Shown: piece by piece, positions 1-64,000 of the stretch | Layout: each line of letters starts with the position of its first letter | How positions within the stretch are numbered: position 1 is the stretch's first letter | NCBI RefSeq assembly: GCF_001648555.1 | Contig: NZ_LQXM01000026.1 | Location: 124,001 to 188,000, forward strand | DNA from: Rossellomorea aquimaris TF-12 | GTDB taxonomy: Bacteria > Bacillota > Bacilli > Bacillales > Bacillaceae_B | Length of the DNA stretch: 64,000 bases | Direction of reading: 5' to 3' | The notes under the pieces: generated by a model | What the model was told of the DNA's origin: nothing | What the model saw: the letters and a program-made list of their open reading frames with translations, nothing else | Database searches by the model: none | Position numbers and translations under genes: made by a program

Positions 1-273
1 GAAACGATGAGAATCTTTAGGGAATTAGAAAAATATGATTTAAGCCTGCAACCTGAGAAACTAAAGGGTAGACCTCTTATGTTTTGGCATGGGAAAAGGG
101 ACAAGGTTGTTCCCTTCCAACTGACACATGAGTTTTATCATAGTATTTTACCCTATTATGAAGATCTTGAAGATAACTTATTATTTGTCGAGGATGAGAA
201 GGCTGACCACAAAGTATCTAGAGAAGGTGTGATAAAACTGGTGGAGTGGTTTGAAAAGCACTTATCAGCCTAA
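1..273 (+). CDS. yitV: YitV-like alpha/beta hydrolase, C-terminal part
   Basis: Only the last 90 or so codons are present; the reading frame is open back to base 1, so the gene begins upstream of the window. The visible part reads WHGKRDKVVPF, the usual strand-loop carrying the acid residue of an alpha/beta hydrolase, and later DHKVSREG, which would hold the catalytic His. It is followed by yitW, the same order as yitV-yitW in B. subtilis. Substrate unknown; a serine esterase or peptidase-like role is inferred from the fold only. Confidence 0.7.
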   Translation, partial: ETMRIFRELEKYDLSLQPEKLKGRPLMFWHGKRDKVVPFQLTHEFYHSILPYYEDLEDNLLFVEDEKADHKVSREGVIKLVEWFEKHLSA

Positions 274-388
274 TATTTTTGTTTTATTGTATTATTTTTG
301 TTAAGATGATGAAGAAAAAACACATTAAGTATAAAGGATTTAATGTTTAATATGAAAAATCCTTATTAAATCATAAAGGAGTGCTAAT

Positions 389-697
389 ATGGATCAGGAT
401 CTTAAAGATAATTTGATGGGTGCCCTTGAACAGGTAGTTGACCCTGAATTAGGTATAGACATTGTTAATTTAGGATTAGTTTATGATGTGGATTTAGATG
501 AGGAAGGCAAAGCTACTGTAACAATGACCCTGACTTCAATGGGATGTCCCCTTGCTGGTACCATTGTAGAACAAGTAAAAGCGGCTTTAAGCGATATTCC
601 AGAAGTTAAAGAGACGGAAGTAGATATTGTTTGGAATCCACCATGGAGTAAGGACAATATGTCTAGGTACGCGAAGATTGCTTTAGGAATAAGATAA
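389..697 (+). CDS. yitW: YitW, MIP18/SufT-like Fe-S assembly protein
   Basis: A 102-residue protein of the MIP18 (DUF59, PaaD-like) family. It starts with the family pattern ALEQVVDPELGIDIVNLGLVY and carries the conserved Cys in TSMGCPLAG, thought to contact Fe-S cargo or partners. Members help mature iron-sulfur proteins in the cytoplasm. AAAGGAG lies just before the ATG. The full length matches the family. A bidirectional terminator follows directly. Confidence 0.88.
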   Translation: MDQDLKDNLMGALEQVVDPELGIDIVNLGLVYDVDLDEEGKATVTMTLTSMGCPLAGTIVEQVKAALSDIPEVKETEVDIVWNPPWSKDNMSRYAKIALGIR

Positions 698-739
698 AAA
701 AATCGGGTGCACCTCTTGAATAGATGCACCCGATTTTTT
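698..739. terminator. Bidirectional terminator between yitW and fnr
   Basis: A 14-bp stem (AAAAATCGGGTGCA with TGCACCCGATTTTT) flanked by A and T runs. It can stop yitW from the left and the Crp/Fnr gene from the right, and overlaps the stop codon of the latter. Confidence 0.9.
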
Positions 740-1430
740 AATCAATTCTGCAAATTGAAATGGGACAATTCTCGCAATCAATTTCATCTTTTAAATAATC
801 CAGGTTATGAACCGTAATATATCCTTTCTCTAAAGAAAGGACCTTTTGTTTTTTTAACTCGCTAAGTAATCGATTCACAACTTCTCTAGACGTTCCGCAA
901 AAATTGGCCAACTCTTGGTTTGTTAAAGGGAAGTCAATTAATATGCCCTCATCCAAAGATTTACCATAACTATTTGTTAATCGAATAATAGTTGAATATA
1001 ATGCTCCTTTTTTTCCATGAAGAATTAGGTCTCGAAACTTTGTTTGGTTTTGCTGATTTTGATGCTGAATCCATTTCAACCACTGAATGGTTAATTCTCC
1101 ATTATTAGAGAGCTGTTGTTCGAACCTTTCTTTAGGTAGAGCATAAACTTCAACGTTTTCCATGACTTTTGCATTTAACATATAGGATGATTCTCTACAA
1201 AATAACGTTAATTCCCCTATGACATCATTATTGGAACATATACGCATTGAAAGCTCTCGTCCGTCAGCGATGACCTTACTAACCTGAATTCTTCCTGATT
1301 TGATCAAAAAAAGCTCATTAGCCATCTGTCCTTCTTGAAAGAGGTAATGTCCTTTTTTAACGCTCTTTAAGATGTTGGCTTCTAAAAACATGCTTCTAAT
1401 TTCAGTCGGAACTTTAATTAAATCACTCAT
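738..1430 (-). CDS. fnr: Fnr-type Crp-family oxygen-sensing regulator
   Basis: 230 residues: an N-terminal cyclic-nucleotide-like beta barrel (about 15-125), a long dimer helix, then a winged helix-turn-helix with recognition segment GTSREVVNRLLSEL (about 179-192). The C terminus ends with Cys219-x2-Cys222-x4-Cys227. This is the spacing of the three cysteines that hold the [4Fe-4S] cluster in B. subtilis Fnr, whose fourth ligand is an Asp; an Asp sits at 134 in KFRDLILHGKKGALYST, the right place. So I infer an oxygen-sensing activator of anaerobic genes rather than a generic Crp protein. It lies downstream of uppP on the same strand. No narK or nar genes are nearby, unlike B. subtilis. Confidence 0.78.
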   Translation of the reverse strand: MSDLIKVPTEIRSMFLEANILKSVKKGHYLFQEGQMANELFLIKSGRIQVSKVIADGRELSMRICSNNDVIGELTLFCRESSYMLNAKVMENVEVYALPKERFEQQLSNNGELTIQWLKWIQHQNQQNQTKFRDLILHGKKGALYSTIIRLTNSYGKSLDEGILIDFPLTNQELANFCGTSREVVNRLLSELKKQKVLSLEKGYITVHNLDYLKDEIDCENCPISICRID

Positions 1431-1455
1431 TTAGATCACATCTTTTCTTTAAATA

Positions 1456-1496
1456 AAGTCTATTGCCTTTAACTTTATCAAAGACAATAGACAATT
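1456..1496 (-). terminator. Likely terminator of uppP
   Basis: On the minus strand GTCTATTG and CAATAGAC pair with a loop of about 19 bases and are followed by TTTATTT. It lies between the stop of uppP and the start of fnr, so the two are probably separate transcripts. Confidence 0.5.
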
Positions 1497-1505
1497 AATA
1501 GGTGG

Positions 1506-2315
1506 TTAGGCAAAAATAATAACCAATGTTCCTACTATGAAACAGTAAATAGCGAAATACTTAAGGTTCCCTTTAGCCATAATATTCATAAACCATTTTA
1601 ACGAGAAGTAAGAAGCAACAAGGGAAGCTAAAAACGCTACAGTGTAAGGAATCGCCATTTCAGATAGGTTTTTGGCTTCCATTAAGTCACTAATTCCGAA
1701 TACCATGACTCCTAAACTGACGGGGATATATAATAGAAAGGAAAATCGCAAGGCAGTTTCAGCTTTCATTCCCCTCGCCATAGCAGCAACGATAGTTGCT
1801 CCTGAACGACTGATCCCTGGAATAAGTGCTACTGCTTGAGCGGCTCCAATGATTAGAGCATCCTTTATATTTAAATCTCCGTCGTTTTTTCCACCCTTAA
1901 AATTACGGATTGCCCATAGTGCAAATCCTGTAATAATTAAAGTAATACCAACTGTAATCACTTTAGATAGATTTTCTTCAATAACATCACCAAAAAGTAC
2001 ACCAATAACACCAGCAGGTATGGTACCAATTATTAAGTACACAATAAAATGAAAATCACGTTTTGTTTCAGGTGTTTTATGTTTAAAATAACCTAGCCCA
2101 TTAACAACTAGACGCCAAATATCCTCACGATAAATAATTAATACTGCAAACAACGAAGCTGTATTGACTAATATTTCAAACGTTAGAGAAGGATCATCTA
2201 TCCCTAAGAAATGTTGTGCCAACGCCAAATGTCCACTAGATGAGATGGGAATTGGTTCCGTAAAACCTTGAAAAATCCCTAAGAATAAATATTTCAAAAC
2301 AAGATAAAAATCCAT
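1506..2315 (-). CDS. uppP: Undecaprenyl-diphosphatase UppP (BacA family)
   Basis: Integral membrane enzyme that removes a phosphate from undecaprenyl diphosphate to recycle the lipid carrier of wall synthesis, and gives bacitracin resistance. 269 residues, the usual length. Two family signatures are visible: [14 protein letters not shown] near residue 17 and [16 protein letters not shown] near 167, which form the active site. About eight hydrophobic segments follow. The first signature has Pro-Ile where many homologues have Pro-Val or Leu-Pro, a mild variation. It is divergent from yjzC. Confidence 0.93.
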
Positions 2316-2519
2316 TACATATCCTCCAACCTTTTATTATCCACATTTTTTAATTTAACACCATAAAGGGAAAGACTGTAAAGGGTTTTTCTAAATGTTA
2401 ATAAAACAGTAATGAAATTATTACGAAACTGATTTAGATATCCTTCATCTGGTATGCATGAACAGGAATGATTGTAGAAAAATAAGAAGGAAGCAATGCT
2501 TCGAAAAGGAGGGGTATAC

Positions 2520-2699
2520 ATGGGACAACCACGACATTTTAAAGGTGGAGAAAAAGCACCGAATAATGGTCAATACATTGAAATCGGTGAGACAGGAAGT
2601 AATGTGAAAAATCCCCAAAGACTAAGATTAAAAGCGGGAGACCGGTTCCCAGAAAACTCAAACCATAATCGCCATTGGACCTACATGAGAAAACCTTAA
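2520..2699 (+). CDS. yjzC: YjzC family small protein
   Basis: 59 residues, the length of B. subtilis YjzC. Sequence MGQPRHFKGGEKAPNNGQ continues with NPQRLRLKAGDRFPENSNHNR, typical of the family. The ATG at 2520 is preceded by AAAGGAGGGG at a good distance; an in-frame ATG 24 bases upstream overlaps that ribosome site and is not used. Function unknown; strongly basic and hydrophilic, with no membrane segment. Confidence 0.85.
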   Translation: MGQPRHFKGGEKAPNNGQYIEIGETGSNVKNPQRLRLKAGDRFPENSNHNRHWTYMRKP

Positions 2700-2703
2700 T
2701 AAG

Positions 2704-2769
2704 TTGGAACAAGGAAAACTGCTTACGTTGTCGAAAGGCGTCATGCAGTAAATTCCTTGTTCTTTTTTC
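2704..2769 (+). terminator. Terminator of yjzC
   Basis: GAACAAGGAA (2706-2715) pairs with TTCCTTGTTC (2753-2762), with an inner ACTGC/GCAGT helix, and is followed by a T-rich run. Confidence 0.75.
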
Positions 2770-2824
2770 TTTTCAAATGTTATAAAAAGGAATATAATAA
2801 ACACAAAGGTCAATAAAGGTCAAA
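2770..2824 (+). promoter_or_regulatory. clpB promoter with CtsR operator
   Basis: A TATAAT box lies at 2793-2798 with a weak TTTTCA -35 at 2770-2775 (17 bp spacing). Directly downstream, GGTCAAT-AAA-GGTCAAA (2808-2824) is a direct heptanucleotide repeat that matches the CtsR consensus (A/GGTCAAANANA/GGTCAAA) with one mismatch. In Firmicutes CtsR represses clp genes until heat or protein stress. Position over the transcription start fits repression. Confidence 0.88.
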
Positions 2825-2845
2825 TTCTTCCCGAGGTGGTATACG

Positions 2846-5449
2846 ATGAATTTTGAAAAGATGACACATAGCATTCAAGAAGGATTAGTTGCTGGTGGGG
2901 AATTAGCCAAAGAAAGGCTACATACGGATATAGGAGTACTGCATTTATGGAAAGCTTTAATCAGTAACCACGAAAGTTTACTACAATCGATCTATTTAAA
3001 AGCAGGAATAAACGTTCCTGAATTTGAATTGTTTTTACAAGAGAAATTAGATGATATACCGTCAGTTGAAGGATCCGGACTCCAGTATGGACAGTACTTT
3101 AAAAGGGATATCCATCAACTATTACAGGACAGTGACAAGATAAAACGTGACTGGGAAGATGATTACATTTCAATTGAACACCTTGCTATTGCCTTGTTTA
3201 AGCAAGGTGACCATGATATTACAAAATATTTGGTGTCAAAAGGTGTCACGCATAACGAAATTAACGTTCTTATTAATAAAATAAGAGGAGGGAGTAAAGT
3301 GACTACTCAAAATCCGGAAGTACAATATGAAGCATTAAAGAAATATGGGAGAGATCTTGTTGCTGATGTGAAGGCGGGCAGAATTGATCCTGTTATAGGA
3401 AGAGATAGTGAAATTCGTCATGTTATTCGAATCCTGTCACGTAAAACGAAGAATAATCCTGTTTTAATAGGAGAGCCTGGAGTTGGGAAAACCGCAATAG
3501 TAGAAGGCTTAGCCCAGCGAATTGTTAGAAAAGATGTTCCAGAGGGTCTTAAAGATAAAACAATCTTTGAATTAGATATGAGTTCACTAGTTGCAGGTGC
3601 TAAATTTAGAGGTGAATTTGAAGAACGGCTAAAAGCAGTGTTAACGGAAGTGAAAAAAAGTGAAGGACGAATCCTTCTATTTATTGATGAGCTGCACACT
3701 ATAGTGGGAGCAGGTAAAACGGAAGGCGCCATGGATGCAGGTAATATCCTGAAACCCATGCTTGCAAGGGGAGAGTTGCATTGCATTGGAGCTACTACCC
3801 TAAATGAATACAGAAAATATATTGAAAAGGACCCAGCCCTTGAGCGACGTTTTCAACAGGTATTAGTTCATGAGCCAAATGTAGAGGATACAATTTCTAT
3901 CCTTAGGGGTTTGAAAGAGAGATTTGAAATTCATCATGGTGTTAATATTCATGATCGTGCAATCGTGGCTGCTGCCAAATTATCTGATCGCTATATCTCA
4001 GATCGTTTTCTTCCAGACAAAGCCATAGACTTAGTTGATGAAGCGTGTGCTATGATTCGTACAGAAATTGATTCTATGCCAACTGAGTTAGATGAAGTAA
4101 CCCGTAAAGTAATGCAACTTGAAATTGAGGAAGCAGCTCTTTCAAAAGAAAAAGATCAGGCAAGCATAGAAAGGCTTCATATAATAAGAGAAGACCTGGG
4201 TAATTTAAAAGAAAAAGCCAATGCCATGAAGTTAAAATGGCAACAAGAGAAAGAAAGCATCGGAGCTGTTCAAGAAAAGAGAGAAGAGCTTGATAAATTA
4301 AGACGATTGTTAGAAGAAGCTGAAAGTGACTATGATTTAAATAAAGCGGCAGAGCTTCGACATGGGCGTATACCAGCTATGGAAAAGGAATTAGAAACTT
4401 TGGAAGCTGAAACAATGCAAGAGCAGGAAGGAAGACTGCTAAGAGAAGAAGTAACAGAAGAAGAAGTTGCCAATATTGTTGCTAGATGGACTGGAATTCC
4501 CGTAACGAAACTTGTAGAGGGAGAAAGAGAGAAGTTATTAAAGTTAGAAACAATCCTCCATGAACGTGTGATAGGGCAGGAAGATGCTGTTGAATTGGTA
4601 AGTGATGCGGTTATTCGTGCACGAGCAGGAATAAAGGATCCGAACCGACCGATTGGTTCTTTTATTTTCTTAGGTCCTACTGGGGTAGGAAAGACAGAGC
4701 TTGCTAAAACGTTGGCACACACATTGTTTGATAGTGAGGAGCAGATGATTCGTATTGATATGTCTGAATATATGGAAAAACATGCAGTATCACGGTTAAT
4801 TGGTGCGCCTCCAGGATATGTTGGGTATGAAGAAGGAGGGCAGTTAACAGAAGCAATCAGAAGAAAGCCCTACTCCGTTATTCTTTTAGACGAGATTGAG
4901 AAAGCTCATCCGGAAGTATTCAATATTTTATTGCAAATGCTGGATGATGGACGTATTACAGATTCACAAGGAAGAACAATTGATTGTAAAAACACAGTTA
5001 TTATTATGACTTCAAATATCGGATCTACCCACCTCTTGGAACGAAATAAAGGAGAAGAGGAAATAGATACCGAGACAAAAGATTTAGTCATGAGTCAGCT
5101 TCGAAGCTCATTTCGCCCTGAGTTCCTCAATCGTGTAGATGATATTATCCTATTTAAACCACTTAGTATAGCTAATGTGAAAGGAATCATTGACAAACTA
5201 TTGTTAGAATTGCAGGATCGAGTGAAGGAGCAGCACATATCGCTTGTTCTAACAGAGGAAGCCAGGGAACTTATTGCAACTTCTGCCTATGACCCAGTTT
5301 ATGGAGCCCGTCCTTTAAAAAGGTATTTACAAAGAGAAGTCGAGACGAAGCTCGCACGGGAAATCATTGCTGGAAAGATAGGAAAAAATGAGGAAGTTCT
5401 AATAGAAGCAGGGGAGAAAGGAATAGATTTGCAAACTAGATCAAAATAA
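2846..5449 (+). CDS. clpB: ATP-dependent disaggregase ClpB
   Basis: 867 residues, full length for ClpB, a hexameric AAA+ chaperone that pulls proteins out of aggregates with DnaK. Order of parts: Clp N domain (1-145), first ATPase domain with Walker A GEPGVGKT at 209-216 and LFIDELHT, a long coiled-coil middle domain (about 410-530) that marks ClpB and separates it from ClpC, then the second ATPase domain with GPTGVGKT at 610-617 and [15 protein letters not shown]. No ClpP-binding loop is evident. ATG follows GAGGTGG. Under a CtsR operator. Present here between yjzC and yjzD where B. subtilis 168 has no clpB. Confidence 0.97.
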
Positions 5450-5489
5450 AAGGATCTTTCGCATACTTTGATGCTTGTGAAAAAGCGAG

Positions 5490-5690
5490 AAGTTATTGAT
5501 TGGAACGCCGCAGGGCGTGAGTTTAGCCTCCGCAGGCTTTGCCCTGTGGAGGCTCACTGTCTAGCTCCGGGGCTAAGGGACTAGAGGTCATAAGTCAATT
5601 CTGCCAATAAGGCAAAAAGCGCCTTTCCGTCAGAATCTCCTTATGCTTGTTGTCCCTGAACAAAGCCCCTTGGCTTTTCGTGCTTTCCCT
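5490..5690 (+). repeat. Dispersed structured repeat, composite copy (families A and B)
   Basis: The clpB-yjzD gap (5450-5896) holds no convincing gene. GTCTAGCTCC at 5559, CTAGAGGTCATAAG near 5581, an inner GGCAAAAAGCGCC hairpin, CTTATGCTTGT and GGCTTTTCG to about 5680 match the copies at 45226-45482 (family A). The outer helix is CATAAG with CTTATG. The left part, TTGATTGG to GAGGCTCACTG (5495-5558), matches a remnant of the GC-rich element at 44270-44443 (family B). G+C is visibly higher than in the surroundings. Confidence 0.75.
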
Positions 5691-5804
5691 CAGGAGTCGA
5701 GAACCTTTCCCTCACCACCTAGCAGACTCTAGTAGACAGAGTTACCATGTTACACAACATCAATCTATGCAAAAAAGCCAAAATGCGTGGTTTGAAATAA
5801 AAGG

Positions 5805-5837
5805 AAAAAGCAGGGGCTATGAAAACCCCTGCTTTTT
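5805..5837 (+). terminator. Terminator downstream of clpB and repeat
   Basis: AAAAAGCAGGGG (5805-5816) pairs with CCCCTGCTTTTT (5826-5837); strong 12-bp stem with T run, symmetrical enough to act in both directions, so it may also serve yjzD from the right. Confidence 0.88.
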
Positions 5838-5896
5838 CTTATGTGAAATGAACGACTTTTGTATGTAATCCCAGGATTCTCGAATTACAATGTTTA

Positions 5897-6079
5897 TTAA
5901 TGTTTTTCTACTGGTTCATTTGGAATTACAAGTGTAATAACAAAAAGAATAACGGTTACTAAAACAGACAAGATTAAGCCTGTTTCAAAGTGAAACTTAA
6001 CCCCAATCATTGAACTTACAACGTAAGTTAACATTTCTGTTAGAGCAAACGCCCAAAAGAATGTCCAAAAAAATCTCAC
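5897..6079 (-). CDS. yjzD: YjzD, DUF2929 small membrane protein
   Basis: 60 residues with two hydrophobic helices (about 3-24 and 33-52) and a short acidic-basic tail. MRFFWTFFWAFALTEMLTYV and the overall length match YjzD/DUF2929. GAGGTGAC precedes the ATG. Position next to yjaU agrees with B. subtilis. Function not known. Confidence 0.8.
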   Translation of the reverse strand: MRFFWTFFWAFALTEMLTYVVSSMIGVKFHFETGLILSVLVTVILFVITLVIPNEPVEKH

Positions 6080-6214
6080 GTCAAGTCACCTCGTTTCTAT
6101 GTATTAAACTATTTATTTAATGGTTAAACTTTTTCAATCTTTATTATCTTACCACAGCTTTTGAAAATAATAAATGACGAATATGTGAAAATGTAACCCT
6201 TATCATTTATTCAA

Positions 6215-6264
6215 CCTATATTAATGTAAAAAGGTAATAATACTCCTTTTTACATTAATATAGG
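6215..6264. repeat. Perfect 20-bp inverted repeat upstream of yjaU
   Basis: CCTATATTAATGTAAAAAGG (6215-6234) and its exact reverse complement (6245-6264) are separated by 10 bases. No T run follows on either strand in the way of an ordinary terminator. It sits between divergent yjzD and yjaU, about 70 bp before the yjaU start. Confidence 0.85.
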
Positions 6265-6335
6265 CGTTTTACATAAACATTAGTATTGTCTCTACATAAA
6301 CTATAATGACTTACTATGTAAAAGGAGACTTTCTA

Positions 6336-7079
6336 ATGTACCAGCGTTTATTTCAATTAGAGAATGAGTGGTGTATGATTCATTATCCTGAACGTCCAAA
6401 TGGGTTTGCTGTGATGATCTTAGGTGATCATCATCATTATGTAGATGAAAAAAGCAGCTTTTGGGTCCAGCATGAAGCAAGGGTAAAGTGGATTCAAGAG
6501 CTTACTTCAAAGGGGTATATTGTATATTATAGCAACCTTTATGGAGCAAATTGGGGAAGCAATCAAGCAGTACAGTTAGCTAGAAGACTATACCAACATG
6601 TAAAAAGATCCGAAATCATCAATGGAAAAATTCATATATTAGCTGAAGGGATGGGTGCCTTAGTTTTAAAAGAGCTTTATCCTAAAATGGAAGAGGATAT
6701 TAGAGGAGCAATTATGTTCACACCATGCGTATCACTTCATAAACATTTGGAACAGGAGAAAGAACAAAAGTTTTTCTATAAAAGGCTAATAAAGGAACTG
6801 TCTTTTTCTTTTCAAATGAATGAAGAGGAATGTGAAGCCTTCTTTTCTCAGCCTTCTCAAGACTATGAAGTATATAAGAAGATATCTATCCCCCTATACA
6901 TCGTTCAGTCAACCACTGTTAATCGTTATAATAATCAGTTCTCTCTCATAAAAGATATATATAGGGAAAGAGTCGATAAAGGACTTTCAACAGACCTCTT
7001 TTACGTACTTCCCGAAAAAAGAGCTTCTTTGGGAGAAAAGTTTGCATCTTATTTCTCATTACATGAGAAAGAATTATAA
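6336..7079 (+). CDS. yjaU: YjaU, alpha/beta hydrolase-fold protein
   Basis: 247 residues from the ATG at 6336, which has AAAGGAG nine bases before it; an upstream in-frame ATG at 6306 lacks such a site. The sequence has hydrolase-fold features, but the nucleophile elbow reads LAEGMGAL (about 102-109), with Gly105 where the catalytic Ser of G-x-S-x-G is expected. It may therefore be a non-catalytic or altered member. It is followed closely by yjaV, as in B. subtilis, and the pair is likely one operon. Confidence 0.75.
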   Translation: MYQRLFQLENEWCMIHYPERPNGFAVMILGDHHHYVDEKSSFWVQHEARVKWIQELTSKGYIVYYSNLYGANWGSNQAVQLARRLYQHVKRSEIINGKIHILAEGMGALVLKELYPKMEEDIRGAIMFTPCVSLHKHLEQEKEQKFFYKRLIKELSFSFQMNEEECEAFFSQPSQDYEVYKKISIPLYIVQSTTVNRYNNQFSLIKDIYRERVDKGLSTDLFYVLPEKRASLGEKFASYFSLHEKEL

Positions 7080-7105
7080 TATGATTTCACATTGGAGTGA
7101 TTGAG

Positions 7106-7831
7106 TTGAATCATGCAGTAGTTTTGGCAGCCCAACAGTTTTTAGGATTTGAGCTTTGTGGTGCACTACTTGAAAGCGGATGGACTGTTACAGCAATTGA
7201 CGACAATGACACAACAGAGGAAAAATGGATGGAGATTGGGAGAAACGCTAATATACAATACATTGCTTTTAGCGATTGGAATAGGGAAATAAAATCAGAG
7301 GCTACATTGTTTCTTCCGTATTACGATCAACTTAGAGGTAATAAGCTGCAATGTCTGTCAGAAGTTGACTCCATTTTAGAGGAGCAGAAACAACTTCCGA
7401 ATATTGTTGAGATCTATTCCAATAGGGAAAGGAAAACTAGTAGGTCTCAAGGTTCAAGACCTGTTACTACATTTTACATTCCTACATTATTTGGCATACA
7501 TCAGCCATCATCGTTTTTGTTTGCTCAATTGTTAAATGAGGATTGTGAAGAAGGATGTTATGAATATATTGACGATACAAGTGGTGCTATTTATGTGAAA
7601 GATGCAGCTTTTTCAATTATTTCAAATTCTTTAGAGCAAAAAACGTTTACATTAAAACCTGATTCTGACAATAGTTGGAGTGAAGCCTTATCACACATCA
7701 CAGAATCAACATTTTCTTCAGAGCCTATCCAATGCACACCTAATAAAAATATTCTTACCGTGAAGCCTTCACAATCCTATGATGAAATCATTCAAGAACA
7801 AAAAAGAGGAATAAATAGGGAGGAAATTTAA
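7106..7831 (+). CDS. yjaV: YjaV, degenerate NAD(P)-fold protein
   Basis: 241 residues from TTG at 7106, chosen because TTGGAGTGA lies seven bases before it; a GTG nine bases upstream overlaps that site. The start MNHAVVLAAQQFLGFELC resembles the beginning of a short-chain dehydrogenase or epimerase, but the glycine-rich loop is AAQQFLG rather than GATGFIG, and no YxxxK active site is evident. So a dinucleotide-fold relative without proven enzyme function. Lies 26 bp after yjaU. Confidence 0.68.
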   Translation: MNHAVVLAAQQFLGFELCGALLESGWTVTAIDDNDTTEEKWMEIGRNANIQYIAFSDWNREIKSEATLFLPYYDQLRGNKLQCLSEVDSILEEQKQLPNIVEIYSNRERKTSRSQGSRPVTTFYIPTLFGIHQPSSFLFAQLLNEDCEEGCYEYIDDTSGAIYVKDAAFSIISNSLEQKTFTLKPDSDNSWSEALSHITESTFSSEPIQCTPNKNILTVKPSQSYDEIIQEQKRGINREEI

Positions 7832-7949
7832 GAATAAGTAAATTTTCTCTTTTCATGTACATTCAACTAAGGGTAAAATGAAATCGATGTAATATTTTTC
7901 TATCTTTTCTTTAATGGAAGCTGCATGAGCCTTAAAGGAGTTGCTGCAC

Positions 7950-8918
7950 ATGTGTAAGAGGTATTACCTAGTCATATTATTATTATTATTAGTCATCAGT
8001 GGTTGTTCAAATGGGACCAGCACAGGAGAAATGGAAAAAGTTGGGTTATTAGTTCCTGAAACGGTAAATGATGGAGTATGGGGAACAAAAGGATATAAAG
8101 GCTTATTAAAAATCCAGTCAGAATACAATGCAGACGTATTCTATAAAGAGAGCATGAATAATGATACATCAATTAAGCAAGCTGTTGGAGAATTTAATAA
8201 AAATGATGTTAATCTTGTATTCGGTCATGGAAGTGAATATTCAGAGATATTTAATAATCTTTCAAGTGACTATCCAAACATTCATTTTGTAAGTTTTAAT
8301 GGTAATGCTACTGAAAAAAACACGACAAGTCTAAGATTTAAAGGCTATGCAATGGGTTATTTCGGCGGGATGACTGCAGCATTCCAATCTGAAACAGATA
8401 AAATAGGTGTTGTGGCTGCGTTTGACTGGCAACCCGAAGTACAAGGCTTTATAGATGGTGCAAAGTTTCAAAACAAAGACGTAGAAGTAATGGTAGAATA
8501 CACCGAACATTGGGATGATCAAGACATTGCCCTTGTCCGATTAGAAAAGGAAATTAATAATGGTGTTGATGTTGTCTATCCCGCAGGAGATGGCTATAAT
8601 GTAGCTGTAATTGAAAAACTGAAAGAAAAGGGACTATTCGCCATTGGTTTTGTATCTGATCAATCTGATTTAGGGGAATCGACAGTATTAACAAGTACTG
8701 TACAGCATGCGGATAAACTTTATGAAGTTGTAGCAGATAGATTCTTAAAAGGTGAATTATCATCAGGAAATCTAGAGTTCGATTTTCAAGACGGTGTCAT
8801 TACCATGGGGAGATTTAGTCCTGTTGTACCTGAAAAATTTCAGTCTGAAATGAAGCAACATGTAAATCGTTACATTGAAGAAGGAAAATTACCAAATGGA
8901 AAGGAGCCTAAACAATGA
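7950..8918 (+). CDS. med: Med, BMP-family lipoprotein, positive regulator of comK
   Basis: 322 residues. The ATG at 7950 has AAAGGAG ten bases upstream; a TTG nine bases earlier is next to that site and unlikely. The N terminus is a lipoprotein signal, VISGC with Cys19 as the lipidated residue. The rest is the periplasmic-binding fold of the BMP/PnrA family (nucleoside-binding lipoproteins; FGHGSEYSEIF, PAGDGYNVAVIEKL). In B. subtilis Med raises comK expression. Its stop overlaps the ATG of comZ (ATGA), as in B. subtilis. Confidence 0.88.
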   Translation: MCKRYYLVILLLLLVISGCSNGTSTGEMEKVGLLVPETVNDGVWGTKGYKGLLKIQSEYNADVFYKESMNNDTSIKQAVGEFNKNDVNLVFGHGSEYSEIFNNLSSDYPNIHFVSFNGNATEKNTTSLRFKGYAMGYFGGMTAAFQSETDKIGVVAAFDWQPEVQGFIDGAKFQNKDVEVMVEYTEHWDDQDIALVRLEKEINNGVDVVYPAGDGYNVAVIEKLKEKGLFAIGFVSDQSDLGESTVLTSTVQHADKLYEVVADRFLKGELSSGNLEFDFQDGVITMGRFSPVVPEKFQSEMKQHVNRYIEEGKLPNGKEPKQ

Positions 8919-9103
8919 ACGAAGATAAAACAATGGAATTTATGCAAATCGCTATGAAATACTTACCTCAAGCAAAACATCAATTAGATGAAGCTGGAAT
9001 TGAGTTTTCACCAGAAATGCTTCAACCATTTATGAAGCTTTTTACGCAATTAATGAATGATGCCTATGAATTAGGTAAAAAGGACGCCTTACATAATGAG
9101 TAA
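8915..9103 (+). CDS. comZ: ComZ, competence regulator
   Basis: 62 residues, close to the 63 of B. subtilis ComZ, which negatively affects comG expression. The pattern MKYLPQAKHQLDEAGIEFSP is distinctive. It overlaps med by four bases, showing translational coupling. Small, acidic-helical, no membrane segment. Followed by a strong terminator. Confidence 0.9.
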   Translation: MNEDKTMEFMQIAMKYLPQAKHQLDEAGIEFSPEMLQPFMKLFTQLMNDAYELGKKDALHNE

Positions 9104-9116
9104 TTGATCGCGACCA

Positions 9117-9152
9117 AGACTGTTCAGTGTGAAAACTGAACAGTCTTTTTTA
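9117..9152 (+). terminator. Terminator of med-comZ
   Basis: AAGACTGTTCAGT (9117-9129) pairs with ACTGAACAGTCTT (9135-9147), then a T run. Confidence 0.93.
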
Positions 9153-9286
9153 TAGACTCTATTTTGTTATTACAGAAAGAAAAAATAGTGGTTGATTGGA
9201 GGAAAGAGGCGTGTAATAAAAATGGAGACTCATTGATCAATTGCTTGAAAAGAGAAACGTGTAGAAAAAGAAGAAGTAAAAAATAA

Positions 9287-9331
9287 TTGCAGAAACTCGA
9301 ATTTTTCGCTAGAATTAGTACCAAGTCATAA
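9287..9331 (+). promoter_or_regulatory. fabH-fabF promoter with FapR operator
   Basis: TTGCAG (9287-9292), 17 bp, TAGAAT (9310-9315). The last T of the -10 box begins TTAGTACCAAGTCATAA (9315-9331), which matches the FapR site (TTAGTACCTRGTACTAA-like inverted repeat) well in the left half and partly in the right. FapR represses fatty acid genes and is released by malonyl-CoA. The fabI promoter at 43276 has the same geometry. Confidence 0.82.
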
Positions 9332-9392
9332 TAATTGATAATAAACTATAAAAATAAATAAACTATTAATTATGAAAGTAGGGGATGCCAGT

Positions 9393-10325
9393 ATGAACGC
9401 AGGAATTATTGGAATTGGGCGTTACCTTCCTGAAAAAATTGTAACCAATGCAGATCTCGAAAAAATAGTCGATACTTCAGATGAATGGATTCGTACGAGA
9501 ACGGGCATTGAAGAAAGAAGAATAGCAAATAATGAAACAGACACTTCTGATATGGCATATGAGGCAGCGAAGACGGCAATAGCTGACGCAAAAATATCTC
9601 CAGAGGAACTTGATCTCATTTTAGTTGCCACTGTCACTCCAGATAATCCTTTCCCATCAGTGGCATGCCTGCTTCAAGAGAGACTTGGAGCCAAAAAAGC
9701 GGCAGCTATGGATATCAGTGCTGCCTGTGCAGGATTTATGTATGGAATCATCACAGGAAAACAGTTTATCGATAACAAAGTATACAAGAACGTACTAGTA
9801 GTTGGTGTAGAAAAACTATCTAAAATAACCGATTGGGATGACCGGAATACAGCTGTTTTATTCGGGGATGCTGCTGGTGCTGTTGTAATTGGTCCTGTTA
9901 GTGATGGAAGGGGAATACTTGCGTTTGAACTAGGTGCAGATGGTTCAGGAGCAAAGCATCTCTATCAGGAAAAAAACATTGTGATGAATGGTAGAGAAGT
10001 ATTTAAGTTCGCCGTTCGTCAAATGGGTGAATCAAGTGTAAACGTAATTGAAAAAGCAGGTTTAACCAAAGAGGATGTAGATTTCTTAGTCCCTCATCAA
10101 GCGAATATACGAATTATGGAAGCAGCAAGACAACGTTTGGAATTACCAGTCGAAAAGATGTCAAAAACTGTGAACAAATATGGAAACACTTCAGCAGCAT
10201 CTATTCCAGTATCTCTTGTTGAAGATTTAGAAGCTGGAAGAGTAAAAGACGATGATGTAGTAGTAATGGTAGGTTTTGGTGGTGGATTAACTTGGGGTGC
10301 AATCGCCATGCGCTGGGGTAAATAA
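9393..10325 (+). CDS. fabH: Beta-ketoacyl-ACP synthase III FabH
   Basis: Condenses an acyl-CoA primer with malonyl-ACP, the first step of fatty acid synthesis, in the cytoplasm. 310 residues from ATG 9393; a purine-rich AGTAGGGG lies upstream, while an ATG at 9372 overlaps that region. Catalytic triad visible: Cys112 in AACAGFMYG, His235 in VPHQANIR, Asn265 in [10 protein letters not shown]. Corresponds to fabHA of B. subtilis by position. 37 bp before fabF, same operon. Confidence 0.96.
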
Positions 10326-10362
10326 TAATTCTTCTATACTTGCATAAAAGGAGATGGACAAT

Positions 10363-11604
10363 ATGAAGAAAAAACGTGTTGTAGTAACAGGATTAGGTGC
10401 TGTTACACCACTAGGGAATAGTGTTGAATCAACTTGGTCAAATATATTAGCAGGAAAAACGGGTGTCGGCCCAATGACTCGACTAAATGCTGATGAATAC
10501 CCAGCCAAAGTCGCTGCTGAATTAAAAGATTTTAATATTGAAGAGTATGTTGAAAGAAAAGAAGCAAGAAAAATGGATCGCTTTACACATTATGCCATTG
10601 CTGCATCTATGGAAGCAGTTAAAGATTCCAAATTAGAAATTAATGATGAAAATGCACATCGAGTAGGAGTTTGGATTGGTTCTGGTATTGGTGGAATGGA
10701 AACATTTGAACAGCAATATGAAACTTTCCAAAAACGAGGATATCGACGAGTAAGCCCATTCTTTGTTCCTATGATCATTCCAGATATGGCCGCTGGACAA
10801 GTTTCCATTATGCTTGGAGCAAAAGGATTTAACTCCTGTACAGTAACAGCTTGTGCCACAGGTACAAATTCCATTGGAGATGCATTTAAAGTAATTCAGC
10901 GTGGAGAAGCAGATGTAATGGTCTCAGGTGGTGCAGAAGCTCCAATTACGAAAATGTCTGTTGCAGGTTTTTGTGCTAACACTGCATTATCGACAAATCC
11001 AGATCCAGAAAAAGCTTCAAGGCCTTTTGATGCCAACCGTGACGGGTTTGTCATGGGAGAAGGCGCAGGAATCGTCGTATTAGAAGAACTGGAGCATGCT
11101 CTGAAGCGTGGTGCGACAATCTATGCAGAGCTTGTAGGATATGGTTGTACGGGAGATGCTTATCATATTACAGCTCCGGCACCTGGTGGTGAAGGTGGAG
11201 CAAGAGCGATGAAAATGGCATTGGAAGATGGAGATATTCAACCAGATCAGATGGATTACATTAATGCCCATGGAACAAGTACCCCATACAATGACAAATA
11301 TGAAACAATGGCAGTAAAAGAAGTATTTGGAGATCATGCCCATAAGTTAGCGATGAGCTCAACTAAATCAATGACTGGCCACCTTCTTGGTGCAGCCGGT
11401 GGAGTAGAGGCTATCTTTACCGTATTATCAATGAAAGACAGCATCCTTCCGCCAACAATTAACATTGAAACTCCAGACCCGGATTGTGATTTAGATTATG
11501 TTGCCAACGAAGCTAGAAAGCAAGAAGTAAATGTAGCAATGAGTAACTCTTTAGGTTTTGGTGGTCACAATGCTACAATCGTGTTCAAGAAATATTCAAA
11601 TTAA
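10363..11604 (+). CDS. fabF: Beta-ketoacyl-ACP synthase II FabF
   Basis: Elongating condensing enzyme of fatty acid synthesis. 413 residues, identical in length to B. subtilis FabF, counting from ATG 10363, nine bases after AAAAGGAG; an ATG at 10354 abuts the ribosome site. Active-site Cys164 in TACATGTNS; the two His are in [11 protein letters not shown] and [14 protein letters not shown]. Second gene of the FapR-controlled fabH-fabF operon, followed by a strong terminator. Confidence 0.97.
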
Positions 11605-11619
11605 TAAATGAAATTGATT

Positions 11620-11653
11620 AAAAACGAGCTTTCGATACGAAAGCTCGTTTTTA
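11620..11653 (+). terminator. Terminator of fabH-fabF
   Basis: AAAAACGAGCTTTCG pairs with CGAAAGCTCGTTTTT around a four-base loop. Confidence 0.94.
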
Positions 11654-11805
11654 TTTGCTCTCTTAGTAACCTTTGTTGCAATTTGGGTGGAGAAAGTAAG
11701 CACATAAATATGTCCAGCTACTGAAAGCCCCACGATTAAATACAGAAAAGGTTACTTAATAAGATCCTCTATACATATACATTGTAAAAAGAATGCGAAA
11801 GAGGG

Positions 11806-12579
11806 ATGAAGGTGACCGTTGCTCCAACAGATGAATGGTTAGAACAATTACTCAATAAGCCTTTAGAACTTTTAAAGAAAACAAGAAAGGGCAAAGATGA
11901 TGAAGAATCTTTTTATCATTACCTTCAAAAGCATGGAATGTACCGACCATCATCTCATGCAGAAAAAATTTATAAGTATATGAAAGAGAAACAATTATGG
12001 AAACAATTTTCTAGCTACGAAAAAAGATACCGTAAGAAATGGAACGGGCCCAATGTACCCATTTACCTATTTCCAGTTCAAGAAAGAAAGGGAATATTTC
12101 AGCCATCAATGAAAAAGTCTGGAGTTTGCTTTAAAGAAGAAATTTTCTTTTTTCTATCTCAGCAAGAAAACTTGAAAGAATATGAATCTTTATTTGTTCA
12201 TGAGTATCACCATTGTGTACGAATGTCTCTTCTAAATAAGAAGGATAGCCAATATTCCCTATTGGATTCAATTGTGTTTGAAGGACTGGCTGAAAATGCC
12301 GTGCGGGAGTATTGTGGAGATGAGTATGTTGCTTCCTGGGTAAATGCTTATAGTGAAGATGAAATTTCAAAATATTTTAAAAAGTGGATTGAGCCGAACC
12401 TTGATTTAAACCGAAACTCTCCTCAGCATGACTATTTATTGCTTGGACAGAAATCTTACCCAAAAATGCTGGGATATGCTGCAGGATATTATTTAGTACA
12501 GTCATACTTAAAGAAAAAAAAGGCAACGACTCTCCAATTATTAGGCAAGCCTTCCAAGTTATTTTATAAACATACTTAA
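11806..12579 (+). CDS. yjaZ: YjaZ, DUF2268 putative zinc metalloprotease
   Basis: 257 residues (or 255 if the GTG at 11812 is used, which is better spaced from AAAGAGGG). A zinc-binding HEYHH motif (HExxH) lies at 132-136, with a downstream Glu-rich segment FEGLAENAVREY that could give the third ligand, as in the DUF2268 family. No signal peptide, so a cytoplasmic protease is inferred; substrate unknown. Position between fabF and yjbA fits B. subtilis, where the app operon lies between; app is absent here. Confidence 0.8.
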   Translation: MKVTVAPTDEWLEQLLNKPLELLKKTRKGKDDEESFYHYLQKHGMYRPSSHAEKIYKYMKEKQLWKQFSSYEKRYRKKWNGPNVPIYLFPVQERKGIFQPSMKKSGVCFKEEIFFFLSQQENLKEYESLFVHEYHHCVRMSLLNKKDSQYSLLDSIVFEGLAENAVREYCGDEYVASWVNAYSEDEISKYFKKWIEPNLDLNRNSPQHDYLLLGQKSYPKMLGYAAGYYLVQSYLKKKKATTLQLLGKPSKLFYKHT

Positions 12580-12636
12580 ACTGGCTTTTATTTCTTCCAT
12601 TGACACGTTTCCAAGAGTCTACTTCTAGGCAAATAG

Positions 12637-12690
12637 CAAGATTACGGTAGAATGTACGAGTCCATCTGTAGTCTTGCCTTTTAATGTGAC
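12637..12690 (+). terminator. Possible terminator of yjaZ
   Basis: GCAAGATTACGG and CTGTAGTCTTGC pair imperfectly and are followed by CTTTTAAT. The T run is poor, so this is tentative. Confidence 0.35.
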
Positions 12691-12804
12691 ATCTTTTTTC
12701 ACTCAACTTCATTTTTGGGCATATAAATTACGCATAACTCCAGGTTCTTCTCATAAACTGTAGTATAAATGGACGAGCTAAATTAAAGGATAGAGGCGGA
12801 AGGT

Positions 12805-13026
12805 ATGGTGTTACGGGTGTTTATATTATTTATTGGTTTTGGACTAGCTGTTGCAGGTGGAGTTAGTTTAATCATTTATTTAAACCTTCTTACAACAGGA
12901 ATGACCTTCACAGACTATATTCTTTTTGTTATTACACGAGTAGAATGTTATTTGTTTTTGTTAGGATTGCTCATTGTGACCCTTTCGATATATATCCCAC
13001 GAAGAAAAAACAACCACTATCTATAA
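12805..13026 (+). CDS. Small two-helix membrane protein, unknown
   Basis: 73 residues with two hydrophobic stretches (about 4-25 and 45-65) and a positively charged tail RRKNNHY, so the C terminus is probably cytoplasmic. A GAGGCGG site precedes the ATG. Not recognised as a named family. It stands alone between yjaZ and yjbA, with its own ribosome site and codon usage like its neighbours. Confidence 0.65.
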   Translation: MVLRVFILFIGFGLAVAGGVSLIIYLNLLTTGMTFTDYILFVITRVECYLFLLGLLIVTLSIYIPRRKNNHYL

Positions 13027-13110
13027 AACCATTCGTAAATAGGAATAAATTTACTCTTATCTGCCTATACTGATTGACAAATAACATTGTAGCAAAGCGA
13101 GGGGTCAATC

Positions 13111-13860
13111 ATGTTATATCTTCATGATGTATGGGTGAACTGGTTCGAAGGTGAAGAAAACGGTTACAATATCTGCCATTTTCATGAGTGGAGAAAAGAG
13201 GATGTTATTGAACTTTTAGATCAAGTTCCATTAATAAAAGTAGATTCTATCCTTTTTCATTACATCGAGAACGATTTATCTGAGTTACCTCAACAACTGC
13301 TCCATGATATTTATCAAAAAGCATACCTGCGGAAAAACCATGAACGAATTCAATTGGATTACTGCTTTATTGTCACAGATGGGACAGGCATTTTGGCAGT
13401 TGATACAATTGGGTATACGGTTCCTATTAGAAAAAGTAGACTTATCCCAAGGCAGGAACAGCTAGTATATGAGATGGTCGAGGGGCATGAAGGCAAACAT
13501 TATATCATTCAATCAGAGCCGAAAAGGGAAGAGGCCTATCATATACTTTCTCCAAGTCCTTATATGATGAGTGGATTGACAAGGAAAGAAAGACAGCTTA
13601 AACAGCTATTATTTATGGCATTAGATCAACTACACAGCTCAAAGAATACCTCTGAAATCCGCTATTGGTATACCGAATGGGCACCGCAGCGTTATAGAAC
13701 AATTCAAGAAAAAGAATTCGAAGAGATTTGGCAAATGCTGTTTGAGGAAATTCAATGTGGTTGGTCGGAAAAACATTTAATCCTTTGTGAAAATCTAATA
13801 AAAGGACAACCTTTCTTTGAAAAGTTATGGGAAGTTGAAAATCGTCCAAAGGTAAATTAA
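13111..13860 (+). CDS. yjbA: YjbA, UPF0736 family
   Basis: 249 residues, the family length. Start [20 protein letters not shown] and the internal [18 protein letters not shown] are characteristic of UPF0736. No membrane segment or recognised catalytic motif; function unknown. GCGAGGGG precedes the ATG. Same position, just before trpS, as in B. subtilis, although trpS is on the opposite strand here, as there. Confidence 0.87.
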
Positions 13861-13911
13861 ACATGAATAAAGCCTTGTGTCTATTATTGACACAGGGCTT
13901 TATTCATGTTT
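13861..13911 (+). terminator. Terminator of yjbA
   Basis: A long stem, ACATGAATAAAGCC-TTGTGTC with GACACA-GGGCTTTATTCATGT, begins right after the stop codon. Confidence 0.9.
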
Positions 13912-13965
13912 AAGTGAATTTTTTTATTTTTAAGGTTCTGCAAAAATATGTCTAACTGCAATCTT

Positions 13966-14085
13966 TATAACTGAAATAGTAACAATCTTTATGAAAGGCT
14001 ATTCTCGCAAAGATTGTAGTTTTATAGCACTTGATCAGGCTTCATTTTAAAGCTAGGAAACGTTTGCTTTGAAAGTTGATTGGAG
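13966..14085. repeat. Decayed dispersed repeat fragments between yjbA and trpS
   Basis: The gap 13861-14165 carries, besides two terminators, CTGAAATAGTAACAATCTTT (from 13971), which resembles the ends at 39177 and 44470, and GTTGATTGGAGTGGAAGATG (about 14072), which resembles the left end of the element near 44262. There is also an inverted CAATCTTT/AAAGATTG pair. No gene seen. Confidence 0.5.
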
Positions 14086-14122
14086 TGGAAGATGCTTTCA
14101 GACATTTAGAAAAGAGACAAAC

Positions 14123-14159
14123 AAAAAAGCCTAAAACCTTATATAAAAGGCTCTAGGCA
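14123..14159 (-). terminator. Terminator of trpS
   Basis: On the minus strand GCCTAGAGCC and GGTTTTAGGC pair, followed by TTTTTTG. Confidence 0.8.
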
Positions 14160-14165
14160 TTTGCT

Positions 14166-15470
<1,305 letters not shown>

Positions 15471-15476
15471 AGCTTT

Positions 15477-15505
15477 ATTATATGAAATAATAAAGGGTAA
15501 TTCAA
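15477..15505 (-). promoter_or_regulatory. trpS promoter
   Basis: On the minus strand TTGAAT, 17 bp, TATAAT. The -35 box overlaps the last codons of the upstream DUF3899 gene. Confidence 0.8.
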
Positions 15506-15885
15506 GTGTACAGAAGGTAGGATAGCGCGATTGAAAGAACAAAAGCCATACTCCCTAAAAGGAGGAATGGTTTAGTGATCGTAAATCTTCGTTCAGCTCC
15601 ATATTCTTCATGAGGATCATTTGTCTTATCCAGATCGTCAAACTGGGATAGAAACTTCCCTTGCTTAGTGCTACTGCGAAATCGCTTAAGAGCATATACA
15701 ATACCATTAAAAAAACCTCTTTCAAATATATAAAGAAGTGCTCCTATTATAACGTAAGAAATACCGACGATAAACAAGCTATCAATAATAGAGAGAAGTA
15801 TTGTTTTTCTCTGAGTAAGGGAATAACAGGTTGAAATAATAAAAAATAAAAAAGATATGAGATAAAACATGTTTATTCGTTTCAT
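15502..15885 (-). CDS. DUF3899-like membrane protein
   Basis: 127 residues with three hydrophobic segments (about 7-25, 33-56 and 107-126) and a polar middle loop rich in Asp, Glu and Lys. The segment YIFERGFFNGIVYALKRF resembles the DUF3899 family, which has no known function. AAGGAGAC precedes the ATG. Reads in the same direction as trpS and ends at its promoter. Confidence 0.68.
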   Translation of the reverse strand: MKRINMFYLISFLFFIISTCYSLTQRKTILLSIIDSLFIVGISYVIIGALLYIFERGFFNGIVYALKRFRSSTKQGKFLSQFDDLDKTNDPHEEYGAERRFTITKPFLLLGSMAFVLSIALSYLLYT

Positions 15886-16298
15886 AAGTCTCCTTAAATA
15901 GTTTTATCCAAAGTATACATGAACAGAATTAAGGTTTTCAAGAACCCATTTATATATATACAAGGATTAATGCTCTGTACTTCAAAAATGAACATTCATC
16001 CATAGTCAGCGTACACGTGAAAATTATTAGATTTACTGAATCATTGTAATAAGAAGAGACTGACACTTCCAAATTAATATTTAGCCAAAATATTTTATAA
16101 TTATAATAGAAATGTTAAATTACTTGGTTTTTAGTAAGCGTTTTCCAATATTTGAAATTAGAACTAAAATTTACACTTGTAACATTTGTAATAGGAACAA
16201 CTCTCTAAAATGATTAAGTAGAATCCTTATTTAACAACGTTTATAGGACATAAAAACTATTAAACATATAATTTTGCAAAAAAACTGTTAAATTCATA
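15886..16298 (+). other. AT-rich gap before the opp promoter
   Basis: About 410 bp of very AT-rich sequence upstream of the opp promoter. No gene, tRNA or strong hairpin seen. It is long enough to hold further regulator sites for opp. Confidence 0.5.
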
Positions 16299-16349
16299 TT
16301 GCAATAATTTCTCTATCATGTATAATAAGTAACAAATCTTCTGAAAATT
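16299..16349 (+). promoter_or_regulatory. oppA promoter with CodY box
   Basis: TTGCAA (16299-16304), 16 bp, TATAAT (16321-16326). Nine bases after the -10 box lies AATCTTCTGAAAATT (16335-16349), which matches the CodY consensus AATTTTCWGAAAATT at 14 of 15 positions. The place, over the start of transcription, fits repression by CodY when branched-chain amino acids and GTP are plentiful. Confidence 0.85.
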
Positions 16350-16392
16350 AGAAGATAAATAAATATGAGGTTTACGAGGAGGTCAATTCAAG

Positions 16393-18054
16393 ATGAAGAA
16401 AAAGTTTTCATTCTTACTAGTTCTTCTTCTAGCTCTAAGTACTTTCTTAGCTGCATGTGGCGGCGACAAGAAAACTGAGGGCAACAATGAAGGAGCAAAT
16501 GGTGAAGGCGATGAGCCAAAACAAGAAGAGAGAGAACAAGTACTTAACTTACTAGAGGGTTCTGAGATCCCATCAATGGACTCTACACTTGCAACTGACT
16601 CAGTTTCATTCAAAGTAATGAACAACGTATTTGAAGGTCTTTACCGTTTAGGTGAAAATGACGAGCCTGTTCTTGGTATGGCGGCTGATGAGCCACAAAT
16701 CAGTGAAGATGGTAAGACATACACTTTCAAAATCCGTGATGCTAAATGGTCAAACGGAGAAGCAGTTACTGCTAATGACTTCGTTTACGCTTGGCAAAAA
16801 GCTTTAAACCCTGACACTGGTGCAGAGTATGCGTACATCATGTACGATCTTAAAAACGCTGCAAAAGTTAATGATGGTAGTGTTCCAGTTGAAGAACTAG
16901 GTGTTAAAGCAGTTGATGAAAAAACTTTAGAAGTTCAGCTTGAAACAGCTGTACCATACTTCAAAGCTTTACTTTCTTTCGCAACATTCTATCCTCAAAA
17001 TCAAGCATATGTTGAGTCTCAAGGCGATAAATATGGTCTTGAAGCAGATACATCAATCTATAATGGTCCTTTCACACTTTCTGAGTGGAAGCATGAGCAA
17101 AGCTACAAATTAACAAAGAACGACAGCTATTGGGAAGCAGACGCTGTTAAGTTAAAAGAAGTTAACTTCAACATCGTTAAAGATACTGCTACTGGAGTAA
17201 ATCTTTACGAAACAGAAAAAGCTGATGTTGCTGGTCTATCTGCTGAATTTGTTGACAAATACAAATCAGACGATAACTTCAAAACAAAAGCTGACACTGC
17301 TGTATTCTTCTTACGTTTAAACCAAAAGAATGAAATCATGGCTAATGTAAATGCACGTAAAGCAATTGACGCTGCATATGACAAACAAGGTATGGTAGAT
17401 GTACTTCTTAACAACGGATCTATCCCTGCGTACTTCCTAGTACCAGAAGATTTCGTAACTGGTCCAGACGGTTCTGATTACCGTGAAGCTGTAGGTGATT
17501 TCGGTGCATTTGATGCTGATAAAGCTGCTGAGCATTGGGCTAAAGCGAAAGAAGAGCTTGGAAAAGATTCTTTAGAGCTTACTCTACTAAACTATGATTC
17601 TGATAACTCTAAAAAGATCGGTGAATTCCTTAAAGAACAACTTGAGCAAAACTTAGAAGGTTTAACTGTTAACATTAAAGCTCAACCTTTCAAACAAAAA
17701 CTTGAGTTAGAATCTAAAGGTGATTATGACCTATCATTTGCTGGATGGGGTCCTGACTATCCAGATCCAATGACATTCGTTGATATGTTTGTTACTGATG
17801 GTGCTCATAACCAAATGGCTTACTCTAATGAAGAGTATGACAAGTTAATTGAAAAAGCTAAAGGTGAACTTCTAGGCGATCCTGAAGCTCGCTGGCAAGC
17901 AATGGTTGACGCTGAAAAGATTCTTTTCGAAGATCAAGCGATCAGCCCAATGTACCAACGTGGATCTGCTTTCTTAGAGCGTCCATATGTTAAAGGTCTG
18001 TTACGTCACTCATTTGGTGCAGATGCATCTTACAAATGGGCTTACATTGAGTAG
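16393..18054 (+). CDS. oppA: Oligopeptide-binding lipoprotein OppA
   Basis: 553 residues. Lipoprotein signal with FLAAC, Cys22 lipidated. Mature protein is the family 5 solute-binding fold; the segment TFKIRDAKWSNGEAVTANDF is the family signature. It captures oligopeptides, including signalling peptides in Bacillus, outside the membrane and hands them to OppBC. First gene of oppABCDF. Codon use is biased to highly expressed codons. A hairpin separates it from oppB. Confidence 0.96.
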   Translation: MKKKFSFLLVLLLALSTFLAACGGDKKTEGNNEGANGEGDEPKQEEREQVLNLLEGSEIPSMDSTLATDSVSFKVMNNVFEGLYRLGENDEPVLGMAADEPQISEDGKTYTFKIRDAKWSNGEAVTANDFVYAWQKALNPDTGAEYAYIMYDLKNAAKVNDGSVPVEELGVKAVDEKTLEVQLETAVPYFKALLSFATFYPQNQAYVESQGDKYGLEADTSIYNGPFTLSEWKHEQSYKLTKNDSYWEADAVKLKEVNFNIVKDTATGVNLYETEKADVAGLSAEFVDKYKSDDNFKTKADTAVFFLRLNQKNEIMANVNARKAIDAAYDKQGMVDVLLNNGSIPAYFLVPEDFVTGPDGSDYREAVGDFGAFDADKAAEHWAKAKEELGKDSLELTLLNYDSDNSKKIGEFLKEQLEQNLEGLTVNIKAQPFKQKLELESKGDYDLSFAGWGPDYPDPMTFVDMFVTDGAHNQMAYSNEEYDKLIEKAKGELLGDPEARWQAMVDAEKILFEDQAISPMYQRGSAFLERPYVKGLLRHSFGADASYKWAYIE

Positions 18055-18082
18055 TATGTAACTCAATGAACAAACCTTCAAA

Positions 18083-18118
18083 GGAGAGTGTATGCATGGA
18101 GCATATACTCTCCTTTTC
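18083..18118 (+). terminator. Intercistronic hairpin between oppA and oppB
   Basis: GGAGAGTGTATGC (18083-18095) pairs with GCATATACTCTCC (18101-18113), followed by TTTT. Probably a leaky terminator or mRNA 3-prime stabiliser that makes oppA more abundant than the permease genes. Confidence 0.8.
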
Positions 18119-18224
18119 CAGTGAATGTCGATAATTATCACAATTGTAAAAAAATATTGAAATTATGTCGAAATTAGATATAATTATTAAGTAGACTATA
18201 CTAGACAAAAAGGGGGGCTAAAGA

Positions 18225-19154
18225 ATGGTCAGATATACAATTCAACGTCTCGTTTATATGATCATCACTTTGCTTATCATTGCAACCGCCACTTTCTTTC
18301 TGATGAAGCTCCTACCTGGATCTCCACTACAAAACACAGAAAGGTTAACTCCGGAACAACAAGAAATCATCTTAAACAAATATGGTCTTAATGACCCGCT
18401 GCCTGAACAGTATATTAATTACATGGTAGGGTTAGCTAAAGGTGATTTAGGGTTGTCCTTCCAATACGACAATCGCCCAGTAACACAAATTATTGGAGGT
18501 CGTATCGGTCCTTCCGCACTTCTTGGATTCCAAGCTATGGTTTTAGGTACTTTCTTAGGACTACTTGTCGGAATTATTGCGGCAATAAGGCATAACACTT
18601 GGTTAGATTATGGATCAACCACACTTGCTGTACTTGGTATTTCCATTCCATCCTTTGTATTTGCCGGGTTACTGCAATACTACGTAGGGGTCAAACTTGA
18701 ATGGCTGCCAGTAGCACTTTGGGGAGAGTACAAACATACTATTCTACCAACATTGGCATTAACAGTAGGAGTAGTTGCGACCATTGCTCGTTTTATGCGT
18801 ACTGAAATGCTTGAAATTTTAAACTCTGATTATATTTTACTTGCAACTGCCAAAGGGATTTCTAAAACCGGTACAATTGTTAAGCATGCTGTTCGAAATG
18901 CACTGATTCCAATTGTAACGATTGTTGGACCTATGACGGTTGCTGTTATGACTGGTTCCCTAGTGGTAGAGCGTATTTTCGCTGTTCCTGGTCTAGGTGA
19001 ACAATTTGTTCTATCAATTAATACGAATGATTACACAGTAATAATGGGGATTACATTATTCTTTAGTGCTTTATTTATTGCTGTCATTTTCTTAGTGGAT
19101 ATTCTATACGGAATCATTGATCCACGCATTCGTTTGGCTGGAGGGAAGAAATAA
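18225..19154 (+). CDS. oppB: Oligopeptide permease OppB
   Basis: 309 residues, six membrane helices, first of two channel subunits of the importer. The cytoplasmic EAA-type loop TEMLEILNSDYILLATAKG, which docks on the ATPases, is followed by the VVERIFAVPGLGEQFV segment of the family. AAGGGGGG lies before the ATG. Ends with TAATG, where oppC starts. Confidence 0.95.
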   Translation: MVRYTIQRLVYMIITLLIIATATFFLMKLLPGSPLQNTERLTPEQQEIILNKYGLNDPLPEQYINYMVGLAKGDLGLSFQYDNRPVTQIIGGRIGPSALLGFQAMVLGTFLGLLVGIIAAIRHNTWLDYGSTTLAVLGISIPSFVFAGLLQYYVGVKLEWLPVALWGEYKHTILPTLALTVGVVATIARFMRTEMLEILNSDYILLATAKGISKTGTIVKHAVRNALIPIVTIVGPMTVAVMTGSLVVERIFAVPGLGEQFVLSINTNDYTVIMGITLFFSALFIAVIFLVDILYGIIDPRIRLAGGKK

Positions 19155-20179
19155 TGGAATCAAACAAAAAGAAATTAGATCAACTAAGTCCAGAGCTATT
19201 CCAACCTCAAACAGCTGGCGGAGATGAAGCGGAAAAAATATCCCGTCCAAGTCTAAATTTCTGGCAGGACGCATGGGTTCGCCTACGCAAGAATAAGGGT
19301 GCTCTTATTGGGATGGTCATTACTCTTATCATCGTTATTCTGTCAATCGTCGGCCCTTCGATGAATAAATATAGTTTTAGTGATCAAGAAATACGCCATG
19401 CAAAGCTACCTCCTAAAATTGAAGCGCTTTCAGGTATTGAGTGGCTTCCTTTTGATGGAAAAGATGCTGATGGTTTTGATATGTATGAAGCAAGGGAAAT
19501 TAAAGAGAGCTATTGGTTCGGTACAGATGACTTGGGTCGTGACCTTTGGACTCGTACTTGGAATGGTACTCGAGTTTCATTATACATCGGTATCCTTGCA
19601 GCAATTATCGATTTTCTAATCGGTATTTCTTATGGAGGGGTTTCTGCTTACTACGGCGGTAAGGTCGATGATGTAATGCAACGAATTATTGAAATCCTTG
19701 TCGGAATTCCTAACTTGATTGTCGTCATTCTCTTTATCCTGATTTTTGAGCCGGGTATATTCTCCATAACCATGGCCATGGTTATAACGGGATGGACCGG
19801 TATGGCCCGTATCGTCCGTGGTCAAGTATTACAGCTAAAAAATCAAGAGTTTGTCCTTGCATCCCGTACATTAGGTGCAAGCAGCAACCGTTTAATTTTT
19901 AAACACTTGCTTCCAAACGTAATGGGACCTGTTATTATTACAACTATGTTTACAGTACCTACTGCGATTTATGTTGAAGCATTCTTAAGCTTTATCGGAT
20001 TAGGGATTGCTCCTCCAAGAGCATCTCTGGGGTCATTGGTTAATGATGGATACAGATCAATCCAATCATACCCTCATATGATGCTTATACCATCAGCTGT
20101 CATATCATTAGTCATCTTAAGCTTTAACTTAATGGCGGATGGACTGCGTGATGCACTAGATCCGAAAATGCGTAAGTAA
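19154..20179 (+). CDS. oppC: Oligopeptide permease OppC
   Basis: 341 residues. A charged cytoplasmic N terminus (to about 45), a first membrane helix, an external domain, then five more helices. The docking loop is RGQVLQLKNQEFVLASRTLGA, with the typical EAA fold. Overlaps the oppB stop by one base, so translation is coupled. Confidence 0.95.
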   Translation: MESNKKKLDQLSPELFQPQTAGGDEAEKISRPSLNFWQDAWVRLRKNKGALIGMVITLIIVILSIVGPSMNKYSFSDQEIRHAKLPPKIEALSGIEWLPFDGKDADGFDMYEAREIKESYWFGTDDLGRDLWTRTWNGTRVSLYIGILAAIIDFLIGISYGGVSAYYGGKVDDVMQRIIEILVGIPNLIVVILFILIFEPGIFSITMAMVITGWTGMARIVRGQVLQLKNQEFVLASRTLGASSNRLIFKHLLPNVMGPVIITTMFTVPTAIYVEAFLSFIGLGIAPPRASLGSLVNDGYRSIQSYPHMMLIPSAVISLVILSFNLMADGLRDALDPKMRK

Positions 20180-20199
20180 TGGAAGGGAGATAAGTTATT

Positions 20200-21270
20200 A
20201 TGTCAAAAATTCTTGAAGTTAAAGATCTGCATGTCTCCTTCAATACGCATGGAGGAGAAGTAAAAGCGGTTCGCGGTGTAGATTTTCATTTAGATAAAGG
20301 TGAAACATTAGCTATCGTAGGTGAATCAGGTTCAGGTAAATCTGTTACGACGAAAGCTTTAATGAGATTGATTCCCAACCCTCCTGGCTTTATAAAGGGT
20401 GGAGAAATCCATTTTGAAAATAAAGACTTAGCAAAGTTACCTGAAAAAGAAATGCAAAAAATTCGTGGTAAAGATATCTCTATGATTTTCCAAGATCCAA
20501 TGACATCATTAAATCCAACAATGACGATTGGTAAACAAATCATGGAACCACTTGTAAAACATCAAAATATGAGTAAGAGTGACGCTAAAAAACGCGCTAT
20601 TGAGTTACTTAAGTTAGTAGGGCTTCCAAGTCCTGATACACGTTTCAAGCAATACCCTCACCAATTCTCAGGTGGTCAGCGCCAGCGTGTTGTTATTGCC
20701 ATCGCATTAGCATGTAATCCTAAAATACTTATTGCAGATGAACCAACAACCGCACTTGACGTGACAATTCAAGCTCAAATCTTAGAGCTAATGAAAGACC
20801 TGCAAACAAAAATCGATACATCCATCATTTTTATTACCCATGACCTTGGTGTAGTAGCAAATGTAGCGGATCGTGTAGCGGTTATGTATGGTGGACAAAT
20901 TGTCGAAACTGGTACTGTAGACGAAATCTTCTATGATTCCCGTCATCCATATACTTGGGGATTAATTGGTTCAATGCCTACAACTGATACTGAAGGTGAA
21001 CAAGAGCTTGTTGCTATACCAGGTACACCACCTGACCTATTAAACCCTCCAAAGGGAGATGCTTTTGCCCTTCGAAGTGAATATGCAATGAAGATTGACT
21101 TTGAACAGGAACCTCCTTATTACAAGGTTTCAGACACACATTATGTTAAGTCTTGGTTAATGCATCCAGATGCTCCAAAGGTTGAGCCTCCTGAGGCGGT
21201 AAAAGTAAGACAAAGACAAATGCCGGCTAATTATATGGAGCCTGTACTTGTTGAGGAGGTTCGTTCATAA
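20200..21270 (+). CDS. oppD: Oligopeptide transport ATPase OppD
   Basis: 356 residues, one of two ATPases of the Opp importer. Walker A GESGSGKS (about 42-49), signature FSGGQRQRV, Walker B KILIADEPTTALD, H-loop His in FITHDLGVV. The C-terminal oligopeptide ABC extension has no full set of cluster cysteines as seen in some homologues. GGAAGGGAG precedes the ATG. Its stop overlaps the start of oppF. Confidence 0.96.
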   Translation: MSKILEVKDLHVSFNTHGGEVKAVRGVDFHLDKGETLAIVGESGSGKSVTTKALMRLIPNPPGFIKGGEIHFENKDLAKLPEKEMQKIRGKDISMIFQDPMTSLNPTMTIGKQIMEPLVKHQNMSKSDAKKRAIELLKLVGLPSPDTRFKQYPHQFSGGQRQRVVIAIALACNPKILIADEPTTALDVTIQAQILELMKDLQTKIDTSIIFITHDLGVVANVADRVAVMYGGQIVETGTVDEIFYDSRHPYTWGLIGSMPTTDTEGEQELVAIPGTPPDLLNPPKGDAFALRSEYAMKIDFEQEPPYYKVSDTHYVKSWLMHPDAPKVEPPEAVKVRQRQMPANYMEPVLVEEVRS

Positions 21271-22205
21271 TGGCAGAGAAATTACTAGAAATAAAGAATT
21301 TAAAACAGTATTTTAACCCAGGTAAACCAAATATGGTAAAAGCTGTTGATGATATTTCCTTCGATATCTACAAAGGGGAAACCCTTGGTCTTGTAGGTGA
21401 GTCTGGTTGTGGTAAGTCTACAACTGGTCGTACAATCATTCGTTTATATGACGCAACTGACGGTCAAGTTTTATTTAACGGCGATGATGTTCATGGAAAG
21501 AAATCACGTTCCCAGTTAAAAAAATTCAACCGTAAAATGCAAATGATTTTCCAAGATCCATACGCATCGTTGAACCCGCGTATGAAGGTTGCTGACATCA
21601 TTGCAGAAGGTATTGATATTCACGGTTTGGCTTCTTCTAAAGAAGAACGTTTGAAAAAAGTACATGATCTTCTTGAAACAGTAGGATTAAACAAAGAACA
21701 CGCCGGCCGTTATCCACATGAATTCTCTGGTGGTCAAAGACAGCGTATTGGAATTGCCCGTGCTCTTGCCGTTGACCCAGACTTTATCATTGCCGATGAG
21801 CCAATTTCAGCTTTGGATGTCTCCATCCAAGCTCAGGTTGTTAACTTAATGCAACAGCTTCAAAAGGAAAAAGGCTTAACGTATTTATTTATTGCCCATG
21901 ATCTATCCATGGTTAAATACATTAGTGACCGAATTGGTGTAATGTACTACGGTAAGTTAGTCGAACTAGCACCTAGTGATGCCTTGTATAAGAACCCGCT
22001 GCACCCTTATACACAATCTTTACTTTCTGCTATTCCGTTACCGGATCCTGAGTATGAGCGCTCTCGTAGAAGAAAAGAATACAATCCTTCTGTTCATAAT
22101 TATACAGAGGATGACAATCTTGAAATGCGTGAAGTAGCTCCTGGTCACTTTGTATATTGTTCTGAGAAAGAGTTTGCACAATACAAAGCTCAGTACACTC
22201 ATTAA
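21270..22205 (+). CDS. oppF: Oligopeptide transport ATPase OppF
   Basis: 311 residues, second ATPase of the Opp importer. Walker [10 protein letters not shown], signature [15 protein letters not shown], Walker [14 protein letters not shown] and H-loop IAHDLSMV are all present. The C-terminal part [17 protein letters not shown] is the oligopeptide-ABC extension. Last gene of the operon, one-base overlap with oppD, strong terminator after it. Confidence 0.96.
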
Positions 22206-22213
22206 TACTTTAT

Positions 22214-22246
22214 AAAAATCCCCCTTATGCATAAGGGGGATTTTTA
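22214..22246 (+). terminator. Terminator of oppABCDF
   Basis: AAAAATCCCCCTTATGC pairs with GCATAAGGGGGATTTTT: 17-bp stem with T run, near-perfect palindrome. Confidence 0.95.
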
Positions 22247-22441
22247 TATTTATCTGTAGTCTTTTTGAGGGTATCCTTAAAAAGCGGCTGTATATGTACA
22301 CTCCACATTAAGGCTAAAATTATATTCAGAAACTACCATCACTGTTAACTAAAATAGCATTATAATAGCAAAACAATGAATGAAAATGGACGAGGCTTAT
22401 TCTTCTATTTTTTAATACTCATCATATTATTTAAATAAGAA

Positions 22442-22461
22442 GAAATTTCCGAGGAAATTTC
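22442..22461. promoter_or_regulatory. Perfect palindrome upstream of the DUF4015 gene, candidate operator
   Basis: GAAATTTCC-GA-GGAAATTTC, 9-bp arms with a 2-bp centre, lies 109 bp before the TTG start. The surrounding gap (22206-22569) holds otherwise only the opp terminator. The binding protein is not known. Confidence 0.55.
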
Positions 22462-22569
22462 GACAGAATAGGTGAATAATCCCTTTTCTTTCAAGTTACT
22501 TCCTTGTTAAAATAGTATATATGTTACATATTTTACTAGATAGCTTACTAAATAGAGGAGAGGTTAATT

Positions 22570-23772
22570 TTGAAGTGGAGTAAAGTAGCGACATCTTTAT
22601 GTCTAGTCACAATGTGTTTTGTGCCATTCCAAACAGCAAGTGCAGAAAGTAGTGAAAAGGAAATTTGGGCTACACATGAAAAAAGGAATTTTTCTTTGAA
22701 TCAGAAAGAATTTGCAAAACCACTACCGAGGTTTGCTTTTGATTCGGGTTTTACTTTCGAATATCCTGATGCTGTTAGAGGAGTATATGTTACGGCGCAT
22801 TCAGCAGGGGGAGCAAGGTTTGAAAAATTAGTAAAGTTAATGGACACTACGGATTTAAATGCCATGGTTGTTGATATTAAAGATGACAATGGGTACGTTA
22901 CTTATATTCCTGAAGATTCTTCTCCATATGCAAGTGTTGGGCAGCCTTATATTAAAGATCCTAAAGCAATTTTAAAAACCATGGAAGATAAGCAAATCTA
23001 TCCTATTGCAAGAGTTGTTGTTTTTAAAGATACTGTTCTTGCGAACGCCAAACCTGAATTATCTTTCAAGGATGGTAACCAAGTTTGGAAAAACGGTAGA
23101 GGCGATTCATTTGTAAATCCTTTTTTAAAGGAAGTATGGGATTATAATGTAGGAATAGCCATCGAGGCTGCAAAAATGGGATTCCAGGAAATTCAATTTG
23201 ATTACGTTCGTTTCCCTGAAGGCTTTGAAAAACGTGATGAAGAACTAATTTATGATGGTGGAGAATACGCTAAAAATGATACTGATAACGTACAAAAGCG
23301 TGTCCAAGCAGTGACAGACTTTGTAGAATATGCTCATGAAAAATTAGAACCATATGGTGTAAAAGTATCTGTAGATATTTTTGGATATACAGCAACTCTG
23401 CCAGAAGCACCTGGTATTGGCCAGAACTTCTCGAAAATATCTGAAAATGTAGATGTAATATCTTCAATGATTTATCCTAGCCACTGGACACCATACTTTG
23501 GCATTTCTAAACCGGACCTGCAACCATATGAATTGGTTACAGAATATACGAAATTAGAGAAAAACAAGTTGGCTGAATTAAAAAATCCACCTATCTCAAG
23601 GCCCTGGTTGCAAGATTTCACAGCTTCTTGGTTAGGTAGTGGAAATTATAAAGCTTATGGAAAAGCTGAGGTGGAAGCTCAAATTAAAGCCTTAAATGAT
23701 CAAGGTATTAATGAATTTCTTCTTTGGGATGCAGGAAACTCTTATACTGAGGGTGTAGACTATACTCCATGA
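22570..23772 (+). CDS. Secreted DUF4015 putative glycoside hydrolase
   Basis: 400 residues from a TTG start seven bases after GAGGAGAGG. A Sec signal peptide ends near ASA-ES at about residue 25. The rest is the DUF4015 domain, a putative glycosyl hydrolase barrel: VRGVYVTAHSAGGARFEKLV, NAMVVDIKDDNGYVTY, and EIQFDYVRFPEGF, with acidic residues in strand ends suited to catalysis. Likely acts at the cell wall; substrate unknown. Single-gene unit with its own terminator. It takes the place of yjbB of B. subtilis. Confidence 0.82.
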   Translation: MKWSKVATSLCLVTMCFVPFQTASAESSEKEIWATHEKRNFSLNQKEFAKPLPRFAFDSGFTFEYPDAVRGVYVTAHSAGGARFEKLVKLMDTTDLNAMVVDIKDDNGYVTYIPEDSSPYASVGQPYIKDPKAILKTMEDKQIYPIARVVVFKDTVLANAKPELSFKDGNQVWKNGRGDSFVNPFLKEVWDYNVGIAIEAAKMGFQEIQFDYVRFPEGFEKRDEELIYDGGEYAKNDTDNVQKRVQAVTDFVEYAHEKLEPYGVKVSVDIFGYTATLPEAPGIGQNFSKISENVDVISSMIYPSHWTPYFGISKPDLQPYELVTEYTKLEKNKLAELKNPPISRPWLQDFTASWLGSGNYKAYGKAEVEAQIKALNDQGINEFLLWDAGNSYTEGVDYTP

Positions 23773-23783
23773 TGTAATAAATA

Positions 23784-23821
23784 AAAGAAACGAACCTTGA
23801 AAAAAGGTTCGTTTCTTTTTT
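23784..23821 (+). terminator. Terminator of the DUF4015 gene
   Basis: AAAGAAACGAACCTT pairs with AAGGTTCGTTTCTTT, then T run. Confidence 0.93.
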
Positions 23822-23920
23822 ATTGACGGCTTATAAATTGAAAGAGGGAGAGTGAAATCAAGATTTAGCTATCTTAATTGGTATCAAATAATAAATAAAT
23901 CCAGCTAATAATCACTATAT

Positions 23921-23949
23921 TTGAAAAAAATAGTCAGAATTGTTATGAT
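23921..23949 (+). promoter_or_regulatory. Candidate sigma-A promoter in the gap before yjbC
   Basis: TTGAAA (23921-23926), 17 bp, TATGAT (23944-23949). The transcript would have a leader of about 180 bases. The gap 23822-24133 shows no gene and no clear riboswitch; in B. subtilis this region also carries ECF sigma promoters, which I cannot identify here. Confidence 0.5.
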
Positions 23950-24133
23950 TATAATGGTATTATTAACCGCTTTCAACCACATACCCCCCATCTCAGGTTA
24001 AACTTGCCTGTGAGTCCGTATTTAATTTATCCCACGGATAAGACTAACATCAATCATAAACATTTCTTTTCTGAGAAAAATAATTGTATCTCGTTAGTCA
24101 AACAATAAAAATTCATTTTGAAGGAGTAGGTCC

Positions 24134-24706
24134 ATGCATTGGTATGAAAAATTAAATCAATATTTCCCTGTAGAGGAAATGAAATCAAAAGAACATCTAG
24201 AATCTTTACTTAAAGAGAGAAGTGACATTTACCATAAAGATGAAGGTGAACATCATGTTCTTATGTATGCAGAATTAGATGAATTTATTTTTATCGATTA
24301 CTTGTTTGTTTCTAAAGATGCTCGAGGTCAAGGTTTAGGGCATAAACTACTTGAAAAAATGAAGAAAAAGAACAAAGCCATTATCTTAGAGGTTGAACCA
24401 GTTGATTATGATGACACTGATACAGAAAAACGTTTGAAGTTTTACAAGAGAGAAGGATTTGAACATGCGATCAGCATCGGTTATGCGCGTCGTTCTCTAG
24501 CTACTAATGAAGTAAATGAAATGGAAATTCTTTATTGGGCTCCTAACCATGAAACGGAAGATTTAATATTTGAATCAATGAAAAAGACATATGAATTAAT
24601 TCACACGTACAAAGATAAAAAGTTTTATGGTGCTTCTTATCAACCAGTAGACGAAGTTTTAAAGATAGATGAAGAACGTGAAGAGGATGTTCTAAAGAAT
24701 ATATAA
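24134..24706 (+). CDS. yjbC: YjbC, GNAT-family acetyltransferase
   Basis: 190 residues, close to the 192 of B. subtilis YjbC. A GNAT core with the acetyl-CoA loop SKDARGQGLGHKLLEKM (about 60-77) and FYKREGFEHA at the end of the fold; an extra C-terminal region of about 70 residues follows. AAGGAG lies before the ATG. Substrate unknown. Its neighbour spx follows on the same strand, as in B. subtilis, where the pair is partly cotranscribed under stress sigma factors. Confidence 0.87.
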   Translation: MHWYEKLNQYFPVEEMKSKEHLESLLKERSDIYHKDEGEHHVLMYAELDEFIFIDYLFVSKDARGQGLGHKLLEKMKKKNKAIILEVEPVDYDDTDTEKRLKFYKREGFEHAISIGYARRSLATNEVNEMEILYWAPNHETEDLIFESMKKTYELIHTYKDKKFYGASYQPVDEVLKIDEEREEDVLKNI

Positions 24707-24716
24707 CTACCTACGG

Positions 24717-24748
24717 AAACCTTATTGTTATTCGCAATAAGGTTTTCT
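24717..24748 (+). terminator. Terminator between yjbC and spx
   Basis: AAACCTTATTG pairs with CAATAAGGTTT, then TTC. May be partial, so that spx can be read from both its own and the yjbC promoter. Confidence 0.75.
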
Positions 24749-24878
24749 AAATGAAAAAATTCCTTTCATAAATAAATGTTTAAGAAAACATAGTTCAGGG
24801 TAAAACCTATAATAGAAACAGTAAATATACCTTATGTTAAGGTTATGTTTAATAAATTTGACAAATTGTTTAAAAGTA

Positions 24879-24907
24879 TGTTCAAGGGTAATGAATTCAT
24901 GTATAAT
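24879..24907 (+). promoter_or_regulatory. Candidate spx promoter
   Basis: TATAAT (24902-24907) with a weak TGTTCA (24879-24884) at 17 bp. A better TTGACA at 24858 has no matching -10 box at proper spacing. The 305-bp gap 24707-25011 holds no gene. Confidence 0.45.
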
Positions 24908-25011
24908 ACATAATAGAGATTTCTTATTTAAACTAATTTTAAATAACACATATTGTTTAAATATAAAATACTCTATATTATAAAAAAATTTTAAGGGAGT
25001 GTGAATGATTC

Positions 25012-25407
25012 GTGGTTACATTATTCACTTCACCTAGTTGTACATCTTGTCGTAAGGCAAAAGCTTGGTTAGAAGAGCATGAGATTCCATATACAGAACG
25101 TAACGTTTTTTCTGAACCGTTAAGCATTGATGAAATTAAAGAAATCCTTCGTATGACTGAGGATGGAACAGATGAAATTATTTCAACTCGTTCTAAAACA
25201 TTTCAGAAGCTTAATGTAGACTTAGAAACTTTACCACTTCAAGAATTATTTGAGCTAATTCAAAAAAATCCTGGCTTGTTAAGACGACCAATCATTTTAG
25301 ATGAAAAGCGTCTTCAAGTTGGTTATAACGAAGATGAAATTAGACGTTTCCTTCCTAGAAAGGTTCGTACATTCCAACTTCTAGAAGCTCAACGAATGGT
25401 AAACTAA
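25012..25407 (+). CDS. spx: Spx, thiol-stress RNA polymerase-binding regulator
   Basis: 131 residues, same length as B. subtilis Spx and almost superimposable ([40 protein letters not shown]). Redox switch Cys10-x2-Cys13. Spx binds the alpha subunit of RNA polymerase and turns on the disulfide stress regulon; ClpXP degrades it with the help of YjbH, also in this window. GTG start at 25012, eleven bases after AAGGGAGT. Confidence 0.97.
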
Positions 25408-25459
25408 AGTATTTATTCATCCTCTGCATATATTGAAGGGATGGAGAATATACAACAAT

Positions 25460-25515
25460 TAAAAGGGGCTGACCCTTTAAGGTGCGTTGCGTATCCTTTC
25501 GGGTCACCCCTTTTT
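25460..25515 (+). terminator. Terminator of spx
   Basis: AAAAGGGGCTGACCC pairs with GGGTCACCCCTTTT (one bulge) around a long loop, then T run. The rest of the gap to mecA (25516-25769) shows an AT-rich leader with small hairpins such as GAGCATGAATGCTC but no gene. Confidence 0.8.
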
Positions 25516-25769
25516 ATATTAGGCTAAGCTTTAACACTTGAATTTTCTGCAAATATTCGCTAAAATGTCAAAAACACACGTTAAATAGTGGGATTTGTGA
25601 AGAAAAATGGGTGTTATTTTTATACCATTTTGAGTGTGCATATCATAAAATAGAAGTACAAGGTACAAACTAACCTAAATGTATCTTCTATCTTCACCAG
25701 CAATAGAGCATGAATGCTCAGAGGGTGTAGTCCCTTCACTAACTTCAAGCAAGAAGGGAGAGGTGTTAA

Positions 25770-26441
25770 ATGGAAATAGAACGCATTAACGAAAATACCG
25801 TTAAATTTTATATATCTTATGGGGATATTGAAGATCGTGGTTTTGATCGGGAAGAAATCTGGTATAATCGCGAAAGAAGCGAGGAACTTTTTTGGGAAAT
25901 GATGGATGAAGTCCATCAAGAAGAAGACTTCGGTATTGAAGGTCCCTTATGGATTCAAGTTCAAGCATTAGATAAAGGTCTAGAAGTTTTGGTAACGAGA
26001 GCCCAAGTTTCCAAAGACGGGCAGCGTTTCGAATTGCCTATACCTGAAGATAAATTAAAGGAACTGCCAGTAGATGAGCGAATTGAAGATCTATTAGATC
26101 AACATTTCCAAATTAAACAAAATCAAGATGAAGATGCAGAGGTTGCGTTAGATTTCACTTTAAAATTTAACGACTTCGAAGATGCTATTTCATTGTCTCA
26201 TCGAATGAAAGATATGCCTGTTGAGCATCTAGCAACAAAGTTACTTTCGTTTGAGAACAGATATTTTATTTACATTAATTTTTCAGAAGAACATTTCACT
26301 GAGGAAGAAATTGACAACATGTTGAGTATCCTACTTGAATATGCTGATGAGTCTCGAATGACCGTTCACCGTCTAGAAGAGTATGGAAAAGTTGTTGTTA
26401 ATGAAAATGTATTTGAAACATTAAGTACACACTTTTCGTAA
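25770..26441 (+). CDS. mecA: MecA, adaptor of ClpC
   Basis: 223 residues. N-terminal substrate-binding part starts MEIERINENTVKFYISYGDI (binds ComK, ComS); an acidic linker near 100-120 leads to the C-terminal ClpC-binding domain with LIST-type MSILLEYADESRMT. In B. subtilis MecA brings ComK to ClpCP and so keeps competence off. AAGGGAGAGG before the ATG. Lies after spx as in B. subtilis, without yjbE. Confidence 0.95.
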   Translation: MEIERINENTVKFYISYGDIEDRGFDREEIWYNRERSEELFWEMMDEVHQEEDFGIEGPLWIQVQALDKGLEVLVTRAQVSKDGQRFELPIPEDKLKELPVDERIEDLLDQHFQIKQNQDEDAEVALDFTLKFNDFEDAISLSHRMKDMPVEHLATKLLSFENRYFIYINFSEEHFTEEEIDNMLSILLEYADESRMTVHRLEEYGKVVVNENVFETLSTHFS

Positions 26442-26446
26442 GAACT

Positions 26447-26480
26447 AATACCGGTTTCATTTCGAAATCGGTATTTTTTT
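26447..26480 (+). terminator. Terminator of mecA
   Basis: AATACCGGTTTC pairs with GAAATCGGTATT, then seven T. Confidence 0.9.
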
Positions 26481-26570
26481 ATTCTTTTTTAATATTTCTA
26501 TAACTATTCTTATTTAGAAAGCAAAAAAATGGATTATCTATTTATATTTTGCCTATGGAAGGTGTAAAGA

Positions 26571-28076
26571 ATGAAAAATACTGTTAGAGTACTCCTTTTT
26601 ATTGCAGTGCTTGTAGCCAGCTATATTCTATATTTTGATCAATACTTGTCAGGGATGGTAAAGTACATAAGCATTGTCTTTACAATTTCAGTCATCCTTA
26701 TTGGGTTCCTGATTTTTTTTGAAAATCGACACCCAACTCAGACCTTAACATGGTTGGTTGTTTTGGGGGCTTTTCCATTTCTAGGTTTCGTGTTTTATTT
26801 GCTTTTCGGAAGAAACTATCGGAAAGAAAAGATGTATAAAAAGAAATATATTCTCGACAAGGAAACCTATACAAAATATGAGCCTGGTCCAAAAGAAATG
26901 GATGCTGAGATGTTCGGATTATACCAACAAAAGCACTTTCAACTTGCTCAACGTATTGGGAATAGTGCCATTTCGTTTTCAAGTGAAACAAAAGTCCTTA
27001 CAAATGGAACAGAAACGTTTGGAGAAATTTTAAAATGGTTACAAACAGCTAAACACCACATTCACTTAGAATATTATATTGTTCGCCATGATGAGGTTGG
27101 AAACCAAATAAAAGATATATTAATTGATCGTGCAAAAAATGGTGTGAAAATTCGTTTTCTATATGATGCTGTTGGTGCGTGGCAATTATCAAATCATTAC
27201 ATTTCGGAATTGAAAGATGCTGGTATTGAGGTTGTTCCTTTTGGTCCTGTGAAAATTCCCGTACTGAATAATAAATTTAATTTCCGTAATCACCGAAAGA
27301 TAATTGTTATTGATGGAAGTATAGGCTTTGTAGGTGGACTTAATATTGGAGATGAGTATTTAGGGAAAAATCCTCAATTTGGCTTTTGGCGTGACACACA
27401 TCTTTTCGTAAGAGGGGAAGCTGTTCGAACTTTACAGCTTATTTTTTTACAAGATTGGTATTACATGACAAATGATGACTTTTTAACACCTGGATATTTA
27501 AGCCCTGACCCATTGGAAAATGTTAAAGATGGGGGAGTGCAGATGATTGCTGGTGGTCCCGATAATGAATTAAGTGTATTAAAGAATTTATTTTTCTCCA
27601 TGATTACATCTGCCAGGCAAAGTGTTTGGGTTGCTTCTCCATACTTTATTCCAGACGAGGATATATTCTCAGCTCTTAAAATTGCGGCTCTAAGTGGAAT
27701 AGATGTAAGACTATTAGTTCCTCATAAGCCTGATAAAAGAATCGTTTTTCATGCATCCCGTTCCTATTTTCCAGAGTTAATGGAAGCAGGTGTACGTATA
27801 TACGAGTACCAAAAAGGATTTATGCACAGTAAAATTGTTATTGTAGATCAGGAATTAGCTTCAATTGGAACATCGAACATGGATATGAGAAGCTTTCATT
27901 TAAACTTTGAGGTAAATGCATTTTTATATAAAACAACGAGTACTCAATCCCTTGTGGAAGAATATTTACACGATTTAGAGGATTCAGAGGAATTACTGCA
28001 TGAAGAATTTCAAAAGAGACATATAGGCTATCGGATATTAGAATCAACCTCACGTTTAATGTCTCCACTTCTATAA
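26571..28076 (+). CDS. cls: Cardiolipin synthase
   Basis: 501 residues. Two N-terminal membrane helices (about 5-22 and 33-55), a short linker, then two phospholipase D domains with HxKxxxxD motifs: His241-Lys243-Asp248 and His419-Lys421-Asp426. Joins two phosphatidylglycerol molecules into cardiolipin at the membrane. GGAAGGTG before the ATG. Stands alone between mecA and coiA, where B. subtilis has no cls, so a local gain here or loss there. Confidence 0.94.
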   Translation: MKNTVRVLLFIAVLVASYILYFDQYLSGMVKYISIVFTISVILIGFLIFFENRHPTQTLTWLVVLGAFPFLGFVFYLLFGRNYRKEKMYKKKYILDKETYTKYEPGPKEMDAEMFGLYQQKHFQLAQRIGNSAISFSSETKVLTNGTETFGEILKWLQTAKHHIHLEYYIVRHDEVGNQIKDILIDRAKNGVKIRFLYDAVGAWQLSNHYISELKDAGIEVVPFGPVKIPVLNNKFNFRNHRKIIVIDGSIGFVGGLNIGDEYLGKNPQFGFWRDTHLFVRGEAVRTLQLIFLQDWYYMTNDDFLTPGYLSPDPLENVKDGGVQMIAGGPDNELSVLKNLFFSMITSARQSVWVASPYFIPDEDIFSALKIAALSGIDVRLLVPHKPDKRIVFHASRSYFPELMEAGVRIYEYQKGFMHSKIVIVDQELASIGTSNMDMRSFHLNFEVNAFLYKTTSTQSLVEEYLHDLEDSEELLHEEFQKRHIGYRILESTSRLMSPLL

Positions 28077-28164
28077 TATTATATAAGTCTAAAAATACGA
28101 GTTTTTAAGACTCCAGCAGGAGGATTACAAGAATATCTAAGAAATCTGAACTAAAATAGTCCAG

Positions 28165-28199
28165 AAAAACCTCATGATTTAAAAATCATGAGGTTTTTT
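28165..28199 (+). terminator. Terminator of cls
   Basis: AAAAACCTCATGATTT pairs with AAATCATGAGGTTTTTT. Confidence 0.92.
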
Positions 28200-28247
28200 A
28201 AAGGGAAAATAATTTGAATCTCGAATACTTTAGGTAGGAGGTGTAAC

Positions 28248-29441
28248 ATGTTAACAGCTTCATTAAAGAATAAAAAATTATTTACGACCATTCATTATAC
28301 AAGGGAGGAATTAAAAGAGTTTAGAAAAAAAGGAAAAGATCAATTTTATTGTCCGCAATGTTTTGCATCATTAATTCTTCGAATTGGCAATCAAAATGTT
28401 CCTCATTTTGCCCACCCAGCCAAATCCTCGTGTGATCACCGTCATATAAGCGAATCAGCTCATCATCTACTAAGCAAAAAACTATTGTATGATCGCCTCA
28501 ACCAACTATTTCCTGAAGTTTATGTAGAATACTTTTTAAAAGAACTAAGACAAACTCCTGATCTATTCATCAAAACAACTCAGAAGCCAATCGCTGTTGA
28601 AATTCAATGCTCTTCTATTCCTATTTCTGATGTGAAGAGCCGTACAATAGGATATAGACAAATGGGGATTATACCTTTTTGGGTATTAACTCAACCTATT
28701 AAGAAAAGCTCACTTCTTCACTTAACTTCTTTTCAACAGTCGTTAGTTAGTTATTCGCCTCACCTTCATTATTATCTCCTTCAATTTCAACCTGAGAATA
28801 AAGTTTTTCATCTCTACACAAGACTGATTCCAGTAACAGCCTCAACCTTTATTTCAGCTTATTCTCTTAAAATTCCTTTGGATGAATTCACCCTTCCCAT
28901 CTCCTTATATCCATCGCAATTGAAGGATGCTTTTATCCCCAGAGTATGGACGACCAATCGAAAGAAATGGATTCGAAATAGGCTAACCTATCATAATGAT
29001 AGGGACAAACCATTTTTAAGGGAAGTTTACTTCGAAGGAGACATTCTTCTTTATTTACCTCTGTATATTGGAATTCCATTGTTTCCACACGCTATTTTAT
29101 TTCTAACCCCCCCAGTTCAGTGGCAATACTATATTTGGAAGGATGTTTTAAAGAAGTATCGAATTTTTTCCAGCAAGCTAGTTATTCGACAAGTAAGGAA
29201 AAGAATAGATAGAGGAGATATAAAGGTACGATCTTTTCCACTTATACAGATGGAAACGGACTATCATCAGTTGATTATGGATTATCTTACTATTTTGGAA
29301 GAGGCTCAGGTTATTGTAAAAAGAATAGATGGAAACTATTGTTTATCTCACACTTGGAATTTCCCCAAAAATTTTCATGAGTTTGAAAAACATGAGAAGG
29401 AGTTTTTTCCTATATTGAAGCATATATTAAAAATGGAATAA
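28248..29441 (+). CDS. coiA: CoiA, competence protein with nuclease-like domain
   Basis: 397 residues. N-terminal Zn-like segment FYCPQCFASLILRIGNQNVPHFAH, then a restriction-like nuclease core DLFIKTTQKPIAVEIQCSSI with the D...E-x-Q pattern, then a C-terminal domain rich in aromatic residues. CoiA helps transformation after DNA uptake, perhaps in recombination. TAGGAGGTG precedes the ATG. Located before pepF as in B. subtilis. Many members are in the ComK regulon; I did not identify a K-box here. Confidence 0.92.
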   Translation: MLTASLKNKKLFTTIHYTREELKEFRKKGKDQFYCPQCFASLILRIGNQNVPHFAHPAKSSCDHRHISESAHHLLSKKLLYDRLNQLFPEVYVEYFLKELRQTPDLFIKTTQKPIAVEIQCSSIPISDVKSRTIGYRQMGIIPFWVLTQPIKKSSLLHLTSFQQSLVSYSPHLHYYLLQFQPENKVFHLYTRLIPVTASTFISAYSLKIPLDEFTLPISLYPSQLKDAFIPRVWTTNRKKWIRNRLTYHNDRDKPFLREVYFEGDILLYLPLYIGIPLFPHAILFLTPPVQWQYYIWKDVLKKYRIFSSKLVIRQVRKRIDRGDIKVRSFPLIQMETDYHQLIMDYLTILEEAQVIVKRIDGNYCLSHTWNFPKNFHEFEKHEKEFFPILKHILKME

Positions 29442-29529
29442 GAAAGCTTGTTTCCTTGCAGGAATATTCCAGATAAGAGAGAATGTAACTATAAGGAATT
29501 TTCTGTGATTTTTAGAATGGAGGATGATT

Positions 29530-31353
29530 ATGTCAAACGATACAGCTACGAAAAGTCTGCCTGGAAGAAAAGAGGTAGAGGAAAAGTTAACTTGGAGATT
29601 GGAAGATATATTTGAAAGTGATGCAGCATGGGAAAATGAGTATAAGGAAATTAAAGAATTAACTGGTAAGGCCGAAGAGTTTAAAGGAACATTGGGTGAA
29701 AGTGCAGACCAGTTATATAAAGCTCTTGCCTTTCAAGATGAAATCATGGAACGTATGGGTAAAGTATATACATATTCTCATATGCGTTATGATCAGGATA
29801 CGACAAATTCTCATTATCAAGGATTAGATGATCGTGCTAAAAGCCTATATACACAATTAGGAAGTAAGTTTGCTTACTTAGTACCTGAAGTTCTGTCTAT
29901 TGACGAGACTAAGCTTCAAAGCTACTTAAATGAGAAGGAAGAACTCCAGAAATACAAACACGCTTTAGAAGAAATTAATCTGCAACGCCCACATGTGTTA
30001 TCTGGCGAAGAGGAAGCCTTATTAGCCCAAGCATCTGAAGTTTTCAGTGCAGCCAGTAATACATTTGGAATGTTAAATAATGCAGACTTAGAATTTCCTA
30101 GCATTAAAGACGAGAATGGAGAGGAAGTCGACATTACCCATGGTCGCCTTATCCGCTTCTTGGAAAGCAGTGATCGTCGTGTGAGAGAAGAAGCATTCAA
30201 GAAGGTATACGAGACCTACGGTAAATTCGAAAATACATTTGCTTCTACTTTAAGTGGTACGGTTAAAAAAGATAATTTTGTGGCAAATGTAAGACATTAC
30301 GATTCTGCACGCCATGCAGCATTATCAAACAATAATATCCCTGAACAAGTTTATGATAATTTAGTGGAAACAGTTAATAAGAATCTACATCTGTTACAGC
30401 GTTATGTGAAATTACGTAAAAAAGTATTAGGTTTAGATGAGGTTCACATGTATGACCTGTACACTCCTCTTGTGAAAGAGGTAAAGATGGACGTCAGCTA
30501 TGATGAAGCTAAAGACATGATCTTAAGTGGATTAGAGCCATTAGGAGAAGAGTATGCAAAGGTGTTAAAGGAAGGCTTTGAAAGCCGTTGGGTAGATGTC
30601 GTAGAAAACAAAGGAAAAAGAAGCGGTGCATACTCATCGGGTGCCTATGGAACCAATCCGTATATTTTAATGAACTGGCAGGATAATGTAAATAATTTAT
30701 TTACGTTGGCTCATGAGTTTGGTCATAGTGTTCATAGTTACTATACTAGGTCAGCTCAACCATACACATATGGACACTACTCCATTTTCGTTGCGGAAGT
30801 TGCATCTACATGTAACGAAGCGCTGTTAAATGATTACCTTTTGAATACGATTGATGATGAGAAGAAGAGATTATACCTTTTAAATCATTATCTAGAAGGA
30901 TTTAGAGGAACGGTCTTCCGTCAAACAATGTTTGCTGAGTTTGAGCATCTCATCCATAAAAAGGCCCAAGAGGGTGAAGCGTTAACGTCTGATTTCTTAA
31001 CAAAAGAGTACTATGCATTAAATAAAAAATATTTTGGAGAAGATATAACTATTGATGAGGAAATAGGATTAGAATGGGCTCGTATTCCTCATTTCTACTA
31101 CAATTATTATGTATATCAATATGCAACTGGTTTTTCAGCAGCGACTGCATTAAGTCAACAAATTCTTGATGAGGGTCAACCAGCAGTAGAACGTTATATT
31201 GAGTTTCTAAAAGCGGGAAGCTCTGACTATCCAATTGAAGTATTAAAAAAGGCTGGAGTGGATATGACTACCTCTAAGCCAGTAGAAGATGCTTGTAAAG
31301 TGTTCGAAGAAAAACTTAACGAAATGGAAGAGCTTCTAGAGAAGCTGCAATAG
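29530..31353 (+). CDS. pepF: Oligoendopeptidase F (M3B)
   Basis: 607 residues from the ATG at 29530, seven bases after GGAGG; an ATG at 29524 touches the ribosome site. Zinc site HEFGH at 395-399 in FTLAHEFGHSVHSYY, with the downstream Glu in FVAEVASTCNEALL. Cytoplasmic peptidase that cuts peptides of roughly 7-17 residues, such as those imported by Opp. Own terminator follows. Confidence 0.95.
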   Translation: MSNDTATKSLPGRKEVEEKLTWRLEDIFESDAAWENEYKEIKELTGKAEEFKGTLGESADQLYKALAFQDEIMERMGKVYTYSHMRYDQDTTNSHYQGLDDRAKSLYTQLGSKFAYLVPEVLSIDETKLQSYLNEKEELQKYKHALEEINLQRPHVLSGEEEALLAQASEVFSAASNTFGMLNNADLEFPSIKDENGEEVDITHGRLIRFLESSDRRVREEAFKKVYETYGKFENTFASTLSGTVKKDNFVANVRHYDSARHAALSNNNIPEQVYDNLVETVNKNLHLLQRYVKLRKKVLGLDEVHMYDLYTPLVKEVKMDVSYDEAKDMILSGLEPLGEEYAKVLKEGFESRWVDVVENKGKRSGAYSSGAYGTNPYILMNWQDNVNNLFTLAHEFGHSVHSYYTRSAQPYTYGHYSIFVAEVASTCNEALLNDYLLNTIDDEKKRLYLLNHYLEGFRGTVFRQTMFAEFEHLIHKKAQEGEALTSDFLTKEYYALNKKYFGEDITIDEEIGLEWARIPHFYYNYYVYQYATGFSAATALSQQILDEGQPAVERYIEFLKAGSSDYPIEVLKKAGVDMTTSKPVEDACKVFEEKLNEMEELLEKLQ

Positions 31354-31357
31354 AAGA

Positions 31358-31396
31358 AGAGGGACGGACCTTATCCAACGGGTTCGTCCTTTTTAT
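31358..31396 (+). terminator. Terminator of pepF
   Basis: AGGGACGGACC pairs with GGGTTCGTCCT around a short loop, followed by TTTT. Confidence 0.8.
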
Positions 31397-31578
31397 AATT
31401 TATGAAATCCTCTAAATCGATTTCGATTCCCAAGGGAATAGAAAAATAGAAGGAGGGAAAGAAAGAGAATCGGGGATGTTAAATAGATGGGGATGAGACT
31501 CATTAGTCCAAGAATATTTATAAAAAAGCTTATGATGAACATGAAGAGGAGGACTCCATATTTTAACCAAATGCCCAT
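31393..31578 (-). CDS. YizD-like small membrane protein
   Basis: 61 residues, mostly hydrophobic, two membrane helices (about 5-24 and 30-50) and a basic tail NRNRFRGFHKL. GGAGGG before the ATG supports it. By place, between pepF and yjbH, it corresponds to yizD of B. subtilis, but I could not confirm homology. Its stop lies inside the pepF terminator. Confidence 0.55.
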   Translation of the reverse strand: MGIWLKYGVLLFMFIISFFINILGLMSLIPIYLTSPILFLSLLLFFYSLGNRNRFRGFHKL

Positions 31579-31799
31579 TTGATTCCCTCCAATTTCAGCT
31601 AGTCTTTATAATATGTATATGAAGAGAAAAAACAGAACATTCTTGGATTTTGACAATATTGTGAAATACCTTACAAACAACTTGCCAATACAAGTGGATA
31701 CATGATAATATAGCACTGTGAAGTTGATCACAAGCAAACATATACCCCTTTGTTTGACCGTGAAAAATTTCTCCCATCCCCTTTGTTCGTATTGAAAAA

Positions 31800-31821
31800 C
31801 CGATGTTGGAAACAACATCGG
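31800..31821 (-). terminator. Terminator of yjbI-yjbH
   Basis: CCGATGTTG and CAACATCGG (9 bp, 4-base loop), with TTTTTC on the minus strand. The rest of the gap 31579-31871 shows no gene. Confidence 0.88.
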
Positions 31822-31871
31822 CTTTTCTTGTTTATATGAACATATTTATATATTGATATAATAAATAGTCA

Positions 31872-32738
31872 TCATTTATTAATATATTTCCAGAACGTTC
31901 CGTGCTTCGCAGGGAGCTTTTTTACTTTTTGTTGTAAAGTCCATTTTTTCATTTGTATTTCTACTTCTTCAATAGACATATCATATACAACGGCTATTTC
32001 TTTAGATGCTACAACACGATAATACTCCATAAACACCTCAAGTGGAGGTAATGATTGCTTTTCAGGCTTAACTGCAAGCATCTCTTCAATGATGTGTACG
32101 TATACTTCATACGAATACAATCCAGTGATTTTCAATCCCTCATCTTCGATATTCTCATTAAAAAAGACGAGAGTTGGGATTTCATCCACTTCCATCTCAG
32201 ATGTGATTTTTACATCACATTGAAACGCTTTGGACGCGGAAGAAGAATTAATATCGTTCATAAATTCTTTTAAATCCAGCTTTGCAGATTGAGCGCATTC
32301 CTTTAATACTTCAATACTTGAAATATCTTGCTTCTCTAAGAATAATCTTTCTTGCAAAAATCTTAAAAAGCGAATTCCTGAATGCTTTCCTTGTAATTCT
32401 GCAGCCTTTATTGCAAAAGAAGCAAGGTATGGAGAATCTATAGGATTCTCTATCCATAAACTTCCGTCACAAGACATTCCAGACCGACTGGCGGTTTTCT
32501 CCCATTGCTGAGCTAAATCTTCTTTTTTACGTTTTGTTGCTAAGTTTAAGGATGAAAGCTGTCCGCTAAGAATATACCGAATACGAAAATATTGTCCGTA
32601 TTCAATATGCAACTTTTTCAAGATTGGTTCTAAAGCCCAACATTCTGGGCAAAGCGGATCAACGAACATATATATTTCTAGAGGTTTTTTTTCTGGTCCA
32701 CACCCTTTAAGGTGATTCCAACTTGTCTTTCTAGTCAA
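31872..32738 (-). CDS. yjbH: YjbH, ClpXP adaptor for Spx
   Basis: 288 residues from a TTG start that overlaps the yjbI stop by 8 bp, with AAAAGGA just before it. A DsbA-like thioredoxin fold with Cys30-Pro-Glu-Cys33 in VDPLCPECWALEP. YjbH binds Spx and speeds its degradation by ClpXP; it aggregates under stress, which frees Spx. Coupled with yjbI exactly as in B. subtilis. Confidence 0.94.
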   Translation of the reverse strand: MTRKTSWNHLKGCGPEKKPLEIYMFVDPLCPECWALEPILKKLHIEYGQYFRIRYILSGQLSSLNLATKRKKEDLAQQWEKTASRSGMSCDGSLWIENPIDSPYLASFAIKAAELQGKHSGIRFLRFLQERLFLEKQDISSIEVLKECAQSAKLDLKEFMNDINSSSASKAFQCDVKITSEMEVDEIPTLVFFNENIEDEGLKITGLYSYEVYVHIIEEMLAVKPEKQSLPPLEVFMEYYRVVASKEIAVVYDMSIEEVEIQMKKWTLQQKVKKLPAKHGTFWKYINK

Positions 32739-33132
32739 CGTCTGTTCCTTTTGGTGTTTCAGTATTCACCATATGATGAGCAGTTAAGACCAGTCTGTGA
32801 TAAAAATCTTCTCTGATTGGACCCTCTAGATCAACCTCATCCATAGCTTCGTACATACAATTTAACCACGCTTTTGCCCTTGCTTCTGTTATGGGGAAAG
32901 GTAAATGTCTTGCACGTAGCATTGGATGTCCATGTTCTTCTGTATAAATTGCTGGACCACCTAGATATTGAGTTAAAAATTGCTTTTGTTTACGAGCCGT
33001 TTCTGTTAAATCATCCGGAAAGATCGATGCCAATTCTGGATGTTCAGATACTCTTTTATAAAAGACCTCAACGAGCATGGAGAGTTTCTTTTCGCCGATC
33101 AGATTATAAGGCATTTGTGGTTTCTCGACCAT
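32731..33132 (-). CDS. yjbI: YjbI, truncated haemoglobin (group II)
   Basis: 133 residues, length of group II truncated globins. Proximal haem ligand His76 in LRARHLPFPIT; the distal pocket has Tyr in VEVFYKRV and Trp in KAWLNCMYEAM, typical of this group. Binds oxygen; in B. subtilis linked to protection against peroxides and to YjbH. First gene of yjbI-yjbH. AAAGGAG precedes the ATG. Confidence 0.94.
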   Translation of the reverse strand: MVEKPQMPYNLIGEKKLSMLVEVFYKRVSEHPELASIFPDDLTETARKQKQFLTQYLGGPAIYTEEHGHPMLRARHLPFPITEARAKAWLNCMYEAMDEVDLEGPIREDFYHRLVLTAHHMVNTETPKGTDVD

Positions 33133-33309
33133 AAGAATGACTCCTTTTTACTTAGATTGTATGTTTATTCTAGCAAGCCTTCCTGTATATCTCAAACAAA
33201 TCGCCTTACATCATTTAATAATCACTATAATAGTGTGGCTTTTTTCCTACTGATTATCCTTGCAAAGAGAGAGAGTTGCAAATGCTAATATACATGAAAG
33301 GTAGTTTCC

Positions 33310-33368
33310 TTATATAAGAAAAAGCTCATTTATGATGAAAATACAAATGAGCTTTTTCTTATATGAAT
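33310..33368. terminator. Terminator of yjbJ
   Basis: TATATAAGAAAAAGCTCATT pairs with AATGAGCTTTTTCTTATATG, about 20 bp. It lies between the start of yjbI and the stop of yjbJ, both on the minus strand, and ends yjbJ. Confidence 0.9.
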
Positions 33369-33393
33369 GCTTTTTTTCTAGTTTTAAAGAAGT

Positions 33394-34041
33394 CTATGCA
33401 AAATATGAAGTTGTAACCTTTTTTACGTAATTCGTTGTTTCTTTAAAAGGCGGGATTCCATTATATTTATCTACATTTCCTGGACCTGCATTATAAGCAG
33501 CTAGAGCCAAATGAATATCCCCATTATATTTATCCAACATTTGTTTTAAATATTTTGCCCCGGCAAATACGTTTTCTTCAGGGTCAAAGATATTTGTAAC
33601 ACCAAGTCCTCTTGCTGTACTAGGCATTAACTGCATCAACCCTGAAGCACCAGCATGACTGACGGCATTAGGATTAAAGTTTGATTCTTGTTTAATAACG
33701 GACTGGATTAGCTTCTTTGGAAGCTTGAATGTATCTGCTGCTCGAGAAATAATAGAATCAATACTTTGTGGGGAATGCCACTCTTTATTGTTTACAGTTG
33801 GTAGAGGCGGAACTTTATTTTGAGCAGAAGCAGTTAAAGGTAGTTGACTTTCGATCATTTCTTTCACTGCTCCTAGAGCATTTGCAGAGAATGAAGGTTT
33901 ATTTGTAGAAAGAAGGGCTTGATTTAATAGCTGTTGAAACATATCCGTAGACTGATTGCTACTATTTTGAGCCGATGATATGGAACCTAAACTTCCAAGG
34001 GCCTGTATTTCCATTATTGTTTTCAACTGTTGCACATTCAT
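33394..34041 (-). CDS. yjbJ: YjbJ, lytic transglycosylase (SLT domain)
   Basis: 215 residues. The first 90 are low in complexity, rich in Ser, Gln and Asn. Then a goose-lysozyme-like SLT domain: catalytic Glu119 in IKQESNFNP, followed by SGLMQLMPSTARGLG and ALAAYNAGPGNVDKY. Cuts glycan strands of peptidoglycan. No signal peptide is visible at the N terminus, so export must use another route or occur on lysis; this is true of some relatives. Confidence 0.91.
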   Translation of the reverse strand: MNVQQLKTIMEIQALGSLGSISSAQNSSNQSTDMFQQLLNQALLSTNKPSFSANALGAVKEMIESQLPLTASAQNKVPPLPTVNNKEWHSPQSIDSIISRAADTFKLPKKLIQSVIKQESNFNPNAVSHAGASGLMQLMPSTARGLGVTNIFDPEENVFAGAKYLKQMLDKYNGDIHLALAAYNAGPGNVDKYNGIPPFKETTNYVKKVTTSYFA

Positions 34042-34108
34042 TAACCTGACTCCAATCCGATATTGATATTTATGGGGTTTTTTCGCAAAAATAGTTGATT
34101 TTAAACAT

Positions 34109-34248
34109 GGTCTGTCAACTAGTATCTACTAGATGGTGAGGAGAACGGTCACGCCTTCTGGCGAGCATCATCAGCTTCGCTTCCTCGGGAATTTTACGAT
34201 GTTCCCCTCACCAATTATAAGAAAATCCGTAAAAGAGTTTAATAGTGA
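34109..34248. repeat. Dispersed palindromic element, family C copy 1
   Basis: Resembles 38802-38970: GTCAACTAGTATCTACTAGATGG at the left, CATCAGCTTCGCTTCCTCGGG in the middle and AAAAGAGTTTAATAGTG at the right. The arms GGTGAGGAGAAC and GTTCCCCTCACC are inverted repeats. No coding capacity. Confidence 0.75.
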
Positions 34249-34296
34249 AACAACAATCTAATCGAAAAAGCGACGTGTACTTAATGCATGTATCGG

Positions 34297-34884
34297 TTAC
34301 TTTTTTGTTTGTTTTATCTTTTCGCGATAAAATCGTTTGATTTTATTTTCTGTCTTTCGAACAGGAATGGATAGCTCCTGTAATAGTTCAAGGAAGATTT
34401 TTTCTCCAAACTCTCTATTCGTCACCTCGTATTCTAACTCAAAGTCTACTTTATTTAAATAGGAACTCTGGTCAAAAACAAGCAGACCACCCCTGTATTC
34501 TATCTCAGCTCTATTAGTCGTTAGCGTTCCAAAATGCTCCAGGGAGCTAATGGGAATAGAAAGCATATTTAATACATCCTTTACCTCACCATCTGGAAAC
34601 TCTCCTTCTTTTAATAGAGAAAGTGATTCCTTATGGGAAAGAGGTTGATTGGTTTCAAGCAAACCCTCTTCCAAAGGGGTTTTTAACGTTAAGGTGAATT
34701 CATCATTTTTCTCCCTGATTCTTAAGGCAGAGCTTTGATCCTTTAAAAGAAATAAAGGCGTGTCCAAATAATGATTGTCCTGGGATTTAAATTCTGATTG
34801 TGGAATCTTAAAATGTGAAGTTAAAGCATCAAATTCATCTTCAGTCAATAAATTTTTAAATTCTATTTCGATTTCTTGTGCCAC
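34297..34884 (-). CDS. yjbK: YjbK, CYTH-domain phosphatase/cyclase-like protein
   Basis: 195 residues if it starts at the GTG at 34884, eight bases after AAAGGA; this gives M-AQEIEIEFKN, the normal beginning of the family. Longer readings start from poorly placed codons. CYTH signature ExExK at Glu6-Glu8-Lys10, followed by the beta-tunnel with ALRIREKNDEFTLTLK and IEYRGGLLVFDQSSY. CYTH proteins act on triphosphates (thiamine triphosphate, tripolyphosphate, ATP). Substrate here not known. Confidence 0.88.
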   Translation of the reverse strand: MAQEIEIEFKNLLTEDEFDALTSHFKIPQSEFKSQDNHYLDTPLFLLKDQSSALRIREKNDEFTLTLKTPLEEGLLETNQPLSHKESLSLLKEGEFPDGEVKDVLNMLSIPISSLEHFGTLTTNRAEIEYRGGLLVFDQSSYLNKVDFELEYEVTNREFGEKIFLELLQELSIPVRKTENKIKRFYREKIKQTKK

Positions 34885-35012
34885 AGGAAGCATCCTTTCA
34901 CTTCGTAATATATCTATTATCTCTTTTGTAGAAAGGAACTTCAATGTTTAGATGAAACGTTTATCTTATGTTAAAATAGTACTGATTGTTTGAAGGAAGG
35001 ATGAATAAAGCC

Positions 35013-35387
35013 ATGAGAAAAATAATTCAATTTCACAAAACGACTTATGACAATGAGGCATTACTATTACATACAGATCAAGGAGATCTCTTAAAAGATA
35101 CTTCAGCTGCCTGTCAAATAATTGCAGACTCTGAACAGTTTTCTTTTGTATATCTGGCAGAAAACGAGGAAGAGTATGTCTATTTGTATTTAGAAGAACC
35201 GATGTGGGAAGAAATTAAAAGAGCATTGGAAAATAATACTCCTGTTATCGCTAAAAGTGATAATTACTCACTGAGTCTAGATCAATTTCATGAAGAATTA
35301 TCTTATTTGATTAGTAACATTGAAGGAAATGGTAACTATGGTGACGAAATGGTTAAAAAGGTTGAAAGCGTATTTATAAATCAGTAA
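35013..35387 (+). CDS. yjbL: YjbL, unknown conserved protein
   Basis: 124 residues from the ATG at 35013, with GAAGGAAGG twelve bases upstream; an ATG at 35001 touches that site. B. subtilis YjbL is 122 residues. Acidic, with no membrane segment. It diverges from yjbK and precedes relQ on the same strand. No known function. Confidence 0.72.
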   Translation: MRKIIQFHKTTYDNEALLLHTDQGDLLKDTSAACQIIADSEQFSFVYLAENEEEYVYLYLEEPMWEEIKRALENNTPVIAKSDNYSLSLDQFHEELSYLISNIEGNGNYGDEMVKKVESVFINQ

Positions 35388-35491
35388 GCTCTTCTAGCCA
35401 TTTTCGATTGCTTACAATAGAAAGATAGACACTATTGCAACAATAGATTTGATAATTTAGACGTTGGGTGTCCCTGAAAGAGGTGAGGGGA

Positions 35492-36154
35492 ATGAATCAT
35501 TGGGAACAATTTTTAGCTCCTTATAAGCAAGCAGTTGATGAATTGAAAATAAAGCTTAAAGGAATGAGGGGAGAGTATGAGCTCCACAACATACACTCCC
35601 CCATCGAATTTGTTACAGGAAGAGTAAAACCAATAGCAAGCATCTTAGATAAAGCAAATCAGAAAGGCATTAAACTTTCTAATATTGAAACGGAAATGCA
35701 AGATATAGCAGGTTTGAGGATGATGTGTCAATTCGTGGAAGATATCCATGTTGTTGTAAATCAACTCCGAACTCGAAAAGACTTTACCATTATTGAAGAG
35801 AGAGATTATGTTACTAATAAAAAACCTAGTGGATATCGATCCTATCATGTTGTGATTGACTATCCAGTCCAAACGATTCATGGAGAAAAAAATATTCTTG
35901 TTGAAGTCCAAATTCGAACTTTATCGATGAATTTTTGGGCAACAATAGAACATTCTTTGAATTATAAATATAGTGGTCAATTTCCTGAGGAGATCCGCCT
36001 TCGTCTACAGGGAGCTGCTGAAGCATCCTTTCGCTTAGACGAAGAAATGAGTTTGATTCGAGAAGAAATTCAAGAGGCACAAGCGATATTCACAAACAAG
36101 AAAGACAAAGATCAGCGCAGGAGCGGTTCAAATGGTCCCTATAAAAGTAGCTGA
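35492..36154 (+). CDS. relQ: Small alarmone synthetase RelQ (YjbM, SAS1)
   Basis: 220 residues from ATG 35492 after GAGGTGAGGGG. A stand-alone (p)ppGpp synthetase domain: GRVKPIASILDKA, DIAGLRMMCQF, KPSGYRSYHVVIDYPV and VEVQIRTLSMNFWATIEH, with no hydrolase part. Makes pppGpp, ppGpp or pGpp from GTP, GDP or GMP and ATP in the cytoplasm as a homotetramer. Followed by the NAD kinase gene 18 bp on, one operon. Confidence 0.94.
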   Translation: MNHWEQFLAPYKQAVDELKIKLKGMRGEYELHNIHSPIEFVTGRVKPIASILDKANQKGIKLSNIETEMQDIAGLRMMCQFVEDIHVVVNQLRTRKDFTIIEERDYVTNKKPSGYRSYHVVIDYPVQTIHGEKNILVEVQIRTLSMNFWATIEHSLNYKYSGQFPEEIRLRLQGAAEASFRLDEEMSLIREEIQEAQAIFTNKKDKDQRRSGSNGPYKSS

Positions 36155-36172
36155 ATGAAGGGAGTAAAACGA

Positions 36173-36970
36173 ATGAAGTTTGCTATAACGTCTAAAGGTG
36201 ATTCAAAATCTAATACCCTTATGCACAAAATGAGGACATACCTTCAGGATTTTAATCTTATCTATGATGATGATCAACCGGATATTGTGATTTCTGTTGG
36301 AGGAGACGGTACGCTACTTTATGCATTTCACCGTTATCGATCAAGACTGGATAAAACAGCATTTGTAGGTGTGCATACTGGACATTTGGGGTTTTATGCA
36401 GATTGGGTACCAGAAGAAATCGAGAAATTAGTTATTGCTATAGCAAAAACACCGTATCAAATTATTGAATACCCATTATTAGAAACAATCATTCGCTACC
36501 AGCACGGAGGTAAAGAGACCCGTTACTTAGCGTTAAATGAATCTACTGTAAAGAGCGTGGAAGGTACACTTGTTATGGATGTTGAAATTAGAGGTCAGCA
36601 TTTTGAACGCTTTAGAGGAGATGGGTTATGTCTTTCGACCCCATCAGGGAGTACTGCTTATAATAAGGCCTTAGGGGGTGCGATTATACACCCATCTCTT
36701 CCTGCCATACAATTTGCAGAAATGGCATCCATTAATAATCGTGTCTTTCGAACGATAGGGTCACCATTAATTTTACCTGCTCATCATACCTGTATGCTAA
36801 AACCTGTGAATGGACCTGATTTCTTAATTACTATTGATCATCTCTCTTTACTCCATAAAGACGTCAAATCGATTCAATATCGTGTAGCCGATGAAAAGAT
36901 TCGTTTTGCTAGGTTCCGTCCATTTCCTTTCTGGAAAAGAGTTCATGACTCATTTGTGGCTGATGAATAA
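36173..36970 (+). CDS. nadK: NAD kinase
   Basis: 265 residues from ATG 36173 after AAGGGAG; an ATG at 36155 directly follows the relQ stop and has no site of its own. Nucleotide-binding GGDGT at 43-47, and the second conserved block [17 protein letters not shown]. Phosphorylates NAD to NADP. It corresponds to yjbN/ppnKA (nadF). Its end overlaps the next gene. Confidence 0.95.
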
Positions 36971-37868
36971 AGAAATGAAACCATATTCACTGGAATGGAT
37001 CGTCGATTCTTCCTATGAAGGAAAGCTTTTGAGGGAATTTCTTATTGATCAACAAATTTCTAAACGAACCTTGACCTCCGTTAAATTTGACGGAGGTTTA
37101 ATAACTGTAAATGGTAAAGAAGTGAATGTAAGGTATGTACTTCATGAAAGGGACTTTGTAAAAATAACCTTTCCTAAGGAAGTAAGTAGTGATGCTTTGG
37201 TTGGGAAGGAATTTCCTTTAACCATTGTCTATGAGGACAATGATGTTCTTATAATAGACAAGGATTGGGGAATACCGTCTATCCCTACAAACGATCATGA
37301 TGTAAATAGTCTCGCTGCAGGAATATATGGATATTATCAGAGGGTGGGTATTTCTTCAACGGTTCATATAGTAACCCGCTTAGATAAAGATACTTCTGGA
37401 CTTATATTAATTGCAAAACACCGTCATGTTCATCATTTATTCAGCCTCCAGCAGAAGGACAGAAGGATTCAGAGAAGCTATGAAGCAATAGCTCAAGGAA
37501 AACTTCTGTTTCAAAAAGGAACGATAGAAGCCCCTATAGGACGAAAAGACGATAGTATAATTGAAAGAGAAGTTCGTGAAGACGGACAACCTGCTATTAC
37601 ACATTATGATGTCTTAAAACAATATAAAGGCTTTGCACACGTTCAGTTAAAACTTGAAACAGGCAGAACGCATCAGATTAGAGTCCATATGTCTTCAATC
37701 GGTCATCCTTTAGTAGGAGATGATTTATACGGTGGGGATTTGAATATATTAAACAGGCAAGCCCTTCATTGTAGATCTTTAGCATTTTTCCATCCCATAA
37801 AAAGAATTTGGATGAGCTTCAGTTCTATGTTACCAGAAGATATGAAGAACCTCCTTGATGGAAGGTGA
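36963..37868 (+). CDS. yjbO: YjbO, RluA-family pseudouridine synthase
   Basis: 301 residues from ATG 36963, overlapping the nadK stop by 8 bp; ATG 36975 (297 residues) is equally possible, and neither has a clear ribosome site, pointing to coupling. An S4-like N-terminal part ([17 protein letters not shown]) is followed by the catalytic domain with the active Asp in [13 protein letters not shown] and [19 protein letters not shown]. Modifies uridine in RNA, probably rRNA; target not known. Confidence 0.92.
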
Positions 37869-37903
37869 AAAAGAGATTCCTTACAAATAGGAATCTCTTT
37901 TTC
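37867..37903. terminator. Terminator between yjbO and prpE
   Basis: AAAAAGAGATTCC pairs with GGAATCTCTTTTT; works for both convergent genes. Confidence 0.93.
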
Positions 37904-38641
37904 TCAATCAAATGGACGAAATTTTTCTTCTACGAATGGCATGGTAGATGGGACACTTACCAATTCAATTTCAGGGTATCGTAATGCCGTAAGTTTCCCA
38001 CCAAAAACAGCTCCAGTATCAACATTTACAGTATGATTTACGATACGTGCTTCTTTTACTGGGGTATGACCATACACAATCCAACTGTCCCCTTTATATT
38101 CCTTTGCCCAATCTTTCCTAACAGGAGTTCCATCTTCGTTTTTTTCACCAGTAATATCCCCATAAAGAACAAAGGTTTTCACTCGATTATCTTTTTTTCC
38201 TATGTATTCTTCTTTAATTCCTGCATGGGCAATGACTAATTTACCTCCTTCAAAGACTTGGTAAAGAGGAGAATTCTCATATAAATGAATAAACATTTCT
38301 TTGTAACGGTCTCTCTCAGACATGGGTAGTGTGCCTAGTTCTGCAACTGTCGTTTCTAATCCGTGGAGAATTTTCACATTATTTCCTAGAAAGTAGCGAT
38401 AAAGCTTATTACAATGGTTACCAGGGACATAATATACTAGACCTTGTTGAAAAAGGTTATATATGACCGAAATTACTTCAAGGGAATGGTGACCACGATC
38501 GGTTAAGTCACCGACAAGACCCAGCAGCCGATTCTCAGGGTGGATGGGGATGCCTGTATCCCATTTATAGCCTAACTTCAATGTCAATTCCTTAAACTCC
38601 TGATAGCAACCGTGAATGTCACCGATAATATCAATTTTCAT
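37904..38641 (-). CDS. prpE: PrpE, bis(5'-nucleosyl)-tetraphosphatase
   Basis: 245 residues of the calcineurin-like PPP family. Metal and phosphate sites: GDIHG at 7-11, GDLTDRG, GNHCNKL, and the later His in VIAHAG and YGHTPV. B. subtilis PrpE (YjbP) hydrolyses diadenosine tetraphosphate and acts in spore germination. AGAAGGTG precedes the ATG. Convergent with yjbO. Confidence 0.93.
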
Positions 38642-38801
38642 TTTTTCACCTTCTTTAAAGATTCTTATTCATTTTTCTTTTCATTTTACATGTTTTATGA
38701 CATATTAATGTTTCGGTGTTACAAAATAAAAAGATGTTTAAAAATAATTTAGCCTCTTTTCTTAAAGCTTGTTGCGTTATCACATGAGGTGTGCAATAGG
38801 C

Positions 38802-38970
38802 TTTGTCAACCAGTATGTGCTGGATGGCGAGGGAAACTGCTCCTCTTTCAACTAGCGTTCGGTGGAGCCTCGTCAGCTTCGCTTCCGGGGTCACGCCAAG
38901 CCCAAAAATGGAGTGTACGCAGTTCCCTTCACCATCAAAAATAAAGTTCGTGACAGAGTTTAGTATTTAG
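38802..38970. repeat. Dispersed palindromic element, family C copy 2
   Basis: The gap 38642-39332 holds no gene. TGTCAACCAGTATGTGCTGG and GATGGCGAGGGAAACTGC at the left, CGTCAGCTTCGCTTCCGGG inside, GCAGTTCCCTTCACCATC and GTTCGTGACAGAGTTTAGTA at the right. The left arm (38823-38840) is the near-exact inverse of the right (about 38919-38936). Confidence 0.8.
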
Positions 38971-39082
38971 AAGAAACATTTCAAAAAGAGGGATTCCATG
39001 TACTCAAGCAAAGATGGACCACTGCTCTCTTTAAAAAAGTTGTTTTCTAAAAGTTTACTTCTTTTTATATAAAATCAAAAAA

Positions 39083-39210
39083 ACATGCTTAGAAAAGTTG
39101 ATTTTCGCTGCAAGTGATCGACTCCCTAAGAAAGCAGTCATTCTGGAGAAGAATTCAACCACATCTGTCCTTTTGCAAAATAGCAACAAAGTTTTCGATA
39201 AGAGCTTATT
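39083..39210. repeat. Decayed dispersed repeat, family B
   Basis: CATGCTTAGAAAAGTTGATT, then GATCGACTCCC, and AAATAGCAACAAAGTTTTCG at the right. The same three blocks appear in the same order at 44254-44505, with the GC-rich centre lost here. Confidence 0.65.
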
Positions 39211-39265
39211 TAAAAGAGTTTTACCCAACACATAAATTCAATACGTGTAACTTAATGGGCGACAA

Positions 39266-39293
39266 TTGATACAAGATTTGCTAGTATTATTAA
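39266..39293 (+). promoter_or_regulatory. Candidate mgtE promoter
   Basis: TTGATA (39266-39271), 16 bp, TATTAA (39288-39293). The leader of about 30 bases is too short for an M-box magnesium riboswitch, and none is seen upstream. Confidence 0.45.
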
Positions 39294-39332
39294 GACTATA
39301 TTCGATTCACTATATAAAGGAGGGTGAATTTA

Positions 39333-40727
39333 ATGACTGAAGTCATTCAAGATAAAGATAAAGAGAGAAATACTGAACGAGAGATGTATGATGAAGAACT
39401 TCTCATTAGAGCCCTTCAAGATGAAGATCTGGATTTATTTCGCTCTGAATTCGTACAATTACACTCTTATGATCAGGCAAAGTTTTTCGCCAAAATAGAT
39501 GAACATCAAAGAAGTCGTTTGTATCACTATCTTTCTCCTGAGGAAATGGCAGAACTATTTGAAAGTCTTGATATAGATGAAGAAGACTACCAAGACATAT
39601 TAGCAAAAATGAATCCTACATATGCTGCTGAAATGCTATCTCATATGTACGCAGATGATGCAGTAGACGTATTAAATGAATTAGATAAAGACCAAGTGGT
39701 CAGTTATTTAACCATTATGGATGACGAGTCAGCAAAAGAAATCAAAGAACTCCTACACTACGAAGAGTATACAGCAGGTAGTATTATGACCACAGAATTT
39801 GTGGCCATTTCACAAAATCAAACAGTTCGATCTGCCATGTATATATTAAAAAATGAAGCACCCAATGCTGAAACCATTTATTATATTTATGTAGTGGATG
39901 AAGACAAAAAACTTGTAGGGGTTATTTCCTTAAGAGACCTTATCATTAGTCATGATGATGTCATGATTTCTGAAATCATGAGTGAGCGTGTCATGTCTGT
40001 TGGGGTAAGTGAAGACCAAGAAACCATTGCAAGACAAATGAAGGACTATGATTTTCTTGCACTACCCGTTGTTGATTTTCAACATCATCTACTTGGAATC
40101 ATTACCGTTGATGATATTATGGACGTAATGGAAGAAGAGGCTTCAGATGACTATTCTAAACTGGCAGGTATCGCAGACTTGGATTCCATTGATCGGAACC
40201 CTTTTAATGCAGCCAAAAAGCGTCTTCCATGGTTAATTGCACTTTTATTTCTCGGTATGTTTACAGCCAGCCTGATTGGGCGTTTTGAAGCAACTTTAGA
40301 TAAGGTAGCTATATTAGCTGTTTTCATTCCCTTAATTGCAGGTATGGCTGGGAATTCTGGAACTCAAGCCTTGGCGGTAGCTGTAAGAGGAATAGCAACT
40401 GGAGATCTAGAAAAAGAGAACAAAATGACATTGGTTATAAGAGAAGCAGGTACAGGTCTTATAACTGGAACCTCCTGTGGTATTGTTGTAAGTATTGTTG
40501 TGTATGTATGGAAAGGAGAACTATTTTTAGGCATTTTAGTTGGAATATCCATTCTTGTATCTTTATTTGTATCAACCTTGGCAGGGACTCTTGTTCCATT
40601 ACTCATGCACAAATTAAAGGTTGACCCTGCTGTTGCCTCAGGACCTTTTATCACCACAATAAATGATATTATTAGCATTTTGATTTATTTTGGTTTAGCC
40701 ACGTTATTTATGAATTATTTAATATAG
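39333..40727 (+). CDS. mgtE: Magnesium transporter MgtE
   Basis: 464 residues from ATG 39333, preceded by AAAGGAGGGTG. Cytoplasmic N domain (about 25-130, helical repeats with MYADDAVDVLNELD), two CBS domains (about 135-255), connecting helix and five membrane helices (about 285-460) with the pore segment AGMAGNSGTQALAVAVRG. Mg2+-gated channel. It lies where B. subtilis has yjbQ next to prpE; there mgtE (ykoK) is elsewhere and under an M-box. Confidence 0.94.
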   Translation: MTEVIQDKDKERNTEREMYDEELLIRALQDEDLDLFRSEFVQLHSYDQAKFFAKIDEHQRSRLYHYLSPEEMAELFESLDIDEEDYQDILAKMNPTYAAEMLSHMYADDAVDVLNELDKDQVVSYLTIMDDESAKEIKELLHYEEYTAGSIMTTEFVAISQNQTVRSAMYILKNEAPNAETIYYIYVVDEDKKLVGVISLRDLIISHDDVMISEIMSERVMSVGVSEDQETIARQMKDYDFLALPVVDFQHHLLGIITVDDIMDVMEEEASDDYSKLAGIADLDSIDRNPFNAAKKRLPWLIALLFLGMFTASLIGRFEATLDKVAILAVFIPLIAGMAGNSGTQALAVAVRGIATGDLEKENKMTLVIREAGTGLITGTSCGIVVSIVVYVWKGELFLGILVGISILVSLFVSTLAGTLVPLLMHKLKVDPAVASGPFITTINDIISILIYFGLATLFMNYLI

Positions 40728-40747
40728 AAGGAAAGGGGGAGGCGTAG

Positions 40748-42610
40748 ATGGAGCAACATGCATCCGTTTCATCTTTAGTAATCGTTATTCTCGTAGCGTT
40801 TTTGACTCCCATATTATTGCACCGATTTAAATTGAACTTTATTCCTGTTGTAATTGCTGAAATTATAATGGGATTGGTAATAGGAAATAGTGGATTCAAT
40901 CTTGTTCACCAAGATATGTGGTTAGAGACATTATCGACGCTAGGTTTTATATTTCTTATGTTCTTAAGTGGACTGGAAATAGATTTTACTGCTTTTTCAA
41001 AAGGAAAGAAAAAGAAAGAAATTTTGCCTAATGGTAAAGAAGAACCAAATAGATTAAAATTAGCCATTATCATATTTATTGGGATATTCTTCGTATCATT
41101 AGGACTATCATATTTATTCGTATTATTTGGTCTAATTGATAATGCGTTCCTAATGACGTTAATTATTTCAACAATCTCGTTAGGTGTTGTCGTTCCAACC
41201 TTAAAAGAAGCTCATATTATGAAAAGTGCAATCGGACAGATTATTTTACTTGTGGCTGTCATTGCTGATTTAGCTACAATGATCTTGCTTGCGGTATTTG
41301 TTTCTTTATATGGAGAGGGTCACGGAAATATGTGGCTTCTACTCATTCTTTTCGGGGTTGGAGTTCTGTTATACTTCCTGGCAAAGAGAATGAAAAACAA
41401 CAACTTTATCAAAAGTTTATCTACGGGTACTGTTCAAATTGGTACACGAGCTGTCTTTACGTTAATTATTTTGCTAGTGGCTGTTTCAGAAACAGTAGGT
41501 GCAGAAAATATATTAGGTGCCTTTTTAGCCGGTGTTCTAGTCTCATTATTGGCACCCAATCAAGAGATGGTTCATAAATTGGATTCATTTGGTTACGGTT
41601 TTCTCATTCCCATCTTCTTTGTAATGGTCGGGGTAGAATTAGATTTAGGTTCATTATTAAGTGATAAAAAGATGCTTCTCTTAATTCCATTATTACTTAT
41701 GGCTTTTTTGATTTCTAAAATTATTCCTGTCTATATATTAAAGATTTGGTATGACACAAAGACAACATTTGCTTCAGCATTTTTATTAACATCAACTCTG
41801 TCACTTGTTATCGCAGCTGCTAAAATTGCTGAGAGAATGGAAATCATCACTTCTCAAATGAGTGGTACTCTGATACTAGTAGCAGTCATTACGTGTATCA
41901 TTACGCCTATTTTCTTTAAAAAGCTATTTCCAAGAGAAAGTGCAAAGGAGAAGAAGCTTAAGGTTGTATTCTTAGGGGCAAACCAAATGACGATGCCTGT
42001 ATCCAGAGAGCTACATTCCTCTCTTTATGAGCCAGTTTTATACCATACAAAGCAAGATAAATCAGATCGAAACATTGCAGACTCTTTATTCACCATTCAT
42101 GAAATTGATAACTATGAATTGGAAACACTTGAGTCAATGGATTTATTTGAAGCAGATATTATGGTCATTTCAACAGGTGATGAGGAAATGAATGCGACAA
42201 TTGCTGTTACTGCAAAAGAGTATGGTGTAAATCGAGTCATCGTACGTGTTGAGAGTCCTGATTTACATGAAACTCTTCGAGAACAGGAAATTGAAGTGTA
42301 TTCTGTTTTCTTATCAACAAAAGCATTATTACGTGCATTGATTGAATCACCTTCAGTAATGAATATTCTTACAAACCAAGAAACTTCTCTGTACGAAATC
42401 CGTATGCTGAATAGTCAGTTTGAAGGTATGACTCTCCGAAAATTCCCGTTCACTGGAGATGTCATTTTTGTTCGAATCTTTAGAGGGAAAGATTCCATTG
42501 TTCCTCATGGAGACACGGAACTACACATGAACGATCGTTTAATCGTGACTGGCTCAAAAGAGTATGTTGACGAATTAAAACGAGAACTAGAGTTTTGTGA
42601 GTACTGTTAA
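40748..42610 (+). CDS. yjbQ: YjbQ, CPA2 cation/proton antiporter with RCK domains
   Basis: 620 residues. About 12 membrane helices (1-390) with AENILGAFLAGVLVSLL of Na+/H+ exchangers, then a TrkA-N (RCK) domain (about 400-520, VVFLGANQMTMPVSREL) and a TrkA-C domain (about 535-618). Probably moves Na+ or K+ against H+, gated by a ligand on the RCK part. 20 bp after mgtE, same strand: likely one operon for ion balance. Confidence 0.93.
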   Translation: MEQHASVSSLVIVILVAFLTPILLHRFKLNFIPVVIAEIIMGLVIGNSGFNLVHQDMWLETLSTLGFIFLMFLSGLEIDFTAFSKGKKKKEILPNGKEEPNRLKLAIIIFIGIFFVSLGLSYLFVLFGLIDNAFLMTLIISTISLGVVVPTLKEAHIMKSAIGQIILLVAVIADLATMILLAVFVSLYGEGHGNMWLLLILFGVGVLLYFLAKRMKNNNFIKSLSTGTVQIGTRAVFTLIILLVAVSETVGAENILGAFLAGVLVSLLAPNQEMVHKLDSFGYGFLIPIFFVMVGVELDLGSLLSDKKMLLLIPLLLMAFLISKIIPVYILKIWYDTKTTFASAFLLTSTLSLVIAAAKIAERMEIITSQMSGTLILVAVITCIITPIFFKKLFPRESAKEKKLKVVFLGANQMTMPVSRELHSSLYEPVLYHTKQDKSDRNIADSLFTIHEIDNYELETLESMDLFEADIMVISTGDEEMNATIAVTAKEYGVNRVIVRVESPDLHETLREQEIEVYSVFLSTKALLRALIESPSVMNILTNQETSLYEIRMLNSQFEGMTLRKFPFTGDVIFVRIFRGKDSIVPHGDTELHMNDRLIVTGSKEYVDELKRELEFCEYC

Positions 42611-42620
42611 ATCGAGAAAA

Positions 42621-42660
42621 AACAAAACTTCCCAAGATATTATTCTTGGGAAGTTTTATT
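42621..42660 (+). terminator. Terminator of mgtE-yjbQ
   Basis: AAAACTTCCCAAGA pairs with TCTTGGGAAGTTTT, then T-rich. Confidence 0.9.
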
Positions 42661-42734
42661 TATTTAAAGGGATTTTGAATATAAGCTCTAATTAATTAAG
42701 TAAGGGTAAAAATGAAGGAAGAGGATGTGTAATC

Positions 42735-43220
42735 ATGTGGGAGAAAAAAATTATGGAAGTTAGAGAACGTTTAAAAGAAAGCTTCATTCACTTACCAGAA
42801 GAAAAGTTGAATGAAAAGCCTGCTGCCGGTGAGTGGAGTATCGCTCAAATTATTTTACATTTGGCTGGAGCTGAGAAACGCTTTATTAAATTAGCATGGA
42901 ATGCAGCGGAGGAAGAAGCAGAAGCAACTGGGGAAGATATTGATTTATCTGTTTTCGAAGATACATCTAAGAAATTAAAGGCCCCAATTGAACCGACAGA
43001 TGAGCCAAAGTCCACAGAATACCTGGTTCAGGCATTAGATGAGTCCAGACAAGAGACCTTGCGTTTTATAAATAAGTATTCGAAAGAGGATATTGGAAAG
43101 AAGGCAATGAATCACCACCGTTTTGGAAACATGCCCATTTGGCAGGTATTTGAGCTTTTAGGTATGCACGAGTCACGACATATTTTTCAAATTGATGAAG
43201 TGAAGAATAGAATATTATAA
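42735..43220 (+). CDS. DinB-like metal-binding protein
   Basis: 161 residues with the four-helix DinB/YfiT fold. The metal triad is visible: His42 in IILHLAGAE, His145 and His149 in MHESRHIFQ. Such proteins are often thiol-dependent transferases using bacillithiol. GAAGAGG before the ATG. Single-gene unit before fabI; role unknown. Confidence 0.82.
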   Translation: MWEKKIMEVRERLKESFIHLPEEKLNEKPAAGEWSIAQIILHLAGAEKRFIKLAWNAAEEEAEATGEDIDLSVFEDTSKKLKAPIEPTDEPKSTEYLVQALDESRQETLRFINKYSKEDIGKKAMNHHRFGNMPIWQVFELLGMHESRHIFQIDEVKNRIL

Positions 43221-43275
43221 TGATTGCAAAAAGGATGATTCATAATTACTGCTTTTCTTTTTCGGTTTATTCATG

Positions 43276-43297
43276 TAAAATTAGTAGCAGGTACTAA
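43276..43297 (+). promoter_or_regulatory. fabI promoter -10 box with FapR operator
   Basis: TAAAAT (43276-43281) with a poor T-rich -35. Its last T begins TTAGTAGCAGGTACTAA (43281-43297), an inverted repeat (TTAGTA...TACTAA) very close to the FapR consensus. Same overlap geometry as the fabH promoter. Confidence 0.87.
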
Positions 43298-43323
43298 TAA
43301 CATGTAATAATAGGAGGATTTAA

Positions 43324-44100
43324 ATGACTCTTTCACTTAAAGGTAAAACATTTGTGGTAATGGGAGTTGCCAATAAACGAAGTATTGCGTGGGGGATTGC
43401 ACGCTCTTTACATCAATCAGGTGCAAGATTAATCTTTACATATGCAGGTGAACGTTTTGAGAAGGGTGTAAGGGATCTTGCAGGTACATTAGAGGGGGCA
43501 GAAAACTCCCTCGTCCTGCCATGCGATGTAACGAGTGATGAAGATATTGAAAAGTGTTTTGCAACTATTAAAGATGAAGTTGGAGTTATTCATGGCCTTG
43601 CCCACTGTATTGCTTTTGCCAATAAAGACGAACTTGCTGGCGATTATATGAATACAACAAGAGACGGTTTTCTTCTTGCACACAACATTAGTTCATATTC
43701 ATTAACGGCTGTCTCTAAAGTAGCAAAGGACCTCATGACCGAAGGTGGAAGTATTGTGTCAATGACCTATTTAGGTGGAGAACGAGTGATGCAAAATTAT
43801 AATGTAATGGGTGTAGCAAAGGCTTCTTTAGAAGCAAGTATAAAATACCTAGCAAGTGATTTAGGAAAGAATGGCATTCGTGTAAATGCCATATCTGCCG
43901 GTCCAATTCGTACACTTTCTGCAAAAGGTGTAGGTGATTTCAACAGTATCCTAAAAGAAATTGAAGAAAGAGCTCCACTCCGTCGCAATACAACACAAGA
44001 GGAAGTCGGAGATACTGCAGTATTCTTGTTTAGTGATTACTCCAGAGGAATCACTGGAGAGAATCTTCATGTTGATTCAGGCTACCATATACTCGGATAA
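43324..44100 (+). CDS. fabI: Enoyl-ACP reductase FabI
   Basis: 258 residues. NAD(P)H-dependent last step of each fatty acid elongation round. N-terminal GVANKRSIAWGIA nucleotide loop and the FabI Tyr-x6-Lys pair, Tyr159 and Lys166 in QNYNVMGVAKASLE, plus Tyr149. TAGGAGG before the ATG. Under FapR like fabHF. In B. subtilis (yjbW) thi genes lie upstream; they are absent here. Confidence 0.96.
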   Translation: MTLSLKGKTFVVMGVANKRSIAWGIARSLHQSGARLIFTYAGERFEKGVRDLAGTLEGAENSLVLPCDVTSDEDIEKCFATIKDEVGVIHGLAHCIAFANKDELAGDYMNTTRDGFLLAHNISSYSLTAVSKVAKDLMTEGGSIVSMTYLGGERVMQNYNVMGVAKASLEASIKYLASDLGKNGIRVNAISAGPIRTLSAKGVGDFNSILKEIEERAPLRRNTTQEEVGDTAVFLFSDYSRGITGENLHVDSGYHILG

Positions 44101-44107
44101 AAAATAT

Positions 44108-44147
44108 AACCTGATAACAAGACTTATTCTTGTTATCAGGTTTTTTA
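44108..44147 (+). terminator. Terminator of fabI
   Basis: AACCTGATAACAAGA pairs with TCTTGTTATCAGGTT, then T run. Confidence 0.94.
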
Positions 44148-44164
44148 ATGTTTTTTCTCAAGGT

Positions 44165-44510
44165 TGGCTCCATCTTTAAGAATGTTCGTGACAGAGATTA
44201 ATAGTAAAAAAATCTCTCTTGAAAAATAGTTATTTTCATTTTTTTTAAAATTTCATGCTTAGAAAATCGATTTGATCGGAAGGTGTTCGACTCCTGTGGA
44301 AAAAGAGGGACAGTTCGAAAAGCGGAGGGAATTTGTCCAGGTGCTTATGACCTCGAGTCCCTAATCCCGCCGCGAGCTCGACAGGTGAGACCCCGGTAGC
44401 AGAGGAGGCTCACTGCCCGTCCCGCGGAAAGCAAGCATCCTGTCACTGAAATCAAATACTATTTCTTATCTGAAATAGCAACATCTTTACGAAAAGAACC
44501 TTCGTAAGGA
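44165..44510. repeat. Composite dispersed repeat: C fragment, GC-rich B element, nested inverse A
   Basis: The gap 44101-44618 holds no gene before cotO. CCATC...GTTCGTGACAGAG (44171-44195) equals the right end of family C. TCATGCTTAGAAAATCGATT then GGTGTTCGACTCCTG (44252-44296) and GAGGCTCACTGCCCGTCCCG to GCAAGCATCCTG (44405-44442), then GAAATAGCAACATCTTTACG, form the B element. Inside it, GCTTATGACCTCGAGTCCCT (about 44344-44363) is the inverse of family A. G+C is far above that of the region. Confidence 0.8.
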
Positions 44511-44618
44511 TCACAAAGCTTATTTTTTAATAAAATGTCCGTTTGGTTATTTTCTCATGAAACCCCTGGGCACTTCTCGCATACATATAGAAGTGGAGAA
44601 GTAATAGGAGGTGTTTGT

Positions 44619-45155
44619 ATGAAAAAGGAAAAATCAGCAAAGAAGGAACCATTACTCTATATTCAACAACCTAAACTTGAGAACGTTAAGGCGAATATGC
44701 AAGTAACATATCGCTCTTCAAAGGCGAAGCCTAAAGAAGTAAAGCCTGTTGAAGAGATGTCATCGAGTAAAAAAGAGAATTCTTCTTACCAAAGAAAGAT
44801 TGGAACAGAAGAGCCATATCAGGATGAAAAAGAATTTAAGAAATCAACGAATGAAAAAGACGAAGAAATTGCACAAAATACATCAAGTAAGGAAGAGAAA
44901 TTTTCAGGTGCCTCAGCTTTTAGAAAAGTCAAACCCTTTAAAGAGCTTAGTATAGACGAGAAGTTAGATTATATTTCTGAAAGCATTTCAGGGAAAGTAC
45001 CTTTTCCTTGTGAATTTTCCACTGAGGAATCTTCTCATAAAGGTGTAATGACCAATGATGCTGGTAATGAAATTACAATAAAAACTTTTCAGGGAGAAGA
45101 ATTTACGATTAAAAGAAGTGCTTTGAAATCCATCAAAATGATTGGCTTGCATTAA
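44619..45155 (+). CDS. cotO: CotO, spore coat assembly protein
   Basis: 178 residues from the ATG at 44619, seven bases after TAGGAGGTG. The first 110 residues are Lys/Glu/Ser-rich and disordered-looking; the last 55 are conserved (KPFKELSIDEKLDYISESIS, VPFPCEF). Coat morphogenetic protein, made in the mother cell. Upstream AC-16 bp-CATACATAT (44562-44588) is a near match to a sigma-K promoter. Shorter than B. subtilis CotO (227). Convergent with cotZ. Confidence 0.82.
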   Translation: MKKEKSAKKEPLLYIQQPKLENVKANMQVTYRSSKAKPKEVKPVEEMSSSKKENSSYQRKIGTEEPYQDEKEFKKSTNEKDEEIAQNTSSKEEKFSGASAFRKVKPFKELSIDEKLDYISESISGKVPFPCEFSTEESSHKGVMTNDAGNEITIKTFQGEEFTIKRSALKSIKMIGLH

Positions 45156-45158
45156 TAG

Positions 45159-45189
45159 AGCCAGACGGGAAATCCCGCCTGGCTTTTTG
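45159..45189 (+). terminator. Terminator of cotO
   Basis: AGCCAGACGGGA pairs with TCCCGCCTGGCT, then TTTTT. Confidence 0.93.
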
Positions 45190-45225
45190 TTCTTTATAGA
45201 GTGTAGTGGTTAAACAGTCGGATCC

Positions 45226-45482
45226 GCTTTTCGTTGGTGTCCAGCTCCAGGGCTTAGGGGCTCGAGGTCATTTCGTGAGAATCCCATAAGGCAAAGAACG
45301 CCTTTTGGGATTCCCTCAAAATGCTTGTCGCCCCAAATCAAAGCCCTTCCGCTTTTCGTTAATGTCTAGCTCCGCCTCCTAGTCCCTCGAGGTCACAAGT
45401 GAAAAATCCCCAAAGGCAAAAAACGCCTTTAGGGATTTCTCATTTGTGCTTGTCGGGCCTAAACAGTCGGCTCCGCTTTTCG
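45226..45482. repeat. Tandem pair of family A structured repeats
   Basis: The cotO-cotZ gap 45156-45483 is filled by two direct copies with period 125 bp: GTCCAGCTCC at 45239 and GTCTAGCTCC at 45364, each followed by CTCGAGGTCA, a hairpin whose loop region reads GGCAAA(G/A)AACGCC, GCTTGTCG, and CCGCTTTTCGTT. The outer stems differ but are kept paired: AGAATCCC/GGGATTCC in copy one, CACAAGTG..AAATCCC/GGGATTT..CATTTGTG in copy two. A third start (CTCCGCTTTTCG) lies at 45471. Confidence 0.88.
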
Positions 45483-45483
45483 T

Positions 45484-45957
45484 TTAGTCTTCGCACTCTA
45501 GTTCAACGTGTACATCTTTGATACATTGAATAGCACAGAAGCAATCAAGGTCTACTGTGATACACTCTCCAGTGAATACCCATTCTGTCATATTAGATAA
45601 AGAATCCATAGTATCTTCATCAGAATGCAGTTCGTAATCAGGTCTTAACACTTGAAGTGTTGCACAACAATTGTCAAATACTTCTTTTACTCGGAAAAAC
45701 GGTGATTTCCAAGGGCGGCCCTTGATGTGTGCTTTAAATGTATCTCCATTTTTAAGATATAGCTTGAAAATACGTGTATTTAAACGATTGGACGGACTTA
45801 CCATTGAACCTAGTGGCTCAAGGAAACAATCATTTTTACAATCATTACACTCTTCGCCAGCTACGTCTTGGATATCTTTTATAGCACGAACGGCTTGACA
45901 TACACAACCGCGATCTCTTGCACCAGCAACTCTATCTCTATCTCTTCCGCAACCCAT
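45484..45957 (-). CDS. cotZ: CotZ/CotY family spore coat protein, Cys-rich
   Basis: 157 residues from ATG 45957, with AAGGAGGAA before it. Thirteen cysteines, among them GCVCQAV, EECNDCKNDC, NCC and DCFCAIQC, used for disulfide cross-linking in the outer coat crust or exosporium (CotZ, CotY, ExsY). The N-terminal MGCGRDRDRVAGARDRG is polar. B. subtilis has both cotZ and cotY beside cotO; here only one copy is seen, so I cannot say which it is. Confidence 0.87.
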   Translation of the reverse strand: MGCGRDRDRVAGARDRGCVCQAVRAIKDIQDVAGEECNDCKNDCFLEPLGSMVSPSNRLNTRIFKLYLKNGDTFKAHIKGRPWKSPFFRVKEVFDNCCATLQVLRPDYELHSDEDTMDSLSNMTEWVFTGECITVDLDCFCAIQCIKDVHVELECED

Positions 45958-46092
45958 ATAAAAGTTCCTCCTTAAAATAAATTTCATTTACACTTATAAC
46001 ATATTGTCTAATAGGCAATTAGGTAACGGACATCTGCCCTCTTTTGGAAATTTGGGCTTGTATAATTTGTATAAGGAAAGGAATTGATTGAA

Positions 46093-46452
46093 GTGGGAAT
46101 ACCTTTCGTCGAACTATTTTGCTTGGGCTTAGCTGTATTTCGATTGACTCACTTGATTGTATTCGATAAGATAACTGAATTTATTAGGTCCCCTTTTTTT
46201 GATGAAGTAACTGAGCCTTCGGAGAATGGTGAGGAAGATATTTACCTGATTCCGAAGAAAGGGGGAATCAAAGGATTCTTGGGTGAGTTACTTTCTTGTT
46301 ACTGGTGTACAGGAATGTGGGTGGCCATCAGTCTATATGGATTGAATAACTATTTCCCGTCAATTTTTGCTCCTATTACCACAATTTTAGCGGTTGCTGG
46401 TATTGCTTCAATACTTGAAGCTGCTGTTCAAAGTTGGTCAGGTACTGATTAA
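46093..46452 (+). CDS. yjcA: YjcA, DUF1360 sporulation membrane protein
   Basis: 119 residues from GTG 46093, about eleven bases after AAGGAAAGGA; a TTG at 46084 abuts the site. Membrane segments at about 4-22, 65-85 and 90-110. FRLTHLIVFDKITEFIRSPFF and LSCYWCTGMWVA are DUF1360 signatures. B. subtilis YjcA (120 residues) is sporulation-specific. Divergent from cotZ. Confidence 0.87.
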   Translation: MGIPFVELFCLGLAVFRLTHLIVFDKITEFIRSPFFDEVTEPSENGEEDIYLIPKKGGIKGFLGELLSCYWCTGMWVAISLYGLNNYFPSIFAPITTILAVAGIASILEAAVQSWSGTD

Positions 46453-46471
46453 AATTAGGTAATTAGTGGAA

Positions 46472-46499
46472 ACAAGCTTTCCTTCTATCACATACAATA
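46472..46499 (+). promoter_or_regulatory. Candidate sigma-K promoter of the 30-residue peptide gene
   Basis: AC (46472-46473), 17 bp, CATACAATA (46491-46499), a full match to the sigma-K pattern AC-N16/17-CATANNNTA. It lies 23 bp before the ATG. Confidence 0.65.
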
Positions 46500-46521
46500 A
46501 TGAAGAAGGAGGCTTGTGAAA

Positions 46522-46614
46522 ATGAAAAAATATTCTACAAACAGTAAGAAAAAAGCAACAAAGACGAAAAAGAAAAAAAGCTGCGGATGCGGATCAAAAG
46601 TGAAAAAAAATTAG
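46522..46614 (+). CDS. 30-residue Lys- and Cys-rich peptide, unknown
   Basis: Thirty residues with 14 lysines; starts MKKYSTNSKKKATK, ends with KKKKSCGCGSKVKKN. GAAGGAGG lies nine bases before the ATG, and a terminator begins at the stop codon, so the gene is complete. The CGCG motif could bind metal or cross-link. With a sigma-K-like promoter and coat genes beside it, a late mother-cell or coat role is inferred. I do not recognise the family. Confidence 0.65.
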   Translation: MKKYSTNSKKKATKTKKKKSCGCGSKVKKN

Positions 46615-46644
46615 GCTGCTCTTAATGAGCAGGCCTTTTTTTTT
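46613..46644 (+). terminator. Terminator of the 30-residue peptide gene
   Basis: GGCTGCTC and GAGCAGGCC pair with a bulge, then eight or more T. Confidence 0.8.
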
Positions 46645-46703
46645 CATAAAATTAGATTTTATGAAAAAAATAAAGAGTGAGTACAGAAAAAGAGGGATGT
46701 GTC

Positions 46704-47171
46704 ATGACAAGAAAATGGTTATTGGTTACGGTTAGTGTCGGAGTGTTAATGGGGTGTGCCAACAAAGAAGACGGTGGCGAAAGTAAAATTGCTCTCTTGA
46801 AAACAACAAATCCCCCACCAATTGAGTTGGTTGAAAATCCTGAAACAGATAGTATTGGTCATGCTATTAAGAAAGAAATTTCAAAAATGAAAGAACTTTA
46901 TGATGTTGCAGTAATTCAAGGTAAGGATAACGTTTTAGTAGTGTATAAAGTAAAACATTTCAAAAGATTTCAAATGAAGAAAATTGAAAAGAAGATGGAT
47001 AGTTATCTAGAGAAAAAATATCCAGAAGAGGATTTTATTTTATCAAGTGATTATAAAATTTTTTTAGAGACTGTTCGATTAAAAGAAAAGATTGAGAACG
47101 GTTCGATTTCGAAGAAGGATGCTGAAAAAAAATTCAAAGAAATCGTTAAGCTTCAAAAGGAAAAAACGTAG
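46704..47171 (+). CDS. YhcN/YlaJ-like sporulation lipoprotein
   Basis: 155 residues from ATG 46704; AAAAGAGGGA upstream. Lipoprotein signal VLMGC, lipidated Cys18. The body (NPETDSIGHAIKKEISKMKELYDVAVIQGKDNVLVVYKVK) matches YhcN/YlaJ, inner spore membrane lipoproteins of the forespore. It heads the operon lipoprotein-spoVAC-spoVAD-spoVAE-DUF421, an order known from spoVA2-type operons. 12 bp before spoVAC. Confidence 0.82.
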   Translation: MTRKWLLVTVSVGVLMGCANKEDGGESKIALLKTTNPPPIELVENPETDSIGHAIKKEISKMKELYDVAVIQGKDNVLVVYKVKHFKRFQMKKIEKKMDSYLEKKYPEEDFILSSDYKIFLETVRLKEKIENGSISKKDAEKKFKEIVKLQKEKT

Positions 47172-47183
47172 GAGGAATAAGTA

Positions 47184-47654
47184 GTGGGAAAAACTCCAAA
47201 AACTCCCGAACAAATGAAGTATGAGAACTTAGAAAAGCAATATGAAACAAAGAGACCCCTTATGAAAAATATCATAAAGGCTTTCTTTGTAGGAGGATTT
47301 ATTTGTTTTATAGGACAGGTTATATCCTATTTTTATATTTATTTTTTTAACTTCACGGAACAAACCGCTGGAAATCCAACCGTTGCAACAATGGTATTTA
47401 TAGCCATGCTTCTTACGGGCTTTGGTGTATATGATCATATTGGACAATTCGGGGGAGCAGGCAGTGCTGTCCCTGTAACAGGGTTCGGAAATGCTGTCAT
47501 TTCTGCAGCAATAGAACATAAAACAGAAGGCTATGTATTAGGAGTCGGAGGAAATATTTTTAAACTAGCTGGTTCTGTCATTGTATTCGGAGTTTTTTCT
47601 GCATTTGTAGTCGCCTTAATTAAGACCATCCTAATACAGCTGGGGGTGATTTAA
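47184..47654 (+). CDS. spoVAC: SpoVAC, spore DPA channel protein
   Basis: 156 residues. A charged N-terminal tail (to 28), then four or five membrane helices with FGVYDHIGQFGGAGSAVPVTGF, the family signature. SpoVAC forms a mechanosensitive channel in the inner spore membrane for dipicolinic acid. Start GTG at 47184 after AGGAGGAA. Its last base overlaps the start codon of spoVAD. Confidence 0.94.
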   Translation: MGKTPKTPEQMKYENLEKQYETKRPLMKNIIKAFFVGGFICFIGQVISYFYIYFFNFTEQTAGNPTVATMVFIAMLLTGFGVYDHIGQFGGAGSAVPVTGFGNAVISAAIEHKTEGYVLGVGGNIFKLAGSVIVFGVFSAFVVALIKTILIQLGVI

Positions 47655-48670
47655 TGCTTCAGGGTTCAAGAACATGGTTATTTCCAACAAACCCTGCCAT
47701 CCTTTCTACTGGTGTAGTGGGTGGACCATTTGAAAAGCAAGGGAACCTTTCAGGTGATTTTGATCAATTTTATGATGATTTGTGGATGGGACAGAACACC
47801 TATGAAAAAGCGAACAGAACACTAATTGAGGATGCTGTACAAATAGCTCTAGAAAAACAGTCCCTTCAAAGTAGTGATGTTCAATTTTTCCTTACAGGAG
47901 ATTTAATCAATCAAATTACTCCTTCAAGCTTTGCTGCCAGAACTAACGGTATCCCTTATTTCGGGTTATTCGGTGCATGTTCTACTTCAATGGAAGGCCT
48001 GGCTCTTGCTGGATTCTTAATAAATCATAATGGTGCAGAATGTGTTGTAACGGGTGCTTCAAGCCATAATTCCGCAACGGAAAAACAGTTTCGTTATCCG
48101 ACAGAATATGGTGGGCAAAAACCTCCAACAGCTCAATGGACGGTTACGGGTGCAGGTTATGCCGTAGTCGGGAGCGGATCGAAACTGACTACGTCAGCAC
48201 CAAGAGTTACATCTGCCACAATTGGAAAAGTCCTTGATCTGGGTTTATCAGATCCATTTAATATGGGAGGTGCTATGGCACCAGCTGCCGTAGATACCAT
48301 TGTCGCCCATTTTCAGGATCTAAATAGAGATCCATCTTACTATGATCTAATTATTACAGGGGATCTTGCAACAATCGGAAGGAAAACAGCGCTTGAGTTG
48401 CTTAAAGAAAAAGGATATACAGTATCAGAGAAGAAATTTCAAGACTGTGGTCTATTGATTTATGGAAGTGATCAACCAGTACAGTCAGGTGCAAGTGGTC
48501 CAGGGTGCTCTGCAACTGTATTGTATGGTCATTTATTAAATGAAATGAAAAAAGGAACCTATAAAAGAATATTGGTAATAGCCACAGGGGCACTGTTATC
48601 ACCTTTAACCTTTCAACAAGGAGAAAGTATACCTTGTATTGCCCATGCCGTTTCCATTGAATATTTATAA
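47654..48670 (+). CDS. spoVAD: SpoVAD, DPA-binding protein
   Basis: 338 residues with the thiolase-like fold, including GACSTSMEGLALAG, but without enzyme function in studied homologues: SpoVAD binds Ca-dipicolinate and feeds the SpoVA channel. TGGGGGTG lies before the ATG, inside spoVAC. Operon member; spoVAE follows after 26 bp. Confidence 0.95.
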   Translation: MLQGSRTWLFPTNPAILSTGVVGGPFEKQGNLSGDFDQFYDDLWMGQNTYEKANRTLIEDAVQIALEKQSLQSSDVQFFLTGDLINQITPSSFAARTNGIPYFGLFGACSTSMEGLALAGFLINHNGAECVVTGASSHNSATEKQFRYPTEYGGQKPPTAQWTVTGAGYAVVGSGSKLTTSAPRVTSATIGKVLDLGLSDPFNMGGAMAPAAVDTIVAHFQDLNRDPSYYDLIITGDLATIGRKTALELLKEKGYTVSEKKFQDCGLLIYGSDQPVQSGASGPGCSATVLYGHLLNEMKKGTYKRILVIATGALLSPLTFQQGESIPCIAHAVSIEYL

Positions 48671-48696
48671 GAATAAGAAAGGAGGGTCACATTGGT

Positions 48697-49053
48697 ATGC
48701 TAGCAATGTTTTTCTGGTCTTTTGTAATAGGTGGAGTAATTTGCGTCATAGGTCAATTGATGTTTGATGTTGCGAAATTAACTCCTGGTCATACTTTGAG
48801 CTATTTAGTCGTAGCGGGCTCTATACTTTCGGGATTGGGGTTGTATGAACCTTTGATTGATTTTGCAGGAGCAGGTGCCACAATTCCAATTACAAGCTTT
48901 GGAAACGCTCTCGTAAATGGAGCAATGCAGGAATCTCAAGAACACGGACTTGTCGGAGTATTAACAGGAATGTTTGAAGTTACCAGCTCAGGTATATCAG
49001 CTGCCATCATATTTGGATTTATAGGAGCTCTCCTTTTTAAACCAAAGGGGTAA
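48697..49053 (+). CDS. spoVAE: SpoVAE (SpoVAEb type), membrane protein
   Basis: 118 residues, four membrane helices, with GLYEPLIDFAGAGATIPITSF, a signature shared with SpoVAC. It is one of the membrane subunits of the SpoVA complex. AAAGGAGGG before the start. Followed by the DUF421 gene at 15 bp. Confidence 0.92.
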   Translation: MLAMFFWSFVIGGVICVIGQLMFDVAKLTPGHTLSYLVVAGSILSGLGLYEPLIDFAGAGATIPITSFGNALVNGAMQESQEHGLVGVLTGMFEVTSSGISAAIIFGFIGALLFKPKG

Positions 49054-49068
49054 TAGGGGTGAAGGGTT

Positions 49069-49761
49069 ATGCCAGAATATTTAGAGGTAGCATTTCGGAG
49101 TATATTTATCTTACTTTCTTTATTTTGTATTACAAAATTACTTGGGAAAAAACAGCTTTCAAAATTATCTTTTTTTGAGTACATTACGGGTATTACAGTT
49201 GGAAGTTTAGCAGGTACTCTTTCGATGGATCTCCAGCTTCCGTTAAGTGAAGGATTAATGAGCATTCTCATCTGGTTTGTATTCCCTTTCTTATTTTCCT
49301 ACTTGTCACTTAAGAGTATTAAGTTTAGACGATTTGCTGAAGGGAAACCGACTGTCTTTATTAAAGATGGAGAGCTAGATGATGCGGCTTTAAAGAAAGA
49401 GAAATATTCCGTGGACGAATTACTCGAGCAGCTTCGAAAAAAGGATGTATTCCGAGTGTCGGATGTTGAATTTGCTTCATTAGATACAAATGGAGATTTA
49501 AGCGTTATGCTAAAAAAAGAAAAACAGCCTCTTGTAAAAGAAGATGTATTTCAAATGTTACAAATCGCTAGCCCTCCACAAGCCGTAATAACAGATGGTG
49601 AGATAGATATAGAGGCTTTGAAGGAGGTTGGATTTCCTAAACCCTGGCTAATGAAAGAGATATCCAATAGGCATCTAACGCTTGATAAAATATTTCTAGC
49701 TCAATTAGACAGAGAGGGAAACCTGACCTTCGACCTCTACAATTGGACAAACACACAATAA
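49069..49761 (+). CDS. DUF421/YetF-family membrane protein, end of spoVA operon
   Basis: 230 residues: three N-terminal membrane helices (about 6-80) and a cytoplasmic alpha/beta domain (KFRRFAEGKPTVFIKDGELD, VSDVEFASLDTNGDLSVML). DUF421 proteins occur at the end of spoVA2 operons and are linked to spore heat resistance there. Overlap in function with the second DUF421 protein at 51906 is possible. Confidence 0.87.
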   Translation: MPEYLEVAFRSIFILLSLFCITKLLGKKQLSKLSFFEYITGITVGSLAGTLSMDLQLPLSEGLMSILIWFVFPFLFSYLSLKSIKFRRFAEGKPTVFIKDGELDDAALKKEKYSVDELLEQLRKKDVFRVSDVEFASLDTNGDLSVMLKKEKQPLVKEDVFQMLQIASPPQAVITDGEIDIEALKEVGFPKPWLMKEISNRHLTLDKIFLAQLDREGNLTFDLYNWTNTQ

Positions 49762-49839
49762 ATTCATCAATAGCCCATACGAAAGAGAGTCATATTACAT
49801 ATGTTAGTAATGACTAAAGGTAAAGAGAGGTGATACTCA

Positions 49840-49965
49840 ATGCCTTACGGATATGGATATGGCGGCTGTGGCTACCCAGGAGGTGGATACTACGGTTCTA
49901 CATTTGTACTAATCGTAGTATTATTTATCTTATTAATCATCGTCGGTGCTAGCTTCTATAATTAA
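49840..49965 (+). CDS. YjcZ-family tiny sporulation membrane peptide
   Basis: 41 residues. [20 protein letters not shown] is a Gly/Tyr-rich head; a single membrane helix [17 protein letters not shown] follows. This is the pattern of the YjcZ/SscA group, small spore proteins of the mother cell. AGAGAGG lies nine bases before the ATG. Own terminator after it. Confidence 0.85.
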
Positions 49966-49982
49966 TTAAGTAGGATAAAAAT

Positions 49983-50018
49983 AGTAAGATTTCTCAATTA
50001 GAGGGATCTTGCTTTTTT
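49983..50018 (+). terminator. Terminator of the YjcZ-like gene
   Basis: AGTAAGATTTCTC pairs with GAGGGATCTTGCT, followed by seven T. Confidence 0.85.
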
Positions 50019-50054
50019 TATGCTTTGAATATGAGCAATTAACAATTCCTTATC

Positions 50055-50082
50055 ACCCTCTTCTTTATGCTTACATAAGATA
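50055..50082 (+). promoter_or_regulatory. Sigma-K promoter of spoVIF
   Basis: AC (50055-50056), 17 bp, CATAAGATA (50074-50082), full match to AC-N16/17-CATANNNTA. Known sigma-K control of spoVIF in B. subtilis supports it. Confidence 0.75.
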
Positions 50083-50111
50083 TTTATAGTTAAAAGGAGG
50101 CGTGATGTGAA

Positions 50112-50372
50112 ATGAATAATAATTTCTTTAAGAACTTGGAAAAGAAAACAGGCGTGGATATGAATGAAGTGTTTCAACTTGCTAATTCATTACAAAATGC
50201 AAATTTCAAAGATGAAGCGACTGTAAGAAGTGTTATCAAACGTGTATCTAAAATTGCTAATAAACCCGTAAATAAAGAGATGGAAGATAAAATTGTTAAA
50301 TCGATTGTAAATGAAGGTAAGCAATTAGATTTTGGCACCATCTCAAACATGATAAATAAAGGTAAAAAATAA
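50112..50372 (+). CDS. spoVIF: SpoVIF, stage VI sporulation protein F
   Basis: 86 residues (88 in B. subtilis, YjcC). Helical, basic, with FFKNLEKKTGVDMNEVFQLA and QLDFGTISNMINKGKK typical of the family. Needed for coat assembly and germination of spores; works with GerE in the mother cell. AAAAGGAGG upstream of the ATG. Confidence 0.92.
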   Translation: MNNNFFKNLEKKTGVDMNEVFQLANSLQNANFKDEATVRSVIKRVSKIANKPVNKEMEDKIVKSIVNEGKQLDFGTISNMINKGKK

Positions 50373-50390
50373 TACATGAGAACAATTTGG

Positions 50391-50455
50391 GGAGGATGGT
50401 CATAAAAATACGTTGTTCTACGTATTTTATGTTAATTCTCCCTTTATTTAATGTC
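50391..50455 (+). terminator. Terminator of spoVIF
   Basis: Long imperfect helix: GGGAGGA...ATAAAAATACGT with ACGTATTTTAT...TTCTCCC, then TTTATTT. Confidence 0.7.
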
Positions 50456-50503
50456 ACATTTAAGTAAGTAGAGCGAAGGTAATGTTTTTTGTACAAACTT
50501 TTC

Positions 50504-50532
50504 ACTTAATAAATTTAGTTTTACATACCATA
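50504..50532 (+). promoter_or_regulatory. Possible sigma-K promoter before the 90-residue gene
   Basis: CATACCATA (50524-50532) fits the -10 element; an AC at 50504-50505 is 18 bp upstream, one base more than usual. Confidence 0.4.
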
Positions 50533-50588
50533 TAAACGTTTTAAATAGATGAAGATATGGGTATTAAATCATTAAGGAGGTCATAAAT

Positions 50589-50861
50589 ATGGGATACATT
50601 GCTCCAATACCACAACATCAGTATAAACAATATCAAGAAAGAGAAATCAAAGTAGAAAAACACCCATTTAAATTTTTCCCCGTTCAACCTATAAAACCAT
50701 TAAAAAATAAGCCGGATACAAATGATGAAGAAATGCATGAAAATCATTTAAGATATTCTGTGAATACAACCAACAGTACAAACCTTCAAAAACCATCTGT
50801 TCCACCAGAGATATTAGCCAAAGTTACAGGAAAAGGCAGTTACTTTAACGAATACGTATAA
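50589..50861 (+). CDS. Unknown 90-residue protein in sporulation block
   Basis: Hydrophilic, rich in Pro, Gln, Lys and Asn: YIAPIPQHQYKQYQERE at the start and KPSVPPEILAKVTGKGSYF at the end. No membrane segment. AAGGAGG ends nine bases before the ATG. A sigma-K-like -10 element and the neighbours suggest a mother-cell protein. I do not recognise it. Confidence 0.72.
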   Translation: MGYIAPIPQHQYKQYQEREIKVEKHPFKFFPVQPIKPLKNKPDTNDEEMHENHLRYSVNTTNSTNLQKPSVPPEILAKVTGKGSYFNEYV

Positions 50862-50865
50862 AAAG

Positions 50866-50957
50866 AAAAGCGGAAACGACTTGACCAGCCCCGACAAGCT
50901 TAAGGCGAGCATGGTAAAAAGGCGTTTTTTGCTTTTTTGCAGAATGATCTTATGACA
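50866..50957 (-). repeat. Family A repeat, truncated inverse copy
   Basis: Read on the minus strand: GTCATAAG, then a GCAAAAAACGCC-type hairpin, GCTTGTCGGGGC and CCGCTTTTC, the same blocks and order as at 45364-45482. The first half, GTCTAGCTCC-CTCGAG, is missing. Confidence 0.65.
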
Positions 50958-51007
50958 TTGTCAAAGAACCTCATTTCTATTGATTTTTGGAGAGCGAAGG
51001 TGAGAAA

Positions 51008-51904
51008 GTGAAACTTCAACAATTAAATGAACATTGTTATGTTTTTACAGGAGCTGTCAATATTGGTTATTGTACGAGGGATGGAAAAGGTCTTTTAATT
51101 GATACTGGCTTGGATGATTCATCCATTAAAAAGGTTGAAAAGATATTAAATCAAAAAGGCTTTCCTTTAGATTATTGTATTATTACTCACGCCCATACGG
51201 ATCATTTTGGAGGAGCTAGTTATTTACAAAAAAAATTGGAAATACCATTGTTTGCACCAAGCCTAGAAAAATCCATACTAGAGCATCCTATTTTAGAACC
51301 TATCTATCTCTTTAATGGAGCAAAACCTATAGGAGAATTAAGGAATAAGTTTCTTGAAGGACAAGCGGTGAATATCGATTATGAAATTAATACCGGTAAT
51401 AATACAATAGGGCCGTTCGCTTTTCAGGCTATACATTTACCGGGACATTCATATGCTCAGGTGGGAATATTAATAGAAGATATTTTGTACGCAGCAGATA
51501 GTTATTTTGGGGAAGATGTTCTAAAAAAACATATTATTCCTTTTATAGTAGATGCTGATCAGACCATTTCATCCCTGGAAAAACTGTTTGAATTAAAGTG
51601 CAAAGGAGCTGTCCCAGGTCATGGAGAATTTGAAGAGCTTTTTTATCATACAGTAAAGCAAAATATTAGCCTTCATAATGAGAGATTACATACACTTTTA
51701 TCACTAGTAAATGAATCCGGTGCAGGAGTATCTTTTGAGAACTTATCGAAGAATTTCCTGAATATTCACGGGGTGTTTGCGAAAAACATAGGACAATGGC
51801 TATTGTTCAGAACATCCATAACAGCTTATCTGACTAGTCTTGAACGTAAAAAATTAATTCAGTTCATCCTAAAAGACAATGAACTGATGATTGTATCTGC
51901 TTAA
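51008..51904 (+). CDS. MBL-fold metallohydrolase
   Basis: 298 residues from GTG 51008, seven bases after GCGAAGG. Metallo-beta-lactamase fold with His61-Ala-His63-Thr-Asp65-His66 in THAHTDHFGGA, HLPGHSYAQ and GHGEFE later, which complete a two-metal site. The C-terminal 80 residues form a helical domain seen in glyoxalase-II-like relatives. Substrate not known. Confidence 0.85.
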   Translation: MKLQQLNEHCYVFTGAVNIGYCTRDGKGLLIDTGLDDSSIKKVEKILNQKGFPLDYCIITHAHTDHFGGASYLQKKLEIPLFAPSLEKSILEHPILEPIYLFNGAKPIGELRNKFLEGQAVNIDYEINTGNNTIGPFAFQAIHLPGHSYAQVGILIEDILYAADSYFGEDVLKKHIIPFIVDADQTISSLEKLFELKCKGAVPGHGEFEELFYHTVKQNISLHNERLHTLLSLVNESGAGVSFENLSKNFLNIHGVFAKNIGQWLLFRTSITAYLTSLERKKLIQFILKDNELMIVSA

Positions 51905-51905
51905 A

Positions 51906-52580
51906 TTAATATCCTTGAATCAATAGGCTTTCACCATCTTGCCATTCGGCGTATAATACGTCTTTTGGGGATTGAAAGCCTTGTTTCTTTATCTCATCCA
52001 TTAGCCAGGATTCTTCATACTCCGCCAATGTTAAATTGTCATGAACCACTTCTCCATCCACAATCAATGAAAGGGGGAGAGTTGCTTTTGTTGGGAGTAA
52101 GTTCAAATCATGTCGTTGAACGCTATCAAACATTGATTTTCGTATAACACTTAGAGTACCGTCTGATTCTAGTAGTGCATATTCGCATTCCCGTATTGAG
52201 AAAATATCTTTTGCTCGAAGTAAGTGTTGAAGTTGATTAAGATCCAAATGATTTTTTTTTAGCTCTTTGAAGTCAATTTTCCCTTTATTGATAATGATGG
52301 CCGGTGTTCCTTCTAATAGATGTCGGAAGCGTCTGGATTTTTGAGTGACATACTCTGTGAAGAAAATCAAACTGCCCCAAATAGTAATGGCTGAAAGTAT
52401 TTGTACAACAGTCGTCTTCCCATCATAAAGGGAGTTCCCAACAAGCTCACCAAGAATTAATGCAGAAATGAAATCAAATGCAGATATTTGTGTGATTTGT
52501 GTTTTTCCGAGAATTTTTGTGATTAATAGTAAAGCAAAATAACCAATAATTAATTCTACTGCAATTGACTTAATTTCCAA
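51906..52580 (-). CDS. DUF421/YetF-family membrane protein, second copy
   Basis: 224 residues: three membrane helices in the first 80, then the DUF421 domain (RFRHLLEGTPAIIINKGKIDF, IRECEYALLESDGTLSVI). Paralogue of the product at 49069 but clearly diverged and read alone on the other strand. Convergent with the MBL gene, one base apart. GGAAGGGGG before the ATG. Confidence 0.87.
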   Translation of the reverse strand: MEIKSIAVELIIGYFALLLITKILGKTQITQISAFDFISALILGELVGNSLYDGKTTVVQILSAITIWGSLIFFTEYVTQKSRRFRHLLEGTPAIIINKGKIDFKELKKNHLDLNQLQHLLRAKDIFSIRECEYALLESDGTLSVIRKSMFDSVQRHDLNLLPTKATLPLSLIVDGEVVHDNLTLAEYEESWLMDEIKKQGFQSPKDVLYAEWQDGESLLIQGY

Positions 52581-52661
52581 TATGGGTTCCCCCTTCCCAT
52601 TTATTTCATCATTATCGACTAGTTAAGATTAGTTTATACCTTAACAAAATGGGAGAAAATA

Positions 52662-52722
52662 AAACAAAAAGAACAAAACTATTGAGCCATATCGGCTTAA
52701 AGTTTTGTTCTTTTTGTTTTAT
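52662..52722 (-). terminator. Terminator of yjcF
   Basis: CAAAAAGAACAAAACT and AGTTTTGTTCTTTTTG form a long stem around about 20 bases; touches the yjcF stop codon. Confidence 0.8.
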
Positions 52723-53147
52723 TAAGATATCATTTTTTTCATTGTTTTATGGGGGATACCTGCGTCTAAAAATTCTTCAGAAGTTATTTCATAACCTAAT
52801 CCCTCATAAAAAGGAATTGCATATGTTTGAGCATTTAATTTCAGACTCGATAATCCTTTTTCCCTAGCGTAGTCCTCAATTGCGAGCATGATCTCTCTTC
52901 CTGCTCCCTTACCTCTTAACGATTTAAGTACACAAATTCTTTCTACTTTGCCTATACCATCAACGATGCGGAAACGACCAGCACCAGAAGGGCGTTTACC
53001 ATCATACAGTACAAAGTGAGTAGAATCATTTTCAAATGAATCGATTTCTTCTTCAAGAGGAACCTGTTGTTCATCCACAAATACTGTTTTTCTGACAGAG
53101 AACACTGCTTGAATTTGATTTTCTGTTGTCGCAATCTCTACCTTCAA
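52722..53147 (-). CDS. yjcF: YjcF, GNAT acetyltransferase
   Basis: 141 residues (140 in B. subtilis). ElaA/GNAT type: VRKTVFVDEQQVPLEEEID near the start, acetyl-CoA loop VLKSLRGKGAGREIMLAI, and LNAQTYAIPFYEGLGYE. Substrate unknown. Lies 4 bp after yjcG, so yjcG-yjcF is one transcript. Confidence 0.92.
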   Translation of the reverse strand: MKVEIATTENQIQAVFSVRKTVFVDEQQVPLEEEIDSFENDSTHFVLYDGKRPSGAGRFRIVDGIGKVERICVLKSLRGKGAGREIMLAIEDYAREKGLSSLKLNAQTYAIPFYEGLGYEITSEEFLDAGIPHKTMKKMIS

Positions 53148-53151
53148 AGAG

Positions 53152-53670
53152 TTAACAGTCCTTTCCTAAGCGGAATGTTTCATAGACTGTCCAGGATCCA
53201 TTTTCTAATTGATATAGTAAGTGGAAACGATCGATGGTCTCTTCATGATTCACACCCATCATGGTTAGAGAACCAAAAATATCTGAGTGCTCATCATTAG
53301 AAAGCTTTTGAGCAATTGTAATGTGAGGAACGAAGGCGTATTCTGGTTCGTCTCCCATAAAGTTTTGATGGTGCATGTCATGGTGAAGACCCTCTAACTC
53401 AGTCGTTGATTCAACCTTAAAATAAATGACATTGTTAACTGGCTGAAAGGAGCTAACTTTATATACTTTTAAATTAAACGGATCATATTTTTTGGCAATA
53501 TTTGTGAGTTTATCTGCGATATCTTTAATTTGAACATCGTCAGCTGAAAAGACATTTTTTAATGTTAAATGTGGTGGGATTAACGCATAATGAGGATCAT
53601 AACGTTTCCGATAAGAATTTGCTTTATCTTGTAGCTTTTTAGATGGGAAAATGACAATACCGTAGTTCAT
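53152..53670 (-). CDS. yjcG: YjcG, 2H phosphoesterase (2'-5' RNA ligase-like)
   Basis: 172 residues from the ATG at 53670, nine bases after GGAGGAGG; an ATG at 53679 overlaps the site. Two HxT motifs, His34-Leu-Thr36 and His116-Ile-Thr118, build the 2H active site. UPF0477 family. RNA or cyclic phosphate substrate not known. Confidence 0.92.
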
Positions 53671-53799
53671 TTTCTTCATTCCTCCTCCATAGTTACGTTC
53701 GTGTATAACTTCTTGTTTAACTTATAGTATAGCAAATTTTTAAAAAATTTAATATAGGACGAATGAAAGACAATTTTCTCTTTATGTAAAGGGATATAA

Positions 53800-53840
53800 G
53801 GAAAGGCAAGAGTTGACTGTACATCATTCACTTGCCTTTA
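53800..53840 (-). terminator. Terminator of yjcH
   Basis: AAAGGCAAG and CTTGCCTTT pair around about 20 bases; T-rich on the minus strand side is weak. Confidence 0.6.
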
Positions 53841-53858
53841 TATACCATCCTTTCAGTA

Positions 53859-54584
53859 TTAGCTAAACATCATCTTTAATGCTCGTTTTAAATCCGGCTG
53901 CCAATGCTTCCAAGTGTGGTCACCATCGAACTCTTCATAAAAGGATGAATACCCTTTTTCTTCAAACAAATCGTGCATTTGTCTGTTTGGTTTCAAAAAG
54001 TCCTTTGTTTTTCCATCGGTGGTTTTTACCTCGGTTTCATTCTTACCGATAATATGATAAATCGATAACAACTGTGGTTGAGAAAATTTTTCAACGTCTT
54101 CCAACACTTTTTCATTTACAAAAGGTGATTGTAATAGAACTTTACCGAATGTGTTTGGGTATTTTAATGCTGTCATTAACGAAACAGTTGCTCCTAGTGA
54201 ATCTCCTATTAATGCACGTCCCATACCCATATGGTAGGTAGGATAATGTTCGTCTAAGTATGGAACCAGCTCATGCGCTAAAAAGCGAATATAAGCATCG
54301 TTCTCCTCACCATTAGGATGATATTTTCTTCTGCGGTCTTCTACATCCTTATAGGGTACACCGACAATTATCATATTTTCAATTTCTCTATTGGAAAGTA
54401 ATTCATCAGCTAAACGGGGGATTCTCCCAAGTTGAAAATAATCCTTCCCATCTTGTGTAATTAATAGTGAATATTTATATAGAGGAGAAAAGGTAGCAGG
54501 GAGATATACCAGCATCTTAATCTCTTCATTTAATTCTTTACTAAAGAGGTTTAATTCGTTTACAGTTCCTCTTGCAGCGGTCAT
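53859..54584 (-). CDS. yjcH: YjcH, putative esterase (Fes/EstD-like)
   Basis: 241 residues, alpha/beta hydrolase of the enterochelin esterase-like D family. Nucleophile in GDSLGATVSL, acid in the region YHIIGKNETEVKTTDG, His in FDGDHTWKHW. No signal peptide. GGAGGG before the ATG. Its neighbour downstream is yjcG, as in B. subtilis. Confidence 0.9.
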   Translation of the reverse strand: MTAARGTVNELNLFSKELNEEIKMLVYLPATFSPLYKYSLLITQDGKDYFQLGRIPRLADELLSNREIENMIIVGVPYKDVEDRRRKYHPNGEENDAYIRFLAHELVPYLDEHYPTYHMGMGRALIGDSLGATVSLMTALKYPNTFGKVLLQSPFVNEKVLEDVEKFSQPQLLSIYHIIGKNETEVKTTDGKTKDFLKPNRQMHDLFEEKGYSSFYEEFDGDHTWKHWQPDLKRALKMMFS

Positions 54585-54734
54585 GTTTTACCCTCCTAAA
54601 TAAGTGTTAACGTTTACAGAAAGATTGTATCATAATCTCTTAAAGAATTCCCGGAAGCTGATTACAATACGAATATTCTTAAAAATGATATAATTTAAGA
54701 ACGAAAAAACAGAATTAAAGAGGGGAGTCATAAA

Positions 54735-55289
54735 ATGAATAAGCCAGTGCATTCAAGAGATGTAACAAAAGCGGCTTTAAAGAAGCTTAAAGAAAGAGGC
54801 GTTAGAATAGAAGATATTGCTGAGATCGTCTTTGAAATGCAATATCCATATAACAATCAACTAGATATGGAAGATTGTGTAGATAGTGTGAAGAAAGTCT
54901 TGCTTAAGAGAGAAATTCAGCATGCAATACTAGTAGGAGTTGAATTGGATCAACTTGCTGAAGACAAGAAGTTATCAGAGCCGTTACAATCGATTGTTGA
55001 ACAAGATGAAGGTCTATTTGGAGTAGATGAAACCATTGCATTAGGTGCAGCTTTAGGCTATGGAAGTATTGCTGTCACAACCTTTGGCCATTTGGACAAA
55101 AATAAGATCGGTATTATTCGAGAGTTGGATACCAAAAGCGGTAATGGGGTTCATACATTCTTAGATGATATAATAGCCAGCATTGCTGCGAATGCTTCTT
55201 CAAGAATTGCCCACAGTCTTCGTGACAGAGATGAAAACATCTCTGAGGAAGATAAAATGCATTTTGAAGACGAGGAGCTTATTGGATAA
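54735..55289 (+). CDS. YutG-like phosphatidylglycerophosphatase A family protein
   Basis: 184 residues. FGVDETIALGAALGYGSIAVTTFGHLDK and TFLDDIIASIAANASSRIAH are marks of this soluble PgpA-like group (YutG in B. subtilis), which removes phosphate from phosphatidylglycerophosphate. With cls in the same window it would serve the PG to cardiolipin route. GAGGGGAG before the ATG. An extra acidic tail of about 18 residues is present. Confidence 0.85.
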   Translation: MNKPVHSRDVTKAALKKLKERGVRIEDIAEIVFEMQYPYNNQLDMEDCVDSVKKVLLKREIQHAILVGVELDQLAEDKKLSEPLQSIVEQDEGLFGVDETIALGAALGYGSIAVTTFGHLDKNKIGIIRELDTKSGNGVHTFLDDIIASIAANASSRIAHSLRDRDENISEEDKMHFEDEELIG

Positions 55290-55298
55290 AAAGAGTAA

Positions 55299-55326
55299 GA
55301 AGCTGGTATACAAACCAGCTTTTTGT
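55299..55326 (+). terminator. Terminator of the PgpA-like gene
   Basis: AAGCTGGT and ACCAGCTT, flanking TATACAA, then TTTTG. Confidence 0.82.
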
Positions 55327-55513
55327 TTCGGATTTTATTTGCAATTCATAGTTCTTTCATACCTAATTATGAACAGCCATTTAGTAAAAATATACTTAAT
55401 TGGATTTTTTATAAGGATTTTTTTGAAATTGAGTATCAAATTTGACATAAATATTACAGTATGTGATACAATTATTAAATGAAAAATACAAATTTAATAG
55501 GGGGAATAAGAAT

Positions 55514-56506
55514 ATGAAAAAACGCAGTTTATTTCTAGGTACTGCTCTACTTCTAGTCCTATCAGTAGTTCTTGCAGCATGTGGCGGTGGAGCAGGTGGC
55601 GGATCGTCAGATGGTGAAGGAAACAAAGATGTTGACTTCATTGGTATTGCTACTGGTGGAACAGGAGGTACATATTACCCGTTAGGCGGAACTTTCGCAA
55701 AAATTATTCAAGATGAAGCTGGTATTAAATCAACTGCATCAACTTCTGGAGCATCAGCAGAGAATATGGCTTCCATTAAAGATGGAAAAACTGAAATCGC
55801 TTTTACACAAACAGATATTGCATCATATGCATCTGAAGGTACAGAAATGTTTAGTGATAATAAAGTAGAAAATGCTCGTGGTATTGCTACTCTATATCCT
55901 GAAACGATTCAAATCGTAACAACGAAAGATTCTGGAATTAAGTCTGTTGAAGACCTAAAAGGAAAAGTTGTTTCTGTCGGTGAAGCTGGATCAGGTACAT
56001 TACTAAATGCTAAGCAGATTCTAGAAATTCATGGTATCAAATTAGAAGATTTAGAAGCACGTAACTTATCATTTGATGATTCTACCACTGGTATTCAGGA
56101 TGGAACTATCGATGCTGCTTTTATTACATCAGGTACACCAACTGGTGCGGTTGAAGGATTAGCTGCAACAGAAGATATTGCGATCGTTCCTGTTGAGAAA
56201 AGCAAAATTGATGAATTAATCGAAAAATATCCTTACTATGCTGAAGATGAAATTCCAGCAGGTACGTACAGCAAAGTAGAGGGAGCAACACCAACAGTTG
56301 CTGTTCGTGCAATGTTAGTAACGAATGCGGATATTTCTGAAGATGTTATCTATAAAGTGACTAAAGCAATTTTTGAAAATACTGATAAAATTACTCACGC
56401 AAAAGGTGAGGTAATCAAAGCTGAAAATGCTCTTAAAGGTATGGGAATCGAATTACATCCAGGAGCGAAGAAGTACTTTGATGAAAAAGGAATTTCAAAA
56501 GAATAG
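55514..56506 (+). CDS. TAXI-family TRAP solute-binding lipoprotein
   Basis: 330 residues from ATG 55514 after TAGGGGGA. Lipoprotein signal VLAAC, Cys23. Then the TAXI (TRAP-associated extracytoplasmic immunogenic) fold: IGIATGGTGGTYYPLGGTFA and STSGASAENM. Binds a carboxylate such as glutamate or glutamine in characterised members; the ligand here is unknown. First of three genes, with DUF1850 and the fused permease downstream. TTGACA at 55442 may be its -35. Confidence 0.92.
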   Translation: MKKRSLFLGTALLLVLSVVLAACGGGAGGGSSDGEGNKDVDFIGIATGGTGGTYYPLGGTFAKIIQDEAGIKSTASTSGASAENMASIKDGKTEIAFTQTDIASYASEGTEMFSDNKVENARGIATLYPETIQIVTTKDSGIKSVEDLKGKVVSVGEAGSGTLLNAKQILEIHGIKLEDLEARNLSFDDSTTGIQDGTIDAAFITSGTPTGAVEGLAATEDIAIVPVEKSKIDELIEKYPYYAEDEIPAGTYSKVEGATPTVAVRAMLVTNADISEDVIYKVTKAIFENTDKITHAKGEVIKAENALKGMGIELHPGAKKYFDEKGISKE

Positions 56507-56648
56507 TAATTCACCAAAAGAGAAATGAAGGGATAGGCCGTTAAAACCGGTCTATTCTTTTGTTTTGGTCTAGGGGAAAATTTAGTTTGAATGCTTCTTA
56601 GGAAGGTTAACTCTATGAATGACTATTTGAATAATGGGGGTACTCGTA

Positions 56649-57173
56649 ATGAAAAGGCTTTTATTCGTAGGAGGAATACTCATTGTTCTTATTCTCTTAT
56701 TTTTCTTTTTAATTCCCATGCAAACTTACTTGGTTATAGAGTCGAGAGACAAGGATAGCACTGAACCTGTCTTGTTCTATATTTCTGAAGGAGATACTTT
56801 TTCTGTGCGGTACACACACTCCATTCATCTTTCAGAAGTAGAAGAATTCTATCGCCAAACACCTCCCCTTCACATTCAACAAACCATGCTACTGTATGAA
56901 GACACTTCGATTGGTATGCCTGCAAACGCTGAAGGAAACGAAAATTTCGAAGTCACAGAGGAAGGGAAATATTTAATATCAAACATGAATAGAAAGTTCC
57001 CATTTATTGATATTCAAATTGGACAAGTTATAGCAAATCACCGTTTTGTTTATAAGAATAAAGAGTATCCTTTAGCGAATTATTTTGAAAAGGGATCGAT
57101 TGTCCGAATGGAATTTAAAAAACTATCACTTTTTAATCAATGGAAAGGAGTGACTGTTGTTGGAAAAAGATAA
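56649..57173 (+). CDS. DUF1850 protein, TAXI-TRAP accessory
   Basis: 174 residues from ATG 56649, eight bases after GGGGG. One N-terminal membrane helix (3-24), then an outer domain with FSVRYTHSIHLSEVEEFY, the DUF1850 signature. The family is found only beside TAXI-TRAP systems. Its end overlaps the permease start by 17 bp. Function not defined. Confidence 0.88.
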   Translation: MKRLLFVGGILIVLILLFFFLIPMQTYLVIESRDKDSTEPVLFYISEGDTFSVRYTHSIHLSEVEEFYRQTPPLHIQQTMLLYEDTSIGMPANAEGNENFEVTEEGKYLISNMNRKFPFIDIQIGQVIANHRFVYKNKEYPLANYFEKGSIVRMEFKKLSLFNQWKGVTVVGKR

Positions 57174-59145
57174 AGAATTTGAGTCATTAACAGCAGAACA
57201 ACAACAAGAATTATTAGAAAAATATGACCCGGAGTCTTCCACTCGAAAATTACATCACGGTATGTTCAAGTGGATTATTTTCTTTGGATTATTATCATTT
57301 TCATTGTTCCAATTAGTAGCATCTATTTCTCAGATATTACCAAGACAACTTTTATTATCTATACATTTAGGATTTGCTCTATCTCTAGTATTCCTTTTGT
57401 TCCCTGCAAGAAAAAAGAATGTACGTAAGGATAAAATAGCTTGGTATGATGTTATTTTAGCAGTAGTTTCAGTTGGGATTGGAGCTTACTGGCCGATTAT
57501 GCAGGATGATATCGTTAACCGTGTAGGTTTAATGACATCCTTAGATTTCTACGTTGGTTTAATAGCTATTCTTTTAGTTCTTGAAGCAACTAGACGTGCG
57601 GTGGGGCTTCCAATTACCATTATTGCTTCATCCTTCCTGCTATATATGTATTATGGTAGGCAGATGCCAGGATTCCTTGCTCACCGAGGATACGATTTAG
57701 ATGATATCGTGAAAACCATGTTCTTTACAGGAGAAGGTATCCTTGGAACTCCATTATACGTTTCTGCTACCTTTATCTTCTTGTTCTTATTATTTGGATC
57801 TTTCCTTGTGAAAACCGGTGTTGGTCAATACTTTAATGACCTGGCTGTTGCCATTGCTGGGAAGCGAACTGGTGGACCTGCAAAGGTTGCGATTTTCTCA
57901 AGTGCCTTACAAGGAACAATTAGCGGAAGCTCTGTAGCAAACGTAGTTACATCCGGTTCATTTACCATTCCAATGATGAAAAAACTTGGGTACCGTAAAG
58001 AGTTTGCAGGCGGAGTAGAAGCGGCTGCATCAACAGGTGGTCAGCTGATGCCACCAATCATGGGAGCTGCTGCTTTCTTAATGGTAGAGTTCATTGGTGG
58101 AATATCCTATTGGGATATTGCAAAGGCTGCTGCTATACCTGCAGTTCTTTATTTTACAGGAATTTGGATCATGACACATTTTGAAGCGAAGCGAATAGGT
58201 CTTCGTGGCCTTACTGAAGAAGAAATGCCTAATCGCAAAGAGGTTCTAAAGAAAATTTACTTATTGCTTCCGATATTAACTGTCATTATTTTGTTAGTAA
58301 GTGGTATGAGTGTTATGAGAGCAGCACTTTGGTCCATAGTAGCAACAGTGGCCATTAGTGCCATACGAAAAGATACTCGGATAGGCTGGAAAGATGCCAT
58401 TGATGCTCTAGTAGATGGTGCAAGAACAGCCCTTTCAGTAGCCGTAGCAACGGCAGCTGCTGGAATTATTGTAGGAGTTGTAACCAAAACAGGTTTAGGA
58501 TTAACGTTAGCGAATGGTCTAGTAGACTTAGCAGCGGATTTAACTAATTCTGCTCAGGCAAAGCTTCTTCTAACATTATTCTTTACGATGATTGCATCGA
58601 TTGTTTTAGGAATGGGTTCTCCTACGACAGCAAACTATGTAATCACTTCAACGATTGCTGCACCTGCGATTATCTTATTAGGTGCACCTGAATTAGCAGC
58701 CCATTTATTTGTATTCTACTTTGGGATTATTGCTGATATCACTCCACCAGTAGCGCTAGCAGCTTTTGCTGCAGCCGGTGTCTCTGGCGGAGAACCAATA
58801 CGTACTGGAGTCAATTCTGCAAAACTAGCCATTGCAGCATTTATTATTCCTTACATGTTTGTTATGTCCCCAGAGTTATTAATGATTGATACGACTATTC
58901 CAAGCCTGCTATGGGTTATATTTACAGCTGTAACTGGTATGATGGCCATCGGAGCCGGAATGATTGGCTATTGGTTCCGGAGAGTATATGTCATCGAGCG
59001 AGTTCTGTGTGTCATTACAGGACTGTTGTTGATATATCCTGAAGGTAGTACGGATATATACGGATTAATTTTATTTGTAATCATGTTAGGACTACAATAC
59101 TTCATCAAAAGGGAAGATAAACACCCTACGAAAGCAACGGCATAA
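57157..59145 (+). CDS. TRAP transporter fused permease (4TM/12TM)
   Basis: 662 residues, start TTG at 57157 (or the next codon, also TTG) after AAAGGAG. A cytoplasmic start of about 35 residues, a four-helix DctQ-like part (about 35-165), then the DctM-like part of about 12 helices with GSSVANVVTSGSFTIPMMKK and SPTTANYVITSTIAAPAI. Ion-driven uptake with the TAXI protein. Coupled to DUF1850. Confidence 0.93.
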   Translation: MLEKDKEFESLTAEQQQELLEKYDPESSTRKLHHGMFKWIIFFGLLSFSLFQLVASISQILPRQLLLSIHLGFALSLVFLLFPARKKNVRKDKIAWYDVILAVVSVGIGAYWPIMQDDIVNRVGLMTSLDFYVGLIAILLVLEATRRAVGLPITIIASSFLLYMYYGRQMPGFLAHRGYDLDDIVKTMFFTGEGILGTPLYVSATFIFLFLLFGSFLVKTGVGQYFNDLAVAIAGKRTGGPAKVAIFSSALQGTISGSSVANVVTSGSFTIPMMKKLGYRKEFAGGVEAAASTGGQLMPPIMGAAAFLMVEFIGGISYWDIAKAAAIPAVLYFTGIWIMTHFEAKRIGLRGLTEEEMPNRKEVLKKIYLLLPILTVIILLVSGMSVMRAALWSIVATVAISAIRKDTRIGWKDAIDALVDGARTALSVAVATAAAGIIVGVVTKTGLGLTLANGLVDLAADLTNSAQAKLLLTLFFTMIASIVLGMGSPTTANYVITSTIAAPAIILLGAPELAAHLFVFYFGIIADITPPVALAAFAAAGVSGGEPIRTGVNSAKLAIAAFIIPYMFVMSPELLMIDTTIPSLLWVIFTAVTGMMAIGAGMIGYWFRRVYVIERVLCVITGLLLIYPEGSTDIYGLILFVIMLGLQYFIKREDKHPTKATA

Positions 59146-59150
59146 ATTGA

Positions 59151-59184
59151 AAGAAGCTGACTTGTTGAAGTCAGCTTCTTTTTT
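59151..59184 (+). terminator. Terminator of the TAXI-TRAP operon
   Basis: AAGAAGCTGACTT pairs with AAGTCAGCTTCTT, then T run. Confidence 0.94.
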
Positions 59185-59239
59185 ATGGTTGAGGGATAGG
59201 GTGTAATTGAAAAAAAGATGATTTATTCAATTTTTGAAG

Positions 59240-59461
59240 TTAAGAAATATTATAGTCTTGTCTCGAAGAAAGTGGGAAAGCAGCTAAAATGGACTGAATT
59301 CGGAACGTTCGAATATCTTTACGAAGAAAGCAGTAGCCAACAACATATTCACCTTTCAAATGCTTTACGAGTATCCGTCTCTTAGAGAATTGTTGATGAC
59401 TCATATAAATGATTTCAATGGCTCGTTTTTCTTCAAGAGATCGTTTGAGTGTATGAATCAT
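59240..59461 (-). CDS. Small WYL-domain-like protein
   Basis: 73 residues. RAIEIIYMSHQQFSKRRILV, then VVGYCFLRKDIRTFRIQSIL, resembles a lone WYL domain (ligand or nucleic-acid sensing fold) without a DNA-binding part. AAAGGAG precedes the ATG. Function unknown; could be a small sensor or a shortened regulator. Confidence 0.65.
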   Translation of the reverse strand: MIHTLKRSLEEKRAIEIIYMSHQQFSKRRILVKHLKGEYVVGYCFLRKDIRTFRIQSILAAFPLSSRQDYNIS

Positions 59462-59571
59462 AGTCGTACTCCTTTTATAAAAGGTATACTATAAGTATAT
59501 ACGAACAAACGTTCTTTATTCGGAGATGTTTATTTTTTTGAACTTTAACTTTTAGAATGTTAAAGAAGTCA

Positions 59572-59599
59572 TTGACAATTTGTCTGCTATGAATATAAT
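59572..59599 (+). promoter_or_regulatory. tRNA-Val promoter
   Basis: TTGACA (59572-59577), 16 bp, TATAAT (59594-59599): consensus boxes, as usual for stable RNA genes. Confidence 0.88.
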
Positions 59600-59621
59600 T
59601 GAATATGTAGCTTTAAACAAC

Positions 59622-59694
59622 GATCTGTTAGCTCAGCTGGGAGAGCATCACCTTGACAGGGTGGGGGTCGGGGGTTCAAGTCCCTCACAGGTCA
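59622..59694 (+). tRNA. tRNA-Val (anticodon GAC)
   Basis: 73 bases without an encoded CCA end. Acceptor GATCTGT/ACAGGTC with one T-G pair, D arm with TTAGCTCAGCTGGGAGAGC, anticodon stem TCACC/GGTGG with loop TTGACAG (anticodon GAC), T arm GGGGGTTCAAGTCCCTC. Stands alone with its own promoter and terminator. Confidence 0.95.
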
Positions 59695-59705
59695 TATTTT
59701 AATAA

Positions 59706-59743
59706 AAGGCAGGAATCTTATTTGAAGATTCCTGCCTTTTTGT
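59706..59743 (+). terminator. Terminator of tRNA-Val
   Basis: AAGGCAGGAATCTT pairs with AAGATTCCTGCCTT, then T run. Confidence 0.94.
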
Positions 59744-59765
59744 TTTTTATGTTTATAGTCAAAAG

Positions 59766-59797
59766 AAAAACTGTAGACGATTTGCTACAGTTACTTA
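59766..59797 (-). terminator. Terminator of the 58-residue gene
   Basis: On the minus strand AACTGTAG and CTACAGTT pair around eight bases, followed by TTTC. Confidence 0.75.
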
Positions 59798-59801
59798 AAC
59801 A

Positions 59802-59978
59802 TTATTCATTTGCTTCTAATTCTTCTTCAAAGAAAAACGTTCCAGGGTGTTCTTTTACGATATAAGAATATCGCTTCATGTTTTTAACATATTGCCATTT
59901 CATAACTGTCACTGATTCACCAGTTTCTTTTATCGTTACGATTGCACCATCACTATATCGATTTTTAGAAGATTTCAT
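59802..59978 (-). CDS. Unknown 58-residue protein
   Basis: Starts MKSSKNRYSDGAIVTIKETG, continues VMKWQYVKNMKRYSYIVKEH and ends with FFFEEELEANE. GAAAGGAAG lies before the ATG at 59978, and a terminator follows the stop. The layout looks like a small beta-rich domain. The frame is open and well formed with its own signals, so I take it as real. Family not recognised. Confidence 0.7.
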   Translation of the reverse strand: MKSSKNRYSDGAIVTIKETGESVTVMKWQYVKNMKRYSYIVKEHPGTFFFEEELEANE

Positions 59979-60127
59979 TCGGCACTTCCTTTCATATTTA
60001 TTATACCATAAAAAATATGCTTCTTTTGTCTTATCCTAATCGGAAATAAGATTTAATTTGCTAATTCATTCGCCGAGTTTTATCTGAATATTTCATGTTT
60101 ATACTATAAGTATAACCAAGAAATCAA

Positions 60128-60373
60128 AGGAATATGGAACGATTTTAGGTATTCGTTTTAGATCGAGCTTAGATCAAATTACAGCATTTTTCACTTTAGA
60201 TGTCTGACCTTTAAATCTTACATCCCAACTACTTGATTATTTATTTAATTGCTGTTATTCTAAGGGAGAATTATTTTTGTTCGGTATACAAGGGAAGAAC
60301 AAGATTTGCTTTTCACCTGATATCGCAAGAATAGTAATACATTGTGTGTAACGCACTTTAGGAGGCAACAAAC
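60128..60373 (+). promoter_or_regulatory. Upstream region and probable long leader of the cold shock gene
   Basis: Between the 58-residue gene and csp (59979-60373) no gene is seen. A possible hairpin TTGTTC/GAACAA lies at 60277-60302. Cold shock mRNAs usually have long structured leaders; the start of transcription cannot be fixed here. Confidence 0.4.
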
Positions 60374-60574
60374 ATGGAAAATGGTAAAGTAAAATGGTTT
60401 AACGCAGAAAAAGGTTTTGGATTCATCGAAGTAGAAGGTGGAGACGATGTATTCGTACACTTCTCAGCGATTCAAGGTGAAGGATTCAAATCTCTTGACG
60501 AAGGTCAAGAAGTTTCTTTCGACGTAGAACAAGGCGCTCGTGGACCACAAGCAGCTAACGTTCGCAAAATGTAA
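60374..60574 (+). CDS. cspD: Cold shock protein, CspD-like
   Basis: 66 residues, one OB fold. RNA-binding motifs RNP1 KGFGFIEV (13-20) and RNP2 VFVHF (26-30). Binds single-stranded RNA and DNA, melts mRNA structure in the cold. Length and start [10 protein letters not shown] are closer to CspD than to CspB (67). AGGAGG before the ATG. Choice of paralogue uncertain. Confidence 0.95.
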
Positions 60575-60589
60575 TTAAAACTTACTTTT

Positions 60590-60623
60590 CAAAAACAGAC
60601 CCATTTTTGGGTCTGTTTTTTTG
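60590..60623 (+). terminator. Terminator of the cold shock gene
   Basis: AAAAACAGACCCA pairs with TGGGTCTGTTTTT. Confidence 0.94.
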
Positions 60624-60649
60624 TTTTAATGACTGGACTGGTCTCAAGT

Positions 60650-61018
60650 GTAGAAAATAATTTTCGTTATTCACACTGATACGGGAAAATGTGTGATTTA
60701 TACGGATAAAAAGATGAGGATTACAGATAAATATAGGATACTTACGGGATAAACCTATATTCCAACGCAATAATGAGCCAATTCAACGGAAATCAGACAA
60801 TGACCTGACCTCATGTAGATAATAAATTAGAATAATTTTCGTTATTCACAGGGAAACGGATAAATCAGTATTTTTCACGCATAAAGGAATGAAATTTACG
60901 CAAAAATGTAGGATACCCCCGCAATAAATATACATTCCACCGTAAAAACAGCCAAATCAACCGATAAAAAACCCAACACTGTTCTGAGATAAATTTGATA
61001 TTCCACAGAGATAATAAA
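60650..61018. repeat. Two diverged direct repeats of about 175 bp
   Basis: AATAATTTTCGTTATTCACA occurs at 60656-60675 and again at 60831-60850. Downstream blocks line up in order in both: ATACGGATAA / TCACGCATAA, TATAGGATAC / TGTAGGATAC, GGGATAAACCTATATTCCA / GCAATAAATATACATTCCA, and GAGCCAATTCAACGG / CAGCCAAATCAACCG. No gene is seen in the gap 60575-61051. Confidence 0.75.
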
Positions 61019-61019
61019 A

Positions 61020-61051
61020 AAACGTCCATGAACTGTTCATGGACATTTTTA
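61020..61051 (-). terminator. Terminator of the 41-residue gene
   Basis: GTCCATGAAC and GTTCATGGAC pair around a tiny loop, with GTTTTTTT after it on the minus strand. Confidence 0.85.
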
Positions 61052-61177
61052 TTATTTTCCTAAGTCTTTTTTGGTTATTTCACTTCGAATATTTATTTCT
61101 TTTGAGAATTCCGTGTCATTTCTCTTATTGTTAGGGTACTTGTTTTTTCGTTCACGATTATCATTCTTGTTGGTCAA
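61052..61177 (-). CDS. Unknown 41-residue polar peptide
   Basis: TTG start at 61177, seven bases after AAGGAGG. MTNKNDNRERKNKYPNNKRN, then DTEFSKEINIRSEITKK: highly charged, no hydrophobic part. Strong ribosome site and a terminator right behind the stop favour a real gene. The composition, with an Asp-Thr-Glu-Phe-Ser stretch, is a little like small spore proteins such as YfhD, but this is only a resemblance. Confidence 0.55.
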   Translation of the reverse strand: MTNKNDNRERKNKYPNNKRNDTEFSKEINIRSEITKKDLGK

Positions 61178-61250
61178 AAGGTTGCCTCCTTCGTAAATGG
61201 TTGTACAGGAATAGGTTGTACAATGAATAAAATAATATGCTAGTTAATAA

Positions 61251-61427
61251 AAGACAGAATTTGTTCTTGGGCATCCCTTAGAAGCAAATGGAGCTCGAAT
61301 TATGGTAAGTATGATGCATGAACTTGAACAAACGGGTGGTCGGTATGCACTACAAACCATGTGTGAAGGTCATGGTATGGCAAATGCTACAATAATACAA
61401 AGAAATCAATTAAGGAAAAAAGAGTGA
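61251..61427 (+). pseudogene. Remnant of a thiolase (acetyl-CoA acetyltransferase) C terminus
   Basis: From 61266 the frame reads LGHPLEANGARIMVSMMHEL, then EQTGGRYALQTMCEGHGMAN and ends with a stop at 61427. This is the end of thiolases, with the LGHPLGASGARI motif (here Glu-Ala-Asn for Gly-Ala-Ser) and the active-site Cys loop normally CIGGGMG, changed to CEGHGMA. The first 85 percent of the gene is absent, and a stop lies at 61248. So a decayed fragment. A terminator follows. Confidence 0.88.
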
Positions 61428-61445
61428 CTATGTCACTCTTTTTTG
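61415..61445 (+). terminator. Terminator after the thiolase remnant
   Basis: AAAAGAGTGAC and GTCACTCTTTT, then TTG. Confidence 0.88.
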
Positions 61446-61564
61446 TTGAATTAAAGACATATAAGTCGTAATGAAAATTGTGCGTAACATGATATAGTAA
61501 GGAATGGAATGAAATGAATGTCTATATTTAAAAATTTATCATCGAGAAAAAAGGAGATAGAACC

Positions 61565-61855
61565 ATGAAAAAAATCTATGAAAAGGTAATCCAGTTTCGT
61601 GACGAGAGAAACTGGGGTCCTAATCATAACGAAAAAGATTTAGCCTTATCGATTTCATTAGAAGCCAATGAGCTTCTTGAAAACTTTCAATGGAAGACGA
61701 GTGAAGAGGCTATTTCAAGTAATCATCAAAATATTAAAGAAGAAATGGCAGATGTACTCATTTATTTAGTTCAACTTGCTGATAAAATGAATGTTGATTT
61801 GGAAAAAGAGGTATATCAAAAATTAGAAAAAAACGCACGTAAATACCCAGTTTAA
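61565..61855 (+). CDS. MazG-like nucleotide pyrophosphohydrolase
   Basis: 96 residues, single MazG/dCTPase-type domain. Metal motif ExxE-n-ExxD: Glu33 and Glu36 in SLEANELLE, Glu60 and Asp63 in EEMADVLIYL. It starts with a family pattern VIQFRDERNWGPNHNEKDLA. Likely cleans unusual NTPs or dNTPs. AAGGAG before the ATG. Confidence 0.9.
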   Translation: MKKIYEKVIQFRDERNWGPNHNEKDLALSISLEANELLENFQWKTSEEAISSNHQNIKEEMADVLIYLVQLADKMNVDLEKEVYQKLEKNARKYPV

Positions 61856-61884
61856 AGGGTTGGTGTATATTTATACCGGTAGGA

Positions 61885-62823
61885 TTACCCCTCATTGGTC
61901 ATGATCTTAATAAAGTCATTTACGAAGGCTTGGTAGTCCAGTGTAAGGTATATTTTTGTTTGCTGATTTTTTTCTTTTTGTTCTGAACCAACTCTGAAGT
62001 CAGCTAAAGATTGTCCTTTTTCTTCACCGCAGGTTTGCACTTTCACCTTTCGTTTAATAAAATTTCCAAAGTCCGGATTCATTAATATACTGAGGGTCAC
62101 AACATCATGAAGAGGTGCTCCGTTAATTCCCGGAACTAATTCTTGATAAGCTTTGAAATAAAAATCAAATACATCGTCAAGAATAGATATGAGAGGGTTA
62201 TTAGATTGTTTTTTAATCATTTGAATATGTTCAGTTGTTATGACAGCATTATTCGTGACATTCAAGGGAATAGTAGTTACGTTTTCTAAATAACCGAGAA
62301 CAAAGTTGCTTGCAACAGGGTCTCCATGAAAATTTGCTTCAGCCAATTTTGTTACATTTCCTGGAACAAAATAAGCCCCTCCCATAATATAGAATTCTTT
62401 TATTTTCTTTTCGAAATTCTCATCCAAGATTAATGCGGTGGCGAGGGAGGTATTTCTTCCCACATCTACAACAATGGTGTCAGGGTGGTTTTCAATTATC
62501 TTAAATATTTCACTAAAGTTTAAGAGCTTCCCTTTAATCGTATCAGGAGGTTGGAGAGGACCTAAACCATCTTTCCCGTGGATTTCCGGATAATAAATAG
62601 GGTATTTACCCGTACAGGAACGTGTAGCCCCACCAATTAAAGGAATAGAGGTTTGATTTGCTAAGTCAAGTAAATAAGCAACATTATTTGTGGCTTGTTC
62701 CTTATCTATATTTCCGTACCCTGAAACAATCCCAACTATATTTATTTCAGGGTGTAGCAAGGCATACATAATGGCAATAGAATCATCTATTCCTGGGTCC
62801 GTAAAAAGCAAAATGTTTTTCAT
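61885..62823 (-). CDS. Inosine-uridine nucleoside hydrolase family
   Basis: 312 residues. The calcium site TDPGIDD lies at 8-14 (DTDPGIDD in most relatives), with GGATRSCTGKYP, HGKDGLGPL and VGRNTSLATAL further on, and APLHDVVTLS near the end. Splits nucleosides into base and ribose. GGAAGGGG before the ATG. Divergent from the 6-phosphogluconate dehydrogenase gene. Confidence 0.92.
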   Translation of the reverse strand: MKNILLFTDPGIDDSIAIMYALLHPEINIVGIVSGYGNIDKEQATNNVAYLLDLANQTSIPLIGGATRSCTGKYPIYYPEIHGKDGLGPLQPPDTIKGKLLNFSEIFKIIENHPDTIVVDVGRNTSLATALILDENFEKKIKEFYIMGGAYFVPGNVTKLAEANFHGDPVASNFVLGYLENVTTIPLNVTNNAVITTEHIQMIKKQSNNPLISILDDVFDFYFKAYQELVPGINGAPLHDVVTLSILMNPDFGNFIKRKVKVQTCGEEKGQSLADFRVGSEQKEKNQQTKIYLTLDYQAFVNDFIKIMTNEG

Positions 62824-63159
62824 AAAGGATCCCCTTCCTTTGGATTTATTCCAATATATGTTATATCCCCTCCTTTAAGAATGAACTTAATTGCTTTTAA
62901 GTTAGATGGGAAAAATGAATTAGCCTATTCCTTTAGAGTAAGATAACTTATCCATTATGCCTTCATATGAATAAATGGCATAAAACTGTGGTAAATAGTG
63001 AGAGTACGAATGATTTTGTGTAGAATTGAGTGGAAATCGTCAAAATAAGATTGATGAAAAATATTTTTTCGATATATTTTAACAATGAAAATTTATTTCG
63101 TATTATAATATATACGGTGAATGGATTATTTAATACATACATTGAAAGGAATGAACGAT
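62824..63159. other. Divergent intergenic region before gntZ/gnd
   Basis: 336 bp, AT-rich. A TATAAT at 63104-63109 may serve the plus-strand gene; its -35 is poor. No gene, riboswitch or repeat seen. Confidence 0.45.
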
Positions 63160-64000
63160 TTGAATAAACAACAAATTGGAGTCGCTGGTGTTGGAGTAAT
63201 GGGCAAAAGCCTTGCTTTGAATTTTGAAAGCAGAGGATATTCTGTTTCTATATATGATGTTTCAGATGAAAAAGTAAACGAAATTTTAAAGGAACACAGT
63301 AGCAAACAAATCATTGGTTCTAGCCAAGTAGCAGAATTTGTTCAATCACTTGAAACACCAAGAAAGATAATGCTTATGGTTCCAGCAGGTACTATAACAG
63401 ATAAAGCCATTGAATCATTACTTCCACACCTGGATAAAGGTGACATATTAATTGATGGTGGAAATGCGTTCTACGAGGATACAATTCGCCGTAATAAAAG
63501 TTTAGAAGAAAAGGGCATCAATTTTATTGGAGCAGGTGTTTCTGGCGGAGAAGAGGGGGCACTGTATGGTCCTGCTATTATGCCTAGTGGCCAAAAAGAA
63601 GCATATGATCGGGTAGAACCATTCTTAACGAACATAGCGGCTAAGGTAAATGGAGAGGCATGTAGTACGTATATTGGACCTGATGGTTCCGGACACTATG
63701 TGAAAATGGTCCATAATGGAATAGAGTACAGTGATATGCAATTAATTTGTGAAGCATATTATCTTATGAAAAATGTGTTAGGCCTTGATGCAACAGAGCT
63801 TCATGACATTTTTAAAGAATGGAATGAAGGAGAGCTGGATAGCTACCTTATTGAAATTACAGCCGATATTTTCACAAAAGTAGATGAAGAGACAGGTAAG
63901 CCTCTTGTCGAAGTTATTTTGGATACAGCTGGTCAGAAGGGTACTGGAAAATGGACGAGTATAAGTGCTCTTGAGCTAGGTGTTCCTCTTTCAATCATTA
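63160..64000 (+). CDS. 6-phosphogluconate dehydrogenase, N-terminal part
   Basis: Runs off the window end; 280 codons are visible of about 470. TTG start nine bases after AAAGGA. Rossmann loop [15 protein letters not shown], then [32 protein letters not shown] with the conserved Ser-Gly-Gly, and the catalytic KMVHNGIEY. Oxidises 6-phosphogluconate to ribulose 5-phosphate. Two paralogues exist in bacilli (GndA, NADP; GntZ, NAD). After the first beta-alpha unit, YDVSDEKV has Asp rather than the Asn-Arg typical of NADP enzymes, so NAD use is possible. Confidence 0.92.

Follow-up and report, generated by a model that had tools for sequence, protein, structure and literature searches.

Organization of the locus

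The window analyzed here, a 64-kb stretch of the genome of Rossellomorea aquimaris TF-12, contains between yjcA and yjcZ a five-gene operon encoding, in this order, an NJ-type lipoprotein, SpoVAC, SpoVAD, SpoVAEb and a DUF421 protein, and just before it a gene for a 30-residue peptide (Table 1). Sequence inspection and family searches placed all the genes where the original prediction had them, with the spoVAC, spoVAD and spoVAEb trio complete, and Pfam matched no DUF1657 in the five operon proteins, as had also been noted. The gap between the peptide gene and the operon is about 90 bp, and that between the operon and yjcZ about 80 bp. Many genera share these chromosomal neighbours, and the order FabI-CotO-CotZ-YjcA-peptide-NJ-C-D-Eb-YjcZ-SpoVIF is found repeatedly in different genera, though not always complete. 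With PF09580 the NJ protein of the window reaches 21.3 bits, short of the cut-off at 26.3; this family was matched at E <= 0.01 by 39 of the 44 aligned NJ homologues (best 9.9e-13), and the lipobox cysteine, C18, is invariant in all 44. A search of solved-structure sequences with the NJ alignment gave only weak matches, none better than E 0.034 and most of them to ribosomal protein eS7.

Table 1. Features of the yjcA-spoVIF region, in window coordinates
Feature	Position	Strand	Basis
cotZ-like coat/crust gene, divergent neighbour	45484..45987	-	PF10612, 116 bits
yjcA (DUF1360), positional anchor for the peptide genes	46084..46452	+	PF07098, 115 bits
GerE-like box AATTAGGTAATT	46453..46464	+	exact match to the presumed consensus
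Candidate sigma-K promoter: AC (46472-46473), 17 nt, CATACAATA (46491-46499)	46472..46499	+	exact motif, conservation
Ribosome-binding site AAGGAGG	46506..46512	+	invariant in 25/25 genus sequences
30-residue Lys/Cys micropeptide gene, CGC family	46522..46614	+	pN/pS, conserved frame
Terminator hairpin with T run	46616..46643	+	hairpin 46616-46632; fold z -3.65 for 46608-46645
Sigma-F-like promoter (tentative): TCATA, 14 nt, GAAAAAAATA	46644..46672	+	2 mismatches; spacer-14 enrichment
NJ-type YhcN/YlaJ lipoprotein, proposed channel cap	46704..47171	+	PF09580 (below cut-off), homologues, lipobox
spoVAC	47184..47654	+	TIGR02838, 202 bits
spoVAD, SpoVA2-type	47654..48670	+	NF009069/PRK12404 570.7 vs NF006160/PRK08304 456 bits; tree
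spoVAEb	48697..49053	+	TIGR02839, 161 bits
YetF-like DUF421 protein, 230 aa, without DUF1657 match	49069..49761	+	PF04239, 127 bits
yjcZ with sigma-K motif (AC 49779, CATATGTTA 49798)	49779..49965	+	TIGR01732
spoVIF with sigma-K motif (AC 50055, CATAAGATA 50074)	50055..50372	+	NF052662

A conserved gene for a 30-residue peptide

The 30-codon frame has its own ribosome-binding site, stop codon and terminator hairpin, and the hairpin makes the gene a unit of its own. Among the genus sequences the start codon varies between GTG, ATG and TTG, with frame and core kept, and length changes within the frame are multiples of three. Over the whole gene the pN/pS ratio is 0.36, falling to 0.12 in codons 18-30. 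The family core, K-K-x-C-G-C-G followed by basic residues, is maintained across genera; the C-G-C is invariant and flanked by lysines, and the remainder is variable, including a basic N-terminal part. The peptide was found in all 36 genus genomes searched, in 30 by profile at E <= 0.01 and in six (G001, G016, G021, G024, G030, G033) directly from the sequence, so that the loss of the frame in close relatives, envisaged beforehand as a point against the gene, did not occur. Judged by its sequence conservation, the gene is real, as had been proposed. A frame that goes untranslated, beside a promoter or RNA that matters instead, would agree with the promoter block being more conserved than the peptide coding part, but is hardly credible in view of the low pN/pS over codons 18-30, the indels in threes and the core kept across genera. 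An RNA element was rejected after an Rfam search of positions 40000-54000 only, at the gathering threshold, gave no match.

No Pfam or NCBIfam family was matched above its curated cut-off by the 20 peptide members scanned; single members gave weak matches to TIGR03995 (E 0.13) and Cas12f2 (E 0.0073). A literature search on small cysteine-rich sporulation peptides found no papers, and titles and abstract starts among the matches listed on spoVA, spoVA2 and yjcA/spoVIF do not mention the peptide. The small size and the GTG and TTG starts would make members of such a family, present in many Bacillaceae genera, easy to miss.

Candidate promoters of the two units

We take the consensus sequences to be AC-16/17-CATANNNT for sigma-K, RWWTRGGYNNYY for GerE, GYATA-GGNNANAHTR for sigma-F and GHATR-CATNHTA, also used in a looser form, for sigma-G. 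All these letters, like those for SpoIIID, are assumed; the sigma-K pattern was calibrated on SpoVIF and YjcZ, that of sigma-G on spoVAA and that of sigma-F on dacF.

The peptide gene carries an exact match to the assumed sigma-K promoter. Such a single match proves little, because the bare AC-N16/17-CATANNNT motif occurs 25 times in the window on both strands. This one is more than chance, because it is conserved in the genus and recurs in other genera. In the genus alignment, which comprises 25 of the 33 distinct intergenic sequences (those under 340 nt), the mean pairwise identity is 97% in the -35 block, 54% in the spacer, 91% in the -10 block and 100% in the ribosome site, and the distance from AC to CATA is 17 in 25/25 sequences. 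Of 44 peptide genes, 33 are preceded by the exact motif (mean of 200 shuffles 0.8, maximum 4) and 11 are not; these 44 distinct regions came from 83 loci after removal of duplicates, a recognisable start and ribosome site being required (for the first 60 loci also DUF1360), and four of them belong to Rossellomorea or its close kin in the tree. Among named loci, the motif precedes SpoVIF (44/47) and YjcZ (41/43), and was found upstream of none of NJ (0/54), DUF1360 (0/49), SpoVAC (0/58), SpoVAEb (0/57), FabI (0/41), CotZ (0/18), and the acetyltransferase (GNAT, 0/39), exchanger (KefB-like, 0/10) and phosphoesterase (LigT, 0/28) genes. The full-match sigma-K promoter of the original prediction thus proved exact, conserved and family-wide, and its sequence suggests that the peptide gene is expressed in the mother cell. 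The GerE-like box has at most one mismatch to the presumed consensus in 20/25 genus sequences; the presumed SpoIIID consensus is matched with two mismatches in all 25.

The promoter of the operon differs from the assumed sigma-F consensus by two mismatches, and the pattern is enriched at spacer 14, a value fixed after inspecting dacF. The sigma-F-like reading is tentative, because FabI, a control, also shows a rise of the pattern, at spacers 15 (13/41) and 12 (9/41), and because dacF itself fits it, with two mismatches, at spacers 12, 15 and 16. A relaxed sigma-F pattern was uninformative; the loose form CATA-13..16-GAAAA was dropped, being also raised for SpoVIF (7/47) and VAA (12/46). The presumed sigma-G consensus fits the classical spoVAA promoter; for the operon, none of 83 upstream regions matched any of three forms of it exactly, and with one mismatch GHATR-CATNHTA was found in 4/83 (shuffled mean 10.5) and the looser form in 27 (shuffled mean 26.7). 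The sigma-G consensus does not fit the operon, there being neither an exact match nor a rise over shuffles. The operon, apparently of the forespore type, sits within a coat cluster of the mother cell.

The peptide gene follows yjcA

In 61 genomes, all 36 peptide profile matches sit 38-234 bp behind DUF1360. Peptide-like frames occur in 91 of 104 600-nt stretches behind DUF1360, as compared to 48 of 3160 control tiles, some of the 104 having come from loci found through peptide matches, so that the counts are partly non-independent. Among 150 genomes of the order, 21 of 25 peptide matches have DUF1360 directly upstream, and of the four with no DUF1360 within about 1.5 kb two adjoin spoVIF and two (L262, L274) are near neither gene; nine of the 25 loci, or identical copies, had contributed rows to the profile, and these counts too are partly non-independent. 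Outside the genus, the peptide is not universal: the profile matched (E <= 0.01) in 6 of 18 genomes carrying DUF1360, visual inspection showed more divergent frames in some of the others (e.g. G038, G039 and G059), and in the survey of DUF1360 stretches four loci (L037, L188, L193, L199) have the cot/spoVA setting with no peptide-like frame. The peptide gene follows yjcA, not spoVA, and is a member of the cotZ-yjcA-yjcZ-spoVIF cluster.

If the peptide worked with the SpoVA2 channel, perhaps as a factor from the mother cell that assists the passage of dipicolinic acid (DPA) across the outer membrane or NJ maturation, this would account for its position upstream of NJ, seen in the genus genomes examined at this locus and in many other genera. 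However, for 10 of the 25 order-level matches neither a lipoprotein gene nor spoVAC occurs within about 1.5 kb (one of the 10, G056, has the operon about 6 kb further on). One genome (G050) has a single SpoVAD, adjoining SpoVAB, and yet the peptide behind DUF1360, and another (G051) has the SpoVA2-type set on a different contig from yjcA and the peptide. The peptide gene also ends in a terminator of its own, and its promoter belongs to the other compartment. Such a partnership is improbable, and was rejected on the loci with no spoVA nearby; the neighbourhood is nesting, not joint function. Of the odd pairing pointed out in the original prediction, what stands is a mother-cell gene beside a forespore-type operon, while a specific link of the peptide with spoVA does not; likewise, the proposed comparison of neighbours found homologues beside yjcA and the cot cluster, with no constant adjacency to spoVA.

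Type and copy number of the channel operon

By tree and family scores, the operon is classified as SpoVA2-type, as expected. The PRK12404 model outscored PRK08304 in 6/6 SpoVA2-type SpoVAD proteins, and the reverse was found in 4/4 classical ones. In the SpoVAD tree, from which most genus rows and rows having stops were left out, 7 classical and 83 SpoVA2-type rows are separated with a support of 100/100; labels were given by markers within each locus. The short loci L046, L049 and L053, labelled "other", are really yjcA- or spoVIF-locus copies, and two rows from the yjcA locus, L185 and L191, lie in neither main group.

The operon has the NJ-type gene, C, D, Eb and DUF421 in common with spoVA2mob on Tn1546, as described in PMC5133452, and might be a remnant of it settled at the yjcA locus. 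This origin is very unlikely, considering that the operon has no DUF1657 match and occupies the same chromosomal locus in many genera, and that its SpoVAD is outside a 20-row group (97/98) holding 18 copies away from the yjcA locus and inside a 61-row yjcA-locus group of modest support (93/86), in a tree with no copy known as Tn1546-borne. We rejected it on the shared locus and the tree, and the operon is a resident one, as had been supposed. A further difference is the sigma-G site predicted for spoVA2mob in PMC5133452, whereas none was found here.

The window operon is the sole spoVAC-D-Eb set found in this genome. It is not between sigF and lysA, nor with spoVAA or spoVAB; the classical sigF-lysA operon is elsewhere and keeps spoVAA, AB, AEa and AF, with C, D and Eb gone. 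Therefore, the SpoVA2-type channel is the only one found in Rossellomorea. A second spoVA operon, which it had been proposed to search for, does exist, but it has no C, D or Eb; a classical operon with extra genes lost, the other synteny considered, was rejected for the window, the classical locus being separate. Each of the 36 genus genomes has one SpoVAD (in two fragments in G035), located apart from SpoVAA/AB, and two SpoVAC/Eb matches. The order dacF-spoIIAA-spoIIAB-sigF-VAA-VAB-VAEA-VAF-lysA was seen in the 8 genus genomes examined there; the SpoIIAA, SpoIIAB, SigF, SpoVAEa and LysA labels, like those of FabI and CotO, come from family searches, and the names SpoVAF and dacF from gene order, the former having matched the GerA family and the latter carboxypeptidase models, both below the cut-offs. 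Many related genera share the split: it was seen in 24 of 28 named Bacillaceae genomes, non-randomly chosen. Of these genomes 30 had been picked from loci matching the window SpoVAD, with a bias to SpoVA2 carriers, and two had no SpoVAB.

In the available part of PMC3533761, spoVAC, spoVAD and spoVAEB are listed among the genes of all spore formers compared there and spoVAA/spoVAB are reported missing in a few, with no mention of a split in that account. Nor is the split mentioned in titles and abstract starts among the matches listed on spoVA, spoVA2 and yjcA/spoVIF; a search on Rossellomorea spores and DPA found no papers.

Proposed roles of the two units

We consider it probable that two independent units meet here, a resident SpoVA2-type DPA channel (46704-49761) and a sigma-K mother-cell peptide gene of the coat cluster (46453-46643). 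In the channel, SpoVAC and SpoVAEb would form the membrane path for DPA, with SpoVAD as a plug from the core side and the NJ lipoprotein as a cap from outside; a probable role of the DUF421 protein is to stabilise the inner membrane. We infer path, plug and cap from published SpoVA2 work in another species: PMC13059800 reports that the C2/D2/Eb2/NJ2 complex is required for DPA import. Compared by description, the Bacillus cereus group SpoVA2 (5A2, NJ2-C2-D2-Eb2) shares with the window operon the NJ, C, D and Eb genes and the D type; that group has a full spoVA1 beside SpoVA2 (PMC13059800), whereas no other C-D-Eb set was found in Rossellomorea, where the operon has a DUF421 gene without DUF1657, a fixed place between yjcA and yjcZ/spoVIF and a sigma-F-like promoter. 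The classical spoVA operon (spoVAA-AF) shares C, D and Eb homologues, with SpoVAD of the other type.

The peptide gene would be transcribed by sigma-K, perhaps with the assistance of GerE. Its neighbours and composition suggest that the product is most likely a late coat or crust component, bound through C-x-C disulfides to CotZ or other cysteine-rich coat proteins and also held by lysine cross-links. A less likely role is the binding of a metal, a nucleic acid or another polyanion, as a metal buffer or coat-assembly regulator rather than a structural cross-linker. The invariant C-G-C with flanking lysines in an otherwise variable, very small and basic peptide is consistent with it, but no Pfam or NCBIfam family matches the peptide, and the sigma-K timing and the coat-gene neighbours favour the structural late role. 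The tiny YjcZ proteins (TIGR01732) resemble the peptide in very small size, sigma-K motif and cluster; they differ in having a hydrophobic stretch, whereas the peptide, basic and with CGC as its core, gave no TIGR01732 match.

Taken together, and tentatively, the CGC peptides may be a new family of sigma-K coat micropeptides, and the core of the DPA channel may have changed hands in many Bacillaceae. This family, conserved, marked by position and nameless, is directly testable in the coat. Species with the SpoVA2-type set as their only C-D-Eb offer a natural test of whether the NJ cap is essential without the classical channel, and of the roles of spoVAA, AB, AEa and AF once separated from C-D-Eb. 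In such species the classical C-D-Eb would have been discarded, with SpoVA2 as sole channel from a sigma-F-type promoter; AA, AB, AEa and AF would still be expressed by sigma-G from the old locus, and core and accessory proteins would consequently be made at different times.

Nesting of the operon in a mother-cell cluster

The operon and the peptide gene reported in the original prediction are real, and the gene coordinates were correct (see the table). A mother-cell peptide had been noted beside a forespore operon: the neighbourhood stands, and the pairing is the nesting of a forespore-type operon inside a mother-cell cluster. The assembly holding the window totals 4.04 Mb over 30 contigs, with a completeness of 99.92 and a contamination value of 9.56. 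Named sequences that match the window SpoVAD best come from Rossellomorea, which is taken as the genus. The dacF-lysA region occurs in the assembly twice, practically identical, on contigs C2 (locus L064) and C4 (L065), which together with the contamination value perhaps reflects a redundant or mixed assembly.

Features of the cluster and its surroundings, in window coordinates
Feature	Position	Strand	Remark
fabI and cotO			upstream of the cotZ-spoVIF cluster; family models
Imperfect repeat units	45202-45484		125 bp spacing; between cotO and cotZ
cotZ	from 45484	reverse	first gene in cluster order
Order after cotZ			yjcA/DUF1360, 30-codon frame, YhcN/YlaJ-like lipoprotein (NJ), spoVAC, spoVAD, spoVAEb, YetF-like DUF421 protein, yjcZ, spoVIF
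30-codon frame (CGC peptide)	46522-46614	+	Lys/Cys micropeptide, core K-K-x-C-G-C-G
Palindrome TTTTCATAAAATTAGATTTTATGAAAA	46641-46667
Operon	46704-49761
90-residue frame	50589-50861		3' of spoVIF; relatives in the same position in several genera; Pfam: none at E <= 0.001
Second DUF421/YetF protein gene	51906-52580	reverse	just past cluster; same place in many genus loci

A single SpoVAC-SpoVAD-SpoVAEb set

The window operon is the only set of SpoVAC (C), SpoVAD (D) and SpoVAEb (Eb) found in its own genome, where one SpoVAD and two SpoVAC/Eb copies were counted, all in the operon. The same tally was obtained in all 36 Rossellomorea genomes searched, its own included (SpoVAD of G035 is in two fragments), and SpoVAA and SpoVAB were found in 36 of 36, away from the operon. 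A second spoVA operon, considered in the original prediction, exists as the classical locus, and nothing matching C, D or Eb lies there. In the eight genus genomes fetched, this locus reads dacF-spoIIAA-spoIIAB-sigF-VAA-VAB-VAEA-VAF-lysA, with no match to C, D or Eb within it; in the window's own genome (L064) VAB runs to 7046 and VAEA begins at 7066. Family models confirm SpoIIAA, SpoIIAB, SigF, SpoVAEa and LysA, SpoVAF matches the GerA family, and dacF is named from its place. This splitting of the operon, with SpoVA2 as apparent sole channel core in all genus genomes searched, is the first new element.

Among 25 genomes of the order from other families, SpoVAB and SpoVAD lie within about 3 kb of each other in 17, one of which (G044) retains only D there, and apart in seven (G042, G043, G046, G053, G056, G058 and G059); SpoVAB is absent from G049. 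Thirty named genomes were picked from SpoVA2-type matches, and SpoVAB is present in 28. SpoVAD is away from SpoVAB in 24/28, where the fetched locus runs from VAB to VAEA or VAF; since this sample is biased, the figure is no family-wide rate. The other four (Priestia abyssalis, Priestia flexa, Ectobacillus funiculus and Bacillus pinisoli) retain C and D of the classical kind at this locus.

In G044 only spoVAD, of classical type, is left at the classical locus (L074, 6441-7436; identity 68% vs. 50% when compared with the two types). Elsewhere on the same contig (L092, 5176-6465) an NJ-like gene (24%) is grouped with a C that is closer to SpoVA2 (67% vs. 58%) and with an Eb (68% vs. 66%), but not with a D; plug and channel are apart here and perhaps of different types. 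In G046 (L094, 5526-6914; L093, 5412-6410) the operon at the yjcZ/spoVIF locus is without D, which adjoins a DUF421 gene elsewhere, and in G054 (L198, 3614-4515) it is without both C and D.

Type of the SpoVAD protein

A SpoVAD tree of 90 rows, whose bootstrap is not fully settled, separated 7 classical from 83 SpoVA2-type rows (support 100/100). One SpoVA2-type group (20 rows, 97/98) unites 18 copies that lie outside the yjcA locus with two labelled yjcA; another (61 rows, with a modest 93/86) consists nearly entirely of yjcA-locus copies, the window copy among them. Two yjcA-locus rows fall outside both groups. With the NCBIfam models, the window SpoVAD scored 570.7 for PRK12404 vs. 456 for PRK08304, whereas four classical SpoVAD proteins gave the reverse order. 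Since tree and scores agree, the SpoVA2-type core stands in for the classical core, the latter having been replaced and not relocated.

Four record titles look wrong, and the records may be mislabelled or contaminated: L151 (Bacillus subtilis) groups in the tree with Lederbergia, L162 (Paenibacillus) with Peribacillus and L176 (Sphingomonas) with Priestia flexa, and L175 (Paenibacillus) has the locus layout and lipoprotein start of Cytobacillus L171.

Promoter and predicted function of the operon

What we take to be the sigma-G consensus (HATR-15..19-CATWMTA) was found exactly upstream of spoVAA in 28/46 cases (0.8 in shuffled sequences) and upstream of NJ in 0/83. Our presumed sigma-F consensus, with a spacer of 14, occurred within one mismatch upstream of dacF in 16/19. 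Within two mismatches it preceded NJ in 23/49 yjcA-locus sequences (shuffled mean 2.9, maximum 7) and in 22/30 of L084-L123, mostly but not only from the genus (shuffled 3.1, maximum 7); spoVAA gave 1/46. Other spacers gave 3/49 (12), 4/49 (13), 8/49 (15) and 2/49 (16) for NJ. Three points count against a sigma-F reading: the spacer of 14 was set only after dacF had been seen, dacF allowing two mismatches matches at several spacers, and the control FabI also rises at spacers 15 and 12. With two mismatches and a -35 overlapped by the palindrome, the window site may alternatively be an operator rather than a sigma-F promoter.

Since the operon encodes NJ and C as well as D and Eb, we infer the mechanism published for the SpoVA2 complex of the Bacillus cereus group (NJ2-C2-D2-Eb2), which is needed for dipicolinic acid import (PMC13059800); the window proteins would work in this way without a second C-D-Eb set as fallback. 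All 44 aligned homologues of NJ share the lipobox cysteine C18. As to the DUF421 protein, wet-heat resistance of B. subtilis spores falls on loss of the DUF421 proteins YetF or YdfS, for which a role in modifying the inner membrane has been proposed (PMC10126465).

The CGC micropeptide family

The second new element is the CGC micropeptide family. The frame is kept in 25 genus sequences, internal length changes being multiples of three, with GTG (13), ATG (8) or TTG (4) as start codon. In the window the gene ends in its own terminator. Within the genus, pN/pS was 0.12 for codons 18-30, 0.60 for codons 2-17 and 0.36 overall. K18, C21, G22 and C23 are common to 20 peptides chosen across genera, and G24 is present in at least 90%; neither Pfam nor NCBIfam holds a family for them.

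The motif AC-16/17-CATANNNT, which we take to be the sigma-K consensus and which was tested by gene set, lies within 130 nt 5' of 33/44 peptide genes, vs. a mean of 0.8 and at most 4 over 200 letter shuffles; its -10 part in the window is CATACAAT. In the named loci it precedes SpoVIF (44/47) and YjcZ (41/43) and was absent upstream of DUF1360 (0/49), NJ (0/54), SpoVAC (0/58), SpoVAEb (0/57), FabI (0/41), CotZ (0/18), GNAT (0/39), the KefB-like exchanger (0/10) and LigT (0/28). A box resembling what we take to be the GerE consensus ends 7 nt 5' of the -35 AC, exact in the window and with at most one mismatch in 20/25 genus sequences. B. subtilis yjcA is sigma-E controlled, likewise in the mother cell (PMC517825).

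Mother-cell timing, coat neighbours, the invariant C-x-C and the many lysines suggest, with slightly less than even confidence, a cross-linked coat or crust component; the main rival to this coat reading is that the peptide binds metal or a polyanion.

The peptide belongs with yjcA. Peptide-like frames (20-90 residues, C-x-C, at least six K/R) were found 3' of DUF1360 in 91/104 distinct stretches, many from the genus, vs. 48/3160 control tiles, a count only partly independent because some loci were fetched through peptide matches. Of ten DUF1360 genes whose locus has neither cot nor spoVA neighbours, one had such a frame. Run on 61 genomes, a profile built from the 20 peptides gave 36 matches (E <= 0.01), never more than one to a genome, and all 36 sit 38-234 bp 3' of a DUF1360 match (coordinates compared by hand). 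Outside the genus, 6/18 DUF1360-bearing genomes had a match. Among 150 genomes of the order, 25 had a match at E <= 0.001, with DUF1360 directly upstream in 21. Lipoprotein and spoVAC lie within about 1.5 kb in 15 of these 25 and are absent from that distance in ten (L253, L260, L262, L265, L267, L269, L270, L272, L273 and L274). Profile rows had come from nine of these 25 or from copies identical to them; the remaining 16 loci have DUF1360 in 12, SpoVIF in two more and neither in two. L270 reads DUF1360-peptide-YjcZ-SpoVIF, with no spoVA in between.
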